Shown here in pieces: positions 1-64,000 of a stretch of DNA of 64,000 bases. Source of the stretch: Ramlibacter sp. PS4R-6 (GTDB lineage Bacteria; Pseudomonadota; Gammaproteobacteria; Burkholderiales; Burkholderiaceae_C); the NCBI RefSeq assembly GCF_037572775.1, contig NZ_JBBHKA010000001.1:1736001-1800000 (forward strand), written 5' to 3'. The notes beneath the pieces were generated by a model. It worked only from the letters and a program-made list of their open reading frames with translations. It had not been told where the DNA came from and ran no database searches. The position numbers and the translations under genes are program-made. The first letter of the stretch is position 1; every line of letters starts with the position of its first letter.

Positions 1-3000
1 CGAGACACCCGGCTCGGACATCATCGAGAAGTGCGAACCGCCCACCTCGGTGACGCGGATGGCGCCGTGCACGTGCTGCTCCCAGCCCAGCGTGCGGCCG
101 GCCGCGAGGTACTGCATCTCGGCCTCGGTGGCGCGGAACAGCACGACGTCGCCGTCGTAGGCCGCCGGCGTGTAGCGCGATTGCGCCTCGACGAAGTTGC
201 GGAACAGGTGGTGCTCGACCAGTTCCGGCGGCAGCGGCTCGCCGCGTGCGAGGCGTTCGAGCGCCTGCGCGTATTCGTTGTCGCCCTGCTTGCCCTTGCG
301 GCGGCGCTCGCGCCAGTCCATCACGAAGGCCCAGGACCAGTGCCGCGCCAGCCAGAGCTTCTTCCACGCCGGCACCGGCGTGCGCGCCGCGACCGGCGCC
401 AGCGTGTCGATCATCGCCAGCAGCGTCACCTGCGCGCCGTCACGCTTGAGCTGCTGCGCCATCTCCAGCGCGATCACGCCGCCCGCGGAATACCCCGCCA
501 ACTGGTACGGCCCACGCGGCTGCACCGTGCGGATCGCCTCGACGTACTGCCTCGCCATCTCCTCGACCGACTTCAGCGGCTGCAGGCGGCCGTCCACGCC
601 TTGCGCCTGCAGGCCGTAGAAGGGCTGGTCCGCGCCGAGGCGGTCGGAGATGACCTTGAAGTTGAGCACGTTGCCGCCCGCGCCGTGCACGCAGAAGAGC
701 GGCGCGCGCTCGGCGCTGCCCTTGCAGATGGCCACCAGCGGCGACCATGAGCGCGTGACCAGCGGGATCACGTTGGACTTGCGCGTGGGTTCCGCCGACG
801 CCAGCGGGATGTTCGCGTGCTGTGCCACCAGCGCGGCCAGCGCGCCCAGCGTCGGCGCCTGGAACAGCGTGGCCAGCGGCAGGTCCACGCTGTATTGCTT
901 GCGGATGCGCGCGAACAGGCGCACCGCAGCCAGCGAATGCCCGCCGAGCGCGAAGAAGTCGTCGTCGGGCGCCACGTCGTCCACGCCGAGCAGCTCGCGC
1001 CAGACGTCGGCCAGCAGGGCTTCGACCGGGTTGAGCGTGCTTGCCGATGCAGACGCGGAAGCCTTGGCGCGCGCCTGCGGCTTGGGCGTGGCTTGCGCGA
1101 GCACGCGCGCCAGCGCATCGAGGTCGATCGACGATACGACGAGGTCGCGCGCGCCGCCGCCGAGGATGCGTTCGAACAGGGCCGGCGCGTCCTCGCCGCG
1201 GATGCCGCAGGCGAGCATCAGGTCGGTCAGGCTCGCTTCGCGCTGCGCGGCGTGGCTGGACACGGCCTCCGGTTGCACGGGCCGCAGCGAGAAACCTTCG
1301 AAGGTCGCCAGCGGCTTGCCGGTTTCGGTCGACAGTGCGACGTCGAAGGTGGCGAGCCGTTCACCGGCGGCGCTGCGCAGCTTCACGGTGCTCGCGATGC
1401 GCGGCGGCAGCGGGGCGGCGATGCGGATGCGGTCGACCGACAGCGGCACGAAAAGCTGCCCGGCGCGCTTGTTGGCGTCCAGCAGGTGCAGGCCGAAGGT
1501 CGCGGCCATGTCGGTCAGCGCGGGGTGCACGGCCCAGGTGCGCACGTCGTCGTGGAAATTCGGCGCGAGCTCCAGGTGCGCCTGCGCGCGGCCCGTGCCC
1601 AGCTGCATGCGCGTGAGGTTGCGCCAGCGCTCGCCGAAGTCGACGGCGCCGTCCTGCGGGATCACGCCCGGCTGCCAGCCGGTGGCGGGCACGCTCGCGC
1701 CGTGCGCCAGCTCGCCGAGGAACACGGCGGTGGTGGCGTGCGCATGCTCCAGCCATTCGCCGCTGGTGGCGGCGCGGCTGCGCACGGTGAATTCGTACGC
1801 CGTGCCGGTGCGGCGCAACTCCGTTCGCACGACGCGCGTCTCGCCCGGCTCGAACACCATCGCCTCCTCGAAGGACAGCGAGCGGATCTCGACGGCGGCG
1901 CGCGGGTGCAGCGCCATCATCGCGGCGCGGGCGATCTCGATGTAGGCCGTGCCCGGCAGCACCGCGCGGCCGCCGACGCGGTGTTCGCGCAGCACCCACA
2001 GCTTGTTGCTGTCGTAGGCGGCCTCGAAGGTGGCGCCGCCTTCGCTGTCCACCTGCACACCCAATAGCGGGTGCGAAGCCAGGCCCGCCTCGGCGGCGAC
2101 CTCGTGGCCGTAGGCGCGCGCGGCCATGCCGCGGTCGCCCCAGATACCCCAGCGGATCGCCAGGCCGTCGTCGCGCGACGCGGCCAGCGCGTCCAGGAAG
2201 GCATTCGCGGCCACGTAGTCCACCTGCCCCGCGCCGCCCAGCAGGACGCTGGTGGAGGAGAACACGGCGAACACGTCGAGGTCGCCGGGCGGCAGCAGTT
2301 CGTGCAGCACCTGCGCGCCGGCCGCCTTCGCGCCGATCACGCGTTCGATGCTCTCGGGCGTCTTGGTGGCGATGGGCGCGTCTTCCAGCACCCCGGCCGC
2401 ATGGAACACGCCGTTGATCGTGCCGAAGCGCGCGCGGCACTCGCCGATCACGCGCGTCATGGCGCGGCGGTCGGCGACGTCGGCGGACAGCGCCAGCACT
2501 TGCGCGCCTTGTGCTTCGAGCGCGAGCAGGCGGCGCACCAGGCGCACGTCGCGGGAATGGTCGCCGCTGGCGGCCAGGGCCGGCCAGCTGGCGCGCGGGG
2601 GCAGCGCGCGGCGGCCGACGAGGGCCAGTCGCGCCTTCTTCTCTTTTGCGAGCCACGCGGCGAGGTCGAGCCCGATGTCGCCGAAGCCGCCGGTGATGAG
2701 GTACACACCTCGTTCGCGCACGAGGGCCTGGCCCGCCGGTTGCGGCGCGGCGCCGAGCTGCTGCGCGAATCGTTCGCCGCCCCGGTAGGCGACGAGGTCG
2801 GGGCCTTGCGGCTGCACCGCTTCGCGCACGATGGCGGCGGCTGCGCCGGAGGGGTTCAGTTCGGACTGCGCGAAGTCGATGAGGCGCGCGGTGACCTGCG
2901 GCAGCTCGCGCGGGATCACGCGGCACGGGCCGATGGCGAGCGCGCGCTCGGCATGCGGCACGGCCTCGCCGCGCACGGACACCGTGCCCGCGCTCACCAC

Positions 3001-6000
3001 GATGAGCTGCAGGGCATGCGACACGTCGGCTTCCTGCAGCGCGCGCGCGAGGTGCACGAGGCTGTCGAAGGCCAGTGCGCGGTCGCCGGCCTGCGCATGC
3101 ACGGCGCCGGGGACCGTCTCCAGCGCCCACAGGTGCACGATGCGTGCCGGCAGGCGCTGCTGCTCTTCGAGCATGCGCAGCAGCTGCGTGTAGGGGTCGG
3201 CCTGCGCCGGCGCCATGGTGAAGCTGCCGTCACGGAAGGCCTCGAAGGCTTCGCCGCGGCGCACGAGCGTCACGCGGGCACGCGCCGCCGCGGCTTGCGC
3301 GACGACCTCTTCGGTCAGCTGCGCATCGGTGCCGAAGACCAGCCAGTCCTCGCCGTCCTTCGCGGTGGCGGCGGCCAGCGGCGAGGGTGTCCATTGCGGC
3401 ACGCGGAACCAGTCGGCGGGCGCGGGCAAGCGCTCCAGCGCGGGGCGCTTGGCCACGGGCGCTGCGGGTTGCGCGGCTTCCGTCGTGCGGATGCCGGGCT
3501 CGATCCAGTAGCGCTGGTGGTCGAAGGCGTACGTGGGCAGCGGCGTGCGGCGGGGTTTGCCCGGGCCGCGCAGCGCCTGCCAGTCGGGCGCGAGGCCGCG
3601 CGTCCACAGCGCGCCGGCCGAGGTGAGCATGAGCGCGAGGTCGGCATTCGGCTCCTGCGCCTTGCAGGTGGAGGCCAGCACCATGCGCTGCGCGCCCAGC
3701 TGGTTCTGACGTGCGAGCGCCGACAGGCCCTGGCCGGGCCCGACCTCGATGAGGATGGCGTCGGGCATGTCCTTCACCAGCGACAAGCCATCGGCGAAGC
3801 GCACCGGCTGGCGCAGGTGGCGCACCCAGTACTCGGGGTCGGCGATGAGCTGCGCATCGGCCCAGCCGCCCGTCACGTTGGAGATGAAAGGCAGTTGCGG
3901 CGCGGCGAAGCGCATGCGCGCGACGCGCTCGCGGAAGCTGCCCAGCACGCCGTCGAGCAGGCGCGAATGCGCGGCCACGTCGATGTGCAGGCGGCGCGGC
4001 TCCAGGCCACGCTCCTTGAGTTTCGCCTCCAGTTGCGCGATGGCGTCCAGCGAGCCGGACGCGATGCACAGGTCGGGCGCGTTGACGGCGGCCACGTCCA
4101 GCGGCAGGCCTTCCATCGCCGCGCGCAGCTCCGCTTCGTCGAGGTCGACCGAGAGCATGGCACCTGCGGGTGCCTGCTCGAACAGCTGCCCGCGCAAGGT
4201 CACGATGGCCAGCGCGTCGGCCAGCGACATCGCGCCCGCCAGGCAGGCGGCCGCGTACTCACCGGCGCTGTGGCCGACGACGGCCGCGGGCTTCACGCCC
4301 CAGCTCGCCCACAGCTTCGCGATGGCGTATTCGAGGATGAAGAGCGCGGGGATGGCGTAGCGGGGCTTTTGCAGCGTGCGCGCCGCCTGCTCGTCGCCCA
4401 GCGCGAACATGACGGTGCGCAGGTCGGCCGGCGCATCGGCCGGCAGCTGCGCGAAGCACTCGTCCACCGCTGTCGCGAAGGCCGGCTGCGACAGCAGCTC
4501 GCGCCCCGCGCCGGGGTAGTGCGCGCCGCCGCCGGGGAACATGAAGACCACGCGCGGCGTGTCGCTGCCCGCTTTCGAGACCACGCTGCGCGCATGCGAC
4601 TTGGCCTGCAGCACGGCGCGCAGCTCGTCCACGTCCCTCGCGACGGCGACCATGCGGTGCTCGAACTCGCGGCGCCCGGCTTGCAGCGTGTACGCCGCGT
4701 CGGCCAGGTCGAAGCCGGGCGGCGGCCCGGCGAGGAACTCGACCCACTTCGCCTTCAGCCCGTCCAGCGAGGAGGGCGTGCGGGCGGAGAAGGTGAAGAC
4801 CTGCGGTTGGTCCAGGCTCGTGCGCGTCGCCTTCGCGATCGGCGACTCCTCGACGATCACGTGCGCGTTGGTGCCGCCCACGCCCAGTGAGTTGACGCCG
4901 GCGCGGCGCGGCGTCGCACCGCGCTCCCAGGGCTTGGCCTGCGCCATCACCTGGAACGGCGTCTGCTCGATGCCCATGCGTGAGTTCGCGCGCGAGAAAT
5001 TCAGCGACGGCGGGATCAGCCCGTGCCGCATCGCCAGCACCACCTTGATCAGCGACGCCGTTCCGGCGGCCGTGTCCAGGTGGCCGATGTTGGTCTTGAT
5101 CGAGCCGATGCCGCAGAAGCCCTTGCCGCCGGCGCCGTACGCCTGCGAGAGGGCTGCGATCTCGATGGGGTCGCCCACCGGTGTGCCTGTGCCGTGCGCC
5201 TCGACGTAGCTGACCGTGCCCGGCTCGACGCCTGCGACAGCGAGCGCCTCGGCGGCGGCCGCGGCCTGCCCGTCGACGCTGGGCGCGAGGTAACCCGCCT
5301 TGCCGTAGCCGTCGTTGTTGACGGCCGAGCCGCGGATCAGCGCGTAGATGTTGTCGCCGTCGCGCAGCGCGTCTTCCGCGCGGCGCAGCACGACCACGGC
5401 GGCGCCGCTGCCAAAAATCGTGCCTTGCGCTTCATCGTCGAACGCGCGGCAATGCCCGTCGGGCGAGAGGATCTCGCCTTCGGCATAGCGGTAGCCCTGG
5501 CGGTGCGGCAGGTCGATGCTCACGCCGCCGGCCAGCGCCATGTCGCATTCGCCGGACAGCAGGCTCTGCGCCGCCACGTGCACGGCGACCAGCGAGGTCG
5601 AGCACGCCGTCTGCACCGACATGCTCGGCCCCTTCAGGTCGAGCAGGTACGACACGCGCGTGCACAGGAAGTCCTTGTCGTTGCCGGTATGCCGCAGCAG
5701 GAACAGGCCCATGGACTTCACCAGCTGCGGGTTCGTCAGCAGGTTGTAGCTCATGTACGCCTGCATGCCGCAGCCGCCGAACACGCCGATGGAGCCGCCG
5801 AATTTCTCGGGCGCGTGGCCCGCATCCTCCAGAGCTTCCCAGCAGCACTCGAGGAAGTGGCGGTGCTGCGGGTCGAGCACCGCGGCGTCCTTCTTCGAGA
5901 AGCCGAAGAAGTCGGCGTCGAACATTTCCATGTCCGGCAGCACCAGCGACGCCTTCACGTAATTGGGGTCGGCGAGCTCGGCGTCGGCCACGCCGTTCGC

Positions 6001-6153
6001 GCGCAGCTCGTCGTCGGTGAGCCATTGCGCGGCTTCCTTGCCGCCCGCGAGCAGGCGCCACAGTTCGGCCGGCGTGCGCGCGGAGGGGAAGCGGCCGGCG
6101 ATGCCGACGATGGCGATGCTGCCGGGCTCGACGCTGGACTTCTCGTCGTTCAT
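1..6153 (-). CDS. Type I polyketide synthase module KS-AT-KR-DH-ACP-TE (3' end outside window)
   Basis: 2051 residues are visible from ATG at 6153 (SD-like GAGGTG just upstream); the frame is still open at base 1, probably only tens of residues short of the end. Domains in order: ketosynthase about 10-430 (Cys184 in TACSTS, later HGTGT and NIGH motifs); acyltransferase about 540-850 (GHSAG, Ser629); structural linker; ketoreductase about 1145-1340 (GGFGDIG; DYVAAN gives Tyr and Asn); dehydratase double hot-dog about 1355-1620 (His1391 in HxxxGxxxxP, Asp1548 in HPALTD); ACP (Ser1740 in GGHS); thioesterase (Ser1889 in GYSAGG, His2041 in GSHF). All key residues are present, so it should extend an acyl chain by one unit, reduce and dehydrate it, and release it. 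The AT xAxH position reads VAAH, so malonyl or methylmalonyl choice cannot be called. DH after KR is unusual. It starts 7 bp after the NRPS gene and presumably accepts its product. Confidence 0.93.
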   Translation of the reverse strand, partial: MNDEKSSVEPGSIAIVGIAGRFPSARTPAELWRLLAGGKEAAQWLTDDELRANGVADAELADPNYVKASLVLPDMEMFDADFFGFSKKDAAVLDPQHRHFLECCWEALEDAGHAPEKFGGSIGVFGGCGMQAYMSYNLLTNPQLVKSMGLFLLRHTGNDKDFLCTRVSYLLDLKGPSMSVQTACSTSLVAVHVAAQSLLSGECDMALAGGVSIDLPHRQGYRYAEGEILSPDGHCRAFDDEAQGTIFGSGAAVVVLRRAEDALRDGDNIYALIRGSAVNNDGYGKAGYLAPSVDGQAAAAAEALAVAGVEPGTVSYVEAHGTGTPVGDPIEIAALSQAYGAGGKGFCGIGSIKTNIGHLDTAAGTASLIKVVLAMRHGLIPPSLNFSRANSRMGIEQTPFQVMAQAKPWERGATPRRAGVNSLGVGGTNAHVIVEESPIAKATRTSLDQPQVFTFSARTPSSLDGLKAKWVEFLAGPPPGFDLADAAYTLQAGRREFEHRMVAVARDVDELRAVLQAKSHARSVVSKAGSDTPRVVFMFPGGGAHYPGAGRELLSQPAFATAVDECFAQLPADAPADLRTVMFALGDEQAARTLQKPRYAIPALFILEYAIAKLWASWGVKPAAVVGHSAGEYAAACLAGAMSLADALAIVTLRGQLFEQAPAGAMLSVDLDEAELRAAMEGLPLDVAAVNAPDLCIASGSLDAIAQLEAKLKERGLEPRRLHIDVAAHSRLLDGVLGSFRERVARMRFAAPQLPFISNVTGGWADAQLIADPEYWVRHLRQPVRFADGLSLVKDMPDAILIEVGPGQGLSALARQNQLGAQRMVLASTCKAQEPNADLALMLTSAGALWTRGLAPDWQALRGPGKPRRTPLPTYAFDHQRYWIEPGIRTTEAAQPAAPVAKRPALERLPAPADWFRVPQWTPSPLAAATAKDGEDWLVFGTDAQLTEEVVAQAAAARARVTLVRRGEAFEAFRDGSFTMAPAQADPYTQLLRMLEEQQRLPARIVHLWALETVPGAVHAQAGDRALAFDSLVHLARALQEADVSHALQLIVVSAGTVSVRGEAVPHAERALAIGPCRVIPRELPQVTARLIDFAQSELNPSGAAAAIVREAVQPQGPDLVAYRGGERFAQQLGAAPQPAGQALVRERGVYLITGGFGDIGLDLAAWLAKEKKARLALVGRRALPPRASWPALAASGDHSRDVRLVRRLLALEAQGAQVLALSADVADRRAMTRVIGECRARFGTINGVFHAAGVLEDAPIATKTPESIERVIGAKAAGAQVLHELLPPGDLDVFAVFSSTSVLLGGAGQVDYVAANAFLDALAASRDDGLAIRWGIWGDRGMAARAYGHEVAAEAGLASHPLLGVQVDSEGGATFEAAYDSNKLWVLREHRVGGRAVLPGTAYIEIARAAMMALHPRAAVEIRSLSFEEAMVFEPGETRVVRTELRRTGTAYEFTVRSRAATSGEWLEHAHATTAVFLGELAHGASVPATGWQPGVIPQDGAVDFGERWRNLTRMQLGTGRAQAHLELAPNFHDDVRTWAVHPALTDMAATFGLHLLDANKRAGQLFVPLSVDRIRIAAPLPPRIASTVKLRSAAGERLATFDVALSTETGKPLATFEGFSLRPVQPEAVSSHAAQREASLTDLMLACGIRGEDAPALFERILGGGARDLVVSSIDLDALARVLAQATPKPQARAKASASASASTLNPVEALLADVWRELLGVDDVAPDDDFFALGGHSLAAVRLFARIRKQYSVDLPLATLFQAPTLGALAALVAQHANIPLASAEPTRKSNVIPLVTRSWSPLVAICKGSAERAPLFCVHGAGGNVLNFKVISDRLGADQPFYGLQAQGVDGRLQPLKSVEEMARQYVEAIRTVQPRGPYQLAGYSAGGVIALEMAQQLKRDGAQVTLLAMIDTLAPVAARTPVPAWKKLWLARHWSWAFVMDWRERRRKGKQGDNEYAQALERLARGEPLPPELVEHHLFRNFVEAQSRYTPAAYDGDVVLFRATEAEMQYLAAGRTLGWEQHVHGAIRVTEVGGSHFSMMSEPGVS

Positions 6154-6160
6154 GGGCACC

Positions 6161-9100
6161 TCATGCCGGTGTGTTGGCGCCGGCGGCGCGCGATCGCATC
6201 ATCCGGCGCGCCTGCGCACGGGCCAGGCCATCGTTGACCGCATGGGCCTGCGGCTCGCCGCCGCCCAGGTGGGCCGCCAGCGCCTTGATCGTGGGCAGCC
6301 GGAACATGTCGGTGATCGACACCTCGCGCCCGCACGCTTCGCGCAGGCGCCGCTGCACCTGCACGACCAGGAGCGAATGGCCGCCCAGGTCGAAGAAGTT
6401 GTCGGTGGTGCCCACCTGCGGCAGGCCCAGCACGTCTTGCCAGATGGCGGCAATCGTCTTTTCCAGCTCGCTGTTGGGCGTGCTGGTCGTCGGCGGCAGC
6501 ACGGCGATGACCGCGTTCGGTTCGGGCAGGGCCTTGCGGTCCACCTTGCCGTTGGGCGTGCTGGGGAAGGCGGGCAGCACCAGCACGGCCTGCGGCACCA
6601 TGATCTCGGGCAGCTCCTTCGCGATGCCCGCGCGCAGCGCATCGGCTTCGAGCCGCGCGTTCGCCTGCGCCGTGACATAGCCGAGCAGCCGCTTCTCGCC
6701 CGAGGCGTCGTCGCGCGCGATCACGACCGCGTCCTTCACGCCCGGGAGTTTCGCGAGCACGCTCTCGATCTCGCCGAGCTCGATGCGGTGGCCGCGGATC
6801 TTCACCTGGTGGTCGATGCGGCCGAGGAAGTCGATCGTGCCGTCGGCGCGGAAGCGCACCAGGTCGCCGGTGCGATACCAGCGCGCACCTTGTTCATCCG
6901 TGACGAAACGCTCGGCGGTGAGCTCGGGGCGCCCGTGGTAGCCACGGGTCACGCCGTCGCCGCCGATCCAGAGTTCGCCGGGAACGAGCGCCGGGCAGTC
7001 GTGGCCGCCGGCGTTCACCACGCGCAGCTGCGTGTTGGCGATGGGCGTGCCCAGCGGCACGAAGTCGCCCACTTCCTTCAGCTCGCACGTGGTCGACCAG
7101 ATGGTCGTTTCCGTCGGGCCGTACATGTTGATCAACTGGCCGGGCACCAGCGCGCGCAGGTCCTTCGCCAGTTTCAGCGGCAAGGCTTCGCCGCCGACCA
7201 TGAGCGCCTGGAGCTTGGAGAGCGCCGCGCGGCCGGGTGCGTCGGCGACCAGCATCGAGGCCATCGATGGCGTGCACTGCAGGTGCGTGACGTCGCGCGC
7301 CAGCACCTGCTCGGCCGCCGAGACGCGCTGCGTCGCCGGCTGCATCTCGCGCGCGGCGTCCATCAGCGCCTTCAGGTGCTGCAGGTGGTCCAGCACGGTT
7401 TGCGTCGCGATGCCGAAGTCGACCAGGCAGGCGATCTCGTCCACGCCCGCGTCGCGCAGCTTGCCGACCATCGCCAGGCAGCGCTCCTGCGTGCCGAAGA
7501 GGGCGCTGGTGCCGTAGTAGCGGTTGAAGGCGTGCTCCAGCAGCGCGTCGGTCTCTTCCTCGGTCAGCGGCGCCTGCTCCATGATCTCGACGGGGTTCTT
7601 GCCGTCCTGCGCCGCGCGCTGCACGAAGGTGGGGAAGGACCACGCGGCCTGGCGGATCAGGTCCACCGAGCTGCGCAGGTAGTCCTTCATCGGCTTGCGC
7701 ACCGTCTCGCGCACGGTGTCGTCGTCGTCGCCGACGAAGGTGTGCAGCATCAGCGTCACGTGCGGCTTGCCGGCGTGGCCGGCCTTGTGCCACGCGGCAC
7801 GGTACAGCTTGAGCTTCTCGGCGACGTCCTCGATCTTCTGGCCGAGCAGGTGCGTGAGCAGGTGGCAGCCGAGCGTGCCCGCCTGTTCGAACGTTTCCGG
7901 GTTACCGGCGGCCGTCACCCAAACGGGCAACTCTTTCTGGATCGGGCGCGGCAGCGCCTGCACCTCGACGTCCTTGCCGTTCGGGCCGGGGAAGGGTAGC
8001 TTCTCGCCGCGCCACAGGCGCCGCACCACGTCGATGTTGCGCAGCATCGCGTTCTTGCGGTCGGCGAAGGCGTCGGGCGCGATCACGAAGTCGTTGGGCT
8101 GCCAGCCCGAGGCGAACGAGATGCCGACGCGGCCTTGCGAGATGTTGTCGACGAAGGCCCACTCTTCCGCGACGCGGATCGGGTGGTGCAGCGGCAGCAC
8201 GCAGCTGCCGGCGCGGATCTGGATGCGCGAGGTGCAGGCCGCGATGGCCGCGCTCGTCACCGCGGGATTGGGGTAAAGGCCGCCGAACGCGTGGAAGTGC
8301 CGTTCGGGTGTCCACACGGCCGAGAAGCCGTTGGCGTCGCCGAACTTCGCGCCTTCCATCAGCACGCGGTAGCGGTCCTGGGCGGTAGAGGCGTGGTCGC
8401 TCGCGAAGTAGAACAGGCTGAACTCGGGCGCCTTCGCCTCGGCCTTCACGGTGTTGGAGTGCAGCACCACGGTGAAGCCGCGCGCAAGCGTCCAGCACAG
8501 CTCCAGCACGGAGATGTCGAACGACAGGCTGGTCACCGCCAGCCAGCGGCCGGGCGGATCGTGAGCGATGCGCGGGTCCATGCCCGCGAAGAAGTTCATC
8601 ACGTTGCGGTGCGTGACCACGACGCCCTTGGGCTTGCCGGTCGAGCCGGAGGTGTAGATCACGTAGGCCGCGCGGGACGGGTCGGCCTTCGGCAGCGGTT
8701 GCGTGGATTCGCCCGGCAGCGACGCGAGCGTGCCTTCGGTGATCACGAGCTTCGTGCCCGAGTCCTCGACCATGAAATCGAGCCGGTCGCGCGGGTACTC
8801 GGGGTCGAGCGGCAGGTAGGCGGCGCCGGCCTTCAGGATGGCCTGCTGCGCGATGAGCAACTCGGCGCTGCGGTGCAGGCACAGGCCGACGATGTCACCG
8901 GGCTGAACGCCCGCGGCGACGAGGCGCCGTGCGAGCGAGGTCGAGCGTTCGTCGAATTCGCGGTACGTCAGTTGTGCGCCGTGGAACTCGACGGCGATGC
9001 GGTCGGGCGTGCGTTGCGCCTGCGCGGCGATCGCTTCGTGCACCCCGGTGCCCGACTCGAATTCGCGGGCGGTCTCGTTCAGGGCCGCGATGCGTTCGCG

Positions 9101-10552
9101 CTCGTCGTCGGGCAGCAAGGTGCCCACGTCGAGCCAGTGCGACAGCTGGCGCGCCATGCAAGCCACGGTCTCGCGCGCCAAAGCGGGCCCCGCGACGAGT
9201 TCCATGCGTTCGCCGTGCAGCGACAGCATCAGGTCGGTGTGCGGCGGCAGGTCGCTGCGGCCGTCCAGCGCGACGGCGATGCGGATGGTGTCCAGGACCG
9301 GATGCTTCTCGCCCAGGCGCGCGGGCAGGTCGCGCGGGTAGGGGCCGGCGACGCGCACCTGCGCGAAGTCGCCGTCGAAGGGCACCACGTCCTGCAGCCA
9401 GGGCTCGAGGCCCCGCGCGGCTTGCGCGATCGCCGGATCGCACAGCAGGACCGTCACGCGCTCCTGCGCGCACAAGGCGCGCAGCCAATCGATGAAAGCC
9501 TGCGCCGTGCGTTCGCCGTCGGCGCCGGCGTCCAGCGCGACACGCGTCACTTCCGTGCCCGCCAGCTCGCGCGGGTAGGGCAGTTCGACCGGCGCCAGGT
9601 GCGTGAGCGCCGCCGCCCAGTGGCGTTCGCCGCGTGCGAGGGCCGGCAGGGCTGCGGCGATGCGATCGCGCAATGCGGCGTCGAGCAGGGGCAGCTGCTT
9701 CGGCAGGTCGCGCACGGGTTCGGCCAGCGTCAGGACGACGTCGCCCGCGGCGGTGGCCACCGTCACCGAGCGGTCCTGCGCCTGCACGACGGTGCCGGGC
9801 GCCGCATGCGACGCCGCCTGGTCGACCTGCGCGTCGCGCACGAGCACCGTGCGCTCGCCCACCAGCAGCTTCGGCCTGGCCAGCGGGTTGGCATACGTGC
9901 CGAAGTCCAGCGCCTTCACCAGCGCGACGATCTCGCGCGCGGTCTTCGTGAAATCGAGGGTCGCGAGCGTGTCGGGACGCTTGTCGCGGCCGAAGTACGT
10001 CCGCTCGCCGGCTTGCGCGGTCAGCTCGAGCTCGCCGCGTGCGGCGTCGGCGGCGATCTGCGCGAAGGCGGCCAGGCCGGCCTCGTAGCAGCGGGCGTTC
10101 AGTTCCAGCGAGGTCTCGCCGGCGGTGACGGGGAACATCGCCTGCTTCACGATGCGGCCGGCGTCCACGCGCGCCGTCATCTCGTGCCACGTGATGCCGT
10201 GCTGGCTCTCGCCATTCAGCAGCGCCCACACCGGCGCGTTCAGGCCCGCGTAGCGGGGCAGCGGGCCGTCGTGGAAATTGACCGCCAGCTTCGCCGGCAG
10301 CCGCAGGAACGTTTCCGGCAGGACCTCGAGGTTCGCGACGCTGAAGAGGTAGTCGCAAGCCACGTCCGGGGCCTGCAAGGCTTCGCCGGCGGCGAACTGG
10401 CGGTGCGCGATGCCCGCGTCGCGGGCCCAGTGCGCGATCTCCGCGTTGCGCGTCACGACATGCGCGACGCAGTGCCCGGCATCGAGCCAGGCTTGCGCGC
10501 AGCGCACCAGGAGAGTCCCGTCTCCCACGAAAACAGCACCCGTACTGCTCAT
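6161..10552 (-). CDS. NRPS loading protein: formyltransferase - adenylation with inserted luciferase-like monooxygenase - PCP
   Basis: 1463 residues. Residues 1-300 form a methionyl-tRNA formyltransferase-like domain with the triad Asn92, His94, Asp130 intact. Residues about 310-500 look like a decayed condensation-type tail with no HHxxxDG. The adenylation domain starts near 505, with A3 ([11 protein letters not shown]) near 630 and A4 (SFDISVLE) near 690. A luciferase-like flavin monooxygenase occupies about 705-1060. Adenylation then resumes with A5 (NMYGPTETT, near 1140), A7 (YRTGDLVR), A8 and A10 (NGKVDRKAL). A PCP ends the protein (GGHS near 1391). Formyl loading domains are known from LgrA (linear gramicidin), and A4/A5 monooxygenase insertions from MtaG/MelG (myxothiazol/melithiazol). 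I infer a starter unit made by N-formylating and oxidising an amino acid on the PCP before handover to the PKS. The substrate cannot be read reliably. Confidence 0.93.
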
Positions 10553-10596
10553 CTCTCTCAGTGCCTTTCAGTCACGCAGGTCACGCCTCGGCCATG

Positions 10597-11328
10597 TTAG
10601 GCAGCGAAGAATCGTTCGTGGGCCGCGTGCGCCCTGCTCAGTTGGTTGATGTCACTGGCCGAGCCACAGTTCGTGCGTTTCAGCACGAAGTCGGGGTCGG
10701 CCGGCGCGCGCAGCACCACGGCCAGCGCGCAGTCGTCGTACGCATGCACCACCGCGCCGCGGCCGGCGCACAGCCCGTTGCTGCGCTCCAGGTGCACGTC
10801 GAAGCGGCTCGCGTTGCGCGGCATGCACAGGATGCGCGGGTTCGCGTCGACGAGGCCCGTGCCGCAGGCCTTCCAGAAGGCCTCCAGCGCGGTCCAGTGG
10901 AAGAAGAAGGCCTTGGTCGTCACCGGCTGCGGCGCGATCACGAAGGCGCCCAGCAGCCCGGCGTCGATCGGCCGCGATTCGATGCATTCCACGTCCACGC
11001 CGATGGGCGCGGTGCGCGTCACGGCGCACGCCACGGCGGTGCGCGTGCGCGACAGGCTCACGTGCAGGTCGGGGTGGCGCGCGATGAAAGGCATGCCGCG
11101 CGTGTCGTGGCGCAGCTCGATCTCCGCCGCGTCGACCTCGCAGTCGTTCGCGACCAGCGCGCGCAGCAAGGCGTGCACGACGGCGAAGGCGCGGCGGTCC
11201 GCTTCGAAGCGCAGGCGGCGCATCGCTTCGCGTTCCTCCTCGGACAGCAGGCGCTCGATGGCCTCGATGTCGCGATGCGCGAACTCCGTGGGGCGCGCGC
11301 AGGCCAGGTGGACTTCAGGCGCGTGCAT
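10597..11328 (-). CDS. Sfp-type 4'-phosphopantetheinyl transferase
   Basis: 243 residues, normal for Sfp-like enzymes, which transfer phosphopantetheine from CoA to carrier-protein serines. The Mg-binding motif GVDVE is present (Asp112, Glu114). The downstream WxxKExxxxK motif reads WTALEAFWK: Trp145, Glu149 and Lys153 are kept, but the first lysine is Leu148. It lies 44 bp upstream of the NRPS gene, so its natural clients are very likely the PCP and ACP encoded next door. Its start overlaps the end of the 84-residue gene by 14 bp, suggesting translational coupling. The Lys-to-Leu change is the only sign that activity might be altered. Confidence 0.88.
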   Translation of the reverse strand: MHAPEVHLACARPTEFAHRDIEAIERLLSEEEREAMRRLRFEADRRAFAVVHALLRALVANDCEVDAAEIELRHDTRGMPFIARHPDLHVSLSRTRTAVACAVTRTAPIGVDVECIESRPIDAGLLGAFVIAPQPVTTKAFFFHWTALEAFWKACGTGLVDANPRILCMPRNASRFDVHLERSNGLCAGRGAVVHAYDDCALAVVLRAPADPDFVLKRTNCGSASDINQLSRAHAAHERFFAA

Positions 11329-11569
11329 GGCTTTCCGCCCGCGCGTTGCGGTGCGCGCGGTCGAACTCCGAGAATCGGCGCGCGTTCAGGCGGCGCCAGG
11401 CATCGTTGGTGCGGCTGATGGCCTCGGACCAGGCCTTCCAGGCGCGGATGCGCTCGGGCGAGCCGGGTGCGTGCGAATGCAGCTCCTGCCAGGCGTGTCG
11501 TTCACGGTCGACCGATTCGGTGTATGCCGCGGCCAGTGGGTCGTCGTGTGATGTGCGGTGCTCGTCCAT
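11315..11569 (-). CDS. Small unknown protein, first gene of the NRPS/PKS operon
   Basis: 84 residues, no signal peptide or membrane segment. It is charged and rich in His, Arg, Trp and Ala, with a probable helical stretch (AWKAWSEAISRTNDAWRRL). I do not recognise a family. It overlaps the phosphopantetheinyl transferase gene by 14 bp and is the promoter-proximal gene of the biosynthetic operon, so a helper or regulatory role is possible, but nothing in the sequence proves one. The start ATG at 11569 has only a weak Shine-Dalgarno sequence. Confidence 0.7.
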   Translation of the reverse strand: MDEHRTSHDDPLAAAYTESVDRERHAWQELHSHAPGSPERIRAWKAWSEAISRTNDAWRRLNARRFSEFDRAHRNARAESHARA

Positions 11570-11692
11570 GGGTTTTGCTGCGCTTCGTGCAAGCCCATGA
11601 ATAGTGCGTCACCGCGCGGCTCATCCGTGCCCCGTGTAACCAAGTTCCGCTTGCGTCCTACAGCCCGGAAGGGCTAAGACTTTCATTCGTGC
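11570..11692 (-). promoter_or_regulatory. Leader/promoter region of the NRPS/PKS operon, with a small hairpin after the glucanase gene
   Basis: 123 bp between two same-direction genes. AGCCC (11662-11666) and GGGCT (11671-11675) form a 5-bp stem with a GGAA loop just past the glucanase stop, but no T-run follows, so termination would be weak. The opposite strand carries GTCCTACA (11655-11662), a motif that recurs in other intergenic regions here. No convincing -35/-10 pair is visible. Confidence 0.35.
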
Positions 11693-12721
11693 TCATTCGA
11701 GCAACGCGCGGCGGATCGGCTCGATCCAGCTGTTGGTCTTCGTCGAGAAAGCGCCGAAGTCCGAACCGAAATTCCAGTAGGTCCAGCCGATGCCGCGCTT
11801 CTCGGCCTCGTCGCGCACGATGCGCGCGTACTCGGCGCGCATCTTCAGGTCGACCTTCTCGTAGGTGCCGAACTCGCCCAGGTGCACCGGGTAGCCGCTT
11901 TGCTGGTTCCAGCGGATCGCCATGTCCAGCGCGTTCGAGATCTGCGCGCGGTCCTTCGGGCTGCAGCAGGTGGGGCCCATGGGGAACTGCGGCATCCACT
12001 CCATGCCCTGGTGCGTGAAGGGGAAGGGGTCGTAGTTGTGGATCGCGACGATGACGTTGCGGTCGCGCGGCACCCGCAGCTTCGGCAGCTCGGGGATGGC
12101 GTTCCATTCGCCGGGGCCGATCAGCACCGTGCGGGTGGGGTTCGTGGCGCGCACGACTGACAGCACTTGCGCGGCCAGCTGGTTCCAGGGCTCGCCGTTC
12201 AGGCGCCCGTGCGGCTCGTTCAGCAGCTCGAAGAGCAGCTTCGGCGGCTTGTCCTTGTAGCGCGCGGCGATCTGCTTCCACAGGTTCACCAGGCGCTGCT
12301 CCAGCACCGCGGGGTCGACCTCGAACTCGTTGGGGTGCTGCTTGTCGCCCGACAGCTGCGTGTAGTGGTGCACGTCGACGATGACGTACATCCCCTTGGC
12401 GAGGAACGCGTCGATCACCTGGTCGACGCGTTTGGCGAATTCCTCGTCGATGGTGGCGTCGGCCGTCTTGGCGGCGTGGTTGCTCCAGCGCACCGGCACG
12501 CGCACCGTCTTGAAGGGGCCCGCGACGAGGTCGGCATACGCGGGGTCCCACTTCATGCCCCAGTCGCCTTCGCGGGGCGCGTCGAGCATGTTCCCCATGT
12601 TGATGCCGCGGCCCAGCGACTTGGCGACGGCGCAGGTTTCGGGGCTGACGGCCGCGCACGATTGCGCGGCTTGCGCGGCGCCGGCGGCGAGGAACAGGAG
12701 CAGGGCGATGTACTTGTGCAT
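11693..12721 (-). CDS. Secreted glycoside hydrolase family 5 endoglucanase
   Basis: 342 residues from the ATG at 12721, chosen because it opens a clean signal peptide (MHKYIALLLFLAAGAAQAAQ); the frame extends upstream but that part looks like leader. The mature part is a GH5 TIM barrel with the acid/base Glu169 in LLNEPHG and the nucleophile Glu283 in LGEFGTY, plus the conserved HNYDPF segment. GH5 enzymes hydrolyse beta-1,4-glucans and related polymers with retention. It diverges from epsA and the exopolysaccharide genes, so it may trim or release the polymer made next door rather than degrade plant cellulose; that is inference from position. Confidence 0.88.
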   Translation of the reverse strand: MHKYIALLLFLAAGAAQAAQSCAAVSPETCAVAKSLGRGINMGNMLDAPREGDWGMKWDPAYADLVAGPFKTVRVPVRWSNHAAKTADATIDEEFAKRVDQVIDAFLAKGMYVIVDVHHYTQLSGDKQHPNEFEVDPAVLEQRLVNLWKQIAARYKDKPPKLLFELLNEPHGRLNGEPWNQLAAQVLSVVRATNPTRTVLIGPGEWNAIPELPKLRVPRDRNVIVAIHNYDPFPFTHQGMEWMPQFPMGPTCCSPKDRAQISNALDMAIRWNQQSGYPVHLGEFGTYEKVDLKMRAEYARIVRDEAEKRGIGWTYWNFGSDFGAFSTKTNSWIEPIRRALLE

Positions 12722-13059
12722 GCGGCGAATTGTTGTCGCGGCAAGCGCGCACCACGGGCGCTCATCCGCAGTTTGCGGCGCAGTCCTACAGGGCATGCGC
12801 GCGGGCCCGCCGGAGAAAAGCGGGACGACCGTGACGAATGACATGGCCCACCGTCGCCGTTCGTTGCTTTCGCGCCGAGACAACCCCCGGCCATCGCCGC
12901 GTTGCTTCGTCTTCGACAACACGCGTGGGGCGCATGTCCATCGCCGTTGTGGCGAGCGTCCTACACGCCGTCTGCGGCGTATCCGACACCTACAAAATGG
13001 TGCGGGTTCTTACATTGGAGGCCGCTGAGTCAGCGACCATTTCACGAACCGGGGAACCC
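12722..13059. promoter_or_regulatory. 338-bp divergent control region between glucanase and epsA
   Basis: No gene is supported here. It contains GTCCTACA at 12783-12790 and 12958-12965. A promoter-like element at about 12981-13018 has ACACCT and TACATT separated by 19 bp, followed by TGG, and ends about 40 bp before epsA. A very similar element precedes the small gene at 53849. GGGGAA just before the epsA ATG is its ribosome binding site. It presumably holds promoters for both divergent genes. Confidence 0.5.
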
Positions 13060-13851
13060 ATGAGCGCGATCGCAACGAGAACACAAGCCGACCCTGCCCA
13101 CTTCCTCAAGATCGCGAGCGATGGCGCCGGGCTCGCGACGCACGAACAACTGTGGCGGTGGCTCCAGGGCGACGTGCAGCAGTGGCTGTCGCACGAGGTC
13201 ATGTTGATCGGCTGGGGCGACTTCCGCACCGGCGACCTGCAGTACGACATCGTCTCCAGCCTCCCCGGCATGCGTTCGCACGACTGGACCGTGGCCGGCA
13301 TCGCCCCCATCATCAGCTACTTCCGCGATTGCTGGGCGGCCGCGCAGCACCTGCCCACGCAGCTCGATGCGAGCGTGTGCGCGCAGCTGGTGCGCGGCGC
13401 CGGCGAAGGCGCGGCGCCCGACGCGCTGCGCACGATGAAGACGGCGCTGGTGCACGGCATCCGCCGCTCGCGCCACGGCTCCGAGCGCGTGTTCGTCGCC
13501 TTGAGCCGCGAATCCGAACTGCCCACCGCCGCGCCCATGTCGCTCAAGCTGCTGCTGCCCTTCATGGACACGGCCTTGCGCCAGATGCCGCCCGCGCCGG
13601 TGCGCCAGGCGCCTTGCTCGCGTTTCGACATCCAGCACCGCCACGCCGCGCGTGTTCCCACCCTGTCCGAGCGCGAGCGCCAGATCATGGTCTGGGTCGC
13701 GATGGGCAAGACCAACCCCGAGATCGGAATGATCCTGGACATCAGCGAATTCACGGTGAAGAACCACATGAAGAGCATCTTCAGCAAACTCGACGTCACG
13801 AACCGCGCCCAAGCGGTCGCCAAGCTGGAGCGGATGCATGCCCATGCATGA
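13060..13851 (+). CDS. epsA: LuxR-family transcriptional regulator EpsA (exopolysaccharide)
   Basis: 263 residues from ATG 13060 (SD GGGGAA); the upstream in-frame extension covers the promoter and is rejected. The N-terminal 190 residues are the EpsA-type sensory region without a recognisable ligand motif. The C-terminal 60 form a LuxR/FixJ helix-turn-helix (LSERERQIMVWVAMGKTNPE, then FTVKNHMKSIFSKLDV). It matches the regulator that heads XrtB/PEP-CTERM-linked eps clusters. It overlaps the sugar-transferase gene by 14 bp and so starts the operon it probably controls. Confidence 0.85.
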   Translation: MSAIATRTQADPAHFLKIASDGAGLATHEQLWRWLQGDVQQWLSHEVMLIGWGDFRTGDLQYDIVSSLPGMRSHDWTVAGIAPIISYFRDCWAAAQHLPTQLDASVCAQLVRGAGEGAAPDALRTMKTALVHGIRRSRHGSERVFVALSRESELPTAAPMSLKLLLPFMDTALRQMPPAPVRQAPCSRFDIQHRHAARVPTLSERERQIMVWVAMGKTNPEIGMILDISEFTVKNHMKSIFSKLDVTNRAQAVAKLERMHAHA

Positions 13852-15277
13852 GGCCAAGCCGGCAATGGGCGCGCTGAACGTTCCGCCGCCCCCTCCCTCC
13901 GCGGTCGCCGCCACGGCGCTCGCCCAGAACCGCCTGCTGCTCGCGCTCGAGGCCATCCTCGAGCCGCTCATCACGGTCCTGACGCTGTGGTTCCTGGTGC
14001 TGCTGATGGAAGGCGAGCTCGACTCCAAGTGGCTCGTCGCCTCCATCGTCGCGTTCGCCCTGTCGTTCCCCGGCAAGTCGCTGCTGCGCGCGCCGCCCGA
14101 TCGCGTGGCGGTGAACATCCTGCTCGCCTGGGGCTGGACGGCGGGGCTGATGCTCGCGCTCGGCTTCGCCACCGGGCACATCTACGATTTCTCCGCGCCC
14201 ATCGTCGTGCACTGGCTGTGGTTCACGCCCGCGACGCAGCTGGTCGCGCACTGGGCCCTGCGCCTGGCCGCGCCGCACCTGGTGCGCCTGCAAGGCCCGC
14301 CGCTGCGCGCGGTGGTGGTGGGCATGAACGAGCAGGGCTGCTCGCTCGCGGACCGCATCACCTCGCAGCCCTACGCGGGCATCGAGATGGTGGGCTTCTT
14401 CGACGACCGCACGCCCGACCGCATCTTCGGCCACGAGCGCCACCGCATGCTGGGGCGCATCTCCGAGATCGCGACGTTCGTGAAGCGCAACCGCGTCCAG
14501 CTCATCTACCTGTCGCTGCCCATGGCGTCGCAGCCGCGCATCAAGGAGCTGCTGGATGCGCTGAAGGACACCACGGCCTCCGTCTACTTCGTGCCCGACA
14601 TGTTCGTGACCGACCTGATCCAGGGCAAGACCGACGCGGTCTGCGGCCTGCCGGTGATCTCCGTGTGCGAGACGCCGTTCCGCGGGCCGGCGGGCGTGCT
14701 CAAGCGCATCGAGGACATCGTGCTCGCTTCGCTGATCCTGGTGCTGATCTCGCCGATCCTCGCGGCCATCGCGCTGGCCGTGAAGTTCACGTCGCCGGGC
14801 CCGGTGATCTTCCGCCAGCGCCGCTACGGCCTCGATGGCGAGGAGATCCTGGTCTACAAGTTCCGCTCCATGCGCGTCACCGAGGACGGCGACAAGATCG
14901 TGCAGGCCCGCAAGGATGACGACCGGATCACGCCGCTCGGCCGCATCCTGCGCAAGACCTCTATGGATGAGCTGCCGCAATTCATCAATGTGCTGCAGGG
15001 ACGGATGAGCATCGTCGGCCCGCGCCCGCATGCGGTCGCGCACAACGAAATGTATCGCGGCCTGATCAAGAGCTACATGGTCCGGCACAAGGTCAAGCCC
15101 GGCATCACGGGCTGGGCGCAGGTCAACGGTTTCCGGGGAGAAACCGAGTCCCTCGACAAGATGGAAGGGCGGATCCGCTGCGACCTCGACTACCTGCGCA
15201 ACTGGTCGCTACGGCTCGATCTGTACATCATCGCGCGCACGGTGAGACTCGTTTTCAAGGATGCTTCTGCGTATTGA
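13838..15277 (+). CDS. Polyprenyl glycosylphosphotransferase starting EPS repeat synthesis (EpsB/WcaJ type)
   Basis: 479 residues. The N-terminal half has four to five membrane segments, then a Rossmann-like CoA-binding_3 domain (VVVGMNEQG, FFDDRTPDR). The C-terminal bacterial sugar transferase domain carries IFRQRRYGLDG, KFRSM, KTSMDELPQFINVL, GPRPHA and KPGITGWAQVNGFRGET. The enzyme moves a hexose-1-phosphate, usually glucose, to undecaprenyl phosphate at the inner membrane. Another in-frame ATG six bases downstream (13844) is possible. Second gene of the eps operon. Confidence 0.92.
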   Translation: MPMHEAKPAMGALNVPPPPPSAVAATALAQNRLLLALEAILEPLITVLTLWFLVLLMEGELDSKWLVASIVAFALSFPGKSLLRAPPDRVAVNILLAWGWTAGLMLALGFATGHIYDFSAPIVVHWLWFTPATQLVAHWALRLAAPHLVRLQGPPLRAVVVGMNEQGCSLADRITSQPYAGIEMVGFFDDRTPDRIFGHERHRMLGRISEIATFVKRNRVQLIYLSLPMASQPRIKELLDALKDTTASVYFVPDMFVTDLIQGKTDAVCGLPVISVCETPFRGPAGVLKRIEDIVLASLILVLISPILAAIALAVKFTSPGPVIFRQRRYGLDGEEILVYKFRSMRVTEDGDKIVQARKDDDRITPLGRILRKTSMDELPQFINVLQGRMSIVGPRPHAVAHNEMYRGLIKSYMVRHKVKPGITGWAQVNGFRGETESLDKMEGRIRCDLDYLRNWSLRLDLYIIARTVRLVFKDASAY

Positions 15278-15346
15278 TGAGGCTATAGTGCAACCGGACC
15301 ATTGCGACTGATCGCTGGTTTCGTGAACATCAACCGGAGAAGCAAC

Positions 15347-16540
15347 GTGCAAAAGAAACTTTCCATCCGCAACGCGCTAACGCTCGCATCGATCATTATG
15401 GCCTCCCCCGCCGTCATGGCCCAGATGGCCCGCGTCGTCGACACGAACCAGGAAGGCCTGCACTTCCAGGGCCGGCTGGGCGCGGAACACGACAGCAACG
15501 TGCTGCGCGTGGGGTCCGGCGCCGAATCCGACACCGCGTACACCGCGGGCGTGGGCCTGACGTACAACAAGCAGTTCAGCCTGCAGCGCATCCGCGCCAA
15601 CATCCAGGCCGATGCGTGGCGCTACAGCGACCACTCCGAGCTGAACTTCAACACGATCAACTACGGCCTGGCCTGGGACTGGAGCATCACGCCCCGCCTG
15701 CACGGCACCGTCAGCGCCGACCGCAAGCAGTTCCGCGAAGTGACGACCGACCCGGTGACGTTCACCAACCGCATCGGCCGGCGCACCGAGCGCAACGAGC
15801 TCGCCGAAGGCGCGTTCGACATCGCCGGCCCGTGGCGCGTGATGGCGGGCGTGTCGCACTACCGCACGTCCAGCACCGAGCCCTTCAGCTGGGACGCCAG
15901 CCCCGACATCACCTACGGCCAGGTGGGCGTGGGCTACCAGGCGGCATCGGGCTCGTCCTTCGCGCTGCGCTACAAGCGCGGCAAGGGCGAATACAAGGAC
16001 GCGAGCTTCGGCACGCTGAACACCGACTTCGACGACGACGAGATCGAGGCCACGGCCCGCTGGTCGGTCACCGGCAAGACGACGATCGACGCGCGCCTGG
16101 CGCACGTCAAGCGCGACCACGACAACGCGCCCGTGCTCGACTTCAGCGGCATGGTCGGCGGCATCAGCGCCACCTGGGACATCACCGGCAAGACCAGCCT
16201 GGTCGCCGGCTACCAGCACGACCTGAGCGCCACGGGCCTCGTCACCGGCGGCAAGGTGGAAAGCGACCGCTTCTTCCTCGCGCCCGTGTGGCACGCCACC
16301 GCCAAGACCTCGTTCAACCTGCGCTACGACTACACGCAGCGCAAGTGGAAGGACACCGGCGCCGCCATCGCGTTCGCGAACCGCACCGAGAAGATCGAGG
16401 CCATCCAGGCCGGGGTCGACTGGGAGGCGCTGCGCACCATCACCGTATCGGGCTATATCCGCCAGGAAAAGCTGCGGTCCTCGGTCAACGCCGGCTACCG
16501 CGCCAACGTCTTCGGCGTGCTGGCCCGCGCCAACTTCTGA
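15347..16540 (+). CDS. epsL: EpsL-type outer-membrane protein of EPS biosynthesis
   Basis: 397 residues from GTG 15347, preferred over the ATG at 15302 because GGAGA lies 6 bases upstream and a signal peptide follows directly (ending in SPAVMAQ). The mature protein is a string of alternating amphipathic beta strands ending in Phe, as expected of an outer-membrane barrel, and resembles the XrtB/PEP-CTERM-associated EpsL family. It may provide the outer-membrane exit together with EpsE. A 69-bp gap follows the sugar-transferase gene. Confidence 0.82.
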   Translation: MQKKLSIRNALTLASIIMASPAVMAQMARVVDTNQEGLHFQGRLGAEHDSNVLRVGSGAESDTAYTAGVGLTYNKQFSLQRIRANIQADAWRYSDHSELNFNTINYGLAWDWSITPRLHGTVSADRKQFREVTTDPVTFTNRIGRRTERNELAEGAFDIAGPWRVMAGVSHYRTSSTEPFSWDASPDITYGQVGVGYQAASGSSFALRYKRGKGEYKDASFGTLNTDFDDDEIEATARWSVTGKTTIDARLAHVKRDHDNAPVLDFSGMVGGISATWDITGKTSLVAGYQHDLSATGLVTGGKVESDRFFLAPVWHATAKTSFNLRYDYTQRKWKDTGAAIAFANRTEKIEAIQAGVDWEALRTITVSGYIRQEKLRSSVNAGYRANVFGVLARANF

Positions 16541-16566
16541 CATCCAACCGTTAGGGAGATTCCAAC

Positions 16567-17382
16567 ATGATGTCCAAGCTGCTTCGCTCCACGATAGGGA
16601 TCGCCACCCTGGCCCTCGCGGCCGGCATCGCGTCGGCGCAGCAGGACGCGAACAAGCCGGGCGACTACCGCCTGTCGCCCGGCGACTCGATCAAGGTCCA
16701 GGTCTACCAGAACCCGGAGCTCTCGTTCGAGGTGCGCATTTCCGAAAGCGGCGTCGTGAACTACCCGCTGGTCGGTCCCGTCCAGCTGGGCGGCTTGTCG
16801 GTCAGCCAGGCCGAACAGGCGATCGCGAAGGCGCTGCAGAAGGAAAACATCCTGAAGGCTCCCCAGGTGAACATCAACGTCGCGCAGGTGCGCGGCAGCC
16901 AGGTGGCCGTGCTGGGCGAGGTGGGCAGGCCCGGCCGCTTCCCGCTGGAGACGACCAACGTGCGCGTGAGCGAGATCATCGCGGCCGCCGGCGGCGTCAC
17001 GCCCAACGGCGACGACCGCGTGGTCGTCACCGGCCAGCGCAACGGCCAGCCCTTCCGCAAGGAAGTGGACGTGCAGGCGCTCTTCGCGGGGCGCAGCACC
17101 GACGACGTGGTCCTGCAGGCCGGCGACACCATCTTCGTGTCGAAGGCCCCCACGTTCTACATCTCGGGCGAGGCCCAGAAGCCCGGCACCTACAAGATCG
17201 AGCGCGGCATGACCGTGCAGCAGGCGATCGCCGCCGGCGGCGGCATCACCAACCGCGGCAGCATGGGCCGCATCCGCATCACGCGCACGCAGCCCGACGG
17301 CCAGAAGGTCACGATGGACCCGCGCCTGTCGGACGTCGTGCAGGCGGGCGACGTCATCGTCGTGCGCGAAAGCATTTTCTAA
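16567..17382 (+). CDS. epsE: Polysaccharide export protein EpsE (Wza-like, SLBB domains)
   Basis: 271 residues with a signal peptide (ASAQQ). A poly-export domain starts with YRLSPGDSIKVQVYQNPELS, followed by SLBB repeats (VAVLGEVGRPGRFPL; FYISGEAQKPGTYKIE). No lipobox is visible. The family forms the periplasmic/outer-membrane export conduit for capsular and exopolysaccharides. It lies between epsL and the chain-length gene, with SD-like GGGAGA upstream. Confidence 0.92.
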   Translation: MMSKLLRSTIGIATLALAAGIASAQQDANKPGDYRLSPGDSIKVQVYQNPELSFEVRISESGVVNYPLVGPVQLGGLSVSQAEQAIAKALQKENILKAPQVNINVAQVRGSQVAVLGEVGRPGRFPLETTNVRVSEIIAAAGGVTPNGDDRVVVTGQRNGQPFRKEVDVQALFAGRSTDDVVLQAGDTIFVSKAPTFYISGEAQKPGTYKIERGMTVQQAIAAGGGITNRGSMGRIRITRTQPDGQKVTMDPRLSDVVQAGDVIVVRESIF

Positions 17383-17413
17383 ATCTCACAAGCAGTCCAG
17401 GGGGAAATTCGGC

Positions 17414-18802
17414 ATGGGCCTGTCTCAATTCTTTTCGATCCTGCGCGCCCGGCGCGGGCTGGCAGGCTTCATCCTGCTTTCCACGCTGTTCATCGCGCTC
17501 GGCTGGGTGCTGCTGCGGCCCGCTTCGTACAAGGCGGTGGCGCCCGTGCTGGTGGACGTGCAGCGTCCGGACCCGATGGTCAACGCCAACTACGCGTACA
17601 TGCAGGGCATGATCGCGCCCAGCTACATGACGACGCAGATCGACATCATCAAGAGCGACCGCGTCGCCGAGAAGGTGGCCAAGATGCTGCCGGCCGACCA
17701 GCCGCCGATGAAGTCGCTGCTGGCCAAGGCGCAGGGCAAGCCCGCGGCGGATCGGATCATCGCCACGGCGCTCCAGCAGAACCTGGAGGTCAAGCCGGCG
17801 CGCGAGACCAACATCATCAACGTGACCTGGGTGGGCCGCACGCCCGCCGAGGCCGCGCGCGTGGCCAACGCGTTCGCGCAGGCCTACATCGAGACCACGC
17901 TGGACATCAAGACCGAGCCGCAGAAGAAGTACACGGTGTGGTTCGACGACCAGGTGAAGGAAGCGCGCGAGCGCCTGGAGAAGGCCCAGCAGCGGTTCGC
18001 CGCCTACCAGGAGAAGGCGGGCATCGTGTCGGCCGACGAGAAGGCCGACTTCGAGGTGACGCGCCTGAATGAACTGCTGCAGCAGCTGTCCGTGGCGCAA
18101 AGCCGCGGCCGCGGCGGCTCGCCCGCCGGCGCATCCGACGCCAGCCCGCTGGTGAACAACCTGCGCCAGGACGTCGCGCGCATGGAAGCCAAGATCGCGC
18201 AGAACTCCGCCACCATGGGCTCGCGCCACCCCGAGATGATGCGCCTGCAGTCGGAGCTGGCCGCGATGAAGAGCCGGCTGTCCGAGGAGTCCTCGCGCGT
18301 GGGCATCACCGCCGCCGCTTCGGTGGAGGCGCAGAAGGCCCGGGAGCGCGACCTCAAATCCGCCATCGACGAGCAGAAGCAGAAGGTGCTGTCGATGAAC
18401 AAGCAGCGCGCCGAGCTGAACCTGATCAAGTCCGACGTCGATTCCGCCCAGAAGGCGTTCGACACGGTGACCGCCAGCGCCGCGCAGGCCCGCCTGAATT
18501 CCATGAGCACGCAGACCAACATCATGAAGCTCGCGCCCGCCGTCGAGCCGATGGAAAAGACCGGCCCGACGGGTACGCAGGCCATGGCCATCGCCTTTGC
18601 CGTCGGCGTGCTGCTCGCCATCGCCGGCGCGCTGATGGCCGAACTCGCCAACCGCCGTGTCCGCACCGTGCATGATCTCTCGATGGTCACGCACCTGCCG
18701 ATCCTGGCCACCGTGCCGGCCGCCAATTCGTCCCATTACCAACCCCTGCGGCTGTCGGCGCCCACTGCGCGCCGGCTGGCCCTCGCACGGAGCGCAGCAT
18801 GA
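17414..18802 (+). CDS. epsF: Chain-length determinant protein EpsF (Wzz/PCP family)
   Basis: 462 residues. A membrane helix near residues 15-35 and another near 395-415 bracket a long periplasmic coiled-coil region (about 170-380), the hallmark of polysaccharide co-polymerases. A Wzz segment (LVDVQRPDP) follows the first helix. It pairs with the cytoplasmic kinase-like EpsG, whose gene overlaps its end by 4 bp, and sets polymer length. Confidence 0.9.
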   Translation: MGLSQFFSILRARRGLAGFILLSTLFIALGWVLLRPASYKAVAPVLVDVQRPDPMVNANYAYMQGMIAPSYMTTQIDIIKSDRVAEKVAKMLPADQPPMKSLLAKAQGKPAADRIIATALQQNLEVKPARETNIINVTWVGRTPAEAARVANAFAQAYIETTLDIKTEPQKKYTVWFDDQVKEARERLEKAQQRFAAYQEKAGIVSADEKADFEVTRLNELLQQLSVAQSRGRGGSPAGASDASPLVNNLRQDVARMEAKIAQNSATMGSRHPEMMRLQSELAAMKSRLSEESSRVGITAAASVEAQKARERDLKSAIDEQKQKVLSMNKQRAELNLIKSDVDSAQKAFDTVTASAAQARLNSMSTQTNIMKLAPAVEPMEKTGPTGTQAMAIAFAVGVLLAIAGALMAELANRRVRTVHDLSMVTHLPILATVPAANSSHYQPLRLSAPTARRLALARSAA

Positions 18803-19773
18803 CCAGCAGCACCAGCACGCAGATCTACCCGCTGCCCAACCGCACGGACCTCACCGAGCTCGACATCGAGCTGCCGACGCGCGAAGCCGCGCAGCCCATC
18901 GGCGCGATCCTGGTGCAGGCCGGCGCGCTGCAGCAGGGCGACGTGCAGCGCATCCTGGATTACCAGAAGAAGTCGGGCTTGCTCTTCGGCGAGGCCGGCA
19001 TCGCGATGGGCCTGCTCGACGAGGAAGACGTCAAGCGCGCGCTCGCGCTGCAGTTCGGCCATGCCTACTTCGCGCCCGACACGGCCGGCTTCGGCGAGGA
19101 ACTGATCGCCGCGACCGACCCCGACAGCGACGCCGTGGAACACCTGCGCGTGCTGCGCAGCCAGCTGATGCTGCGCTGGTTCGAGAACGACGCGCGCCAG
19201 GCCGCGCTGGCGGTGGTGAGCCCCGGCGTGGGCGAAGGCCGCAGCTACATCACGGCCAACCTCGCGGTGCTGTTCTCGCAGCTGGGCAAGCGCACGCTGC
19301 TCATCGACGCCGACCTGCGCCGCCCGCGCCAGCACGAAATCTTCAACCTGCAGACGCGCGTGGGCCTGTCCACCGTTCTCTCCGGCCGCGCCGGCTGGGA
19401 AGCGGTGCACGAGATCAAGTCGCTGCCGGGCCTGTGGGTGCTGCCCGCGGGCGCCGCGCCGCCGAACCCGCAGGAGCTGCTGTCGCGCCCGGGCTTTGCC
19501 CGCCTGATCCAGGCGCTGCGCGCGAGCTACGAGGTGATCCTCGTGGACACGCCCGCCGGCACGATGTGGGCCGATGCCGGCACGGTGGCCGCCCGCTGCG
19601 GCGCCGCGCTGATGCTGGCCTGCCGCGACGCCACCTCGGTGCCGCGCGTCGCGCACCTGGCCGACGACCTGCGCCAGTTCGGCGTGACGATCGTCGGCGC
19701 CGTGCTCAACGGCGCGCAACCTGACAAACCGGAGCGCGTGGCGCCCAACACCGCGGCGCGCCTGAGGGCATGA
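18799..19773 (+). CDS. epsG: EpsG-type BY-kinase-like ATPase of the EPS co-polymerase
   Basis: 324 residues. Residues about 30-95 resemble the MshEN/GspE N-terminal fold. The rest is a MinD/BY-kinase P-loop ATPase with Walker A' (LLIDADLRRPRQ) and Walker B (VILVDTPAG). The Walker A region reads GVGEGRS, with Arg where GK[ST] has Lys, as I recall for other EpsG proteins. No C-terminal tyrosine cluster is present, so classical autophosphorylation is doubtful. It overlaps epsF and the next gene by 4 bp each. Confidence 0.88.
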   Translation: MTSSTSTQIYPLPNRTDLTELDIELPTREAAQPIGAILVQAGALQQGDVQRILDYQKKSGLLFGEAGIAMGLLDEEDVKRALALQFGHAYFAPDTAGFGEELIAATDPDSDAVEHLRVLRSQLMLRWFENDARQAALAVVSPGVGEGRSYITANLAVLFSQLGKRTLLIDADLRRPRQHEIFNLQTRVGLSTVLSGRAGWEAVHEIKSLPGLWVLPAGAAPPNPQELLSRPGFARLIQALRASYEVILVDTPAGTMWADAGTVAARCGAALMLACRDATSVPRVAHLADDLRQFGVTIVGAVLNGAQPDKPERVAPNTAARLRA

Positions 19774-20552
19774 CACAGGGAGCAGCCGTTTCCGAGTGGC
19801 AGCCGCGCTGGCGCGAGCTGGTGCAAGGCGTGGTGCGCGTGCACACGGAGCGCGGCGAACAGCAGCTGCTGGAATCGCTCGCGCAGCCGAAGGAGCCGAC
19901 GGTGCTGGCGTTCGTCAATGCGCACGCCATGAATTCCGCGGCCACGTCGCGCAAGTTCTACGAGTCGCTGATGTCGGCCGACATCGTGCTGCGCGACGGC
20001 ATCGGCATGGCCATCCTGCTGCGCATGCTGAACCAGGCGCCGGGCCTGAACCTCAATGGCACGGACCTGATCCCGAAGATCCTGAAGCTCTACTCGGGCC
20101 GCTCGATCGCGCTGTTCGGCACGCAGGACCCGTACCTGCGCAAGGCGCGCGACAAGGTCACCGAGAAGCTCGCGCCGGGCAGCCGCTGCGTCACCACGCA
20201 CGGCTTCCTGGAGACCACCGACTACATCAAGCTCGCCACCCTGCACCGGCCCGAGCTGATCGTGCTGGGCATGGGCATGCCCAAGCAGGAGGAAGTGGCA
20301 TGCACGCTGCGCGCGGCGGTGGGCTACCCCTGCCTGATCGTGTGCGGCGGCGCCATCCTCGACTTCATGGGCGGCAAGACCTCGCGCGCGCCGCAGTGGA
20401 TCCGCAGCTCGCACATGGAGTGGGCGTACCGCCTGGCACTGGAGCCCAAGCGGCTGTTCCAGCGCTACGTCGTGGGCAACCCCGTGTTCCTCGCGCGCGC
20501 CTTCAGCCTCGCCCGGGCGACGATGCGGCAGGGGCAAAGCGCCCCGACCTGA
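19770..20552 (+). CDS. WecB/TagA/CpsF family glycosyltransferase
   Basis: 260 residues. Family motifs are FVNAHAMNSA, ADIVLRDGIGM, LNGTDLIP, ELIVLGMGMPKQE and CGGAILDFMGGKTSRAPQWI. These enzymes add N-acetylmannosamine(uronate)-type or related sugars to lipid-linked precursors on the cytoplasmic face. It should add the second or a later sugar of the EPS repeat. It overlaps epsG by 4 bp, within the same operon. Confidence 0.9.
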   Translation: MTQGAAVSEWQPRWRELVQGVVRVHTERGEQQLLESLAQPKEPTVLAFVNAHAMNSAATSRKFYESLMSADIVLRDGIGMAILLRMLNQAPGLNLNGTDLIPKILKLYSGRSIALFGTQDPYLRKARDKVTEKLAPGSRCVTTHGFLETTDYIKLATLHRPELIVLGMGMPKQEEVACTLRAAVGYPCLIVCGGAILDFMGGKTSRAPQWIRSSHMEWAYRLALEPKRLFQRYVVGNPVFLARAFSLARATMRQGQSAPT

Positions 20553-20566
20553 CCTAATATCCCGGC

Positions 20567-21580
20567 ATGAACATCCTGCTCACGGGCGGCGCCGGGTACA
20601 TCGGCAGCCACACGTACGTCGCACTGGTGGAGGCCGGCTACACGCCGGTCATCCTCGACAACTTCGCCAACAGCCACCCCAAGGTGGTCGAGCGCCTGCA
20701 GAAAATCACCGGCAAGCCGGTCATCTGCCAGGAAGGCGACGTCGCCGACCAGAAGCTGGTGCGCGGGCTGCTCCAGCGCCACGCGATCCAGGGCGTGGTG
20801 CACTTCGCGGCCGACAAGGCCGTGGGCGAAAGCGTGGCGCAGCCGCTCAAGTACTACCGCAACAACATCTGCGGCGCCGTGAGCCTCATGGAGTGCCTGG
20901 CCGAGGCGGGCTGGCCGCCTTTCGTCTTTTCCAGCAGCGCCACGGTGTACGGCGAGCCGCAAAGCGTGCCGATCCGCGAGGACTTCGCGCGCGGCCACAC
21001 CAACCCCTACGGCCACAGCAAGCTGGTGGGCGAGGACATGCTGGCGGCTGTCTGCAAGGCATACCCGCAGTGGAAGGTGGCGATCCTGCGCTACTTCAAC
21101 CCGGTGGGCGCGCATGCCGGCGGCACCATCGGCGAAGACCCGAACGGCGTGCCGAACAACCTGATGCCCTTCATCGCGCAGGTGGCCACCGGCAAGCGCC
21201 CCGAACTCGCCGTCTTCGGCGACGACTACCCCACGCCCGACGGCACCGGCGTGCGCGACTACATCCACGTGATGGACCTGGCCGAAGGCCACGTCGCCGC
21301 GCTCGGCGCGCTGCTGAAGAAGGGGCAGAGCTTCACCGTCAACCTGGGCACGGGCCGCGGCAACAGCGTGCTGGAAGTGGTGCGCGCGTTCGAGAAGGCC
21401 AGTGGCCGCAAGGTGCCGTACCGCATCGCGCCGCGCCGCCCCGGCGACGTCGCGCAGTGCTACGCCGACCCTGCCATGGCCGAGAAGCTGCTGGGCTGGA
21501 AGGCCACGCGCTCGCTCGACGAGATGTGCGCCGACACCTGGCGCTGGCAGAGCGCCAACCCCAACGGCTACCGCGACTAG
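20567..21580 (+). CDS. galE: UDP-glucose 4-epimerase
   Basis: 337 residues, the usual GalE length. The NAD-binding motif GGAGYIGSHT is at the N-terminus; catalytic SSSATVYG and NPYGHSK (Tyr-x3-Lys) are intact, and NPVGAH and PDGTGVRDYIHV are typical. It interconverts UDP-glucose and UDP-galactose, supplying galactose to the polymer. Last gene of eps module 1; its stop overlaps the convergent neighbour by 4 bp. Confidence 0.95.
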   Translation: MNILLTGGAGYIGSHTYVALVEAGYTPVILDNFANSHPKVVERLQKITGKPVICQEGDVADQKLVRGLLQRHAIQGVVHFAADKAVGESVAQPLKYYRNNICGAVSLMECLAEAGWPPFVFSSSATVYGEPQSVPIREDFARGHTNPYGHSKLVGEDMLAAVCKAYPQWKVAILRYFNPVGAHAGGTIGEDPNGVPNNLMPFIAQVATGKRPELAVFGDDYPTPDGTGVRDYIHVMDLAEGHVAALGALLKKGQSFTVNLGTGRGNSVLEVVRAFEKASGRKVPYRIAPRRPGDVAQCYADPAMAEKLLGWKATRSLDEMCADTWRWQSANPNGYRD

Positions 21581-21975
21581 GGCTGGCGGCGCAGGGCTTT
21601 CTGCAAGCGGGCCTGAAGAGCCACGGGCGCGCGGCCCTTGTTGGTCCACATCCAGCAGTACACGTGCTCGGCCGGGGCCGTGAGCCGGCCGTTGCGCGAA
21701 GCGGCCTCCGCCGACGTGACGGGATAGACGACGTTGTTGCCCTCATGGAAATGGACGTTCATCTCCAGCGCGTCGCCTGAATCGAACTCCCAGTGGATGT
21801 CGTCGCCGGGGCGCAGCGGCGCGCACCACTCCAGCGACTTGCCCGCCGCCACCTGCTGGCGCAGCGCCGCGCCGCCGCGCTCGTCCCAGGCGACGTCGTG
21901 CAGCTGGGCGAGCGCCGCCGTCGCGGCCGACGCGAGGGCCGTTGCCACCAGCAAGTGAAAGAGACGCGCGCGCAT
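21577..21975 (-). CDS. Secreted protein of unknown function
   Basis: 132 residues with a signal peptide (cleavage near ALAQ). The mature part is about 110 residues, probably a small beta sandwich rich in His, Trp and acidic residues (EMNVHFHEGNNVVYP; HVYCWMWTN), with two cysteines. I do not recognise a family with confidence; the strand pattern recalls GOLD/emp24-like folds, but this is weak. Convergent with galE. Confidence 0.72.
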   Translation of the reverse strand: MRARLFHLLVATALASAATAALAQLHDVAWDERGGAALRQQVAAGKSLEWCAPLRPGDDIHWEFDSGDALEMNVHFHEGNNVVYPVTSAEAASRNGRLTAPAEHVYCWMWTNKGRAPVALQARLQKALRRQP

Positions 21976-21993
21976 GCTTTTTTTATACCCGGT

Positions 21994-22425
21994 TCAGCCG
22001 ATTTCCGCGTAGGCGTACGACGACCAGGGGCAGAAGCTTTTGACGGTATCCAGCCAGTAGGGCAGGTTCGCTTCGACCATGCTCGGGCGGCCGTCGCACA
22101 GCTCGATGGCCGCCTGCACCAGCGACGCGTCCGCAAAGTGCCAGCTCCAGGCCAGGTTGTGGCCGGCGCCGCCCGCGCGGATGGCCCCGGCGACGAACAG
22201 CTGGCGCTGCGCCTCGGGCAGCCGCAGCTGCTCGCGCACCTGCGCGATGAAGGCCGGGGACGCCGTGGCGATGCGGAACTCCTCCGATGCGGGCAAGCCG
22301 CGCAGGCGGAAGGCGAAGGTGACGGACTGCGGCTGCGCGGGCGGCGCGTCGCCGCCACCGCCGCCGCAAGACGCGAGGCAGGCGAAGAGGGCCAGCGCCG
22401 CGAGACGGCGCGCAGGGGCATTCAT
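21994..22425 (-). CDS. Lipoprotein with BP74/calmodulin-binding-protein-like domain
   Basis: 143 residues from ATG 22425; a lipobox (LASC) followed by a Gly-rich linker supports this start over the longer frame. The mature part has FRLRGLPASEEF, WSWHFADASLVQAAIELCDG and a C-terminal CPWSS, resembling the small secreted domain annotated BP74 or 'calmodulin-binding' in bacteria. The function is unknown. It lies 18 bp upstream of the secreted protein ending at 21577, so the two are probably co-transcribed. Confidence 0.72.
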   Translation of the reverse strand: MNAPARRLAALALFACLASCGGGGGDAPPAQPQSVTFAFRLRGLPASEEFRIATASPAFIAQVREQLRLPEAQRQLFVAGAIRAGGAGHNLAWSWHFADASLVQAAIELCDGRPSMVEANLPYWLDTVKSFCPWSSYAYAEIG

Positions 22426-22508
22426 GACGGCCAGTCTCTCAGGCGTGCGATGCCGTGACAAGCCCCGGTGCGCCATGCATACTGCCGCGGGATTCACGAG
22501 GAGCTTCC

Positions 22509-24113
22509 ATGCAGCGGACTTTTCTTCGCGCGGCCACGGCCGCCGCGGCGATCGCCTTGCTCAATTCGTGCGCGTCGCTGGTGCCGTTCACGCCCGACAT
22601 GGGCGCGAAGGCGCCGCGGCTGGAAGGGTACGGGCAGCTGTCCGCGCCGATCACCACTTCGTCGCCCGAAGCGCAGGCCTTGTTCAACGAAGGCGTGCTG
22701 CAGGCCTACGCGTTCAACGAAACGGCGGCGGTGCGCGCATTCAAGGCGGCGCTGGCGAAGGACCGCGGCTGCGCGATGTGCGCGTGGGGCGTGGCGTGGC
22801 AACTGGGCCCGGGCATCAACAGCCACAGCCGCGACGGCGCGGCGGAAGCGCTGAAGTACGTCGACTACGCGCTCAGGCGCCTGGACCGCGCGACGCCGCG
22901 CGAGAAGGCGCTGGTGGAGTCGCTGGCGCTGCGCTACGCGCACGCGACGGCGGCGCGCGAGACCGCGCCGCTCATGGCGGCGTGGTGCGGCAAGACGGAG
23001 AAGGACGACAACGCCGTCCACCCGCTCGACGACGCCTATGCCGCCGCGATGCGCAAGCTCGCCGACGCATACCCGGCGGATCCGGAGATCCTGACGCTGT
23101 ACGCCGAAGCCGAACTCATCGCGACACCGGGCGATGCCCTGTGGGACAAGGACGGCCGGCCGGCGGGACGCGCGGGCGAAGTGGCGGACCGGCTCGAGAA
23201 GCTGCTCGCGTCGCACCCGCGGCACACCGGCCTGAACCACTACCTGATCCACACCGTGGACGCGGCTTCCGTCGCGAAGCGCGCGGTGGCTGCCGCGGAC
23301 CGCCTGGGCCAGTTGGCGCCCGCGTCGCCGCACCTGGTGCACATGCCGGCGCACATCTACATCAACGTCGGCCGCTTCGAGGAAGCGACGCGCGTGAACC
23401 AGGCGGCCCTCGCGGGCGACGAGGCCCTGGTGAAGCTGGAGAAGGCGCAGGGCTTCGAGCCGTCGAAGGACTGGCGCGGCCACAACTCGCACTTCCTCTG
23501 GTACGCCGCGATCGTCAGCGGCAACGAGAAGGTCGCCTTGGATGCGGCGGCGGGCGTGGCGGAGATCGGCAAGGATTGGGACAACAACTTCGGCGAGTAC
23601 CTGCGCAGCACGCGGCTGTTCACCCTGCTGCGTTTCGAGCGCTGGGACCAGGCGCTGGCCGAGCCGCAGCCCAAGGGCGAGCGCGGCGTGACGAAGGCGC
23701 ACTGGCTGTTCGCGCGTGGCGTCGCGCAGGCGCGGCTCGGGCGTGTCGACGAAGCCGTGAAGCTGCTCGACGAACTCAAGCCCGTGGCCGAAGGCGTGCG
23801 CACGCGCAACGCCAAGCGCAAGGCCACCGTCGCGATGATGGAGTACGACGTCGCGCGGCTGGAGTCGGAGATCGCGCTGGCCCGCGGCGACCTGGATGCC
23901 GCCATTGCCGCGCAGGCGAAGGTGGCCGAATTCGATGCGGTGCTGGAGCAGTCGGAGCCGCCTTTCCTCGGCAGCCTGGGCCGCACGACGCTTGGCGACC
24001 TGCAGGCCCGCGCGAAGCGAATCCGGGAGGCGGAGGCGAGCTACCGGCAGGTGCTGGCGGAGCGCCCGGGGCATCCGCTGGCCGAGAAGGGCCTCAAAGC
24101 GCTGCGGCAATAA
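22509..24113 (+). CDS. TPR-repeat lipoprotein
   Basis: 534 residues from ATG 22509, which has AGGAG upstream and opens a lipoprotein signal (lipobox LNSC). Helical repeats of TPR type run through the protein (ALFNEGVLQAYAFNETAAVR near 50; paired helices near 310-340 and 470-530). Two CxxC-like cysteines sit near residue 85. Such periplasmic TPR proteins are usually assembly scaffolds; the partner is not identifiable. Divergent from the BP74-like lipoprotein. Confidence 0.82.
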   Translation: MQRTFLRAATAAAAIALLNSCASLVPFTPDMGAKAPRLEGYGQLSAPITTSSPEAQALFNEGVLQAYAFNETAAVRAFKAALAKDRGCAMCAWGVAWQLGPGINSHSRDGAAEALKYVDYALRRLDRATPREKALVESLALRYAHATAARETAPLMAAWCGKTEKDDNAVHPLDDAYAAAMRKLADAYPADPEILTLYAEAELIATPGDALWDKDGRPAGRAGEVADRLEKLLASHPRHTGLNHYLIHTVDAASVAKRAVAAADRLGQLAPASPHLVHMPAHIYINVGRFEEATRVNQAALAGDEALVKLEKAQGFEPSKDWRGHNSHFLWYAAIVSGNEKVALDAAAGVAEIGKDWDNNFGEYLRSTRLFTLLRFERWDQALAEPQPKGERGVTKAHWLFARGVAQARLGRVDEAVKLLDELKPVAEGVRTRNAKRKATVAMMEYDVARLESEIALARGDLDAAIAAQAKVAEFDAVLEQSEPPFLGSLGRTTLGDLQARAKRIREAEASYRQVLAERPGHPLAEKGLKALRQ

Positions 24114-24118
24114 AAAAA

Positions 24119-24139
24119 GGGGCGGCATGACGCCGCCCC
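24119..24139 (-). terminator. Rho-independent terminator of the small gene 24175-24432
   Basis: A perfect 8-bp GC stem (24119-24126 with 24132-24139, loop 24127-24131) is followed, reading the minus strand, by seven T. The plus strand has no T-run, so it serves the minus-strand gene. A second inverted repeat, GGGATC/GATCCC, lies at 24147-24160. Confidence 0.85.
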
Positions 24140-24174
24140 ATACGAGGGATCTGGATCCCTCCTCGGCTTTCGGT

Positions 24175-24432
24175 TCAGATGTTCGAGCTGCGCGAAGGGC
24201 AGGCGGCGTCGGCCACCGGCGTGCCGGTGTCGCGGCGGCCCACGATCTCCACGGGCTGCAGGTTCACGTACATCACGCTGGGGTGCATGGCGGCCTGCGC
24301 GCTGCCGACGGCGACGTGGCTGGCCTGCCCGGCGGCGAAGGACGACACGGCGATGATGGCCACGGCGGCGATACCGCCGGCGATGCGGGCGTAGGCGGAG
24401 AGCAGCGGTTGCGGGGCGTGGTTGGTATTCAT
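24175..24432 (-). CDS. Small single-helix secreted/membrane protein, paralogue of 34745-34969
   Basis: 85 residues from ATG 24432 with GGAGG upstream. One hydrophobic helix (about 17-38) is followed by a short extracytoplasmic tail with VNLQPVEIVGRR. The family is unknown to me. The protein at 34745-34969 shares the pattern PLLxAxAR, then the helix, SHxAV and VxLxxVEI, so the two are paralogues. They also share promoter spacing, an upstream GACGAA site and a leader hairpin. It diverges from the LytTR two-component genes, so it is probably a target of that system. Confidence 0.78.
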   Translation of the reverse strand: MNTNHAPQPLLSAYARIAGGIAAVAIIAVSSFAAGQASHVAVGSAQAAMHPSVMYVNLQPVEIVGRRDTGTPVADAACPSRSSNI

Positions 24433-24447
24433 CGTTTCCTCCAGGTG

Positions 24448-24464
24448 GGGCCGTTTCGTGGCCC
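24448..24464 (-). promoter_or_regulatory. Leader hairpin ahead of the small gene
   Basis: GGGCC and GGCCC pair around a 7-base loop (ACGAAAC on the minus strand), 15 bp upstream of the start codon and 9 bp downstream of the presumed -10. The paralogous leader at 34986-35004 has the same fold, loop size and position, which argues for function rather than chance. Confidence 0.6.
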
Positions 24465-24473
24465 GATGTGTGG

Positions 24474-24591
24474 ACTGTAGGAATGGGGCCTGCGGAATGC
24501 GACCGGAATGCGACGAACCGCAGGCTGGGCCGACGAACTGCGGATTTGCCGGCCCGGGCCCGTTATCCGTCGGCCCCGACCGTGGTTCGTC
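24474..24591 (-). promoter_or_regulatory. Divergent promoter region with AlgR/LytTR-like sites
   Basis: On the minus strand a -10-like TACAGT lies at 24479-24474. GACGAAC occurs at 24512-24518 and again exactly 20 bp away at 24532-24538; on the minus strand these read GTTCGTC, the core of the AlgR site CCGTTCGTC. A third copy in the opposite orientation lies at 24585-24591, facing the kinase gene. The first site is 33 bp from the -10, the same distance as at the paralogue. An 11-bp tandem repeat CGGAATGCGAC fills 24493-24514. The adjacent LytTR regulator is the obvious candidate binder. Confidence 0.6.
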
Positions 24592-24637
24592 GGGCGGGGC
24601 TTGAGGGGCAGGCGGCGGCCTGCCAGACTCCGCTCCC

Positions 24638-25732
24638 ATGGCTGCAGTTCCCACGCCCGTGCCCCCGGCGCCCACCGACGACCCGGTCCCGGAGCATTTT
24701 CCCCAGATCCTCGGCTGGCCGCGCCTGCGCGTCGTCTTCATCATGGCGCTCGGCTTCGCGCTGGTGCACCTGGATTCGCCCACGCCCTTCGTCGTGTGGC
24801 TGGCGCGCTGCCTGGTGGTGGCCACGTTCGCGACCATCGCCTACGGCGTGTTCGAGCGCTGGCCGCAGCGGCTGCCGTCGTGGGCCGCGCGCTGGTGGCT
24901 GCAGATCGTCGGCGTGATGCTGGCGGGCTCCTTCGGCGCGGTGTTCGCCTATGCGCTGCCGGCGGGCGGCAACCTCGCCGAAGTGCTGGAAGAGCCCGGC
25001 TACCGCGCGGGCATGTGGTCGCTGATCCTGCCCTGCGTGGTGTTCGCGCCGCCCGTGGCCTTCGCGGCCATCATGCGGCGGCGCGAGGCGCTGGCGCGCG
25101 ACGAAGCGATGCGCCTGCAGCTGGAGCGCAGCGAGATCGAGCGCCAGTCCGCGGACACGCGCCTGCGCCTGCTGCAGGGCCAGGTGCAGCCGCACTTCCT
25201 CTTCAACACGCTCGCCAACATCCGCGCGCTGGTCAATGCCGGCTCGCCGCGCGCCGTGCAGGTGATGGACAGCCTGATCGCTTACCTGCGCGCATCGGTG
25301 CCGCGCCTGCAGCAAAGCGAAGGCACCATCGCCCAGGAGCTGGACCTCGTGCGCGCCTACCTCGAGCTGATGCACATGCGCATGCCCGACCGCCTGCACT
25401 ACGCGGTGGAGAGCGACGCCGCCGCGAACGGGATGCGCTGCCCGCCGATGGCGCTGCTGACGCTGGTGGAGAACGCCGTGCGCCACGGCGTCGACCCGAG
25501 CGAGGACGGCGGGCGCATCGACGTCGAGGTGCGCTTGCAGGACGGCCGCTGCATCGCGACCGTCAGCGACACGGGCGTGGGGCTGAAGCAGGCCGGCAGC
25601 GGCGGCAGCGGCCTGGCCAACCTGCGCGAGCGCATGAAGCTGGCCTTCGGCGACGCGCAGTTGCGCCTGGCCAGCGGCGATGCGCGCGGCACGCGCGCGG
25701 TGCTCGAGTTTCCCGCGCAGGGCGCGCCATGA
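24638..25732 (+). CDS. LytS/AlgZ-type sensor histidine kinase
   Basis: 364 residues. Four membrane segments lie between about 30 and 145, followed by a short coiled linker and a His_kinase domain with the phosphorylatable His186 in QVQPHFLFNTLANIRALV, then an HATPase_c domain (LLTLVENAVRHG; VSDTGVGL; SGLANLRERM). No separate sensor domain is visible, so sensing is probably through the membrane part, as in AlgZ/FimS. Its stop overlaps the response-regulator start (ATGA). Confidence 0.92.
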   Translation: MAAVPTPVPPAPTDDPVPEHFPQILGWPRLRVVFIMALGFALVHLDSPTPFVVWLARCLVVATFATIAYGVFERWPQRLPSWAARWWLQIVGVMLAGSFGAVFAYALPAGGNLAEVLEEPGYRAGMWSLILPCVVFAPPVAFAAIMRRREALARDEAMRLQLERSEIERQSADTRLRLLQGQVQPHFLFNTLANIRALVNAGSPRAVQVMDSLIAYLRASVPRLQQSEGTIAQELDLVRAYLELMHMRMPDRLHYAVESDAAANGMRCPPMALLTLVENAVRHGVDPSEDGGRIDVEVRLQDGRCIATVSDTGVGLKQAGSGGSGLANLRERMKLAFGDAQLRLASGDARGTRAVLEFPAQGAP

Positions 25733-26514
25733 GCGGGCCGAAGGCGAGGGCGCTGGTCGCCGACGACGAGCCGCTGCTGCGCGAGGAACTCATCGCACTG
25801 CTGGCGCGCGCCTGGCCGGAGCTCGAAGTGGTCGCGCAGGCGCGCAATGGCCGCGAGGCGGTGGAACAGTTCGAAGCGCACGAGCCCGACATCTGCTTCC
25901 TCGACGTGCACATGCCGGGCATGACGGGCATCGAGGCCGCGCAGAAGATCGGCAACCGCGCGCACCTGGTCTTCGTCACCGCCTTCGAGCAGTACGCGCT
26001 GAAGGCTTTCGAGCACGGCGCGCACGACTACATCGTCAAGCCCGTCGATGCGAACCGCCTGGCGACGACCGTCGCGCGCCTGAAGGAGCGCGTCGGCAAC
26101 GCGGCGCCTTCGGCGATCAGCGACGAACTGCTGCGCGAACTGGCAGCGCGCCTGCGCGGCGAGGGCGCCGGGGCCGAGCCGCTGCGCTGGATCCGCGCGA
26201 GCTCCCGCGGCACGCTGCGCATGATCCCGGTGGACGACATCGACTTCCTGAAGTCCGACGAGAAGTACACGCTGGTCGCCTGGCGCGACGAAGGGCAGGC
26301 CGCCGAAGCGCTGATCAGCACGCCGCTGAAGCAGTTGATCGGGGAGCTGGACGCCGTGCATTTCGTCCAGATCCACCGCTCGGTGGTGGTCAACCTGCGG
26401 TCGGTGCGGCACGTGACGCGCGGCGAGAACGAGACCGCCACCGTTCACCTGAAGGGCCGCGACGAGCAGCTGCCCGTGAGCCGCAGCTACCTGCACGTGT
26501 TCCGGCAGATGTAG
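25729..26514 (+). CDS. LytTR-family response regulator (AlgR-like)
   Basis: 261 residues from ATG 25729. The receiver domain has acidic DDE at 12-14 and phospho-acceptor Asp59 (CFLDVHMPG). The C-terminal LytTR DNA-binding domain runs from about 165 to 261 (IRASSRGTLRMIPVDDIDFL, ALISTPLKQLIGEL, FVQIHRSVVVNL). LytTR proteins bind spaced direct repeats; AlgR recognises CCGTTCGTC, and matching GTTCGTC cores stand in front of this operon and of two small genes. It is translationally coupled to the kinase. Confidence 0.93.
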   Translation: MSGPKARALVADDEPLLREELIALLARAWPELEVVAQARNGREAVEQFEAHEPDICFLDVHMPGMTGIEAAQKIGNRAHLVFVTAFEQYALKAFEHGAHDYIVKPVDANRLATTVARLKERVGNAAPSAISDELLRELAARLRGEGAGAEPLRWIRASSRGTLRMIPVDDIDFLKSDEKYTLVAWRDEGQAAEALISTPLKQLIGELDAVHFVQIHRSVVVNLRSVRHVTRGENETATVHLKGRDEQLPVSRSYLHVFRQM

Positions 26515-26627
26515 CGCGCGGCGCGTCATTAGCGGCGCTGATGTTACGCGCGATACTTTAATTGAACTTTTGTTTCTGGCCGGGCGACGCCACACTGCCG
26601 CGCATCACAGCCCTGGCTTGGAATCCC

Positions 26628-27572
26628 ATGCGCAACCTCGATCCACTGGCCCTCGAGTGCCTGGTCGCACTGGCCGAAGAGGGCAGTTTCCAGCGGGCCG
26701 CGCGGCGCCTGTCCATCACGCAGTCGGCGGTCTCGCAAAGGCTCTGGTCCCTCGAATCGAACGTGGGCACGGTCCTCATCGTCCGCAGCCGCCCGGTCCG
26801 CGCGACGCCCGCCGGCCAGGTGCTGCTGCGGCACGCCAAGCACCTGACGGTGAAGCAGGCCGACCTGATCCGGGAGCTGCGCGACCTGGGCCCGACGTTC
26901 ACGCGCACCCCGCGCGAAGACCAGCAGATTTCCGTCGCGTTCGATCCCGACAGCGTCGCCACCTGGGGCTTGGCGGCACTGGACGCGTTCAGCCGCGACG
27001 GCCTGGCCACCGAGATCATCGTCGACCACCCCGAACAGACGCACGAACGGCTGCGCGAGGGCGACGTGCTCGGCTGCGTCACCACCGTGGACCAGGCCCC
27101 GTACGGCTGCAAGGCCGTCGCGCTCGGGCGCATGCACTACATGGCGGTTGCCGGGAAGGACTTCGCCGCGAGGAATTGCCCGCACGGCCTCACGCCCCAG
27201 AACTTCCGCAGCCTGAAGTTCATCGCGCACAGCCGCGGCAGCGACGTGCAGGTCGAATTCGTTTCCAAGGCGCTCGGGCTGAAGGACATCCTGCTGAACC
27301 AGCACTTCGTGCCGACGCCCGATGGCCAGCTGCGGGCCGTGCTGGCAGGGTGGGGGGTGAGCGTGCTCCCAAAGATGCTCGTCGAGGCCATGGTGCGCGA
27401 CGGGGAGCTCGTCGACATCGCACCCGGCGTTGCGCACGGCGTCGACCTCCACTGGCACTCGTGCAACTTCCAGTCGGAAGTGATCGCCCTGCTCGATGCG
27501 GCGGTGAACGCGGGGGCGCGGGAACTGCAGGCAAGCGGCGTGCCGGAGGAAGACGCGCGGGCCGTCGCCTGA
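26628..27572 (+). CDS. LysR-family regulator, ArgP/IciA-like
   Basis: 314 residues from ATG 26628 (MRNLDPLALECLVALAEEGS), the canonical LysR start; upstream in-frame residues are rejected. An N-terminal winged HTH (FQRAARRLSITQSAVSQRL) precedes a periplasmic-binding-like effector domain. The whole resembles ArgP, which senses lysine/arginine and controls the ArgO exporter, but no argO is adjacent. An AT-rich stretch at about 26545-26575 probably holds the promoter. Convergent with the porin gene. Confidence 0.85.
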   Translation: MRNLDPLALECLVALAEEGSFQRAARRLSITQSAVSQRLWSLESNVGTVLIVRSRPVRATPAGQVLLRHAKHLTVKQADLIRELRDLGPTFTRTPREDQQISVAFDPDSVATWGLAALDAFSRDGLATEIIVDHPEQTHERLREGDVLGCVTTVDQAPYGCKAVALGRMHYMAVAGKDFAARNCPHGLTPQNFRSLKFIAHSRGSDVQVEFVSKALGLKDILLNQHFVPTPDGQLRAVLAGWGVSVLPKMLVEAMVRDGELVDIAPGVAHGVDLHWHSCNFQSEVIALLDAAVNAGARELQASGVPEEDARAVA

Positions 27573-27578
27573 AAAAAA

Positions 27579-27602
27579 GGCCCCGCGCTTGCGCGCGGAG
27601 CC
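27579..27602 (-). terminator. Rho-independent terminator of the porin gene
   Basis: A GC-rich stem-loop (10 bp with one mismatch, loop TTGC) is followed on the minus strand by seven T. It lies 22 bp after the porin stop and just beyond the end of the convergent LysR gene. Confidence 0.8.
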
Positions 27603-27624
27603 CAACCCTGGAGAAAGCGCCGGC

Positions 27625-28641
27625 TCAGAAGGTGTGGCGGATGCCCACGTTCAGCCAGCTGATGTCCACGCCCGGCGCGCCGGAACCCATCGTGCCGAGT
27701 GACTGGTTGCGGATGGTCGAGTAGGACGTGTAGAAGTTCGTGCGCTTGGACAGCGCGTACGTCGCCCCGAGCTGCCAGTAGTTCGCGTCGGCCGCGGTGA
27801 CGAAGTTGTCGCCGTGGTGCACGTACTCCGCGAGCAGCGTCGCCGCGCCGACGGGCACGCTCACGCCCAGCATGTAGTCCTTGCTCCTGCCGACCGAAAG
27901 GCCCGTCGCGTCCTTGTCGCGGTTCACCGCGAACGCGCCGCTGACGACGGCGGCCTTCAGGTCGTAGGCGGCGCCGATCATCGCGGTGCGGCTGCGGCCC
28001 ACCGTCACGCCGCCGGCCGCCACGTTCTGGTGGTGGTAGGCGCCGACGACCGTCAACGGGCCGGATGCGTAGGTGCCGCTCAGGCCGACCTGGCTGCCCA
28101 CCGACATGCTGCCCAGCACCTCGCCGAAGCCGTAAGCGACCTGGGCCGAGAAGTCGCCGAGCTTCGGCGTGGTGTACGTGATCGTGTTGTCCATGCGCAC
28201 GCCGTAGGACCGGAACACGGCCAGCGCGCCCGAGCCGTCGCCGGTGATGCCGGCGTCGAAGGGGTCGACCGTATCGACCGCGATGAACAGCGGCGTGTAC
28301 TGGCGGCCCGCCTTCACCGAGCCGAAGCCGCCATCGAGGCCGACCCAGGCCTGGCGGCCGAACGCGCGCCCGCCCTGGGCGAGGAAGCCGGTGCTGGCGT
28401 CGATGCCGCCTTCGAGCCGGAACGAGGCGGACAGGCCGCCGCCGAGGTCTTCGGTGCCCTTGAGGCCCCAGCGGCTGCCGGACTGGATGCCGCTGGTCAG
28501 CGCGGTGACCGAGCCGCCGGGCGACAGCGTGGTGCGTTCGATGCCGAGGTCGACGACGCCGAACAGGGTCACGCTGGATTGGGCCGATGCCGCCGCGCAG
28601 AGGACGCAGAGGCTTGCGAATGCGATGAGTTTCTTCTTCAT
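27625..28641 (-). CDS. Gram-negative general porin
   Basis: 338 residues with a signal peptide (MKKKLIAFASLCVLCAAASAQ), then SSVTLFGVVDLGIE, the typical first strand of Burkholderiales OmpC-like 16-strand porins. It contains GSRWGLKGTEDLGGGL and RAFGRQAWVGLDGGFGSVKAGR (strand and constriction loop region) and ends in a strand closing with Phe. SD GGAGAC lies ahead of the ATG. It probably admits small hydrophilic solutes. It follows a LivK-type binding protein in the same direction, a common pairing in this order. Confidence 0.93.
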   Translation of the reverse strand: MKKKLIAFASLCVLCAAASAQSSVTLFGVVDLGIERTTLSPGGSVTALTSGIQSGSRWGLKGTEDLGGGLSASFRLEGGIDASTGFLAQGGRAFGRQAWVGLDGGFGSVKAGRQYTPLFIAVDTVDPFDAGITGDGSGALAVFRSYGVRMDNTITYTTPKLGDFSAQVAYGFGEVLGSMSVGSQVGLSGTYASGPLTVVGAYHHQNVAAGGVTVGRSRTAMIGAAYDLKAAVVSGAFAVNRDKDATGLSVGRSKDYMLGVSVPVGAATLLAEYVHHGDNFVTAADANYWQLGATYALSKRTNFYTSYSTIRNQSLGTMGSGAPGVDISWLNVGIRHTF

Positions 28642-28720
28642 GGTTGTCTCCGTCTGTTGGATGGGAATGCAGGGAATGGGGTGGGAGGTCGGGTCGCGTC
28701 TGGGTGTCGTTCCTCCTTCG

Positions 28721-29857
28721 CTACCAGGTGTCGGAGCGCACCAGCGGCTCCCACGCGCCGTTGCGCACGCCGTACACGCTGATGGAGCCGTACCGCTGCT
28801 CGCCCTTGTCGTCGAAGCGCATGGACCCGGTGACCGGCGCGTACCCGTTGAGGCTGCGCAGGGACTTCACGATGTCCTCGGGCTTGACCGAATCGGCCTT
28901 CTGGATGGCGTCGGCCAGCACGTACATCGCGTCGTAGCTGTAGTGGCCGCCGTAGGCGGGCTCGATCTTGAAAGCGGCCTTGTAGGCGTCGAGGAATTTC
29001 GGCCCTGCGGGGAATTCCTTCGCATCGAGGATCGGCGACGTGCAGTAGATGCCGCTGACCTGCCCGGCCTTCTTGAGGATCGACGGCGTCTTCAGCGTGT
29101 CCGTGCCGAGGATGCTGACGGTCGTGTAGTCGCTCTTCTTCAGGGCGTCGATCAGCGCGACGATCTGGTAGTCGTTCAGCGTCGAGACGATGCCCTCGAT
29201 GCCGCCCGCCTTGAGTTTTCCGGCCAGGTCGTCGAAGGCCACCGTCTTCTCGTCGAAGCTCTCGCGCAGCGTGATGGTCTTCTTGGCTTTGGCCAGCTCC
29301 GCGGCAGCGCTGTCCGCCAGGCCCTTGCCGTACGGCGTGCCGTCGTCGACGACCGCCCATCTCTCCGCGCGCATCTGGTTCACCGCATAGGAGCCGATGG
29401 CCTTGGCCTGCAGCGAATCGTTGGCCACCAGGCGGAAGGTGGTCGGCAGCCCGAGCTCGGTGTACTTCGGGTTGGTCGAGATCGCGAGCTGGGCCACGTT
29501 GGCCCGGGCGTAGACCGGCGCGGCGGGAATGCTCACGCCCGAGTTGAGGTGGCCGATGACGGCGACGACGCCGGCGTCGACCACCTGCTGGGCGACTTGC
29601 GTGCCGACGAGGGGGTCGGCGCGGTCGTCGCCGACGACGAGTTCGATCGGCACGCGCTTGCCCTTGAGCTTGATCCCGCCGGCCTTGTTGATCTCGTCGG
29701 CCGCGAGCTTCACGCCGTTGAACATGTCCTGCCCCAGCGGCGCGCGCGTGCCCGACATGGGATGCACGACGCCGATCTTCACGACGGCAGGGGGCTGCTC
29801 GCAGCCGGCGGCCAGCGCGAGCAGGGCGAAGGAAATGCAGGCAAGGAAGTGGCGCAT
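28721..29857 (-). CDS. LivK-type ABC substrate-binding lipoprotein
   Basis: 378 residues from ATG 29857, where a lipobox (LAAGC) follows; the longer frame is rejected. Periplasmic-binding type 1 fold: VVKIGVVHPMSGTRAPLGQDMFNGV, GHLNSGVSIPA and NDSLQAKAI. It resembles branched-chain amino-acid binding proteins. No permease or ATPase genes are nearby, so it must share a transporter encoded elsewhere. A paralogue diverges from it at 30098. 79 bp separate it from the porin. Confidence 0.9.
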   Translation of the reverse strand: MRHFLACISFALLALAAGCEQPPAVVKIGVVHPMSGTRAPLGQDMFNGVKLAADEINKAGGIKLKGKRVPIELVVGDDRADPLVGTQVAQQVVDAGVVAVIGHLNSGVSIPAAPVYARANVAQLAISTNPKYTELGLPTTFRLVANDSLQAKAIGSYAVNQMRAERWAVVDDGTPYGKGLADSAAAELAKAKKTITLRESFDEKTVAFDDLAGKLKAGGIEGIVSTLNDYQIVALIDALKKSDYTTVSILGTDTLKTPSILKKAGQVSGIYCTSPILDAKEFPAGPKFLDAYKAAFKIEPAYGGHYSYDAMYVLADAIQKADSVKPEDIVKSLRSLNGYAPVTGSMRFDDKGEQRYGSISVYGVRNGAWEPLVRSDTW

Positions 29858-30097
29858 GTGGGCTCCTGGGGGTGGGGCGCACTTTAGGTACCGCGCGTGC
29901 GCAGCGGTAGGGGGTAAGCGCAATGCACAAGCGCATCAGGAAAGCGATTACGCGCGCTAATCGATCACAACCCTTAAGCGGCCATTAACGTTGCTGCGCG
30001 AGCGGGCGCAAGCCGCTATCTGCGCTATGTTCGCGCCCGTTGAGCGTGAACACCGTCCTCAACTTCCGCCATCCATCTACTCAGGAGACACCTTTTC
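29858..30097. promoter_or_regulatory. Divergent promoter region between two binding-protein genes
   Basis: 240 bp without a gene. An AT-richer stretch at about 29940-29995 stands out and is the likely promoter area. AGGAGACACC is the SD of the plus-strand gene. No clear operator can be named. Confidence 0.4.
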
Positions 30098-31225
30098 ATG
30101 AAATCAGGAACACAACTCGTCCTGGCCGGCGTGGCCGCCGTCGCCTCGGGCCTCGCGTGCGCGCAGGAGGTCGTCAAGATCGGCCACGTCGCGCCGATGT
30201 CGGGCCCGCAGGCCCACTACGGCAAGGACAACGAGAACGGCGTGCGCATGGCCATCGAGGACCTCAACGCCAAGGGCGTCACCATCGGCGGGAAGAAGGT
30301 CAAGCTGGAGATCGCTGCCGAAGACGATGCCGCGGATCCCAAGCAGGGCACCGCCGCTGCGCAGAAGCTGTGCGACGCCAAGGTCGCCGGCGTGGTCGGC
30401 CACCTGAACTCGGGCACCACCATCCCGGCATCGAAGGTCTACAACGACTGCGAGATCCCGCACGTCACGGGCGCAGCCACCAATCCCAACCTGACCAAGC
30501 CGAACTACCCCACCACGTACCGCATCATCGCGAACGACAACGCGCTGGGCGCGGGCCTGGCCATCTATGCGGCCGACAAGCTCAAGCTCAAGAAGGTCGC
30601 CGTGATCGACGACCGCTCGGCCTACGGCCAGGGCGTGGCCGACATCTTCACGAAGACGGCGAAGGAAAAGGGCATCGAAGTCGTCGACCAGCAGTTCACC
30701 AACGACAAGGCCACCGACTTCATGGCGATCCTGACCGCCATCAAGTCCAAGAACCCGGACGCCATCTTCTTCGGCGGCATGGACACGCAAGGCGGGCCCA
30801 TGCTGCGCCAGATGGAGCAGCTGGGCATCTCCAACGCCAAGTTCTTCGGCGGCGACGGCATCTGCACCGAGAAACTCATCGAGCTGTCGGGCAAGAGCAA
30901 GCTGCTGGACAACGTGACCTGCGCAGAAGGCGGCGCTTCGCTGGCCAAGATGCCGGGGGGCAAGGCGTGGAAGGCGCGCTACGACGCGAAGTACCCGAAC
31001 CAGTTCCAGGTATACAGCCCGTACACCTACGACGCGACGTTCGTGCTGGTCGACGCGATGACCCGCGCCGGCTCCACCGACCCGAAGAAGTACATCCCCG
31101 AGCTGAAGAAGGCGAACTACAAGGGCGTCACGGGCACCATCCGCTTCGAGCCGAACGGCGAACTGAAGAACGCGGCGATGACGCTTTACTCTTACAGGGG
31201 TGGCCAGAAGGCGCCGCTCGAATAA
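30098..31225 (+). CDS. LivK-type branched-chain amino-acid ABC substrate-binding protein
   Basis: 375 residues, signal peptide ending at ACAQ (no lipobox, unlike its divergent paralogue). Type 1 periplasmic-binding fold: VVKIGHVAPMSGPQAHYGKDNENGV, VGHLNSGTTIPASK, DDRSAYGQGVAD and YSPYTYDATFV. SD AGGAG is 9 bp upstream. It is orphaned from membrane components. It likely delivers leucine/isoleucine/valine or a related amino acid. Confidence 0.93.
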   Translation: MKSGTQLVLAGVAAVASGLACAQEVVKIGHVAPMSGPQAHYGKDNENGVRMAIEDLNAKGVTIGGKKVKLEIAAEDDAADPKQGTAAAQKLCDAKVAGVVGHLNSGTTIPASKVYNDCEIPHVTGAATNPNLTKPNYPTTYRIIANDNALGAGLAIYAADKLKLKKVAVIDDRSAYGQGVADIFTKTAKEKGIEVVDQQFTNDKATDFMAILTAIKSKNPDAIFFGGMDTQGGPMLRQMEQLGISNAKFFGGDGICTEKLIELSGKSKLLDNVTCAEGGASLAKMPGGKAWKARYDAKYPNQFQVYSPYTYDATFVLVDAMTRAGSTDPKKYIPELKKANYKGVTGTIRFEPNGELKNAAMTLYSYRGGQKAPLE

Positions 31226-31238
31226 GCCGGGGTACATT

Positions 31239-31266
31239 GCGCTTTCCCGGAAATTGAAGAAAGCGC
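31239..31266 (+). repeat. Inverted repeat before a small lipoprotein gene
   Basis: GCGCTTTC (31239-31246) and GAAAGCGC (31259-31266) pair perfectly around a 12-base loop, 5 bp before the ATG at 31272. It could end the binding-protein transcript poorly (no T-run) or modulate translation of the lipoprotein. Confidence 0.45.
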
Positions 31267-31271
31267 TGTCC

Positions 31272-31502
31272 ATGAAGTTGCATTGCCTGGCCGCGGCGTT
31301 CGCCGCGGCTTCCTCCCTCTTCCTCGCCGGCTGCGCCACCGAAGCGCAGCAGGGCCGTTCGGCCGAAGCGGCGTCCGATCCCTGCCTGAACGTGCGGCCG
31401 GCCACCGGCACTGCCCTCGTGCGCAAGGAAGATTGCGGTGTGCGCCCGCAGCAGTCCGTCGGCCCGTCGGCGCAGCAGCCGCAGAGCCCCAAGCGCCAGT
31501 AG
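31272..31502 (+). CDS. Small lipoprotein of unknown function
   Basis: 76 residues from ATG 31272. A signal peptide with lipobox LAGC is followed by about 55 hydrophilic residues with two cysteines and a Gln/Pro/Ser-rich tail. No family recognised. It lies between the binding-protein gene and the acyltransferase, in the same direction, and may be transcribed with either. Confidence 0.7.
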   Translation: MKLHCLAAAFAAASSLFLAGCATEAQQGRSAEAASDPCLNVRPATGTALVRKEDCGVRPQQSVGPSAQQPQSPKRQ

Positions 31503-31508
31503 CACAAT

Positions 31509-31525
31509 GGCCCCGAGGAGGGGCC
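31509..31525 (+). promoter_or_regulatory. Hairpin enclosing the Shine-Dalgarno of the acyltransferase gene
   Basis: GGCCCC (31509-31514) and GGGGCC (31520-31525) flank GAGGA. The SD GAGGAGG is thus in the loop and 3' arm, and the ATG follows at 31527. Folding would mask the ribosome binding site. Chance is possible in such GC-rich DNA. Confidence 0.4.
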
Positions 31526-31526
31526 C

Positions 31527-32705
31527 ATGACCGCGAACACGACGGCGCGCCTGCACGCGCTGGACAACCTGCGCGCCCTGATGATGTGGCTGGGCATCGT
31601 GCTGCACGTGGCCGCCATCCACATGGTGCGCGATGCGCCGCTGCCCTGGCAGGACGGCAAGCGCGCGGTGGTGGCCGACCTGGCCGTGGCCTTCATCCAC
31701 GCCTTCCGCATGCCGGTGTTCTTCATCCTCGCCGGCTTCTTCGTCGCGATGCTGCTGCAGTCGCGCGGGCCGGCGGGCATGGCCAGGCATCGCGCGCTGC
31801 GCCTCGGCCTGCCGTTCGCGGTGTTCTGGGTCCCCGTCTTTGCCGCGACGGTCGTCCTCGGGATGCTCGCCATGCACCGGGCGATCCGCGGCACGTGGGG
31901 CCTGGACATGCGGATCGCCGACGAAATCGTGCGCGGCCCCGACATGCCGCCCCTGCCGCGCGGGCCGAACACCATGCACATGTGGTTCCTGTGGATGCTG
32001 CTGTGGATGAGCGTGGCCACCGCGCTGCTCGCGCGTTATGTGCCGCCCGCCGTGTGGCGCATCCCGGCGCTGGTACTGCGGTGCCTTGCGGCAGCGTGGT
32101 GGGGGCCGGTGGTGCTGGCCCTGGCGCTGCTGGCGACCGATGCGGTCCATCCGCGCGGCATGCTGTTCCCCAGCGGTTCGTTCATCCCGCCGTTCACCGA
32201 GTGGGCGCACTGGGCGGCGTTCTTCTGCGTGGGCCTGGCGATGTACGCCGTGCGCGATGAACTCTTCGCGATCTACCTGAAACGCTGGCCGGCCTTCGCC
32301 GTGGCGGGACTCGTCACCTTCTTCGTGGCCGGCTACTGCGTGGAAAGAAAGGTCGCACCGCAGTTCGCATATGCGTACGGGTTGACGGCGTGGCTGTGGA
32401 GCTTCGCGGCGATCGGCATCGCGCTGAAGTGGCTGCCGTCACGCAGCGCGGTGCTTGCCTACCTCGCGGATGCGTCGTACTGGGTGTACCTGGTGCACCT
32501 GCCGCTCACGATCCTGTTCGGCATGGGTCTGTACCTCCTGGACCTGCCGGCGCTGGTGAAGATCGCGCTGAACATCGCGGCGACGACGGCCGTGTGCCTG
32601 GCGAGCTACCAGCTGTTCGTGCGGCACACGTGGGTGAGCGTTCTGCTCAATGGGAAGCGACATGAGCGGGCGCCGCGCCCGCCCGCCGCATTGACGCCCG
32701 CCTAG
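31527..32705 (+). CDS. Membrane acyltransferase (acyltransferase 3 family, OpgC-like)
   Basis: 392 residues with about ten hydrophobic segments. The N-terminal family signature RLHALDNLRALMMWLGIVLH carries the conserved His, and FHAFRMPVFFILAGFF-like residues follow. These inner-membrane enzymes O-acetylate or succinylate glucans, LPS or EPS; the OpgC/MdoC branch succinylates periplasmic glucans. The substrate cannot be told. Its stop overlaps the convergent S9 peptidase stop in the shared sequence CTAG. Confidence 0.85.
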   Translation: MTANTTARLHALDNLRALMMWLGIVLHVAAIHMVRDAPLPWQDGKRAVVADLAVAFIHAFRMPVFFILAGFFVAMLLQSRGPAGMARHRALRLGLPFAVFWVPVFAATVVLGMLAMHRAIRGTWGLDMRIADEIVRGPDMPPLPRGPNTMHMWFLWMLLWMSVATALLARYVPPAVWRIPALVLRCLAAAWWGPVVLALALLATDAVHPRGMLFPSGSFIPPFTEWAHWAAFFCVGLAMYAVRDELFAIYLKRWPAFAVAGLVTFFVAGYCVERKVAPQFAYAYGLTAWLWSFAAIGIALKWLPSRSAVLAYLADASYWVYLVHLPLTILFGMGLYLLDLPALVKIALNIAATTAVCLASYQLFVRHTWVSVLLNGKRHERAPRPPAALTPA

Positions 32706-34705
32706 CGCGCCTGCATGTGCTTGCCCACGAAGCCCAGCACGCCCTCGTACCACGCCACGATGTTGCGCGGCTTCAGGATCCAGTGGTTCTCGTCGGGGAA
32801 GACGAGCAGCTCGCTGTCCACGCCGTGGTACTGCAGCGCCTCGAAGAGGTTGAGGCCTTCGCCGATCGGGCAGCGGTAGTCCTGCTCGCCGTGGATCACC
32901 AGCGTGGGCGTCTTCCACTTCGTGATGTGGCGGATGGGCGCGAAGCGGTCGTAGCCGGCGGGGTCGGTGTACGGGTTCTCGCCGCCCATCTCCAGGTACC
33001 ACCAGCCCGGGTGGTCGGTGGTGCCGGTGAAGGCCGCCATGGTGACGATGCTGGCGTGCGTGACGATGCAGCGGTAGCGCTGCGTCTGCGTGCCGATCCA
33101 GTTGCTCATGTAGCCGCCGAAGCTGCCGCCCATCGCCATGATGCGCGTCGGGTCGACGTCGGCGCGCTTCTCCAGCGCGTCGGTCACGGCCATCAGGTCC
33201 TTGAAGCACTGGTCGCCCCAGACGTTGCCCCAGATGCCCTGCACGAACGCCTGCCCGAAGCCGGTGGAGCCGCGCGGGTTCGGCTGCACGACGGTGTAGC
33301 CCTGAGCCACGGCCAGCAGCGAATTCCAGCGCCAGTGCCAGCCGTCGCCCGACATGCCGATGGGGCCGCCGTGGATCCACAGCAGCACCGGTGACTTGCC
33401 CTTGCCGTTCTTCGGCCGCGTGATCCAGCTCTGGATCGCCGCGCCGTCGGTGCTCTTCGTGGTGATGCTCTCGATCTCGGCCCACTCGCCGGCCGGCGTG
33501 AAGTTCGACAGGCGCGCCAGCGGCTTCGCGGGCGTGCCGGCCTTGCCGTCGTGCACATAGGTTTCGGGCGCATCGAGCAGGCTGGAACGCACGCACGCGA
33601 AGCCGCCGTCCGGCAATGCATTGATGTCGCTGTGCCCGCCGCCGGCGTCACGCGACGTGAGCTGCGTGACCTTGCCGCCTTGCGCATCGATGGCGAACAC
33701 CGGCACCAGGCCGTCGTCGTCCGCGGTGACGAGCACCTGCCGGCCGTCGGGCGTCCAGTCGCCGATGTGCGGCCAGCGGTCCCAGTCCTTCGCGATCTCG
33801 CGCGCGTTGCCGTCCAGGCCGACGATGTTCAGCGTCGGCCGCACGACGATCTTGGCCGAGCGCGTGGAGCGCACGACCGCGATGGACTTGCCGTCGGGCG
33901 AGAAACGCGCGCCTTCGCTGTCGGTGCAAGGCGCCTGCGGCATCACCTTGTGCGTGCGCGCGTCAAGGTCGAACAGCACCAGCTGGTTGTCGTCGACGCG
34001 GTCGGCGCCGGTCACGCGCCAGATCGCCAGGGCATGCCTGCCGTCGGCGGAAATGTCCAGGTGCGGCTCGATGTTGAAGTGGGTCGTGGCGTCGGGCGTC
34101 AGGTCCACGCGCTCCGCGCCGTCGGCGCGGTACAGCACCAGGTGCGTGTTGGGGCGGTCGGGGTTCTGGTGCAACCAGTGGTCCCAGTGCCGCACCGGCT
34201 GCTTGCGGTAGTGGCGCGCGCTGGTTCCCTTCTTGGCGCGCTCGGCAGCCGTCTCGCGCTGCTTAGCGTGCTCGACGTTCGCCAGCACGGGCGCGAAGAC
34301 GACGAGGCGGTCGGCCTTCGCCGCGAAGTGGAAGGCTTCCACGCCGAGCGGCTCGTCGGTGAGCTGGCGCGGCTCGCCGCCCTCGGGCGGCAGCACCCAC
34401 ACCTGCATGCGCTTTTCGGCGTCCTCGTCGGGCTTGACCTCGTTGGGTTGCCGGTTGGACAGGAACGCCAGCGCGCCGTCATGGCGGAAGGCGGGTGCGA
34501 CGTCCTTCGATTCGCCGCGCGTCAGCTGCACGGCCGGCCCGCCGCCCGTGGGCACTTTCCAGATATCGGAGAGGTATTTGGTGCCGTCGCGGTCCAGTCG
34601 CTGGACGCCGACGGCGAGCCATGAACCGTCGGGGGACGGGACGGCGCTGGCGACGCGCCGCAGGCGGATGTGGTCTTCTACGGAATAGGGGGTGGGCTGT
34701 GTCAT
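32702..34705 (-). CDS. S9 family prolyl-oligopeptidase-type peptidase
   Basis: 667 residues from ATG 34705. No signal peptide, so probably cytoplasmic. The N-terminal 400 residues form a beta-propeller (repeats such as DGSWLAVGVQRLDRDG, RFSPDGKSIAVVRS and GDWTPDGRQVLV). The C-terminal alpha/beta hydrolase has the nucleophile in MGGSFGGYMSN, followed by the Asp region VIHGEQDYRCP and His in PDENHWI. It resembles acylaminoacyl peptidases, which cleave short peptides. The start codon and SD lie inside an 11-bp hairpin. A TTG start at 34723 is possible but worse. Confidence 0.9.
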   Translation of the reverse strand: MTQPTPYSVEDHIRLRRVASAVPSPDGSWLAVGVQRLDRDGTKYLSDIWKVPTGGGPAVQLTRGESKDVAPAFRHDGALAFLSNRQPNEVKPDEDAEKRMQVWVLPPEGGEPRQLTDEPLGVEAFHFAAKADRLVVFAPVLANVEHAKQRETAAERAKKGTSARHYRKQPVRHWDHWLHQNPDRPNTHLVLYRADGAERVDLTPDATTHFNIEPHLDISADGRHALAIWRVTGADRVDDNQLVLFDLDARTHKVMPQAPCTDSEGARFSPDGKSIAVVRSTRSAKIVVRPTLNIVGLDGNAREIAKDWDRWPHIGDWTPDGRQVLVTADDDGLVPVFAIDAQGGKVTQLTSRDAGGGHSDINALPDGGFACVRSSLLDAPETYVHDGKAGTPAKPLARLSNFTPAGEWAEIESITTKSTDGAAIQSWITRPKNGKGKSPVLLWIHGGPIGMSGDGWHWRWNSLLAVAQGYTVVQPNPRGSTGFGQAFVQGIWGNVWGDQCFKDLMAVTDALEKRADVDPTRIMAMGGSFGGYMSNWIGTQTQRYRCIVTHASIVTMAAFTGTTDHPGWWYLEMGGENPYTDPAGYDRFAPIRHITKWKTPTLVIHGEQDYRCPIGEGLNLFEALQYHGVDSELLVFPDENHWILKPRNIVAWYEGVLGFVGKHMQAR

Positions 34706-34734
34706 GCGGCCTCTCTTGTCCAAAGAGGCCGCAT
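34704..34734 (-). promoter_or_regulatory. 11-bp hairpin covering SD and start codon of the S9 peptidase gene
   Basis: 34704-34714 and 34724-34734 are perfect reverse complements around a 9-base loop. On the minus strand the 3' arm contains the SD AGAGG and the first two bases of the start codon. No T-run follows, so a terminator for the small upstream gene is unlikely. It looks like a translational switch (thermometer-like or protein-binding) or an operator. Confidence 0.6.
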
Positions 34735-34744
34735 TGTGGCGCGT

Positions 34745-34969
34745 TTAGCGTGCGACCGTCCGCAGGATCTCGACCGTGGGCAGCTTCACGTGCAGCACGG
34801 TGGGCGACAGCGCGTGGGAGGACAGGTCGACGGCCTGGTGGCTCTGGCTTTCGGCGGCGACCCAGCACACGGTGAGCACGGCGCCCACGGCGGCGGCGAC
34901 GCCGAAGCGGGCCAGCGCGGGCAGCAGGGGCTCGGGCACGGCGGTCAGTTGGGCGGCGGCAGCGGTCAT
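34745..34969 (-). CDS. Small single-helix protein, paralogue of 24175-24432
   Basis: 74 residues from ATG 34969 with GGAAAG upstream. A hydrophobic helix (about 20-40) is followed by SHQAVDLSSHALSPTVLHVKLPTVEI. The shared pattern PLLxAxAR, then helix, SHxAV, VxL, VEI marks it as a paralogue of the protein at 24175-24432. It ends 39 bp before the S9 peptidase gene, and the two may share a transcript. Function unknown; small size, one helix and probable LytTR control suggest an envelope-stress or signalling role. Confidence 0.75.
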   Translation of the reverse strand: MTAAAAQLTAVPEPLLPALARFGVAAAVGAVLTVCWVAAESQSHQAVDLSSHALSPTVLHVKLPTVEILRTVAR

Positions 34970-34985
34970 CGGGTTTCTTTCCTTC

Positions 34986-35098
34986 GGGGCCGTTTGGTGG
35001 CCCCGTGATGCAAATGTAGGTAGGGCACCCCCTCGTTTCAAGGCGCGTGCGACGAAACGCGTCAGGAGGCGATGGATTGCAGCGTCCGCGCGACGAAC
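34986..35098 (-). promoter_or_regulatory. Promoter and hairpin leader of the small gene, with two AlgR-like sites
   Basis: On the minus strand: GACGAA-type sites (GTTCGTC at 35092-35098, TTTCGTC at 35051-35057; 41 bp apart, about four helical turns), -35 TTGAAA (35041-35036), 17-bp spacer, -10 TACATT (35018-35013), then a hairpin with 6-bp GGGGCC/GGCCCC stem and 7-base loop (34986-35004), and the ATG 16 bp further. The site to -10 distance (33 bp), hairpin and ATG spacing all match the region upstream of 24432. The distal site is also within 45 bp of the divergent ggt start. Confidence 0.65.
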
Positions 35099-35136
35099 CG
35101 GCAGGGTTTTGGGCCCCCCGATAAGATGGCCGCCCC

Positions 35137-36852
35137 ATGAAGTACCTCCGCATCCTGGGCCTTGTCGCGCCCCTGGCCTTCGCCCCGTCCCACGCCGCAT
35201 CGCCCGCCCCCGTCGCCGCCGAGCACGGCATGGTCGTCAGCGCGCACCAGCTCGCCACGCGCATCGGCGTGGACGTGCTGAAGAAAGGCGGCAACGCCGT
35301 CGACGCGGCGGTGGCCGTGGGCTATGCGCTGGCGGTCACGTACCCCGCGGCGGGCAACCTGGGCGGCGGCGGCTTCATGACCTTGCAGCTGGCCGACGGG
35401 CGCAAGGGCTTCATCGACTTCCGCGAGAAGGCGCCGCTGGCCGCAAAGCCCGACATGTACCTGGACAGGCAGGGCAACGTGGTGGCGGGCGCCAGCACGC
35501 GCGGCCATCTGGCGGTCGCCGTGCCGGGGACCGTCGCTGGCCTGGAACTCGCGCTGGCGAAGTACGGCACGCTCAAGCGTGGCGAGCTCATCGCGCCTTC
35601 GATCGCGTTGGCGGAAAAGGGCTTCGTGCTGGACCAAGGCGACGTCGACCTGATGCAGCGGTCCACCGAGGGCCTGCGCGCCGATGCGGCCACCGCGAAG
35701 ATCTTCCTGGACCGCGGCCAGCCGTTTCGCGCCGGCGCGCGGCTGGTGCAGAAGGACCTGGCGGAAACCTTGAAGGCCATCGCACGCGACGGCGCCCGCG
35801 GCTTCTACCAGGGCCGCGTGGGCGCGGCCCTCGTCGCCGCCAGCCGCGCGGGCGGCGGCATCATCACGCAGGCCGACCTGGACCAGTACCAGGCGCGCGA
35901 GTTCGCGCCCATCGAATGCGACTACCGCGGGTATCGCGTCATCTCGGCGCCGCCGCCCAGCTCCGGCGGCGTCATCCTGTGCGAGATGCTCAATATCCTC
36001 GAGGGCTACCCGGTGCGCGAGGCGGGCTTCCGCTCGGCGCAGGCCGTGCACGTGCAGGTCGAGGCGATGCGCCATGCCTACGTGGACCGCAACAGCCTGC
36101 TGGGCGACCCGGCGTTCGTGAAGAACCCGTTGGAGCGGCTGCTCGACAAGGCCTACGCCGCGAAGATCCGCGCCGCGATCGATCCCGAGAAGGCCGCCGT
36201 GTCGTCGCAGCTGCGCGCCGGCACCGCGCCACACGAGGGCACGAACACGACGCACTACTCCATCGTCGACAAGGACGGCAACGCGGTGGCGGTGACGTAC
36301 ACGCTCAACGAATGGTTCGGCGCCAACGTCACCGCCGAAGGCACGGGCGTGCTGCTGAACAACGAGATGGACGACTTCAGCATCAAGCCGGGCGTGGCCA
36401 ACACCTACGGGCTGGTGCAGGGCGAGGCCAACGCCATCGCGCCGGGCAAGCGGCCGCTCAGCTCGATGTCGCCGACCATCGTCACGCGCCAGGGCAAGCC
36501 GGTGCTGGTGCTCGGCTCACCGGGCGGCAGCCGCATCATCACCGCGGTGCTGCACACCATCCTCAACGTCGTCGACTACGACATGGACGTGCAGGAAGCG
36601 GTGGACACCCCGCGCTTCCACCAGCAGTGGCAGCCGCAGGAGACGTCGCTGGAGAAATTCGCGCTCAGCCCCGACACGCGCGGCATCCTCGAGCGCATGG
36701 GCCACCGCTTCCACGTGCTGTCGCGGCCGGTCAACCATGTCGCCGCGATCATGGTGGGAGCGCCCACGCTCAAGGGCAAGCCGGTGGGCAGCAACCGCTA
36801 CTACGGCGCGAACGACCCGCGCGGCCTGACGGGGCTGGCGCTGGGGTACTGA
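35137..36852 (+). CDS. ggt: Gamma-glutamyltranspeptidase
   Basis: 571 residues with a signal peptide (APSHAASP), periplasmic. Family motifs: GGNAVDAAVAVGYALAVTYP, NLGGGGFM and RGHLAVAVPGTVAGLE. The autoprocessing nucleophile is Thr371 in NTTHYSI; SSMSPTIV and GSPGGSRI line the active site. It hydrolyses or transfers gamma-glutamyl groups of glutathione. One base separates it from the PAP2 gene, so ggt probably starts the transcript that continues into the kinase genes. Confidence 0.95.
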   Translation: MKYLRILGLVAPLAFAPSHAASPAPVAAEHGMVVSAHQLATRIGVDVLKKGGNAVDAAVAVGYALAVTYPAAGNLGGGGFMTLQLADGRKGFIDFREKAPLAAKPDMYLDRQGNVVAGASTRGHLAVAVPGTVAGLELALAKYGTLKRGELIAPSIALAEKGFVLDQGDVDLMQRSTEGLRADAATAKIFLDRGQPFRAGARLVQKDLAETLKAIARDGARGFYQGRVGAALVAASRAGGGIITQADLDQYQAREFAPIECDYRGYRVISAPPPSSGGVILCEMLNILEGYPVREAGFRSAQAVHVQVEAMRHAYVDRNSLLGDPAFVKNPLERLLDKAYAAKIRAAIDPEKAAVSSQLRAGTAPHEGTNTTHYSIVDKDGNAVAVTYTLNEWFGANVTAEGTGVLLNNEMDDFSIKPGVANTYGLVQGEANAIAPGKRPLSSMSPTIVTRQGKPVLVLGSPGGSRIITAVLHTILNVVDYDMDVQEAVDTPRFHQQWQPQETSLEKFALSPDTRGILERMGHRFHVLSRPVNHVAAIMVGAPTLKGKPVGSNRYYGANDPRGLTGLALGY

Positions 36853-36853
36853 G

Positions 36854-37474
36854 ATGCGCCGCGCGCAGCTCGCGCTTGCCGGCGGGCTGCTGCTTTTCGC
36901 GCTGGCCGCGGCGGACCTGCTGCTGCACGGGCCGCTCACCAGCGTCGACCCGGAGATCAGCACCTGGCTGCACGGCCGCATGCACCGGGCCGTGACGCGC
37001 ACGCTGCTTGTGTTCACGTACGTGCACAGCACGATCGGCCTGTCCGCGATGAGTGCCGGCTTGGCGATCTTCTTCGTCGTGCGCCGGCAGCCGGGGTGGA
37101 TCCTGCGGCTGCTGCTGACCGTGCAGGGTGGCCAACTTCTCAACGCGGGCCTCAAGCAGCTGTTCCAGCGCGCGCGGCCGCACTGGGACGAGCCTCTCCT
37201 GACGTTCACGACGACGAGTTTTCCCAGCGGGCATGCGGCCGGCGCGACCGTCTTCTGGGGCTTCGTGTGCGTGGCGGCGTGGTCGCTGGGTGCGCCGCCG
37301 CTGCTGCGTCGCGTCCTGCTCGTGATCGCGCCGCTGATGGTCGTGCTCACCTGCTTCTCGCGCGTCTACCTCGGTGCGCACTACTTCAGCGACGTGCTGG
37401 CCGGGGTGGGCGAGGGCGTCGCGTGGGTGGCTGCCTGCACGATGCTCATGCGCGCGCGTACCATGCGCGCATGA
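36854..37474 (+). CDS. PAP2-superfamily membrane phosphatase
   Basis: 206 residues, about five to six membrane helices. The phosphatase signature is complete: KQLFQRARP, SFPSGHA and SRVYLGAHYFSDV. Such enzymes dephosphorylate lipid phosphates, for example undecaprenyl diphosphate or phosphatidylglycerol phosphate. Its stop overlaps the kinase start (ATGA). Confidence 0.9.
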   Translation: MRRAQLALAGGLLLFALAAADLLLHGPLTSVDPEISTWLHGRMHRAVTRTLLVFTYVHSTIGLSAMSAGLAIFFVVRRQPGWILRLLLTVQGGQLLNAGLKQLFQRARPHWDEPLLTFTTTSFPSGHAAGATVFWGFVCVAAWSLGAPPLLRRVLLVIAPLMVVLTCFSRVYLGAHYFSDVLAGVGEGVAWVAACTMLMRARTMRA

Positions 37475-38940
37475 GGCTGTCGCGCCCGCACCAGTACGGC
37501 ATCGCCGCCCTTGCGGCCGCGGCCGCGACGCTGGCCAGCACCGCGCTCGACGGGCACATGTCGGTGGCGGGCCTGGCGCTTGTCTATCTCCTGGCCGTCG
37601 TGGCCACCGCCGTGGCGCTGGACCGCGGCCCGGGCCTGGCCGCCTCCCTCCTGTGCGTGTCGGCGCTCAATTTCTTCTTCGTCCCGCCGCGCTACAGCTT
37701 CGAGATCGACGGCGCGGAGTACTGGTGGACGCTGGCCGTGCTGCTGGCCCTGTCGACGTGGATCAACGCCCTGGTCGCGTCGTTGCGCACGCGGCGCGCG
37801 CGCGCCGAGGAGGCGACGGCGCAGGCGGCGCAGTTGCACGCGTTGAGCGAAGCGCTGGCCGGTGGCGGCAGCGCGCCGAAGCTGGCGCTGGAAGCCGCGC
37901 AATGGCTGCACCGCGAGATCGGGCATGGCGCAGCCGTGTTCCTGCACGAAGGCGACGCACTGCGCGCGTTCGTGGCGGGCGCCGATGCTTCCTCTTTCCA
38001 GGCGTCCGCCGCGCAATGGGCCGTGGACCACGGCCGGCCGCTCGGGCGCGGCTGCGACGACTGGTCCGATTTGCCACTGTGGTGCGCGCCTTTCGCGCGC
38101 CACGCACCGCGCGGCGCCGTCCAGTGGCTCCTGCATCCGGGCGCGCGTCCGTCACGCGAGCTGCAGCAGCATTGGCTGGCGATCGCGCGCCAGGTGGGGC
38201 TGGCGATCGATCGCGAGCGCGCCGCGCAGGTCGCGCGCGACGCCGTCGCGGCGGCGCAGGCCGAAACCGCCCGCAACACCTTGCTGGCCTCGCTCTCCCA
38301 CGACCTGCGCACCCCGTTGGCGGCGCTCATGGGCACCGCGAGCACGCTGCGCACGCAGGCCGCGCAATTGCCCCCCGCCCAGCGCGACCAGTTGCTGGCC
38401 AACCTCGAGGACGAAAGCCGCGACCTCACCGCGATGGCCGACAACATCCTGCAGCTGGCGCGCCTGTCGCAGCCGCAGGCGCAGTTGCGCCGCCAGTGGG
38501 AGTCGGTGGAGGAAGTCCTGGGCACGGCGGTGGCGCGCCTGCGCAACCGCTGGCCCGGGGTGCGCATCCAGCTGCGTGTGACGCCGGGCCTGCCGCCCGT
38601 CGATGCCGAAGCCGCATTGCTGGCGCAGGTGATCGCGAACCTGGTGGACAACGCGGTGCGCCACTCGCCGGCGCCCGCCCGCATCGAGGTGACGGCGGGC
38701 CGCAGCCGCGACGGCGTCTTCATCGCCCTGCGCGACCATGGCGAAGGCATTTCCGAAGCGGCGGCGGCGACCCTCTTCGAGCCGTACCGGCGCGACGGCG
38801 GTGCCGCGGGCCTTGGCCTCGCGATCTGCAAGCTGGTGGTCGAAGCGCATGGCGGCCGCATCGCCGCGCGGCCGTGCGACCCGGGCACGGAATTCCGCAT
38901 CGACCTGCCCGCACGCGAGATGGAGGCGGCGCCGCCATGA
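37471..38940 (+). CDS. KdpD-like sensor histidine kinase lacking the N-terminal KdpD/USP domains
   Basis: 489 residues, against about 900 for full KdpD. It begins directly with the four-helix DUF4118 membrane region (ALNFFFVPPRYSFEI), followed by a GAF-like segment (about 130-240), HisKA with His277 in SLSHDLRTPLAAL and HATPase_c (VIANLVDNAVRHS; GLGLAICKLVVEAHGG). The usual N-terminal KdpD and universal-stress domains are absent and no upstream frame supplies them. With its partner regulator it should respond to K+ or turgor. The gene overlaps its neighbours on both sides. Confidence 0.9.
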   Translation: MRLSRPHQYGIAALAAAAATLASTALDGHMSVAGLALVYLLAVVATAVALDRGPGLAASLLCVSALNFFFVPPRYSFEIDGAEYWWTLAVLLALSTWINALVASLRTRRARAEEATAQAAQLHALSEALAGGGSAPKLALEAAQWLHREIGHGAAVFLHEGDALRAFVAGADASSFQASAAQWAVDHGRPLGRGCDDWSDLPLWCAPFARHAPRGAVQWLLHPGARPSRELQQHWLAIARQVGLAIDRERAAQVARDAVAAAQAETARNTLLASLSHDLRTPLAALMGTASTLRTQAAQLPPAQRDQLLANLEDESRDLTAMADNILQLARLSQPQAQLRRQWESVEEVLGTAVARLRNRWPGVRIQLRVTPGLPPVDAEAALLAQVIANLVDNAVRHSPAPARIEVTAGRSRDGVFIALRDHGEGISEAAAATLFEPYRRDGGAAGLGLAICKLVVEAHGGRIAARPCDPGTEFRIDLPAREMEAAPP

Positions 38941-39617
38941 CCGACGTGCTCGTCGTCGAAGACGAAAGCGGCATCGCGCAATTCGTCGCGGCCAGCCTGA
39001 GCGCCGCCGGCCTGCGCCCGCGCACCTGCGCCACCGCACGCGCCGCGGACGAGGAAATCCGCAGGCAGGCGCCCGAGCTGGTCATCCTCGACCTGGGCCT
39101 GCCCGATGAGGATGGCGTGCAGTTCATCGCGCGGCAGCGCGCATCGCTTACCGCGCCCGTGCTCGTCCTGTCGGCGCGCACGCAGGAAGCCGAGAAGATC
39201 GCCGCGCTGGACGCCGGGGCCGACGACTACCTGACGAAGCCCTTCGGCGTGGGCGAGCTGCTGGCGCGCGTGCGGGCCATGCTTCGCCGCGCCCGGGCGG
39301 CGCCGCTGCCGGCTCCCCGGCTGCAGATCGGCGACCTCGCATTCGACCGGGCTTCGCGCGAACTCGCGGTGCGCGGCGCGCAGGTGCACCTCACGCCGGT
39401 GGAATTCAAGCTGTTCGAACGGCTGGCGCGCTCGCCCGGCAAGGTGCTGACCCACCGGCAACTGCTGGCGGACGTGTGGGGCGCAGACCAGGTGGACCAG
39501 CTGCACTACCTGCGCATCTACATGGGCCACCTGCGCGCCAAGATCGAGGAAGACCCGGCCCAGCCGCGCTACCTGCTCACCGAGCTGGGTGTGGGCTACC
39601 GGCTGGCGGACGAGTGA
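38937..39617 (+). CDS. KdpE-like OmpR-family response regulator
   Basis: 226 residues from ATG 38937. Receiver domain with VVEDE and phospho-acceptor Asp52 ([12 protein letters not shown]) plus Lys in LTKPF. C-terminal winged helix ([32 protein letters not shown], ending [10 protein letters not shown]), closely KdpE-like. Its natural target here appears to be kup rather than kdpFABC, which is not in the window; a KdpE-box-like sequence follows its stop codon. Confidence 0.92.
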
Positions 39618-39619
39618 CG

Positions 39620-39659
39620 TTTATGCGGTTTTTACGCGGCGGGCGCCATCGTGGCGCCC
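39620..39659 (+). promoter_or_regulatory. KdpE-box-like sequence and hairpin upstream of kup
   Basis: TTTATGCGGTTTTTACG at 39620-39636 matches 13 of 17 positions of the E. coli kdp KdpE box as I remember it (TTTATACTTTTTTTACA). It is the only strongly T-rich run in the neighbourhood. GGGCGCC (39641-39647) and GGCGCCC (39653-39659) then form a 7-bp hairpin that ends one base before the kup ATG, leaving no free SD. Confidence 0.55.
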
Positions 39660-39660
39660 C

Positions 39661-41574
39661 ATGGCCGCAGCAACCGCACTACCCCCATCCCACGCTGAAC
39701 CTTCGCCCGCGAGGCAAGGCACCGCCGCGCTGACCCTCGCGGCGCTCGGCGTGGTGTATGGCGACATCGGCACCAGCCCGCTGTACACCATCAAGGAAGT
39801 CTTCTCGCCCGCTACGGGCGTGCCGCTCAATCCCCAGACCCTCGTCGGCGCCGTCTCGGTCATCTTCTGGGCGCTGATGCTCGTGGTGACGCTGAAGTAC
39901 GTCGCGCTCATCATGCGCGCCAGCAACGAAGGCGAGGGCGGCATCATGGCGTTGCTGGCGCTCGCGTCCCGCACGGTCGCGCAGCAGCCGGCGCTGCGGC
40001 GCAAGCTGTTGCTGCTCGGCGCGTTCGGCGCGTGCCTGTTCTATGGCGACAGCGTGCTGACCCCCGCGATCTCGGTGATGAGCGCGGTCGAAGGCCTGGA
40101 GATCGCGACGCCGGCGCTCAAGGCGTGGGTGCTGCCGATCTCGATCGGCATCCTGGTGGCGCTGTTCGTGGCGCAGCGCCACGGCACGGCGGTGGTGGGG
40201 CGATTCTTCGGCCCGGTCGTGGTGGTGTGGTTCGCCGTGATCGCCGCCGTCGGCGCGTGGCAGATCGCACAGGCGCCGCAGGTGCTGGCGGCCATCGATC
40301 CGCGCCATGCATGGCGCTTCCTCGCCGAGCGCGGCTGGGGCCTGTTCGCGGCCGTCGGCGCCGTGGTGCTGGCGATCACGGGGGCCGAGGCGCTCTATGC
40401 GGACATGGGCCATTTCGGCAAGCGCCCGATCCGCGTCGCGTGGAGCGCGCTCGTGCTGCCGGCGCTCGCCCTCAACTACGCGGGGCAGGGCGCCCTGCTG
40501 CTGCGCGACCCGAAAGCGCTGGAGAACCCGTTCTACCTGTCCTTCCCCCCGGCGCTGCTGGTGCCGGCCGTGGTCCTCGCGACCGCCGCGACCATCATCG
40601 CGTCGCAGGCCGTGATCTCGGGCGCATATTCGCTGACGCAGCAGGCCATCCAGCTGGGGCTGTGGCCGCGGATGCGCGTCGTGCACACCTCGGAGCGCGA
40701 GCGCGGGCAGATCTATGTCCCGTTCGTGAACTGGGCGCTGCTCGTGGCGGTAGTGCTGGCCTGCGTGGGCTTCGGCAACTCGTCGGCGATGGCCTCCGCC
40801 TACGGCATCGCGGTGACCGGCACGATGCTGATCACCACGGTGCTCACGTGGTTCGTCGTGCGCCGCGCCTGGGGCTTCCCGCTGTGGGTTTCGCTGCCGG
40901 CGACGGCCTTCTTCATCGCCCTCGACCTGTTGCTGGTGGTGTCGTGCGCGACGAAATTCATCGAAGGCGGCTGGTTCCCGGTGGTCCTCGCCGCCGCGCT
41001 GCTGGTGTTGATGGCGGCGTGGAACCGCGGCCGCCACCTGCTGGGAGAGACGATGAAAGACGAACTGCTCCCGCTGCCGGGCTTCGCCGCGGCGGTCGGC
41101 GTGGATTCGCACGTGTTGCGCGTCGATCGCACGGCCGTGTTCCTGTCGGCCGAGCCCGACGTCGTGCCGCAGGCCCTGCTGCACAACATGAAGCACAACC
41201 TCGTGCTGCACCGGCGCAACGTCATCCTCACGCTGCGATTCCACGAGGAGCCCTATGTCCCCGCGCAGCGGCGCATCGAGCTGCGCGAGGCCGGCCATGG
41301 TTTCTGGCAGGTCACGGCGCATTTCGGTTTCATGGACAAGCCCGACGTGCCGGCGGCGCTGGCCCTGTGCGCGGGGCAAGGGCTGGCGATAGACCCGTTC
41401 GCCACGTCGTACTTCCTCAGCCGCGAAACCATCGTGCCGCGCCCGCGGGCCGGCATGGCGCGCTGGCGCCAGAACCTGTTCGAGGCGATGTCGCGCAATT
41501 CGGGCCGCGCGGTGGACTACTTCGGCATCCCGGGTAACGCGGTGATCGAGCTGGGCACGCGCGTGCAGCTGTGA
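39661..41574 (+). CDS. kup: Low-affinity K+/H+ symporter Kup
   Basis: 637 residues from ATG 39661, normal for Kup (about 620). The signature [18 protein letters not shown] lies near the N-terminus, 12 membrane helices fill about 30-470, and a cytoplasmic C-terminal domain follows. It takes up K+. The choice of start is not backed by an SD; a hairpin occupies that place. Coupled in position to the KdpD/KdpE-like pair, which suggests regulated rather than constitutive expression. Confidence 0.95.
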
Positions 41575-41674
41575 AGGCCGCTCAGCCGATCTCGCTGCGT
41601 GTGGCGGACCTTTGCTGCAAGTCAACGCTGTGATGCGAACAATGCATCACCCCGCCACGCCGCCGCGCGCCAGA

Positions 41675-42175
41675 ATGGCGCACACCATGGATGCCGGCAC
41701 CGACACCCTTCGAACCGCGTGGCAATTGCGGGCGCTGCGCACATCCGACCTCGAGCTGGTCTGCCGCCATCGCGAGCAGCTGTTCCTGGAAGCCGGCCGG
41801 GCACCGGCGCTCGTCGCGCAGATGCGGGCGCCGTTCCGCGAGTGGCTCCAGCGGCACTTCGCCGCCGGCACGTACGTCGGCTGGATCGCCGAGCGTGACG
41901 GCCGCGCGGCCGGCGGCGCCGGCTTCATCGAGCTGGATTGGCCGCCGCACACTTTCCATCCGGACCAGGCGCGGCGCGGGTACGTGCTGAACGTGTTCGT
42001 CGAGCCGGAATTCCGCGGCGCCGGCTGCGCCAAGGCGCTCATGCGCGCCGTCGAAAGCGAGATGCGTGCGCGTGGCATCGACTACTGCACGCTGCATGCC
42101 ACCGACGCAGGGCGGCCGCTCTACGACGCGCTCGGCTGGAACGCCACCAACGAGATGGCGAAACGCCTGGGCTGA
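41675..42175 (+). CDS. GNAT-family N-acetyltransferase
   Basis: 166 residues from ATG 41675; ATGs at 41612 and 41687 are alternatives and none has a good SD. GNAT fold with the acetyl-CoA-binding segment VLNVFVEPEFRGAGCAKALM and a C-terminal YDALGWNATNEMAKRL. Acceptor unknown. It ends before a strong bidirectional hairpin. Confidence 0.85.
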   Translation: MAHTMDAGTDTLRTAWQLRALRTSDLELVCRHREQLFLEAGRAPALVAQMRAPFREWLQRHFAAGTYVGWIAERDGRAAGGAGFIELDWPPHTFHPDQARRGYVLNVFVEPEFRGAGCAKALMRAVESEMRARGIDYCTLHATDAGRPLYDALGWNATNEMAKRLG

Positions 42176-42269
42176 CCTGGTGCAGCATCCAAGCAACGCC
42201 GGCACTTGTGGCGCGTGCGCGTTCGGCGCAGAATCGCGCCCAAGAACAAGCGAGACATGGCAACTGCGA

Positions 42270-42295
42270 CGAAAGGGGGCTGCGGCCCCCTTTCG
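42270..42295. terminator. Hairpin terminator between convergent genes
   Basis: Perfect 11-bp stem (42270-42280 with 42285-42295) and TGCG loop, between the GNAT gene (+) and the tautomerase gene (-). The stem itself ends in TTTC on either strand, but there is no long T-run outside it. Confidence 0.65.
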
Positions 42296-42304
42296 CATTT
42301 CCGC

Positions 42305-42496
42305 CTAGGACTTCTTGTCCGACCAGAGCTCGCCGCCCGTGGCCCAGTCGTGGCGCTTGATGTCGTAGAACAGGATGTCCACGGCCTGCGGCTGGCACTT
42401 CAGCACCTCGACGCAAGCCTGCGTGAGCGCGGTGGTCAGCTCGCGTTTCTGTTCGACGGTGCGTCCTTCCATCAGTTCGACGCGCAAGGTGGGCAT
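42305..42496 (-). CDS. 4-oxalocrotonate tautomerase family protein
   Basis: 63 residues from ATG 42496 (SD GAGG). After Met removal the catalytic Pro1 is exposed (MPTLRVELMEGRT), and the length is exactly that of the family. Arg at 11-12 and the pattern EQKRELTTALTQA agree. Such enzymes tautomerise 2-hydroxymuconate or related enols; no catechol pathway genes are near, so the substrate is open. Confidence 0.88.
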   Translation of the reverse strand: MPTLRVELMEGRTVEQKRELTTALTQACVEVLKCQPQAVDILFYDIKRHDWATGGELWSDKKS

Positions 42497-42555
42497 GGCG
42501 GCTCCTCGGGTGTATAAATGCCTCGATTGTGCCCATGGCAGAGGGGTCGGACGGA

Positions 42556-43332
42556 ATGAAGAAGTACCTGTGGATGCTCGCGGCCGCGGCATTCCCCTGG
42601 CTGTCGCACGCGCAAGGTCACATCGACGGCGTGTGGAAGACGGACGCGCGCTCCTTCACGGCACCCAGCAAGCCCTCCAGCTACCTGCTCAAGGACGGCC
42701 AGTACACCTGCTTCACGTGCGCGCCCAAGCTGAAGGTGAAGGCCGACGGCGCCGACCAGCCCGTGCCGGGCAATCCCTACCTCGATTCCATGGCCGTCAA
42801 GGTCATCGACGACGCCGCCGTGGAGATGACCGCGCGCAAGGGCGGCCGTGTGCTGTCCACGGGCAAGGTATCGGTGTCGGCGGACGGCAAGACGATGTTG
42901 CGCGAGATGCGGTACCAGGAGGCCAATGGCTCCTCCAGCAGCAGCACCGAGAAGCTCACGCGCGTGGGGCCGCCGCCGAAGGAGGCACACCCGATTTCCG
43001 GCACGTGGAAGTTCTCCAACTACGAGTGGCTGAGCGACGAGACGTCCACCTTCAAGACCGCGGCGGGCGTCCTGAGCATGAACGGCTCCGACGGCATGAG
43101 CTACGACGCGCCGCTGGACGGCACGCGCGTGCCGGTCAAGAACAGCCCGGGCACGGACATGGTCTCGGTGCGCTACAAGGGCGGCAGCACCTGGGAAGAA
43201 ACCAGCTACCGCGGCAACAAGGTCATCTGGGTCAACACCCTGGTGGTGTCGCCCGACGGCGAGAAGATGAAGGTGACCTGGGACGACCGCGAGCGCGGCG
43301 TCAAGGGCACGTACACGATGTCGCGGCAGTGA
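42556..43332 (+). CDS. Secreted protein of unknown function
   Basis: 258 residues from ATG 42556, signal peptide ending at SHAQ. The mature part has two similar halves beginning HIDGVWKTD and ISGTWKFSN, each with TFKTAAG/SYLLKDG-like strands, probably a duplicated lipocalin- or DUF-like beta barrel. No catalytic motif seen. Its last 32 bp overlap the end of the convergent SDR gene. Confidence 0.75.
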   Translation: MKKYLWMLAAAAFPWLSHAQGHIDGVWKTDARSFTAPSKPSSYLLKDGQYTCFTCAPKLKVKADGADQPVPGNPYLDSMAVKVIDDAAVEMTARKGGRVLSTGKVSVSADGKTMLREMRYQEANGSSSSSTEKLTRVGPPPKEAHPISGTWKFSNYEWLSDETSTFKTAAGVLSMNGSDGMSYDAPLDGTRVPVKNSPGTDMVSVRYKGGSTWEETSYRGNKVIWVNTLVVSPDGEKMKVTWDDRERGVKGTYTMSRQ

Positions 43333-44230
43333 GCACGCTCGCGTAGGGCGTGTACGCGATGCCGAGCTCGCGCTGCGCGAGCTCGCCGCGCAGGTGCAGG
43401 TGGCGCTCGAACACGCCCAGCAGCCCCGGCGGCAACGGGTCGGGCAGTGCCTTCGTCGCGCGCCCCGCTTTCTTCAGGACGATCTCCGCCACTTTCAGCG
43501 GCGGGCCGAGCAGCTTCGCATCCAGCTTGACGCGGCGCGCCGACAGGCGCGGCACGGGCGTCGCGCCGATGGCGAGCGCGAGGTCGGTGAAGTAGTCGTT
43601 CCAGCGCGGGCTGTCGGGCGCGGCCAGGTTGAAGACACGCGGCGTGCCGGGTGTCGCGGCGATGCGCAGCGACGCGATGACCGCCTGGCACACGTCGTCG
43701 ACCGCGACCAAATTGGACCACCCGTCGCCCGCCGCGCCCAGGTCGCCCAGGCGCCCCGCGCGCAGGAGCCGGCCGATGCGGCCCACCCACAGCTCGCTGC
43801 CGGGGCCCCACACGCAGCCGGGGCGCAGCATGACGGCCTCGCCTTCGTAGTCGGCGATGATGTCCTCGGCCTCGCACTTGGCCTTCGCGTACCACCCGAT
43901 CGACGGGTCGCGGGGCGAGGCTTCGGTCACCTCGCCTTCGAGCGCGCCGTACACCGACATCGTCGACAAATGCACGATGCGCGGGCGGCCCGAGCGCTCG
44001 GCCGCCTGCACCAGCACGCGCGCGCCCTGCGCGATGGCTTCGGCGCTGCCGGCCACGCAGTTCACCACCGCGTCCATGCCTTGCAGGGCGCGGGCCATCG
44101 AATCGAGGTCGGTCGTGTCGATGCCGCTGCGGCGCGACGCGACCACGGGCGTGGCCCCGCCCGCTTGCTCCAGCAGCGCGGCCAGGCGCGCGCCGATGTA
44201 GCCCGTGCCGCCGAGGACGAGAACCTTCAT
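43301..44230 (-). CDS. NAD-dependent epimerase/dehydratase (SDR), end of EPS module 2
   Basis: 309 residues from ATG 44230, which shares its A with the GMC gene stop (TGATG); a GTG one codon earlier is possible. Extended SDR: GGTGYIGARL NAD motif, HLSTMSVYG, and YAKAK (Tyr-x3-Lys). Likely modifies a nucleotide sugar or a polymer sugar. Last gene of the eight-gene operon. Confidence 0.87.
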   Translation of the reverse strand: MKVLVLGGTGYIGARLAALLEQAGGATPVVASRRSGIDTTDLDSMARALQGMDAVVNCVAGSAEAIAQGARVLVQAAERSGRPRIVHLSTMSVYGALEGEVTEASPRDPSIGWYAKAKCEAEDIIADYEGEAVMLRPGCVWGPGSELWVGRIGRLLRAGRLGDLGAAGDGWSNLVAVDDVCQAVIASLRIAATPGTPRVFNLAAPDSPRWNDYFTDLALAIGATPVPRLSARRVKLDAKLLGPPLKVAEIVLKKAGRATKALPDPLPPGLLGVFERHLHLRGELAQRELGIAYTPYASVLTAATSCTCP

Positions 44231-45921
44231 CACGCCAGCACCTCTTCGCCCACGACCGCCACGGCCTTGCGCGACAGGCGCTCGCCCAGGTGCCGGCCCA
44301 GCCGCAGCGACAGCGCGATGAGCGTGAGCGTGGGGTTGGCCTGGCTCGAAGTGGGGAAGGCCGCGCTGCCGGCCACGTACAGGTTGTTCACCGAGTGCAC
44401 GCGGCAGTTGGCGTCAACCACGCTGGTGCGCGGGTCGCTGCCCATGCGCGCCGTGCCGATGTGGTGGCCGCCGTAGGCGCCGAAGCGCATCAGGTCTTCT
44501 TCCAGCGTCGCCGCGTCGTAGGTGAGCTCGCCCACGCCCGTGCGCTTCACTTCCTGCGCGATGAGGTCCAGCGTGCGGCGCACCGACTCGATGTCGTCGC
44601 TGCCGTAGTTCCAGTCCACGCGCAGCTGCGGCAGGCCGAGCGTGTCGCACTTGCCGCCCAGGGTCACCCGGCTGTGCGCGCGCGGGATCTGCTCGCCGTG
44701 CATCTCCAGGCTGAAGCGGTTGCTGCGGTTGCGCAGGATGACCGAGGGGAACTTGCGGTCGGCCAGCGTGCGCTTGGTGATCCAGTGCGCCAGGAACCCG
44801 CAGGTGTCGATGGGGTCGGACACCACGTTCCACAGGTGCCGCGCATGCAGGCCCAGCGTGGGCTCGGTGCCGTCGTTCAGCCGCTTGCCGTATTCGTAGC
44901 TGATGAACTTGCGCGCGAGGAACAGGCCCGACAACACGCCGTTGCGGTGGCGCGGGTCGGTGATGCGCGGGAAGTGCAGCCGCGCGACCGCGTTGGCCAG
45001 GCCGTGGCGGCGCTGCTCGTCCTCGCGGATGGCGATGCGGCGGCGGCAGTAGATGCCTTCGGGCGAGACCTCGTAGCCGTGGCGCACGTTGGCGGTGGGC
45101 CCGTGGATCACGAGCGAGCCGACGTTGCCCGCGATGTGGCACATGTAGTAGCGGCCGACCACGTCGTGTTCGTTGCCGATGCCCGCCGGGGCGACGTCGT
45201 TGGAGGCGAGCAACAGGCGCGCCGTCTCCAGCCCGCCGGCCGCGATCACGGTGCTGCGCGCCTCGATGAAAAAGCGCGTGCCTTCCAGCGTCGTCACCTC
45301 GACTTCGCGCACCGTGCGGCCATGCGGCACCAGTTTCAGGCCCGTGCAATTGGCGCCCAGTAGCACGCGGATGTCGCTGGCCACGCGCAGTCGGCGCGCG
45401 TAGCGGTGGCCGAAGTGGGTCGGGCAGGAAAAGCGCTCCAGGCCGTCGGTGCGCACCACGCTGCTCTCGAAGCCGCGGAACATGGGCGGCACGTCGCCGA
45501 ACGCGTCCTTGTCGGTGTACGCGAAACGGCCCGCCTCGGCGAGCTTGTTGGCCTCGGGATAGAAGGGCGCCAGCTCGTCGATCGAGATCGGCCACCCGCT
45601 GCCGGGCACCCAGGCGCGCTTCTCGAAGTCGATGGCGTCGAAGGGCATGCAGCGGCCGCCCCAGATCGCCGTGGAGCCGCCGAAGCGGCGCTGGCGGTAC
45701 TTGTCGGGCGGGCTGTGCAGCTTCTCGTCGGCGACTTCGCCGTCGTAGAGCGACTGCGTGGCCGCGTGCAGGTCGACCTGCCCGGATTCGAGCAGCACGA
45801 TGTCCAGCCCCTGGCCGGACAGCGACAGCGCCAGCGAGATGCCGGCCGCGCCGGCGCCGACGATGCAGACGTCGGCCTTCAGCCGCGTCCCGTTGCCGAT
45901 GCCGTTCGCATCCTGGATCAC
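44230..45921 (-). CDS. GMC-family FAD oxidoreductase
   Basis: 563 residues from GTG 45921, overlapping the glycosyltransferase stop by 4 bp. FAD motif CIVGAGAAGISLALSLSG, substrate-cap region, and C-terminal HHIGTARMGSDPRTSVVDAN plus NPTLTLIALSLRLG. GMC enzymes oxidise alcohols, including sugars. Placement in an EPS operon suggests oxidation of a sugar or lipid-linked intermediate; no signal peptide is visible. The partner electron acceptor is unknown. Confidence 0.9.
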   Translation of the reverse strand: MIQDANGIGNGTRLKADVCIVGAGAAGISLALSLSGQGLDIVLLESGQVDLHAATQSLYDGEVADEKLHSPPDKYRQRRFGGSTAIWGGRCMPFDAIDFEKRAWVPGSGWPISIDELAPFYPEANKLAEAGRFAYTDKDAFGDVPPMFRGFESSVVRTDGLERFSCPTHFGHRYARRLRVASDIRVLLGANCTGLKLVPHGRTVREVEVTTLEGTRFFIEARSTVIAAGGLETARLLLASNDVAPAGIGNEHDVVGRYYMCHIAGNVGSLVIHGPTANVRHGYEVSPEGIYCRRRIAIREDEQRRHGLANAVARLHFPRITDPRHRNGVLSGLFLARKFISYEYGKRLNDGTEPTLGLHARHLWNVVSDPIDTCGFLAHWITKRTLADRKFPSVILRNRSNRFSLEMHGEQIPRAHSRVTLGGKCDTLGLPQLRVDWNYGSDDIESVRRTLDLIAQEVKRTGVGELTYDAATLEEDLMRFGAYGGHHIGTARMGSDPRTSVVDANCRVHSVNNLYVAGSAAFPTSSQANPTLTLIALSLRLGRHLGERLSRKAVAVVGEEVLA

Positions 45922-47099
45922 TCGGCCAGCTCCTGCGCCTGCGGCAGGTGCCCCGAGATGCCGAAGTGGCGCTGGTGCACGCGCGAGACGCTGGTGAAGA
46001 AGCGCTGAAGCGAGAACTGCTGCTCGTACAGGCGGCGGCCTGCGCGGCCCAGGCGCAGCAGCCGCTCGTCGTCGTTCAGCACGGTGCCCAGCGTCTCGGC
46101 GAGCTTGCCCGCATCGCCGACGGGCACGAAGCAGGCGTTCTCGCCGTCGGTGAGCACCGTGGGCAGTTCGCCCACCGGCGTGCACACCACGGCGACGCCG
46201 CGGCCCAGCGCCTCCAGCACCACCAGCGGGAGCACCTCGTCGTGCGAGGGCAGCACCAGCAGGTCGGACTTCGCCAGCAGCTCGTCCACCTTCTCCTGGT
46301 CGCACCAGCCCGCGAACTTCACGAAGGAGGAGATGCCCAGCGCGTTGGCCATGGTTTCGTAGCGCGCGATGTCGCCGTTGCCGGCCAGCGTGACTTCGAC
46401 CTTCTCGCGGTCCAGCGGCGCGAGGGCCAGAGCCTGCAGCAGGTCCGACACGCCCTTGGGTTCGCACAGGCGCCCCACGAACAGCGCGCGGCGGATGCCG
46501 TCGGCGGCGATCCGGCGCTCGGGCGCCTGCGCCGGGCCGGGCACGCCGTTGATCACGATGTCCACCTTCTTCGGGTTCACGCCGAGCTCCTCGACGACGA
46601 ACTTGCGCGGGCCGGAGCCGATGACGATCACGGTGGAAGCCAGCGAGAACATCCAGCGCACCACGTCCTGCGCGAAGAGCGGCAGGGAGCGGTAGAAGGT
46701 CTTGGTCTGCGCATGCAGGTGGATGACCACGGGCACGCGCAGCACGAAGCAGGTCGTGACGATCAGGCCCTTGCGCACCATCGACAGGCGCTCGGCCATG
46801 TTGACGTGCACGCCGGCCAGGCCGCCCGAGAGCTTGCCGCGGGCGATCTGCCAGAGCGCCTTGCCCAGCGAGATGAAGGACGTCCACGCCTTCCCGGGCC
46901 CGCGCGTGTCGAGCGGGCGCAGCTGCGCGGCGTGCTCGGGGGTGTCGGGCGCCTGCGCCTGGATCAGGTAGTCGGCCACCTTGTACATGCCGCCGCCCGC
47001 CGGCGACCAGGGCACGGCGATGTAGATGAAGCGATCGGTGTGCGCGGCCTGCGCCGGCAGCACGAGGGTTTCGGTATCGATGGGGGTCGGTTGGGTCAT
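45918..47099 (-). CDS. Glycosyltransferase family 4
   Basis: 393 residues from ATG 47099; the longer open frame overlaps the upstream glycosyltransferase and is rejected. GT-B fold with a GGGMYKVADYL N-terminal loop and a C-terminal GT1/GT4 domain (ALFVGRLCEPKGVSDLLQAL; LVLPSHDEVLPLVVLEALGRGVAVVCT). It should add one sugar of the EPS repeat on the cytoplasmic face. Confidence 0.92.
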   Translation of the reverse strand: MTQPTPIDTETLVLPAQAAHTDRFIYIAVPWSPAGGGMYKVADYLIQAQAPDTPEHAAQLRPLDTRGPGKAWTSFISLGKALWQIARGKLSGGLAGVHVNMAERLSMVRKGLIVTTCFVLRVPVVIHLHAQTKTFYRSLPLFAQDVVRWMFSLASTVIVIGSGPRKFVVEELGVNPKKVDIVINGVPGPAQAPERRIAADGIRRALFVGRLCEPKGVSDLLQALALAPLDREKVEVTLAGNGDIARYETMANALGISSFVKFAGWCDQEKVDELLAKSDLLVLPSHDEVLPLVVLEALGRGVAVVCTPVGELPTVLTDGENACFVPVGDAGKLAETLGTVLNDDERLLRLGRAGRRLYEQQFSLQRFFTSVSRVHQRHFGISGHLPQAQELAE

Positions 47100-47107
47100 T
47101 TCGGGGT

Positions 47108-48151
47108 TCAGGCGTGGCTCTGGCGGCGTTCGGCTTCGGTGACCTGCGGCGGTTCGTGCAGCACCACGCTGGCGATGCGCGAGCGCGGCGGCACGCGGCG
47201 GCGCAGGAGGCCCTGCACGAGGCCGGCGGCGTTGAAGCACCACGACACCACGGAGTAGGTGGCGCGGGCGATGGACCGTTTCTTCACGGCCATCGCGGCG
47301 AAGGGGAAGGCGGCGATCGCGGCGAAGGCGATCGCGCGCGCGGCCAGGGGGATGGGCCAGAAGAGGACGCTGGCCAGCACCGCCCACCACACGAGCACGG
47401 CGGTGTAGATGCGCAGCTCGCGCAGGTTGCGCAGCACCAGCTTCAGGTGCGGGCGGCCGATGGCGCCGCGCACCAGCTCGCCCAGGCCGCAGACGTACTT
47501 GGAGCGCCAGCGGCGGCGCAGCAGCGCATAAGGCGGGGCGTCGTGGCCGTAGTGCGTGACCGAGGGCACCGGCAGGCGGAACAGCTTCCAGCCCATGGCC
47601 CGCAGCCGCGCGCCGACGTCGAATTCCTCGTAGCTGTGCAGGTTGCGGTCGCAGAAGTAGCCCGACTCCTCGATCGCCAGGCGCCGGTACAGGCCGCCGC
47701 CGTCGAGGCGGTCCACCTCGCCGGGCTGCAGGTGCGAATGGTTGCGCAGGGCGCGCTCGCGATATTCGAGGCTTTCGGTATTCAGCTCGACCAGCCGGCC
47801 GCTGACGCCGCCCGCTTCGGGGTGCTGCGCGAGGAACGAGAGGGCTTCCTCGAGGAAGCCCTCGACCATCTTCATGTCGCCGTCGAGGATGTAGACGTAC
47901 TCGCCGCGTGCGTGCTGGTAGCCCAGTTGCGGGCCGGCGCCGCAGCAGCGCTCGGCCGCGTTGGCGAACTGCACGATGCGGATCGGGTACTGCGAGGCGA
48001 GCTCCACCGTGCGGTCGCTCGAGCAGCTGTCGGCCAGGATCACCTCGCCGCCCACGCGCGCCACGGCGGCCAGGCTGCTTTCGATGGCGGCGGCGATGTT
48101 CTTCTCTTCGTTCAGCGCCTTGATGACGATGGAGACGGTGCACATGGTCAT
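47108..48151 (-). CDS. Glycosyltransferase family 2 with C-terminal membrane segments
   Basis: 347 residues from ATG 48151. GT-A fold: [29 protein letters not shown] and YILDGDMKM (DxD). Two or three hydrophobic helices near 250-300 anchor it. Overlaps the preceding glycosyltransferase gene by 4 bp. Sugar specificity unknown. Confidence 0.92.
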
Positions 48152-49113
48152 GGGAGCGTCCCCTGCTGCGCGAAGGCTTCGGCGGCACGCAGGCGCCAGC
48201 GCTGCCAGGCGCCGGCCAACTGCGCCGGCACCATCAGCATGCAGAACGTGATCTGCCAGCGGCGGCCCGTGGCGGCATAGCGCGCGTCCCACAGCCACTT
48301 GAGCGCCTCGCGGCGCTTGCCGGCGGCCAGTGCGTCGCGCGCGATGGTGATGCTCTGCTGCGCCACGAACCACAGCGCCGAGTGGCGGTGGCGCGCCGGA
48401 ATCTCGCCACGCAGCGCGCGGTCGCGCATGCGGTGCAGGAAGGGCGCGAGCGTGTCGAAGCGGCCCTTGCCCGTCAGCGAACCGGCCACGTCCATGCGGT
48501 AGGCGGCCAGCGGCGCGTGCACCAGCGCCAGGGGCGTTTCGTCGGCGACGCGGAACCACACGTCCAGGTCCTCGCCGAACGATTCGCCCACCGCGAAGCA
48601 CGGCTGCATCGCCTTCAGCCGCGACGCCCGCACGGCGACGCTGCTGGTGAAGAAGGGATGGTTGCGCATCCAGCGCGTGCGCAGGTCGTCCACCAGCTCG
48701 ATCTCGCAGAAGGCTTCGGGCAGGACCCATGCGTCGGGTTCGGAGGTGGCGGAATCCATCTTCACGAAGCCGGTGGCGAGCATGTCGGCCTCGGGGCACG
48801 CCAGGTGCGCCTTGACCAGGTGCGCCAGGTACTCGGGGTGCTGCCAGTCGTCGGCGTCGAGGAAGGCGATCCAGTCGCCCGTGGCCAGCTCGATGCCGTG
48901 GTTGCGCGCGGCGGAGACGCCGGCGTTCTTCTGGCGCACCACGCGCACGCGCGCGTCGCCGATGCCTTCGACGATCTCGGCGCTGCCGTCGGTGGAGCCG
49001 TCGTCCACGACGATGACCTCGTGCACCGGCGTGGACTGGGCCAGCGCCGAACGCACGGCCGCCTCGATGTAGCGCGCCTTGTTGTACAGCGGGATGACGA
49101 CGGAGAATTTCAT
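48148..49113 (-). CDS. Glycosyltransferase family 2
   Basis: 321 residues from ATG 49113. N-terminal [30 protein letters not shown] and [11 protein letters not shown] (DxD), then a typical GT2 acceptor region. Overlaps the ligase gene by 4 bp upstream and the next GT2 gene downstream. Third sugar-adding enzyme of this operon. Confidence 0.93.
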
Positions 49114-50447
49114 GCGGGCACCCCGTAGGCGGGCCGCGCGCGCGGCGCCGGTTGCGGCACGTTCATCGACGCGGCGGCGGAGAGCGTCACCACCAGCAGC
49201 AGGTGGCCGACCAGCTCGATGCCGTAGCCGAAGAGCATCAGCGGCACTTCGCTCATCGCGCGCAGGGCCAGCGCGATGAACAGCGCCACGCTCAGGCCGC
49301 CGGTGCGGCGCGCGTACTTGAGCGACAGGCCGAGCAGCACGAGGGAGTAGGCGACGAGGGCGAGCGCGCCGACGCTGCCGGAGCGGGCGAGGGTGTCCAT
49401 GAACTGGTTGTGCGCGTTGGTCGCGTTGGGCATGCCGATGGCCATGCGGAATTCGTCGTCGAAGAGGCCCGGGCCGTAGCCGAACAGCTTGTGCGAGCTC
49501 CACTGTTCCCAGGCCACCGCCCAGATCTGGTCGCGGCCGGTCATCGTCATGAGCTGTGCGCCCTGGTCGGTGTCGAGGAAGCCCTTGACCACGCCGCCGA
49601 TGTCGGCGAAGAGCGCGAGGGCCAGCACCGCGGCGCCGGCCACCATCACCATCAGGCACACGGCGATGCCGAAGGCGCCTTCGCGCGGGTCGGACAGGCG
49701 CTTCCACATCGTCGGCGCATTGCGGATCGTGAACATCGTCATCGAGCAAAGCATGAAAGCGATCCAGGCCGTCTTCGACTGCGCGAAGAAGAGCACGCCC
49801 AGCCCCAGCACCCAGGCCATCACGTTGACCCACTTGGTGCCGTAGGGGCGCGCCCACAGCAGCAGCAAGGCCATCTGCGCGTACATGCCCATGGCCACCG
49901 GGTGCGGCGCGACGCCGCCCAGGCGCGGCACGCCGGGCAACAGGCCCTGCGTGTACGACTCGTCGAGCACCAGCGTGGGCCACAGCGGCACCAGCACCAC
50001 GCTCAGGAGCAGCAGCGCGAACAGCGTGCTGCGCACCGTGTCGACGACCTTGCCGATCTCCTGCGTGGTGACCAGCAGCGCGGCGAAGCCGATGACCAGC
50101 GCGTACGTGTACTCGTGCGACACCTGCTTGTGCGCGCCCAGCAGCGCCGGCGAGGCGACCGTGCACGCCCAGTAGGCGACGTAGGTCCAGGCCAGGGGCA
50201 GCGACGGCACGGGGCGGCGATGGCCGAAGTGGTAGGCGATGCGCTCGATGGAGATGAGCAGCAGCACCACCGACAGCGCGCGCTGCAGCCAGGGCATCAG
50301 CGCCGAGCGGCTGCCCTGCGCCATGCCGGCCAGTTCGGCGAAGACCATCGACAGGTCGCGTCCCGACAGCAGCACGTCGACGGCGGCGAACCCCAGCATC
50401 AGGGGCAGCACCCAGTTCATGTAGCCGTTTTCTCGAAGCAGTTTCAT
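49110..50447 (-). CDS. O-antigen ligase/polymerase-like membrane protein
   Basis: 445 residues from ATG 50447 with about 11 membrane helices. The large periplasmic loop contains [24 protein letters not shown] and [14 protein letters not shown], typical of the Wzy_C/WaaL family. It either polymerises repeat units (Wzy role) or ligates the chain. As the only such protein in the operon beside a flippase, a polymerase role for EPS module 2 is likely. Confidence 0.88.
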
Positions 50448-51940
50448 GCGGCGGTTCCACCCCGGGGGGCCAGGCGCGGGCCGAACACCGGCACCACGCG
50501 CGACAGGGCCGTCTGCGCATCGCGGCCGAGCGCTTCCGGCTTGAAGACAAGGACGGCCAGCATCGCGAGCCCCGCGGCGATGCCGCCGGCGAAGAGGGCC
50601 ACGAGCGGCGAAGCCGTCCACGAGGAAACTTCCTGCGCCGTGAAGACGGCCAGCGCGCACAGCACCGACAGGCCCACGCCGCGGCCCAGGTCACGCGCGA
50701 GCACGCTCCAGCGCAGGTCGAGCGCGCGCAGCGTCGCGGCGACGATCACGATGGCGCGCGCGAAGATCACGACGCACGAGACGGTGGCGATGCCGCGCAC
50801 GCCGCCCGGCGCGAAATACCACCAAGCGGGCGCGGCCAGCGCCAGCAGCGGCAGCTGCAGGCGGTATTCGTACTCGCGCCGGTTGGTGTTCCACAGCACC
50901 GGCGTCGACAGGCCCCAGCAGGCCCACGCGGGCAGGCACAGGAACATCACGGCCAGCACCCAGGCCGATTCCAGCCATTGCACGCCGTAGAGCAGCCGCA
51001 CGAGGTCCCACGACAGCATCGCCATCACGACGGCGGCGGGCATCGCGAGCACCAGGATGCACGCGATCGCCAGCACCCAGCCCTGCGCGAGCCGCGCGCG
51101 GTCGTCCTGCAGCTTGGCGCCGGTGGCGACGAAGGCCGGCTGCAGCGCGCCGACCAGCAGCTGGTTGGGGATGGACGCGAGGTTGTACGCCAGCGTGAAG
51201 ATGCCGACGGCGTGCGCGTTGAGGACTCGGCCGATGATCACGCGGTCCAGGTTGCCCAGCAGCCAGTTCACCACGTTGGTGAGGAACACGGCCTTGCCGG
51301 TGGACAGCGCCTCGCCGCCGTGCTCGTGACGGAAGAGCGGCTTCACCGGGTGCGGCTTGGCGCGGTAGGTGAGCACCAGCGCGACGCCGGCCTGCACGAC
51401 GCACGCAACCCCGAGCGCGGTCGCGCCGTAGCCTTGCAGCGCCATGGGCACGCCGACCGCGAGGTAGCCGGCGGCGTAGCTCCACAGCTGGATCAGGCCG
51501 AGGCGGCGGAAGTCCAGGTCACGCTGCAGCAGGTAGGTGGCGGGCGCCGCGGCGGCCATGAACAGGCTGGCCAGCGACAGCAGCTGCACCATGCCCTCGA
51601 CGCGCGCGTCGCCGAAGAAGCGCGCGAGCCACGGTGCGGCGGCGAACATCGCGGCGGCGGAAGCCAGGCCCGCGATCATCTGCCACGTGAACGAGAAGCG
51701 GATGTCCTCCTTCGTCACCGCGGGCTGCAGCATCAGGCTGTAGCTGAAGCTCGCGCCCGACAGGAACCCGACGAAGGTGAGCACGGCCAGGCCGATGCCG
51801 TACACGCCGAAGTTGCCCGGCCCGAGCAGGCGCGCGAGCGCCACCTGGGCGGCGAACTGGAGGACGAAGCGGGCGACCGTCGTCAACGCACTCCACTTGA
51901 GCGCGCGTTCGGCGAGCGCCGCGACTGCGGCGTGGGTCAT
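50444..51940 (-). CDS. Wzx-type polysaccharide flippase
   Basis: 498 residues from ATG 51940 with 12-14 membrane helices, MOP/MATE superfamily. Signature region [20 protein letters not shown] and [20 protein letters not shown] near the N-terminus. It would move the lipid-linked repeat unit across the inner membrane. Overlaps both neighbours by 4 bp. Confidence 0.9.
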
Positions 51941-52293
51941 GCGTCTCGTGAGCCGTAACGACGAAGGGCGATGCCCGACATCAGCGCCAAAGCGGCAAGG
52001 AGCATCGCGGCGCCGCCGCGGTGCGGGTGGTCGTCGCCGGGCTGCTGCGCGCCGCGGGCGGAGACGGAGTCGCGCGCCGCGGGCGGCGCGTCGTCGCGCG
52101 TGCCGGCGGCGGCGGCCTTGATCAATTCCCCGCCGGGGCGGGCTGCATTCTGCGGTGCCTGCGCGGTGCGCGCGGAAACGTTCACGATGGGCGTCGCCTG
52201 CGCCTCGGTGGAGGCCGGCGTCGCGACACATTGGGCGGCTGCGGCTTGCGCAAGAATGCAGAGCACGATGGCTGTGACTTCGCGTTGCATCAT
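51937..52293 (-). CDS. Small exported protein with C-terminal membrane tail, first gene of EPS module 2
   Basis: 118 residues from ATG 52293 (SD GGAG; the next codon is also ATG). Signal peptide ending near AAAAQ, a low-complexity Ala/Pro/Thr-rich middle, then GGAAMLLAALALMSGIALRRYG, a hydrophobic helix followed by arginines. That layout recalls exosortase-type sorting tails but lacks a clear PEP motif. Overlaps the flippase gene by 4 bp. Function unknown; possibly a surface anchor or regulator of the EPS machinery. Confidence 0.68.
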   Translation of the reverse strand: MMQREVTAIVLCILAQAAAAQCVATPASTEAQATPIVNVSARTAQAPQNAARPGGELIKAAAAGTRDDAPPAARDSVSARGAQQPGDDHPHRGGAAMLLAALALMSGIALRRYGSRDA

Positions 52294-52549
52294 TACTCTC
52301 CTGGCAAGGTTTGCGATCGATTCTGCGTCACGTATTTCACGTGCGGCGCACTGTTGGCCCGATGGAGCTATGCAGGTTTTCGGGAGGGAAAACATGGCGT
52401 TGGCGCGGGTCCTGCGCATGTGCTTGCTGCGGTGCACGGATGGTAGGGAGCCTCAGCGGCGCGCCCTGTAGGACTGCTGCCTCTTTGCCCCCCCTCCGCC
52501 GACGACAAATCGGGGGTTGGTGACAGGGCGCACACGGCGCCCTTTCCGC
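52294..52549 (-). promoter_or_regulatory. Promoter region of EPS module 2
   Basis: 256 bp without a gene. CACGT and ACGTG (52329-52333, 52339-52343) form an inverted repeat, a possible operator 36 bp upstream of the start. GTCCTACAGGGC lies on the minus strand at about 52463-52474; the same 15-mer context (GCAGTCCTACAGGGC) occurs upstream of epsA at about 12781. A 6-bp hairpin at 52526-52542 (GGGCGC/GCGCCC) just past the acyltransferase stop may end that transcript, without a T-run. Confidence 0.45.
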
Positions 52550-53716
52550 TCAGGGATTGGCGGCCTGCACCTGCGTGGAAACCTGCGGCCGCGCGAGCCA
52601 GCGGCGGGTCCACTCGCGGCCCGGAACTTCCACGTAACGGTAGGTCAGCGCGCTGCCCGCGAGCGTCATCGCCACGACGAGCAAGTAGAAGAACGTGCCT
52701 TCGAGGCCGTTGCGGCCGTACGCCATGGTCCATTGACCGTCGGGCAGCGGCATCGCCGTCCACAGGTCCAGGTGCGTCACGCGCTTGACCACCATCGGCA
52801 GGATGAGCACGAAGAAGAAGTGCGTGAGGTAGATCGAGTAGGACACCGTGCCCAGCCATTTGAGCGGGCGCGAGTGGAAGATGCGGCTGACCAGGCCGCC
52901 TTCGGCCGCGAAGATGAGCACGGCGGCCGCGAAGACGAAAGGCGCCATGAACGACATCGGTGAAGTGCCCGCGGCGGCGACGAAGGCGACGACCGCAAAG
53001 ACGATCGCCACCTCGACCATGGTCATGGTCGCGCGCCCGGGCGAGTGCGCATACGGCGCGACCAGCGCGTAGATGCGGCAGCAGGCCACGCCCAGCGCGA
53101 AGCCGAAGATGCAGCGGATGAAGCCCCAGTCGAAGGTGGTGTCCATGCCCGACTTCGACAGCGCCGCGAGCGCGAGCGGCGCGACGAGGGCCGTTGCCAG
53201 CAGCATCCAGTTGCGCATGCCCAGCCACGCGCACACCAGCGCGAACGCCACATAGGTCCACATCTCGGTGCTGATCGACCAGGCGGGCCCGTTCCACGTG
53301 AGGCTGTCGTGCACGCCCATGCTTTGCAGCAGGAACAGGTTGCTGATGACCGCCGAGGGCGAATTGGGGCCGGTGAACACGCCGTCCGAGTGCGCCAGCG
53401 CACGCAGCGTCTCGAAGGCGACGAAACACAGCAGCATGAACAGGTGCAGCGGGTACACGCGCCCCAAGCGCAGGATGAGGAAGCGGCGCACGCCCTGCCA
53501 GTCGTCCAGGCGCGTCTGGTAGTTCCACGCGATGACGAAACCCGAGAGCACGAAGAAGAAATCGACGAACAGGTAGCTGTGGCGCACGAGGGCGTTCGTG
53601 TACAGCGGGCTGTAGCCGTGGAAGTGGAAGAGCACCACGAGGCACGCGCACACGCCCCGCCAGCCATCGAGGGCTTCGAAACGGTTGGTCGTGCGCGGGG
53701 GGGCCTGCATGTGCAT
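52550..53716 (-). CDS. Membrane acyltransferase (acyltransferase 3, OafA-like)
   Basis: 388 residues with about ten membrane helices. Family signature RFEALDGWRGVCACLVVLFHFHG, then VDFFFVLSGFVIAW and RLGRVYPLHL. These enzymes O-acetylate surface sugars. Lying just upstream of EPS module 2, it is a good candidate for decorating that polymer. ATG at 53710 is an alternative start. Confidence 0.9.
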   Translation of the reverse strand: MHMQAPPRTTNRFEALDGWRGVCACLVVLFHFHGYSPLYTNALVRHSYLFVDFFFVLSGFVIAWNYQTRLDDWQGVRRFLILRLGRVYPLHLFMLLCFVAFETLRALAHSDGVFTGPNSPSAVISNLFLLQSMGVHDSLTWNGPAWSISTEMWTYVAFALVCAWLGMRNWMLLATALVAPLALAALSKSGMDTTFDWGFIRCIFGFALGVACCRIYALVAPYAHSPGRATMTMVEVAIVFAVVAFVAAAGTSPMSFMAPFVFAAAVLIFAAEGGLVSRIFHSRPLKWLGTVSYSIYLTHFFFVLILPMVVKRVTHLDLWTAMPLPDGQWTMAYGRNGLEGTFFYLLVVAMTLAGSALTYRYVEVPGREWTRRWLARPQVSTQVQAANP

Positions 53717-53792
53717 TGCGGTTGCGAAACGATTCTTCCACCGTTCACCCGTGCCCGGGTGCGGCCCTGGCTCCTTCGGGCTGTGGCGTCCT

Positions 53793-53830
53793 TGTCCTAC
53801 ACCTGCGAAATGTCGGGCTGCCTACATTGG
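53793..53830 (+). promoter_or_regulatory. Promoter-like element of the small-protein array, similar to that of epsA
   Basis: TGTCCTACACCT, an 18-bp spacer containing GAAATG and CGGG, then TACATTGG. The epsA upstream element (12981-13018) has the same blocks with a 19-bp spacer. It ends 18 bp before the ATG at 53849. TACATT could act as a -10. Confidence 0.5.
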
Positions 53831-53848
53831 GTTGGAATGGAGAAGACC

Positions 53849-54133
53849 ATGCGTTACAGCCGCAGCGAACATGCGCGCGTCCAGGCCCTGCAGCAGGAAG
53901 TGCAGCGGGCCGAGGGCGACTACCAGCGCCTGCGCGCGGCGTACCTGGAGATCGCGCGCAACGAGCCCGGCCACGAGGTGGCCCTGGCGATGATCGGCGC
54001 CGACATGGACCGCGCGCACGCGCACCTGCAGGCCCTCATCGGGCTGCCGCGCCTGCCCTTCACGCACGAGCCGAGCACCGTGGTGCGCCGCGAGGCGCAG
54101 CGGCTCGCGCAGGAAACCGAAGACAACCACTGA
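53849..54133 (+). CDS. Small helical protein of unknown function
   Basis: 94 residues from ATG 53849 (SD GGAGA 5 bp upstream; ATG 53837 is an alternative). Mostly helical and charged, probable coiled coil (ALQQEVQRAEGDYQRL), no membrane segment. First of five consecutive tiny genes. After its TGA stop the same frame stays open for 50 more codons, annotated as the next gene. Confidence 0.7.
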   Translation: MRYSRSEHARVQALQQEVQRAEGDYQRLRAAYLEIARNEPGHEVALAMIGADMDRAHAHLQALIGLPRLPFTHEPSTVVRREAQRLAQETEDNH

Positions 54134-54139
54134 GCCGTC

Positions 54140-54292
54140 GTGATCCCCTACGACGTCGACCCCAGCCTGCACAGCACGCAGCCGAACGAGCCGGTGCTGG
54201 ACGACGGCTTCTCGCCGCCGGGCAAGGACGAGGCTTCCACCGCGCAGAAACCGCCGGGCGAGCCGGTGCTGCCGGACAAGAGCGACTTCTAG
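54140..54292 (+). CDS. Tiny acidic, proline-rich protein
   Basis: 50 residues from GTG 54140, starting IPYDVDPSLHS after the initiator. Rich in Pro, Asp, Glu and Ser, predicted disordered. No SD is visible and the frame is that of the preceding gene, so TGA readthrough of that gene is an alternative. No family assigned. Confidence 0.5.
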   Translation: MIPYDVDPSLHSTQPNEPVLDDGFSPPGKDEASTAQKPPGEPVLPDKSDF

Positions 54293-54300
54293 GCGCGGCG

Positions 54301-54450
54301 ATGGCCACCCATCCCGTCGAGCCCGAGCCGGCGGCGCCGGATTCCGAACCCTCGGCCCCCAATCCCTCGCACCTGCCGGTCGAACCCGAATTCGCGCCGA
54401 CCCTGCCGCCGGACGCCGACGACCCGCACGCGAAACCGCCCACCCTTTGA
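54301..54450 (+). CDS. Tiny proline-rich disordered protein
   Basis: 49 residues, with two copies of PVEPE and many Pro, Ala, Asp and Glu. No hydrophobic core, no signal. Begins 8 bp after the previous stop. Third member of the array; no function suggested by sequence. Confidence 0.5.
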   Translation: MATHPVEPEPAAPDSEPSAPNPSHLPVEPEFAPTLPPDADDPHAKPPTL

Positions 54451-54460
54451 GGACCCACCG

Positions 54461-54628
54461 ATGAAGAACACGACGCAGCCCGGCATCACGCCGCCCGTTC
54501 CGGGGCAGCACAAGGAAGAGCCCGAGTTCCGCAGCGAGGACGACATTCCCTCCGACGACGACAAGGCTTCGGCATCGGACAGCCGCGACGCGGACCCCAA
54601 GCCCGAGCGCGGCGAACGCGACGACTGA
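54461..54628 (+). CDS. Tiny highly charged disordered protein
   Basis: 55 residues from ATG 54461 with a good SD (GAGGA, 7 bp). Very acidic with some basic residues (FRSEDDIPSDDDKASASDSR). Disordered. Fourth member of the array. Confidence 0.55.
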   Translation: MKNTTQPGITPPVPGQHKEEPEFRSEDDIPSDDDKASASDSRDADPKPERGERDD

Positions 54629-54644
54629 GGGGCACAATGGGCGC

Positions 54645-54785
54645 ATGACGAACGCGACGCCGCCTGCTTCGCCTCCGCCCGAGCAGCCCAACCCCGAGCC
54701 GCTGGAGAAACCCGCCGATCCCGAGAAGCGCGGCATGCCCAGCCCGCCGACGCCGCCCGAGCACGAGCACCCGAAGCAGCCCTAG
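54645..54785 (+). CDS. Tiny proline/glutamate-rich protein
   Basis: 46 residues from ATG 54645 (SD GAGGGG). About one third Pro, otherwise Glu, Lys and His (PPEQPNPEPLEKPADPEK). Disordered. Last of the array; its stop overlaps the end of the convergent PD-(D/E)xK gene by 4 bp. Confidence 0.5.
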   Translation: MTNATPPASPPPEQPNPEPLEKPADPEKRGMPSPPTPPEHEHPKQP

Positions 54786-55519
54786 AGCATCTGCTGCGGG
54801 TCGTCTTCGGCCACCGGCAGCGGCGTCGCCTTCGCCAGCGCCATCCACACGCCGAACGGCAAGCCATTGCGCGCACGCCGCGGGGCCTGCCGCACGACGG
54901 CCAGGCGACCGTTTTCCAGCACCATCACGCCGCACTCCGCCGGCACTTCGTCGGCTTCGGCGATGCAGCGGCCGCGCGCGTCGCAACCCAGCACGTACCA
55001 GCACTCGCCCAGGTCCAGGTAGGCCGCGCGCTTGGCTTCGTTCTTCAGGTCCGACAGCAAGTCCGCGCGGCGCACCTTCACCTCGTGCACGATGGGATCG
55101 ACGTAGGTTGCCACCGAGGTGTTGCGGATCGAGAAGACGTCCGGGCGCGCCATGCACCAGCGCAAGGGGCTGTCGGCTTCGTCGCTGGGCACCTGCGCGC
55201 GCAGCGACAGGTTGCGCCAGGCGACGCGGCCGGCGCGGCTCATCTCCTGCGCGACGCGTTCGACGAGGGCCTCGTGCGCATCGAACGCACGGCGGTTGGC
55301 TTTCAGCGCGTTGGCAATGAGCTGCACGCCGGCATCCGTGACGCGCAGCGACTCGTGGCCGCTGCGCGCGCGCTCACGGCTGAGCAGGCCGGCGGCGAGC
55401 AGCTCGATCTCCAGCGGGTCTTGCATGGGCCACCCGGCGGAGCGGTAGATCTCGCGCAGGCGGCGCGCGTGGGCCTTCCCGAAGGGGATGGGCTGCGGCG
55501 AGGCGGGGACTGCTTCCAT
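54782..55519 (-). CDS. PD-(D/E)xK-type nuclease-fold protein, MmcB-like
   Basis: 245 residues from ATG 55519. The N-terminal third looks like a winged-helix region. The middle has RPDVFSI followed by HEVKVRRADLLSDLKNEAKRAAYLDLGECWYVLGC, matching the Asp...Glu-x-Lys core and flanks of MmcB-like DNA-repair proteins. The function is not proven; it may nick or bind DNA. It lies near, but not within, the alkylation-repair operon. Confidence 0.65.
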   Translation of the reverse strand: MEAVPASPQPIPFGKAHARRLREIYRSAGWPMQDPLEIELLAAGLLSRERARSGHESLRVTDAGVQLIANALKANRRAFDAHEALVERVAQEMSRAGRVAWRNLSLRAQVPSDEADSPLRWCMARPDVFSIRNTSVATYVDPIVHEVKVRRADLLSDLKNEAKRAAYLDLGECWYVLGCDARGRCIAEADEVPAECGVMVLENGRLAVVRQAPRRARNGLPFGVWMALAKATPLPVAEDDPQQML

Positions 55520-55622
55520 GGGCGCGCAAAGGGAAAAGTGTAGCGGTGCCGTAGGCAGGCTCCCACCCCTTTTGTGGCGGCAGGCTGATCGCATGGCTCA
55601 AGTGCATCGCGACAATAGCGGA

Positions 55623-55931
55623 ATGGTCGAGAACGCTACCTATGGGATCACCGCCGTCCGCTTCGCGGGCACCCAGGTCGTCGAGGCAATGATGGGCTTG
55701 ATCGACCGGTCGCGGGAGCACTGGGACCTGCGGCCGGCGCCAACGCGCGTCACCGAAGTCATCGACCGCATGGTCGAGGGCGACACGGTGATCAGCCTGT
55801 TCCCGGACGACGAGGGCCAGCTGCATCCCGGCCCCGAAGTGAAGGTGGACGTGCTGCCCGAGGGCACCGAAACCCTGGCGCTCGCCGACGAGTCGGCCGG
55901 CCTCAGCCTGCGCGACTTGCCGCGCTTCTAG
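55623..55931 (+). CDS. Conserved-looking small protein of unknown function
   Basis: 102 residues from ATG 55623; ATG 55593 would add ten residues and neither has a strong SD. Mixed alpha/beta (ITAVRFAGTQVVEAMMGLID; VTEVIDRMVEGDTVISLFPD), acidic, cytoplasmic. No family recognised. Its stop and the stop of the convergent gene share CTAG. Confidence 0.6.
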   Translation: MVENATYGITAVRFAGTQVVEAMMGLIDRSREHWDLRPAPTRVTEVIDRMVEGDTVISLFPDDEGQLHPGPEVKVDVLPEGTETLALADESAGLSLRDLPRF

Positions 55932-56092
55932 AACGCTTTCAGTTCCTTCTTCAGCGCCAGCTTCTGCTGCTGGCGCTGCGCCGACTGCGACTTGCGGTGC
56001 GAGCCCGCCTTGCGTTGCGCGGCCTGCGCGACCAAAGGATTGCGCGGCTTCGGTGGCGTCACGTGCAGCTTCATCTTGCGCGCCGACGTCAT
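55928..56092 (-). CDS. Small, strongly basic protein
   Basis: 54 residues from ATG 56092, overlapping the EamA gene by 4 bp. Rich in Lys, Arg, Gln and Ala (AQRKAGSHRKSQSAQRQQQK), with no acidic cluster except near the end; a nucleic-acid-binding role is plausible. Last gene of the alkylation-repair operon. Confidence 0.6.
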   Translation of the reverse strand: MTSARKMKLHVTPPKPRNPLVAQAAQRKAGSHRKSQSAQRQQQKLALKKELKAF

Positions 56093-57024
56093 GGCTGCTT
56101 CTTCCTTCCGAAAGCGACCAGGCCCGTCGACAGCGCCGTGCCGCACACGATGACCACGCCGCAGAACAGCATCCAGCCGGTCACGGGCTCGGACAGCAGC
56201 AAGGCGCCATAGAACACCGCGAACACCGGGACGAGGAACGTGACCGTCAGCGCACGCGCGGGCCCGGCCACCTCGATCAGCCGGAAGTACAGGATGTACG
56301 CCACGCCCGTGCACAGCACGCCGACGGCGACGAGCGCCAGCCACGCCTGCAGGCTTGGCGCCTGCGCGGGCCACACGAAGGCGGCCGGGATCACCAGTGC
56401 CATGCTAGCGCCGACCTGGCTGCCGGTGGCCGTCATCAGCGGCGGCAGGCCCGTGAGGTATTTCTTGGTGGCGGTGGCGGCGATGCCGTAGCACAGCGTC
56501 GCCAGCAGGCACGCGAGCACGGCCCACGCCGGTGCGATGCCCGACTCGTTCGGCTTGAAGCTCGCCTTGTCCCACGCGAGCATCGCCACGCCGGCAAAGC
56601 CGATCGCCAGGCCGATGGCGCGCCAGGCCGTCGGGCGCTCGCGCAGCCACACCCACGCGATCAGCGCGCCGAACAGCGGCACGGTGGCATTGAGGATGGC
56701 GGACAAGCCCGTGGTGATCGACAGCAGCGCGAACGAGAAGCACAGGAACGGGATGCCCGAATTGATCACGCCGATGGCGCACACCTTCTTCCAGTGCCGC
56801 AGCAACAGCGGCGCCTGCCCCCGCAACGCGAGGATGGGCAAGAGGAAGGCTGCAGCGACGACGACGCGCACGGCGGCTGTCGGCAGCGCGCCGAACTCCA
56901 CCGTGCCGATGCGCATGAACAGGAACGACGAGCCCCAGATGGCCGCGAGCAGCACGAAGTCGATGAACCAGCTGCGGCGGCGCGATGCGAGCAGGGGCGC
57001 CGCGGCGCCCGGGACACTGCTCAA
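56089..57024 (-). CDS. EamA/DMT-family exporter
   Basis: 311 residues if TTG 57024 is the start, which overlaps the ogt stop by 4 bp; no suitable ATG exists near the N-terminus. Ten membrane helices in two EamA repeats (FIDFVLLAAIWGSSFLFMRIG; WAVLACLLATLCYGIAATAT). The substrate is unknown, perhaps an amino acid or metabolite. Coupled to ogt and alkA. Confidence 0.85.
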   Translation of the reverse strand: MSSVPGAAAPLLASRRRSWFIDFVLLAAIWGSSFLFMRIGTVEFGALPTAAVRVVVAAAFLLPILALRGQAPLLLRHWKKVCAIGVINSGIPFLCFSFALLSITTGLSAILNATVPLFGALIAWVWLRERPTAWRAIGLAIGFAGVAMLAWDKASFKPNESGIAPAWAVLACLLATLCYGIAATATKKYLTGLPPLMTATGSQVGASMALVIPAAFVWPAQAPSLQAWLALVAVGVLCTGVAYILYFRLIEVAGPARALTVTFLVPVFAVFYGALLLSEPVTGWMLFCGVVIVCGTALSTGLVAFGRKKQP

Positions 57025-57515
57025 AGGGCGCCCTCCAGCTTGAGCAGCGCGCTCTTGCGCTCGAGGCCGCCGGCATATCCCGTCAATGCGCCCCCGGTGC
57101 CCAGCACGCGGTGGCACGGCACGACGATGCTGACCGGGTTGCGGCCCACGGCCGCACCGACCGCGCGCACGGCGCTCGGCACGCCGATGCCGCGGCTCAG
57201 TGCGCCGTAGTTCGTGGTGGCGCCATGTGGGATCGCGAGCAGCGCCCGCCACACCGATTGCTGGAAGGGCGTGCCCGTGGCGAGGTCCAGCGGCAGGTCG
57301 AACGCCGAGCGCCGGCCGTCGAAGTATTCCCGCAACTGCGCGATGGCGCGCACGATGTGCGGGTGCGCCGCGTCCTCGCGCCAGCGCGAGTGGTCGGGCA
57401 TGTGCTTCTGCCCTTCGAACCACACGCCGGCGACGCCGTTGTCGGTGACTGCGACGACCATGGCGCCGAGCGGCCCTTGCCACAGGGCCTTGACGATGGG
57501 GGACGGGAATTTCAT
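57021..57515 (-). CDS. ogt: Methylated-DNA--[protein]-cysteine S-methyltransferase
   Basis: 164 residues. Acceptor Cys134 in VVPCHRVLG, preceded by GTPFQQSVWRALLAIPHGAT and the helix-turn-helix SAVRAVGAAVGRNP. Removes methyl groups from O6-methylguanine by suicide transfer. Overlaps alkA upstream and the EamA gene downstream. Confidence 0.95.
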   Translation of the reverse strand: MKFPSPIVKALWQGPLGAMVVAVTDNGVAGVWFEGQKHMPDHSRWREDAAHPHIVRAIAQLREYFDGRRSAFDLPLDLATGTPFQQSVWRALLAIPHGATTNYGALSRGIGVPSAVRAVGAAVGRNPVSIVVPCHRVLGTGGALTGYAGGLERKSALLKLEGAL

Positions 57516-59008
57516 TCGGAGGCTCCTGGTGTCTTGTCGTTCATGGAAGCCCAGGCGCGGACGACAGCATAGCTGCGCCACGGTTTCCATGCCTGCGATG
57601 CGGCTTCTGCGGCGCGCGCCGCGTTGCGTTCGCCTTGCACGCCCAGCGCCTTGTGCAGCGCGACGTCGCCGGCGGGAAATGCATCGGGCCAATGCAGCGC
57701 GCGCATCGCGATGTAGTGCGCCGTCCAGTCGCCGATGCCGGGCATCTCCTTCAGCTGCGCGATGCTGGCGTCCACGTCGGCGCCGCCGTGCAAGTGCAAC
57801 TTGCCTTGCGCCACCGCGCGCGCGATCGCGACGATCGCCGCCTGCCTTTGCTTGACGATGCCCAGCTGGCCGAGCGCGTCGCCTTCGGCGCGCGCCAGCA
57901 CCTTCGCTTCGGGAAACAGCCTGTTCAATCCTTCGAACGGCGTCTCGATGCTTTCGCCGAAGCGGTCCACCAGCCGCTGCGCCAGCGTGCGCGCGGCGGC
58001 CACCGTGATCTGCTGCCCCAGCACCGCGCGCACCGCGATCTCGTAGCCGCTGAACGCGCCCGGCACGCGCAGGCCGTCGCCGCGCGGGAAGCGCTCGTGC
58101 AGCAGGGCGTTGATCGCCTGCGGGTCGGCGTCGAGGTCGAAGGCCATGCGCACGCGGCGGATCACGAGCGGCAGCGCCTCGTAGAGCGATTCGCTCGTGC
58201 GCAGCAGGACCTCGTGCCGCGCCTCGTCGAAGCTCGCCTCGATCCAGCCCTTGTACTTGTGGCCCCCCGACTCGACGGCCAGCGTGCGCGTGAGCTTGCG
58301 CGCCTGCACGTCGTCGACGCCCGCGATGCGGCGCGTGCGGAAGAACGCGAGCATGGCGTCGACGTCGTAGGGTGGGCGCCAGGCCAGGCGGATGGCGGGG
58401 CCGGAGCCGACGGCGCGGCCTTCGCGCCGCAGCTGCGTCGGGTTCAGCCCGTAGTGTTCGGCGAACGCCGCGTTGAAGCGCCGCAGGCTCGCGTAACCGC
58501 TGGCCAGCGCGATCTGCGTGACGGGCAGGTCGGTGTCGGCCAGCAATTGCTTGGCCGTGAGCAGGCGCCGCGTCTGCAGGTATTGCAGCGGTGATACGCC
58601 GAACTGCGCCTCGAAGATGCGCCGCACGTGGCGGTCGCTCACCCCCAGGCGCTGCGCCAGCGCCTCGACCGACGGCGATTCGCCGCGCCACGCTTCCGGT
58701 TCTTCCAGCAGCCGCACGGCCTGGTGCGCGAGGATGGCGCCCGCGTCCTGGATCGACCACACGACCGATTGCGGCGCCAGTTCGGGCCGGCAGCGCAGGC
58801 AGGGGCGGAAGCCCGCGCTTTCGGCCTGCGCCGCGTGCGGGAAGAAGCGGCAGTTCTCGCGCTTGGGCGTGCGCACGCGGCACACGGGGCGGCAGTAGAT
58901 GCCGGTGCTCGTGACGCCGGTGAAGAAGCGCCCGTCGAAGCGTGCGTCGCGCGCCTTCAGGGCGAGGTAGCAGGCGTCGGCTTGCAGCGGTTCGGTCGCG
59001 GGGGACAT
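57512..59008 (-). CDS. alkA: Ada-N/AraC-HTH/AlkA fusion: DNA-3-methyladenine glycosylase II
   Basis: 498 residues from ATG 59008; the frame is open far upstream but that part is antisense to other genes. Residues 1-80: Ada metal-binding domain with four Cys (YCRPVC, CLRC). About 90-190: AraC-type HTH (PSVEALAQRLGVSDRHVRRIF). About 205-495: AlkA N-domain and HhH glycosylase (LKEMPGIGDWTAHYIAMRAL, catalytic Asp in PAGDVAL). It can sense methyl phosphotriesters, act as an activator, and excise alkylated bases. First gene of the repair operon. Confidence 0.93.
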   Translation of the reverse strand: MSPATEPLQADACYLALKARDARFDGRFFTGVTSTGIYCRPVCRVRTPKRENCRFFPHAAQAESAGFRPCLRCRPELAPQSVVWSIQDAGAILAHQAVRLLEEPEAWRGESPSVEALAQRLGVSDRHVRRIFEAQFGVSPLQYLQTRRLLTAKQLLADTDLPVTQIALASGYASLRRFNAAFAEHYGLNPTQLRREGRAVGSGPAIRLAWRPPYDVDAMLAFFRTRRIAGVDDVQARKLTRTLAVESGGHKYKGWIEASFDEARHEVLLRTSESLYEALPLVIRRVRMAFDLDADPQAINALLHERFPRGDGLRVPGAFSGYEIAVRAVLGQQITVAAARTLAQRLVDRFGESIETPFEGLNRLFPEAKVLARAEGDALGQLGIVKQRQAAIVAIARAVAQGKLHLHGGADVDASIAQLKEMPGIGDWTAHYIAMRALHWPDAFPAGDVALHKALGVQGERNAARAAEAASQAWKPWRSYAVVRAWASMNDKTPGASE

Positions 59009-59075
59009 GCGGCCATGATACGCAGCGGCCCCCGCGCGGCTAGCCGTTTCCGGACATGTCCCTGGAACCCATCTT

Positions 59076-59309
59076 TCAGCCCTCGTAGCCCTCGACGGTA
59101 CCCTTGTCGCGCACCTTGGCGTCCGCCGGGTCCTGGCCGAATTCGCGCTTGGCGCGGCGCTGGCGCAGCAGATCCCAGCACTGGTCGAGCTGCTCGCTGA
59201 CCAGCTTGAGCCGCTGTGCCTTGTCGGCCGCGCTGCGGTCGCCGTCCAGCAGCGAATGCTCTTCGCGGACCAGTTCCTCGATGTGTTGCAGAACCTTGCG
59301 ATCGTCCAT
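59076..59309 (-). CDS. DUF2630 family protein
   Basis: 77 residues, starting MDDRKVLQHIEELVREEHSLLDGD and containing LDQCWDLLRQRRAKREFG and VEGYEG, the DUF2630 pattern. Two-helix, cytoplasmic, charged. Function unknown. It lies 67 bp upstream of alkA in the same direction. Confidence 0.82.
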   Translation of the reverse strand: MDDRKVLQHIEELVREEHSLLDGDRSAADKAQRLKLVSEQLDQCWDLLRQRRAKREFGQDPADAKVRDKGTVEGYEG

Positions 59310-59494
59310 GCGTTCCCCTCAACGTCAACTGCGGAAAGCGTACTCCGAATCCGGCGTGCCGTGGCAGTCGCATTGCCGAGGTCAGAAGTGGGTGAGCCTT
59401 TTGCCCGCAGGCTGAGCAGACGTTCTCGAAGACGGGGTGCACGAACGAGCCATGGAAGTCCGATCCCACGAGGGTGGCCCCCTAGAATCACACG

Positions 59495-60877
59495 ATGCAA
59501 TTCTCCCCGTCGATCTTCAAGGCCTACGACATCCGCGGCGTCGTGCCGTCCACGCTCAACGAACAGGTGGCGCAGGCGCTGGGCCTCGCCTTCGGCACGG
59601 TGGCGCAGCGGCAAGGCGAAAAGACGGTGGCGGTCGGCCGCGACGGGCGCCTGAGCGGCCCGCAGATGTCGGCCGCGCTGGTCCGCGGCCTCGTCGCATC
59701 CGGCGTGGACGTGATCGACATCGGCATGGCCACCACGCCGATGCTCTACTTCGCGACCAACACCTTGTGCTCGAGCGGCATCCAGGTGACGGGCAGCCAC
59801 AACCCCAAGGACTACAACGGCTTCAAGATGGTGCTGGCCGGCCGCGCCATCTACGGCGACGACATCCAGGAGCTGCGCCGGCTGATGGAAGAGGGCGGCA
59901 AGCCCGCCGCGAAGCCGGGCAACGTGCGCAACGTGAACGTGCTCAAGCCCTACCGCGACCGCATCGTCTCCGACGTGAAGCTGGCGCGGCCCATGAAGGT
60001 CGTCGTCGATTGCGGCAACGGCATCGCCGGCGCTTCGGCCCCCGGCATCTTCCGCGCGCTGGGCTGCGAGGTGATCGAGCTCTTCAGCGAGGTCGACGGC
60101 AACTTCCCCAACCACCACCCGGACCCGAGCAAGCCCGAGAACCTGCGCGACCTGATCGCGGCCATCAAGAAGCACGACGCCGAGCTCGGCCTGGCCTTCG
60201 ACGGCGACGGCGACCGGCTGGGCATCATCACGAAGCAGGGCAACAACATCTTTCCCGACCGGCAGATGATGCTGTTCGCGCGCGACGTCCTCAAGCGCGT
60301 GCCCGGCGGCACCATCGTCTTCGACGTGAAGTGCACGCAGCGCCTGGCGCCCGCGATCGCCGAGGCGGGCGGCCAGCCCCTGATGTTCAAGACCGGCCAC
60401 TCGCTCATCAAGGCCAAGATGAAGGAAGTGAATGCGCCGCTGGGCGGCGAGATGAGCGGCCACGTCTTCTTCAAGGAGCGCTGGTTCGGCTTCGACGACG
60501 GCACCTACGCGGGCTGCCGCATCCTGGAGATCCTGTCGCGCACGCAGGACCCGAGCGCCGTGCTCGACGGCCTGCCCACCAGCTTCTCCACGCCCGAACT
60601 CAACGTGAAGTGCGCCGAGGGCGAGCCGCACGCGATCGTCGACAAGCTCAAGGCGGTGGCGAAGTTCGGCGCGCCGGCGCAGGTGAACACCATCGACGGC
60701 GTGCGCGTGGACTGGCCCGATGGCTTCGGCCTGATCCGCGCGTCCAACACCACGCCCGTGCTGGTGCTGCGGTTCGAGGGCCAGACGCCCGAGGCCCTGC
60801 ACCGCATCGAGCACGAGATGCTGGCGCTGCTGAAGAGCGTGAAACCCGACGCGGCGATCGAGGCGGCCGCCCATTGA
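59495..60877 (+). CDS. algC: Phosphomannomutase/phosphoglucomutase
   Basis: 460 residues, AlgC length. Phosphoserine Ser101 in TGSHNPKDYNG, Mg-binding DGDGDRLG, sugar-binding GGEMSGH and phosphate-binding RASNTTPVLVLRFEG. Interconverts hexose-6-phosphates and hexose-1-phosphates, feeding GDP-mannose and UDP-glucose for LPS and EPS. Followed 25 bp later by waaC. Confidence 0.95.
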   Translation: MQFSPSIFKAYDIRGVVPSTLNEQVAQALGLAFGTVAQRQGEKTVAVGRDGRLSGPQMSAALVRGLVASGVDVIDIGMATTPMLYFATNTLCSSGIQVTGSHNPKDYNGFKMVLAGRAIYGDDIQELRRLMEEGGKPAAKPGNVRNVNVLKPYRDRIVSDVKLARPMKVVVDCGNGIAGASAPGIFRALGCEVIELFSEVDGNFPNHHPDPSKPENLRDLIAAIKKHDAELGLAFDGDGDRLGIITKQGNNIFPDRQMMLFARDVLKRVPGGTIVFDVKCTQRLAPAIAEAGGQPLMFKTGHSLIKAKMKEVNAPLGGEMSGHVFFKERWFGFDDGTYAGCRILEILSRTQDPSAVLDGLPTSFSTPELNVKCAEGEPHAIVDKLKAVAKFGAPAQVNTIDGVRVDWPDGFGLIRASNTTPVLVLRFEGQTPEALHRIEHEMLALLKSVKPDAAIEAAAH

Positions 60878-60902
60878 CGTACACGGGGCACAATGCAGCC
60901 CC

Positions 60903-61868
60903 GTGAAGATCCTCATCGTCAAGCTCTCCTCGCTCGGTGACGTGGTGCACACCATGCCCGCCGTGCAGGACATCCGGCGCTGCGTGCCCCAAGCAAGCAT
61001 CGACTGGGTGGTGGAGAGGGGCTTCGCGCCGCTGGTGGCGCGCTGCGAAGGCGCTGCCGAGGCCATCCCCTGCGAGCTGCGGCGCTGGAGCCGCAACCCG
61101 CTGTCGCACGAGACGCGCGCCGAGTGGCGCACCTTCCGCCAGCGCCTGCGCAGCGTGCGCTACGACGCCGTGATCGACCTGCAGGGGCTGACGAAGTCGG
61201 CGCTGGTCGCGCGCGCGGCACGCACCACCGAAGGCGGCAAGCGCTTCGCCATGGCCAACCGAACCGACGGCGCGAGCTACGAAGCCCCTACGCGCTGGGT
61301 GGCGGACGTCGCGATCAAGCTCGAGCCGCGCGTGCATGCGGTGCAGCGGGCCCGCGAGATCTGCGCGCGGGCGCTGGGCTACGACATCCCTTCGCCGCTG
61401 CGCTTCGGCCTGCGCGCATCCGCCGCGGGCCGCACGAACGCGGTGTGCCTGGTGCACGGCACTTCGCGCGACGACAAGTGCTGGCCGGCCGCGAACTGGC
61501 TGGCGCTGGGCCGCCGCCTCATCGCCCAGGGCCACACGCTCGCATTGCCGCACGGCAACGACGAGGAGCTGGCGCGCAGCGAAGCGATGGCGCGTGAGCT
61601 GGGCGATGCCGCGCAGGTGTGGCCGCGGCTGGACCTCGGCGCACTCACCGACCGGCTCGCAACCTGCGCCGGCGTCATCGGCGTGGACAGCGGCCTGAGC
61701 CACATCGCGGTCGCGCTCGACCTGCCGCACGTGCAGGTCTACAACTTCGAGACGGCCTGGCGCACGGGGCCGTTCGACACGCCGCACCAGCGCGCCGTCT
61801 ACGCGCAGCCCACGCCGTCGCTCGAAGCCGTGTGGGACGCATGGGAGAGCGTGAGGCCGCGCCCATGA
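60903..61868 (+). CDS. waaC: Lipopolysaccharide heptosyltransferase I
   Basis: 321 residues from GTG 60903. GT9 family: KILIVKLSSLGDVVHTMPAV, DLQGLTKSALVA, LVHGTSRDDKCWP and GVDSGLSHIAVALDLP. Adds the first heptose to Kdo-lipid A. Its stop overlaps the waaA start (ATGA). Confidence 0.93.
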   Translation: MKILIVKLSSLGDVVHTMPAVQDIRRCVPQASIDWVVERGFAPLVARCEGAAEAIPCELRRWSRNPLSHETRAEWRTFRQRLRSVRYDAVIDLQGLTKSALVARAARTTEGGKRFAMANRTDGASYEAPTRWVADVAIKLEPRVHAVQRAREICARALGYDIPSPLRFGLRASAAGRTNAVCLVHGTSRDDKCWPAANWLALGRRLIAQGHTLALPHGNDEELARSEAMARELGDAAQVWPRLDLGALTDRLATCAGVIGVDSGLSHIAVALDLPHVQVYNFETAWRTGPFDTPHQRAVYAQPTPSLEAVWDAWESVRPRP

Positions 61869-63121
61869 TGCTGCGGCGCCTGTACACCTTCGCGATGATC
61901 GGCGCGCAGCCGCTGCTGCGGCGCAAGCTGCGCAGGCGCGGGCGCGCGGAGCCCGGCTACCTCGAGCACATCGACGAGCGCTTCGGCCGTTACGCCGGCA
62001 GCGTCGAGCCCGGCGCGCTGTGGATCCACGCGGTGTCGCTGGGCGAAACGCGCGCCGCCGCGATCCTCGTCGAGCAGCTGCGCAAGCTGCAGCCGGACAT
62101 CCGCATCCTGCTCACGCACGGCACGGCGACCGGCCGCGCGGAAGGCGAGCGCATCCTGCGCAAGGGCGACATGCAGGCGTGGCTGCCGTGGGACGTGCCC
62201 AAGGCCGTGCACGGTTTCCTCAACCACTTCCGCCCCCGCGCCGGCGTGCTCATGGAGACCGAGGTGTGGCCCAACCTGGTGGCGGGCTGCAAGGCGCGCG
62301 ACATCCCGCTGGCGCTGGCCAACGCCCGCTTCTCGGAAAAGTCGATGAAGCAGACGCTGCGCCTGGCACGCCTGGCCCGCCAGACGTACGGCACGCTGGC
62401 GGCCGTATGGGCGCAGACCGATGCGGATGCGCAGCGGCTCGCGCAGGTCGGCGCGACGGTGAAGCACGTCTTCGGCAACCTCAAGTTCGACGCGACGCCC
62501 GATCCCGTGCAACTGGAGCGCGGGCGCGAGTGGCGCGACACGCTCGACCGGCCGGTCGTGATGTTCGCCAGTTCCCGCGAAGGCGAAGAAGAGGCGTTCT
62601 TCCAGCTGCTGCAGTCCGAGGACGGCCTCGAAGGCGTGCAATGGCTGGTGGTGCCGCGGCATCCGCAGCGCTTCGAGGAAGTGGTGCAGCTCGCCGAACT
62701 GCATGGCCTGACGGTGTCGCGCCGCACCGACTGGCCCGACGCCCCCGAGGATGCGCAGGTGTGGATCGGCGATTCGCTCGGCGAGATGGCGCTGTACTAC
62801 GGCCTCGCGGACGTCGCCTTGCTGGGCGGCAGCTTCGCCAAATTGGGCGGCCAGAACCTGATCGAGGCCGCGGCCTGCGGTTGCCCCGTGGTGATGGGCC
62901 CGCACACGTTCAACTTCGCCGAGGCCGCCGAGCTGTCGCTGGCCGCCGGCGCGGCGCAACGCGTGCCCGATATGCGCGAGGGCGTGCTCGCGGCGGTGGC
63001 ATGGGCCTCCGACATCGAGCGCCAGCTCGCGGGCCACCGCGCCGCGCTGGGGTTCGCGGCGGCTCACCAGGGCGCGGCGCGCCGCACGGCCGAGGCGCTG
63101 CTGGCGCTGGTGGGGCGCTGA
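61865..63121 (+). CDS. waaA: 3-deoxy-D-manno-octulosonic acid transferase
   Basis: 418 residues from ATG 61865. N-terminal membrane anchor, then LWIHAVSLGETRAA, LMETEVWPNL, RFSEKSMK and C-terminal ALLGGSFAKLGGQNLIEAAACGCPVVMGPHTFNF. Adds Kdo to lipid A precursor. Its stop shares the A of the antiporter start (TGATG). Confidence 0.95.
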   Translation: MMLRRLYTFAMIGAQPLLRRKLRRRGRAEPGYLEHIDERFGRYAGSVEPGALWIHAVSLGETRAAAILVEQLRKLQPDIRILLTHGTATGRAEGERILRKGDMQAWLPWDVPKAVHGFLNHFRPRAGVLMETEVWPNLVAGCKARDIPLALANARFSEKSMKQTLRLARLARQTYGTLAAVWAQTDADAQRLAQVGATVKHVFGNLKFDATPDPVQLERGREWRDTLDRPVVMFASSREGEEEAFFQLLQSEDGLEGVQWLVVPRHPQRFEEVVQLAELHGLTVSRRTDWPDAPEDAQVWIGDSLGEMALYYGLADVALLGGSFAKLGGQNLIEAAACGCPVVMGPHTFNFAEAAELSLAAGAAQRVPDMREGVLAAVAWASDIERQLAGHRAALGFAAAHQGAARRTAEALLALVGR

Positions 63122-64000
63122 TGTCGCCGCTGGAACTCGTCGGCGCGCTGGCGGCGGTGGTCGCGCTGCTGGGCGTGATCAACCACCGCTTCATCGGCCT
63201 GCCCGACACGCTGGGGATCATGGCGGCGGGCTCGCTCTTCGCGCTGGTAATGGCGCTCGTCGGCCGCCACGTGCCCGGCGTCGTCGAGTGGGCGGAGGGC
63301 GTCGCCTCGCACATCGACTTCACCGAGATCGTGTTCCAGGGCCTGCTGGGCGTGCTGCTCTTCGCGGGCAGCCTGCACACCAACCTGGCCGACCTGGCGC
63401 GCCACCGCGGGCGCGTCTTCCTGCTGGCGACGCTGGGCGTGGCCATCTCGACGCTGGTCGTGGGCTTCGGTGCGCACCTGCTGCTGGCGCTGGTGGGCGT
63501 GCCCATCGCGCTGAAGTACTGCCTGTTGTTCGGCGCGCTGATCTCGCCGACGGATCCCATCGCCGTGCTGGCGCTGCTCAAGACCATCGGCGCGCCGAAG
63601 TCGCTGGAGATCGACATCGCCGGCGAGAGCCTCTTCAACGACGGCACCGGTGTCGTGGCGTTCCTCTTCATGCTGGGCATCGTGAGCGGCGCGTACGAAC
63701 CCACGCTGGCCACCGTCGCGAAGCTGCTGGCGCTGGAAGTGCTGGGCGGCCTGCTGCTGGGCCTCGTCGTCGGCTACGCGGCGTTCCTGGTGCTCAAGGG
63801 CGTGGACAGCTACCCGGTGGAAATCCTGCTGACCATCGCGCTGGCCACCGGCGGCTTCGCGCTGGCGCAGCGCCTGCACGTCTCGGCGCCGCTGGCCGTC
63901 GTGGTGATGGGGCTGGTGATCGGCAACCACGGCGCCGAAAGCGCGATGAGCGACACCACGCGGCGCTACATGTTCCAGTTCTGGGAACTGGTCGAGGAAA
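63121..64000 (+). CDS. CPA1-family Na+/H+ antiporter (3' end outside window)
   Basis: The first 293 codons are visible. Several membrane helices, with ALISPTDPIAVLALLK and the ion-binding ESLFNDGTGVVAFLFML, the NhaP/CPA1 core. It exchanges Na+ (or K+) for H+. Translationally coupled to waaA. The C-terminal part and any regulatory domain lie outside. Confidence 0.9.
   Translation, partial: MSPLELVGALAAVVALLGVINHRFIGLPDTLGIMAAGSLFALVMALVGRHVPGVVEWAEGVASHIDFTEIVFQGLLGVLLFAGSLHTNLADLARHRGRVFLLATLGVAISTLVVGFGAHLLLALVGVPIALKYCLLFGALISPTDPIAVLALLKTIGAPKSLEIDIAGESLFNDGTGVVAFLFMLGIVSGAYEPTLATVAKLLALEVLGGLLLGLVVGYAAFLVLKGVDSYPVEILLTIALATGGFALAQRLHVSAPLAVVVMGLVIGNHGAESAMSDTTRRYMFQFWELVEE

Follow-up and report, generated by a model that had tools for sequence, protein, structure and literature searches.

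Organisation of the locus

A formyltransferase-bearing non-ribosomal peptide synthetase (NRPS) paired with a single-module polyketide synthase (PKS) in Ramlibacter sp. PS4R-6 raises the question of what so short an assembly line makes, and whether its product stands alone or serves a neighbouring pathway. The window, by which we mean the whole stretch of 64,000 nucleotides analysed here (contig NZ_JBBHKA010000001.1, positions 1,736,001 to 1,800,000), encodes a phosphopantetheinyl transferase (PPTase; 11328-10597), the NRPS (10552-6161) and the PKS (6153 to -122) consecutively on the minus strand, with 7 bases separating the NRPS stop codon from the PKS ATG:

10597..11328, minus strand: PPTase, 243 aa, the operon's first gene (Pfam AASDHPPT_N and ACPS; motifs GVDVE and WTxLEAFWK)
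6161..10552, minus strand: NRPS loading protein, 1463 aa, modelled as F-dC-A[LLM]-PCP (Pfam/NCBIfam)
1..6153, minus strand: PKS, KS-AT-KR-DH-ACP-TE, extending outside the window to -122 (Pfam domains)

Flanking DNA places the end of the PKS 122 bp left of base 1, giving a full length of 2091 aa. Its left neighbour is a biotinyl/carboxyltransferase gene, with an apparent RND efflux set farther left. The original prediction had allowed that further modules just left of base 1 could make this part of a larger line; there are none, and since the PKS terminates at -122 and is followed by the carboxyltransferase gene, the assembly line has no additional left module. The neighbouring protein, encoded directly downstream of the PKS (L003 17989-19791; window -2011 to -209), is a fusion of a biotinyl domain and a carboxyltransferase that was not found near related PKS genes. 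It was considered as a supplier of the extender unit and dropped, as the query matched none of the related loci and the gene does not adjoin the PKS in genome G199 or in Caenimonas. At the opposite end, a small ORF (11315-11569) has a weak coding signal and gave no match in the family search, so 11328 is a safer right edge than the 11569 first proposed.

The PPTase was originally described as the line's own. An ACPS match at the operon start (29.4 bits; Pfam cut-off 25) agrees with its presence, while its dedication to the pair is based on position, because the Ramlibacter genome carries four ACPS-family genes, this one included.

Domain architecture of the NRPS

9698..10552, minus strand: F domain, formyltransferase with ArnA/FMT fold and triad N92, H94, D130 (Pfam Formyl_trans_N/C, structure model, residues)
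9059..9685, minus strand: shortened condensation domain, C-terminal lobe only, without the HHxxxDG half (profile search and structure model)
8435..9055, minus strand: N-terminal part of the A domain, A1-A4 (Pfam, residues)
7364..8422, minus strand: luciferase-like FMN monooxygenase between A4 and A5, MupA/Atu3671 family (TIGR04020, 521 bits; PuwE 6ket, 378 bits)
6518..7330, minus strand: C-terminal part of the A domain, code DILQMGMIWK, glycine-like (Pfam, code read-out)
6233..6505, minus strand: PCP, GGHSLL (Pfam, residues)

Pfam and NCBIfam models matched in the order Formyl_trans_N/C, AMP-binding (split by the monooxygenase), AMP-binding_C and PP-binding. This confirms the domain order first proposed for the NRPS, as the corresponding searches did for the PKS, with the addition of a partial condensation domain between F and A. 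The F domain spans residues 1-285, and its structure model (pLDDT 91) resembles ArnA and methionyl-tRNA formyltransferase with Z-scores of about 25, so that an Asn-His-Asp triad sits in a formyltransferase fold at the N-terminus of the loading module (ArnA Z 25).

The stretch that follows (residues 290-498) was assigned from two lines of evidence. A profile built from 18 relatives matches residues ∼197-462 of condensation domains (E 1.3e-13), and a structure model (pLDDT 92) retrieved only NRPS condensation or related domains among the 50 structure matches listed (Z 11.7-13.1). In the F-A linkers of the window and of four relatives, no condensation domain was recognised by Pfam. The protein is accordingly F-dC-A[LLM]-PCP, with the F domain taking the position at which a condensation domain would have its catalytic N-lobe.

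Linear gramicidin synthetase LgrA likewise carries an N-terminal formyltransferase ahead of an A-PCP loading module, and LgrA chains are the top PDB matches of the whole NRPS. The likeness to LgrA that had been proposed for the F domain holds for its position and triad, whereas the domain itself is nearer to ArnA/FMT (64 bits) than to the LgrA F domain (6.7 bits). The architecture also differs from the F-A-PCP arrangement of LgrA: a condensation C-lobe separates F from A, so that the two are not fused directly, the A domain bears a monooxygenase, and a PKS comes next.

That monooxygenase (residues 711-1063) covers positions 1-340 of the 341-position TIGR04020 model at 521 bits, against a cut-off of 244. 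Its insertion between A4 and A5 is borne out by the flanking motifs, SFDIS at 677 and MYGPTE at 1143. By this curated cut-off it belongs to the MupA/Atu3671 family, and PuwE (6ket) is its nearest PDB match; PuwE was solved as a 362-residue protein, whereas the enzyme here is built into an A domain. MtaG- and MelG-type A domains, also glycine-like, likewise have a monooxygenase inserted between A4 and A5; their modules come last in long assembly lines and release amides. Unlike those terminal amide-releasing modules, the A[monooxygenase] unit here is a first module, placed after F and paired with a PKS. The A-domain code, DILQMGMIWK, is one that we take to be glycine-type; its relatives have DILQ-x-GM[IV]WK, and every readable copy is glycine-like. 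Glycine is therefore the amino acid predicted to be loaded. Three of the genomes that carry the pair also encode, elsewhere, a stand-alone TIGR04020-like monooxygenase with about 50% identity to the inserted one (L047 7697-8815, L048 7380-8507 and L049 7836-8969).

Domain architecture of the PKS

4834..6129, minus strand: KS (Pfam)
3664..4566, minus strand: AT, GHSAG and VAAHS (Pfam, residues)
2119..2736, minus strand: KR, LED, B-type-like (Pfam, residues)
1234..2073, minus strand: DH (Pfam, residues)
814..1026, minus strand: ACP (Pfam, residues)
1..711, minus strand: TE, final residues left of base 1 (Pfam, residues)

The PKS matches the Pfam families ketoacyl-synt, Acyl_transf_1, KR, PS-DH, PP-binding and Thioesterase. 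Residues expected for catalysis were found in the KS (C184, H320, H358), AT (GHSAG), KR (GGxGxxG and K/S/Y/N), DH (HxxxGxxxxP and D) and TE (GYSAG and His), together with the carrier serines of the ACP and PCP. All catalytic residues searched for are present in both synthases, as originally claimed, and they are nearly invariant across relatives. The protein qualifies as a type I modular reducing module with a TE, in which the second DH motif is atypical: D-x-x-x-T in the window and DxxxT/G in the set, versus the usual DxxxQ/H.

The AT motif (VAAH/IAAH) fits neither the textbook malonyl nor the textbook methylmalonyl signature. A rival possibility is that the PKS acts iteratively or takes a branched extender, releasing a longer or alkylated amide instead of a C4 unit. 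In genome G213, the PKS is immediately followed by a crotonyl-CoA carboxylase/reductase gene (TIGR01751); in G119 a gene whose N-terminus is similar occupies the same position, and the ATs of both have the motif VAGH, which resembles that of ethylmalonyl ATs. In G213 this motif points to a different extender unit, as far as an AT signature can predict one. VAGH is found in only 4 of 75 ATs, the crotonyl-CoA carboxylase/reductase query matched none of the 80 loci scanned, and the single module per protein is constant over phyla, and we regard an iterative or branched-extender PKS as unlikely. The G213 locus (L040 855-8047) also encodes two apparent glycosyltransferases, an AurF-type diiron protein, a small ACP-like protein and an acyl-AMP ligase-like protein beside the pair.

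Distribution and conservation of the pair

The combination of F domain, monooxygenase and PKS, for which no described product had originally been known, is widespread. Long NRPS matches occur in six genomes besides that of the window within a same-family sample of 251, and searching 84,980 species genomes with an F-domain alignment returned no fewer than 569 relatives. The 80 best loci were retrieved and compared: nearly all encode F-A-LLM-PCP, with a KS-AT-KR-DH-ACP-TE partner wherever the contig extends far enough, and 54 of the 80 have a PPTase in the locus. The pair was found in Comamonadaceae and other Burkholderiales, with Ramlibacter, Caenimonas, Polaromonas, Hydrogenophaga, Caldimonas and Rhizobacter among the hosts, as well as in many Rhodobacteraceae and in Anaerolineae, Acidobacteria and Planctomycetota. 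When one genome per genus was sampled in family f55 (the family of G373, presumably Rhodobacteraceae), 69 of 198 genomes had the pair, while a phylum-wide sample gave matches in 17 of 398 genomes, including two of ArnA-like background.

The F triad (N-H-D) and the PCP serine are jointly present in 78 of 84 proteins. Pairwise identities of NRPS and PKS are correlated over 75 loci (r 0.94, uncorrected for shared ancestry). The combination is an old, widespread unit rather than a rare one. Retention of the same two proteins over phyla argues that the pair is the entire line, which supports the original proposal of a near-complete two-protein system joining one amino acid to one ketide unit.

A search of the open-access literature found no paper on an F domain and a luciferase-like monooxygenase within one NRPS, and no described product. 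The fabrubactin pathway of Agrobacterium is a hybrid NRPS-PKS siderophore line whose flavin monooxygenase, FbnE, is proposed to make alpha-hydroxycarboxylates (PMC12971057). The likeness of FbnE to the inserted domain is one of description, and in the window locus no siderophore receptor, transporter or chelator genes were found among the subset of neighbours scanned against families.

Association with polysaccharide loci

11693..12721, minus strand: GH5 glycoside hydrolase, a neighbour conserved in the Ramlibacter/Caenimonas type (families, locus comparison)
13060..21580, plus strand: XrtB-type exopolysaccharide (EPS) locus with LuxR, WcaJ-like phosphoglycosyltransferase, EpsL, EpsE, EpsF, EpsG, WecG and GalE-like genes (family searches)
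43301..51940, minus strand: second half of the EPS locus with epimerase, GMC oxidoreductase, GT4, GT2, GT2, Wzy_C and Wzx genes (family searches)

The locus had been treated as a stand-alone secondary metabolite cluster, whereas most relatives compared lie in polysaccharide loci. In the window the pair is followed first by a GH5 gene and a LuxR regulator and then by an XrtB-type EPS locus; Caenimonas likewise has such an EPS locus next to the pair. The two EPS halves (13060-21580 and 43301-51940) are kept apart by about 22 kb of other genes, and a strong Wzx lies 40 kb from the pair. The two halves lie close to each other in Caenimonas soli (L188, L051), where they make up, with the NRPS-PKS, one stretch of about 40 kb, which suggests an insertion or rearrangement in the genome of the window. 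An Acyl_transf_3 membrane acyltransferase (52550-53716) adjoins the second EPS half and is a candidate for acyl transfer to sugar; among the relatives compared, the pair has no conserved neighbour that would serve as its dedicated acyltransferase.

Gene order in Rhodobacteraceae and Hydrogenophaga is PKS-GT2-NRPS-PPTase, and these loci are neighboured by Wzx, Wzz, sugar transferase, WecG and Wzy genes. A GT2 gene separates the two synthase genes wherever the PKS comes first, with one exception (52 of 53 loci), and in locus L091 there are 4-bp overlaps at both the GT2/NRPS and NRPS/PPTase junctions. A Phaeobacter locus (L116) has the PKS-GT2-NRPS order. A PKS, Inhi_1972, and an NRPS, Inhi_1974, have been reported in Phaeobacter inhibens T5, and no named product was found for them there (PMC4062626); this numbering leaves one gene between them and fits the same order, the likeness being one of numbering.

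Of 30 genomes searched with the Pfam Wzx model (PF13440), 26 have a strong Wzx no more than about 25 kb from the pair, where 0.6 would be expected; for matches just beyond the retrieved loci, the same contig was confirmed from its length in seven cases and otherwise assumed from coordinates. Polysaccharide markers were found near 47 of 80 pair loci, whereas 20 ordinary NRPS loci and 20 random places had none. This comparison is partly circular, as the marker queries were drawn from the pair loci themselves; its controls were all in Burkholderiaceae, and its positive loci, mostly from Rhodobacteraceae, are not independent. In the NRPS tree, polysaccharide neighbours occur in three clades that differ in gene order. 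The linkage to Wzx, Wzy and glycosyltransferase genes is stable, yet it is missing in part of the window's own clade: no polysaccharide genes lie within reach in G199, L059, L063 or L057/L058/L061/L065 of that clade, or in Anaerolineae, where the line seems to work without them.

Other genes recur around the pair. Two adjoining proteins of about 300 and 840 aa without Pfam matches (L091 15284-18756 and relatives) recur in 23 and 12 loci, respectively, next to Rhodobacteraceae clusters. In the Anaerolineae loci L078 and L083, the genes ahead of the pair encode proteins of about 840 aa that contain carrier and thioesterase-like parts, and L078 additionally has acyl-AMP ligase-like and acyl-CoA dehydrogenase-like genes, a setting unlike that of the polysaccharide loci.

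The polysaccharide neighbours could instead reflect co-regulation or a shared surface life-style, in which case the line itself would release a small molecule that diffuses freely, such as a 4-formamido-butenolide or butenoic acid acting as a signal, antibiotic or metal ligand. A type I TE at the end of the PKS is consistent with such release, as are the isolated PPTase-NRPS-PKS or NRPS-PKS genes of G199, L059 and L063, the different biosynthetic partners at Anaerolineae loci, and the match to PuwE, since members of this monooxygenase family, MupA and PuwE among them, are known from metabolite pathways. The repeated Wzx/Wzy/glycosyltransferase linkage in three NRPS clades of differing gene order and the near-constant GT2 gene within PKS-first operons argue against it, and we consider a free metabolite possible but somewhat doubtful. 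RkpA and WcbR, PKS-like proteins of capsule loci thought to make lipid parts, provide a precedent for a PKS that serves a polysaccharide locus, but they work without an NRPS or formyltransferase.

A proposed pathway

The reading that we prefer, and to which we give about an even chance, is that this dedicated, anciently conserved two-protein line makes one very small acyl unit that most likely modifies or builds a secreted polysaccharide or other glycoconjugate. Its observed basis is the set of domains and residues, the operon, its conservation and its genomic linkage, whereas the chemistry is predicted. Points against it are the relatives with no polysaccharide neighbours, the distance of the strong Wzx in the window's genome, the missing conserved acyltransferase, and the unusual DH and AT motifs. 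In the proposed pathway, the PPTase would arm both carrier domains and the A domain would load glycine onto the PCP. The F domain, from its predicted activity, would then transfer a formyl group from formyl-tetrahydrofolate to the glycine amine. TIGR04020 enzymes catalyse alpha-hydroxylation of carrier-bound acyl groups, and by analogy the inserted FMN enzyme would, probably at this stage, oxidise the alpha carbon of glycine to give an N-formyl carbinolamide. The formyl group would stabilise this carbinolamide and would also prevent cyclisation to a tetramate or lactam. Addition of one malonyl-type unit by the PKS (malonyl being the presumed extender), followed by reduction and dehydration, would leave 4-formamido-(4-hydroxy)-but-2-enoyl-S-ACP, from which the TE may free the C4 unit or pass it to an acceptor. 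A sugar is the best guess for this acceptor because the GT2 gene sits inside the operon; loci without polysaccharide genes leave room for a product that is released free, or for an acceptor pathway encoded at a distance.

The oxidised N-formylglycine might alternatively collapse to formamide and a glyoxylyl thioester, with loss of the formyl group and the nitrogen, so that the product would be a nitrogen-free C4 oxo-acid. Such a collapse has been proposed for the alpha-hydroxyglycine of myxothiazol-type pathways, and the luciferase-like monooxygenase lies here in a glycine-type A domain that is split at the same point as in MtaG/MelG. Invariance of the F residues in nearly all relatives would be puzzling if the formyl group were immediately discarded, and we consider this outcome very unlikely.

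A more specific form of the preferred polysaccharide reading is that the NRPS-PKS-made N-formyl carbinolamide C4 enoyl unit is a masked reactive aldehyde which, attached to sugars, would constitute a previously undescribed polysaccharide decoration or cross-link common in marine Rhodobacteraceae; taken as a whole, this proposal is rather unlikely. If the polysaccharide link is true, hundreds of apparent secondary metabolite clusters of NRPS/PKS type would belong instead to loci for surface polysaccharide. The pair is intact in roughly one in three sampled genera of one alphaproteobacterial family, as well as in members of at least three other phyla, and the small size of the predicted product makes the question directly testable.
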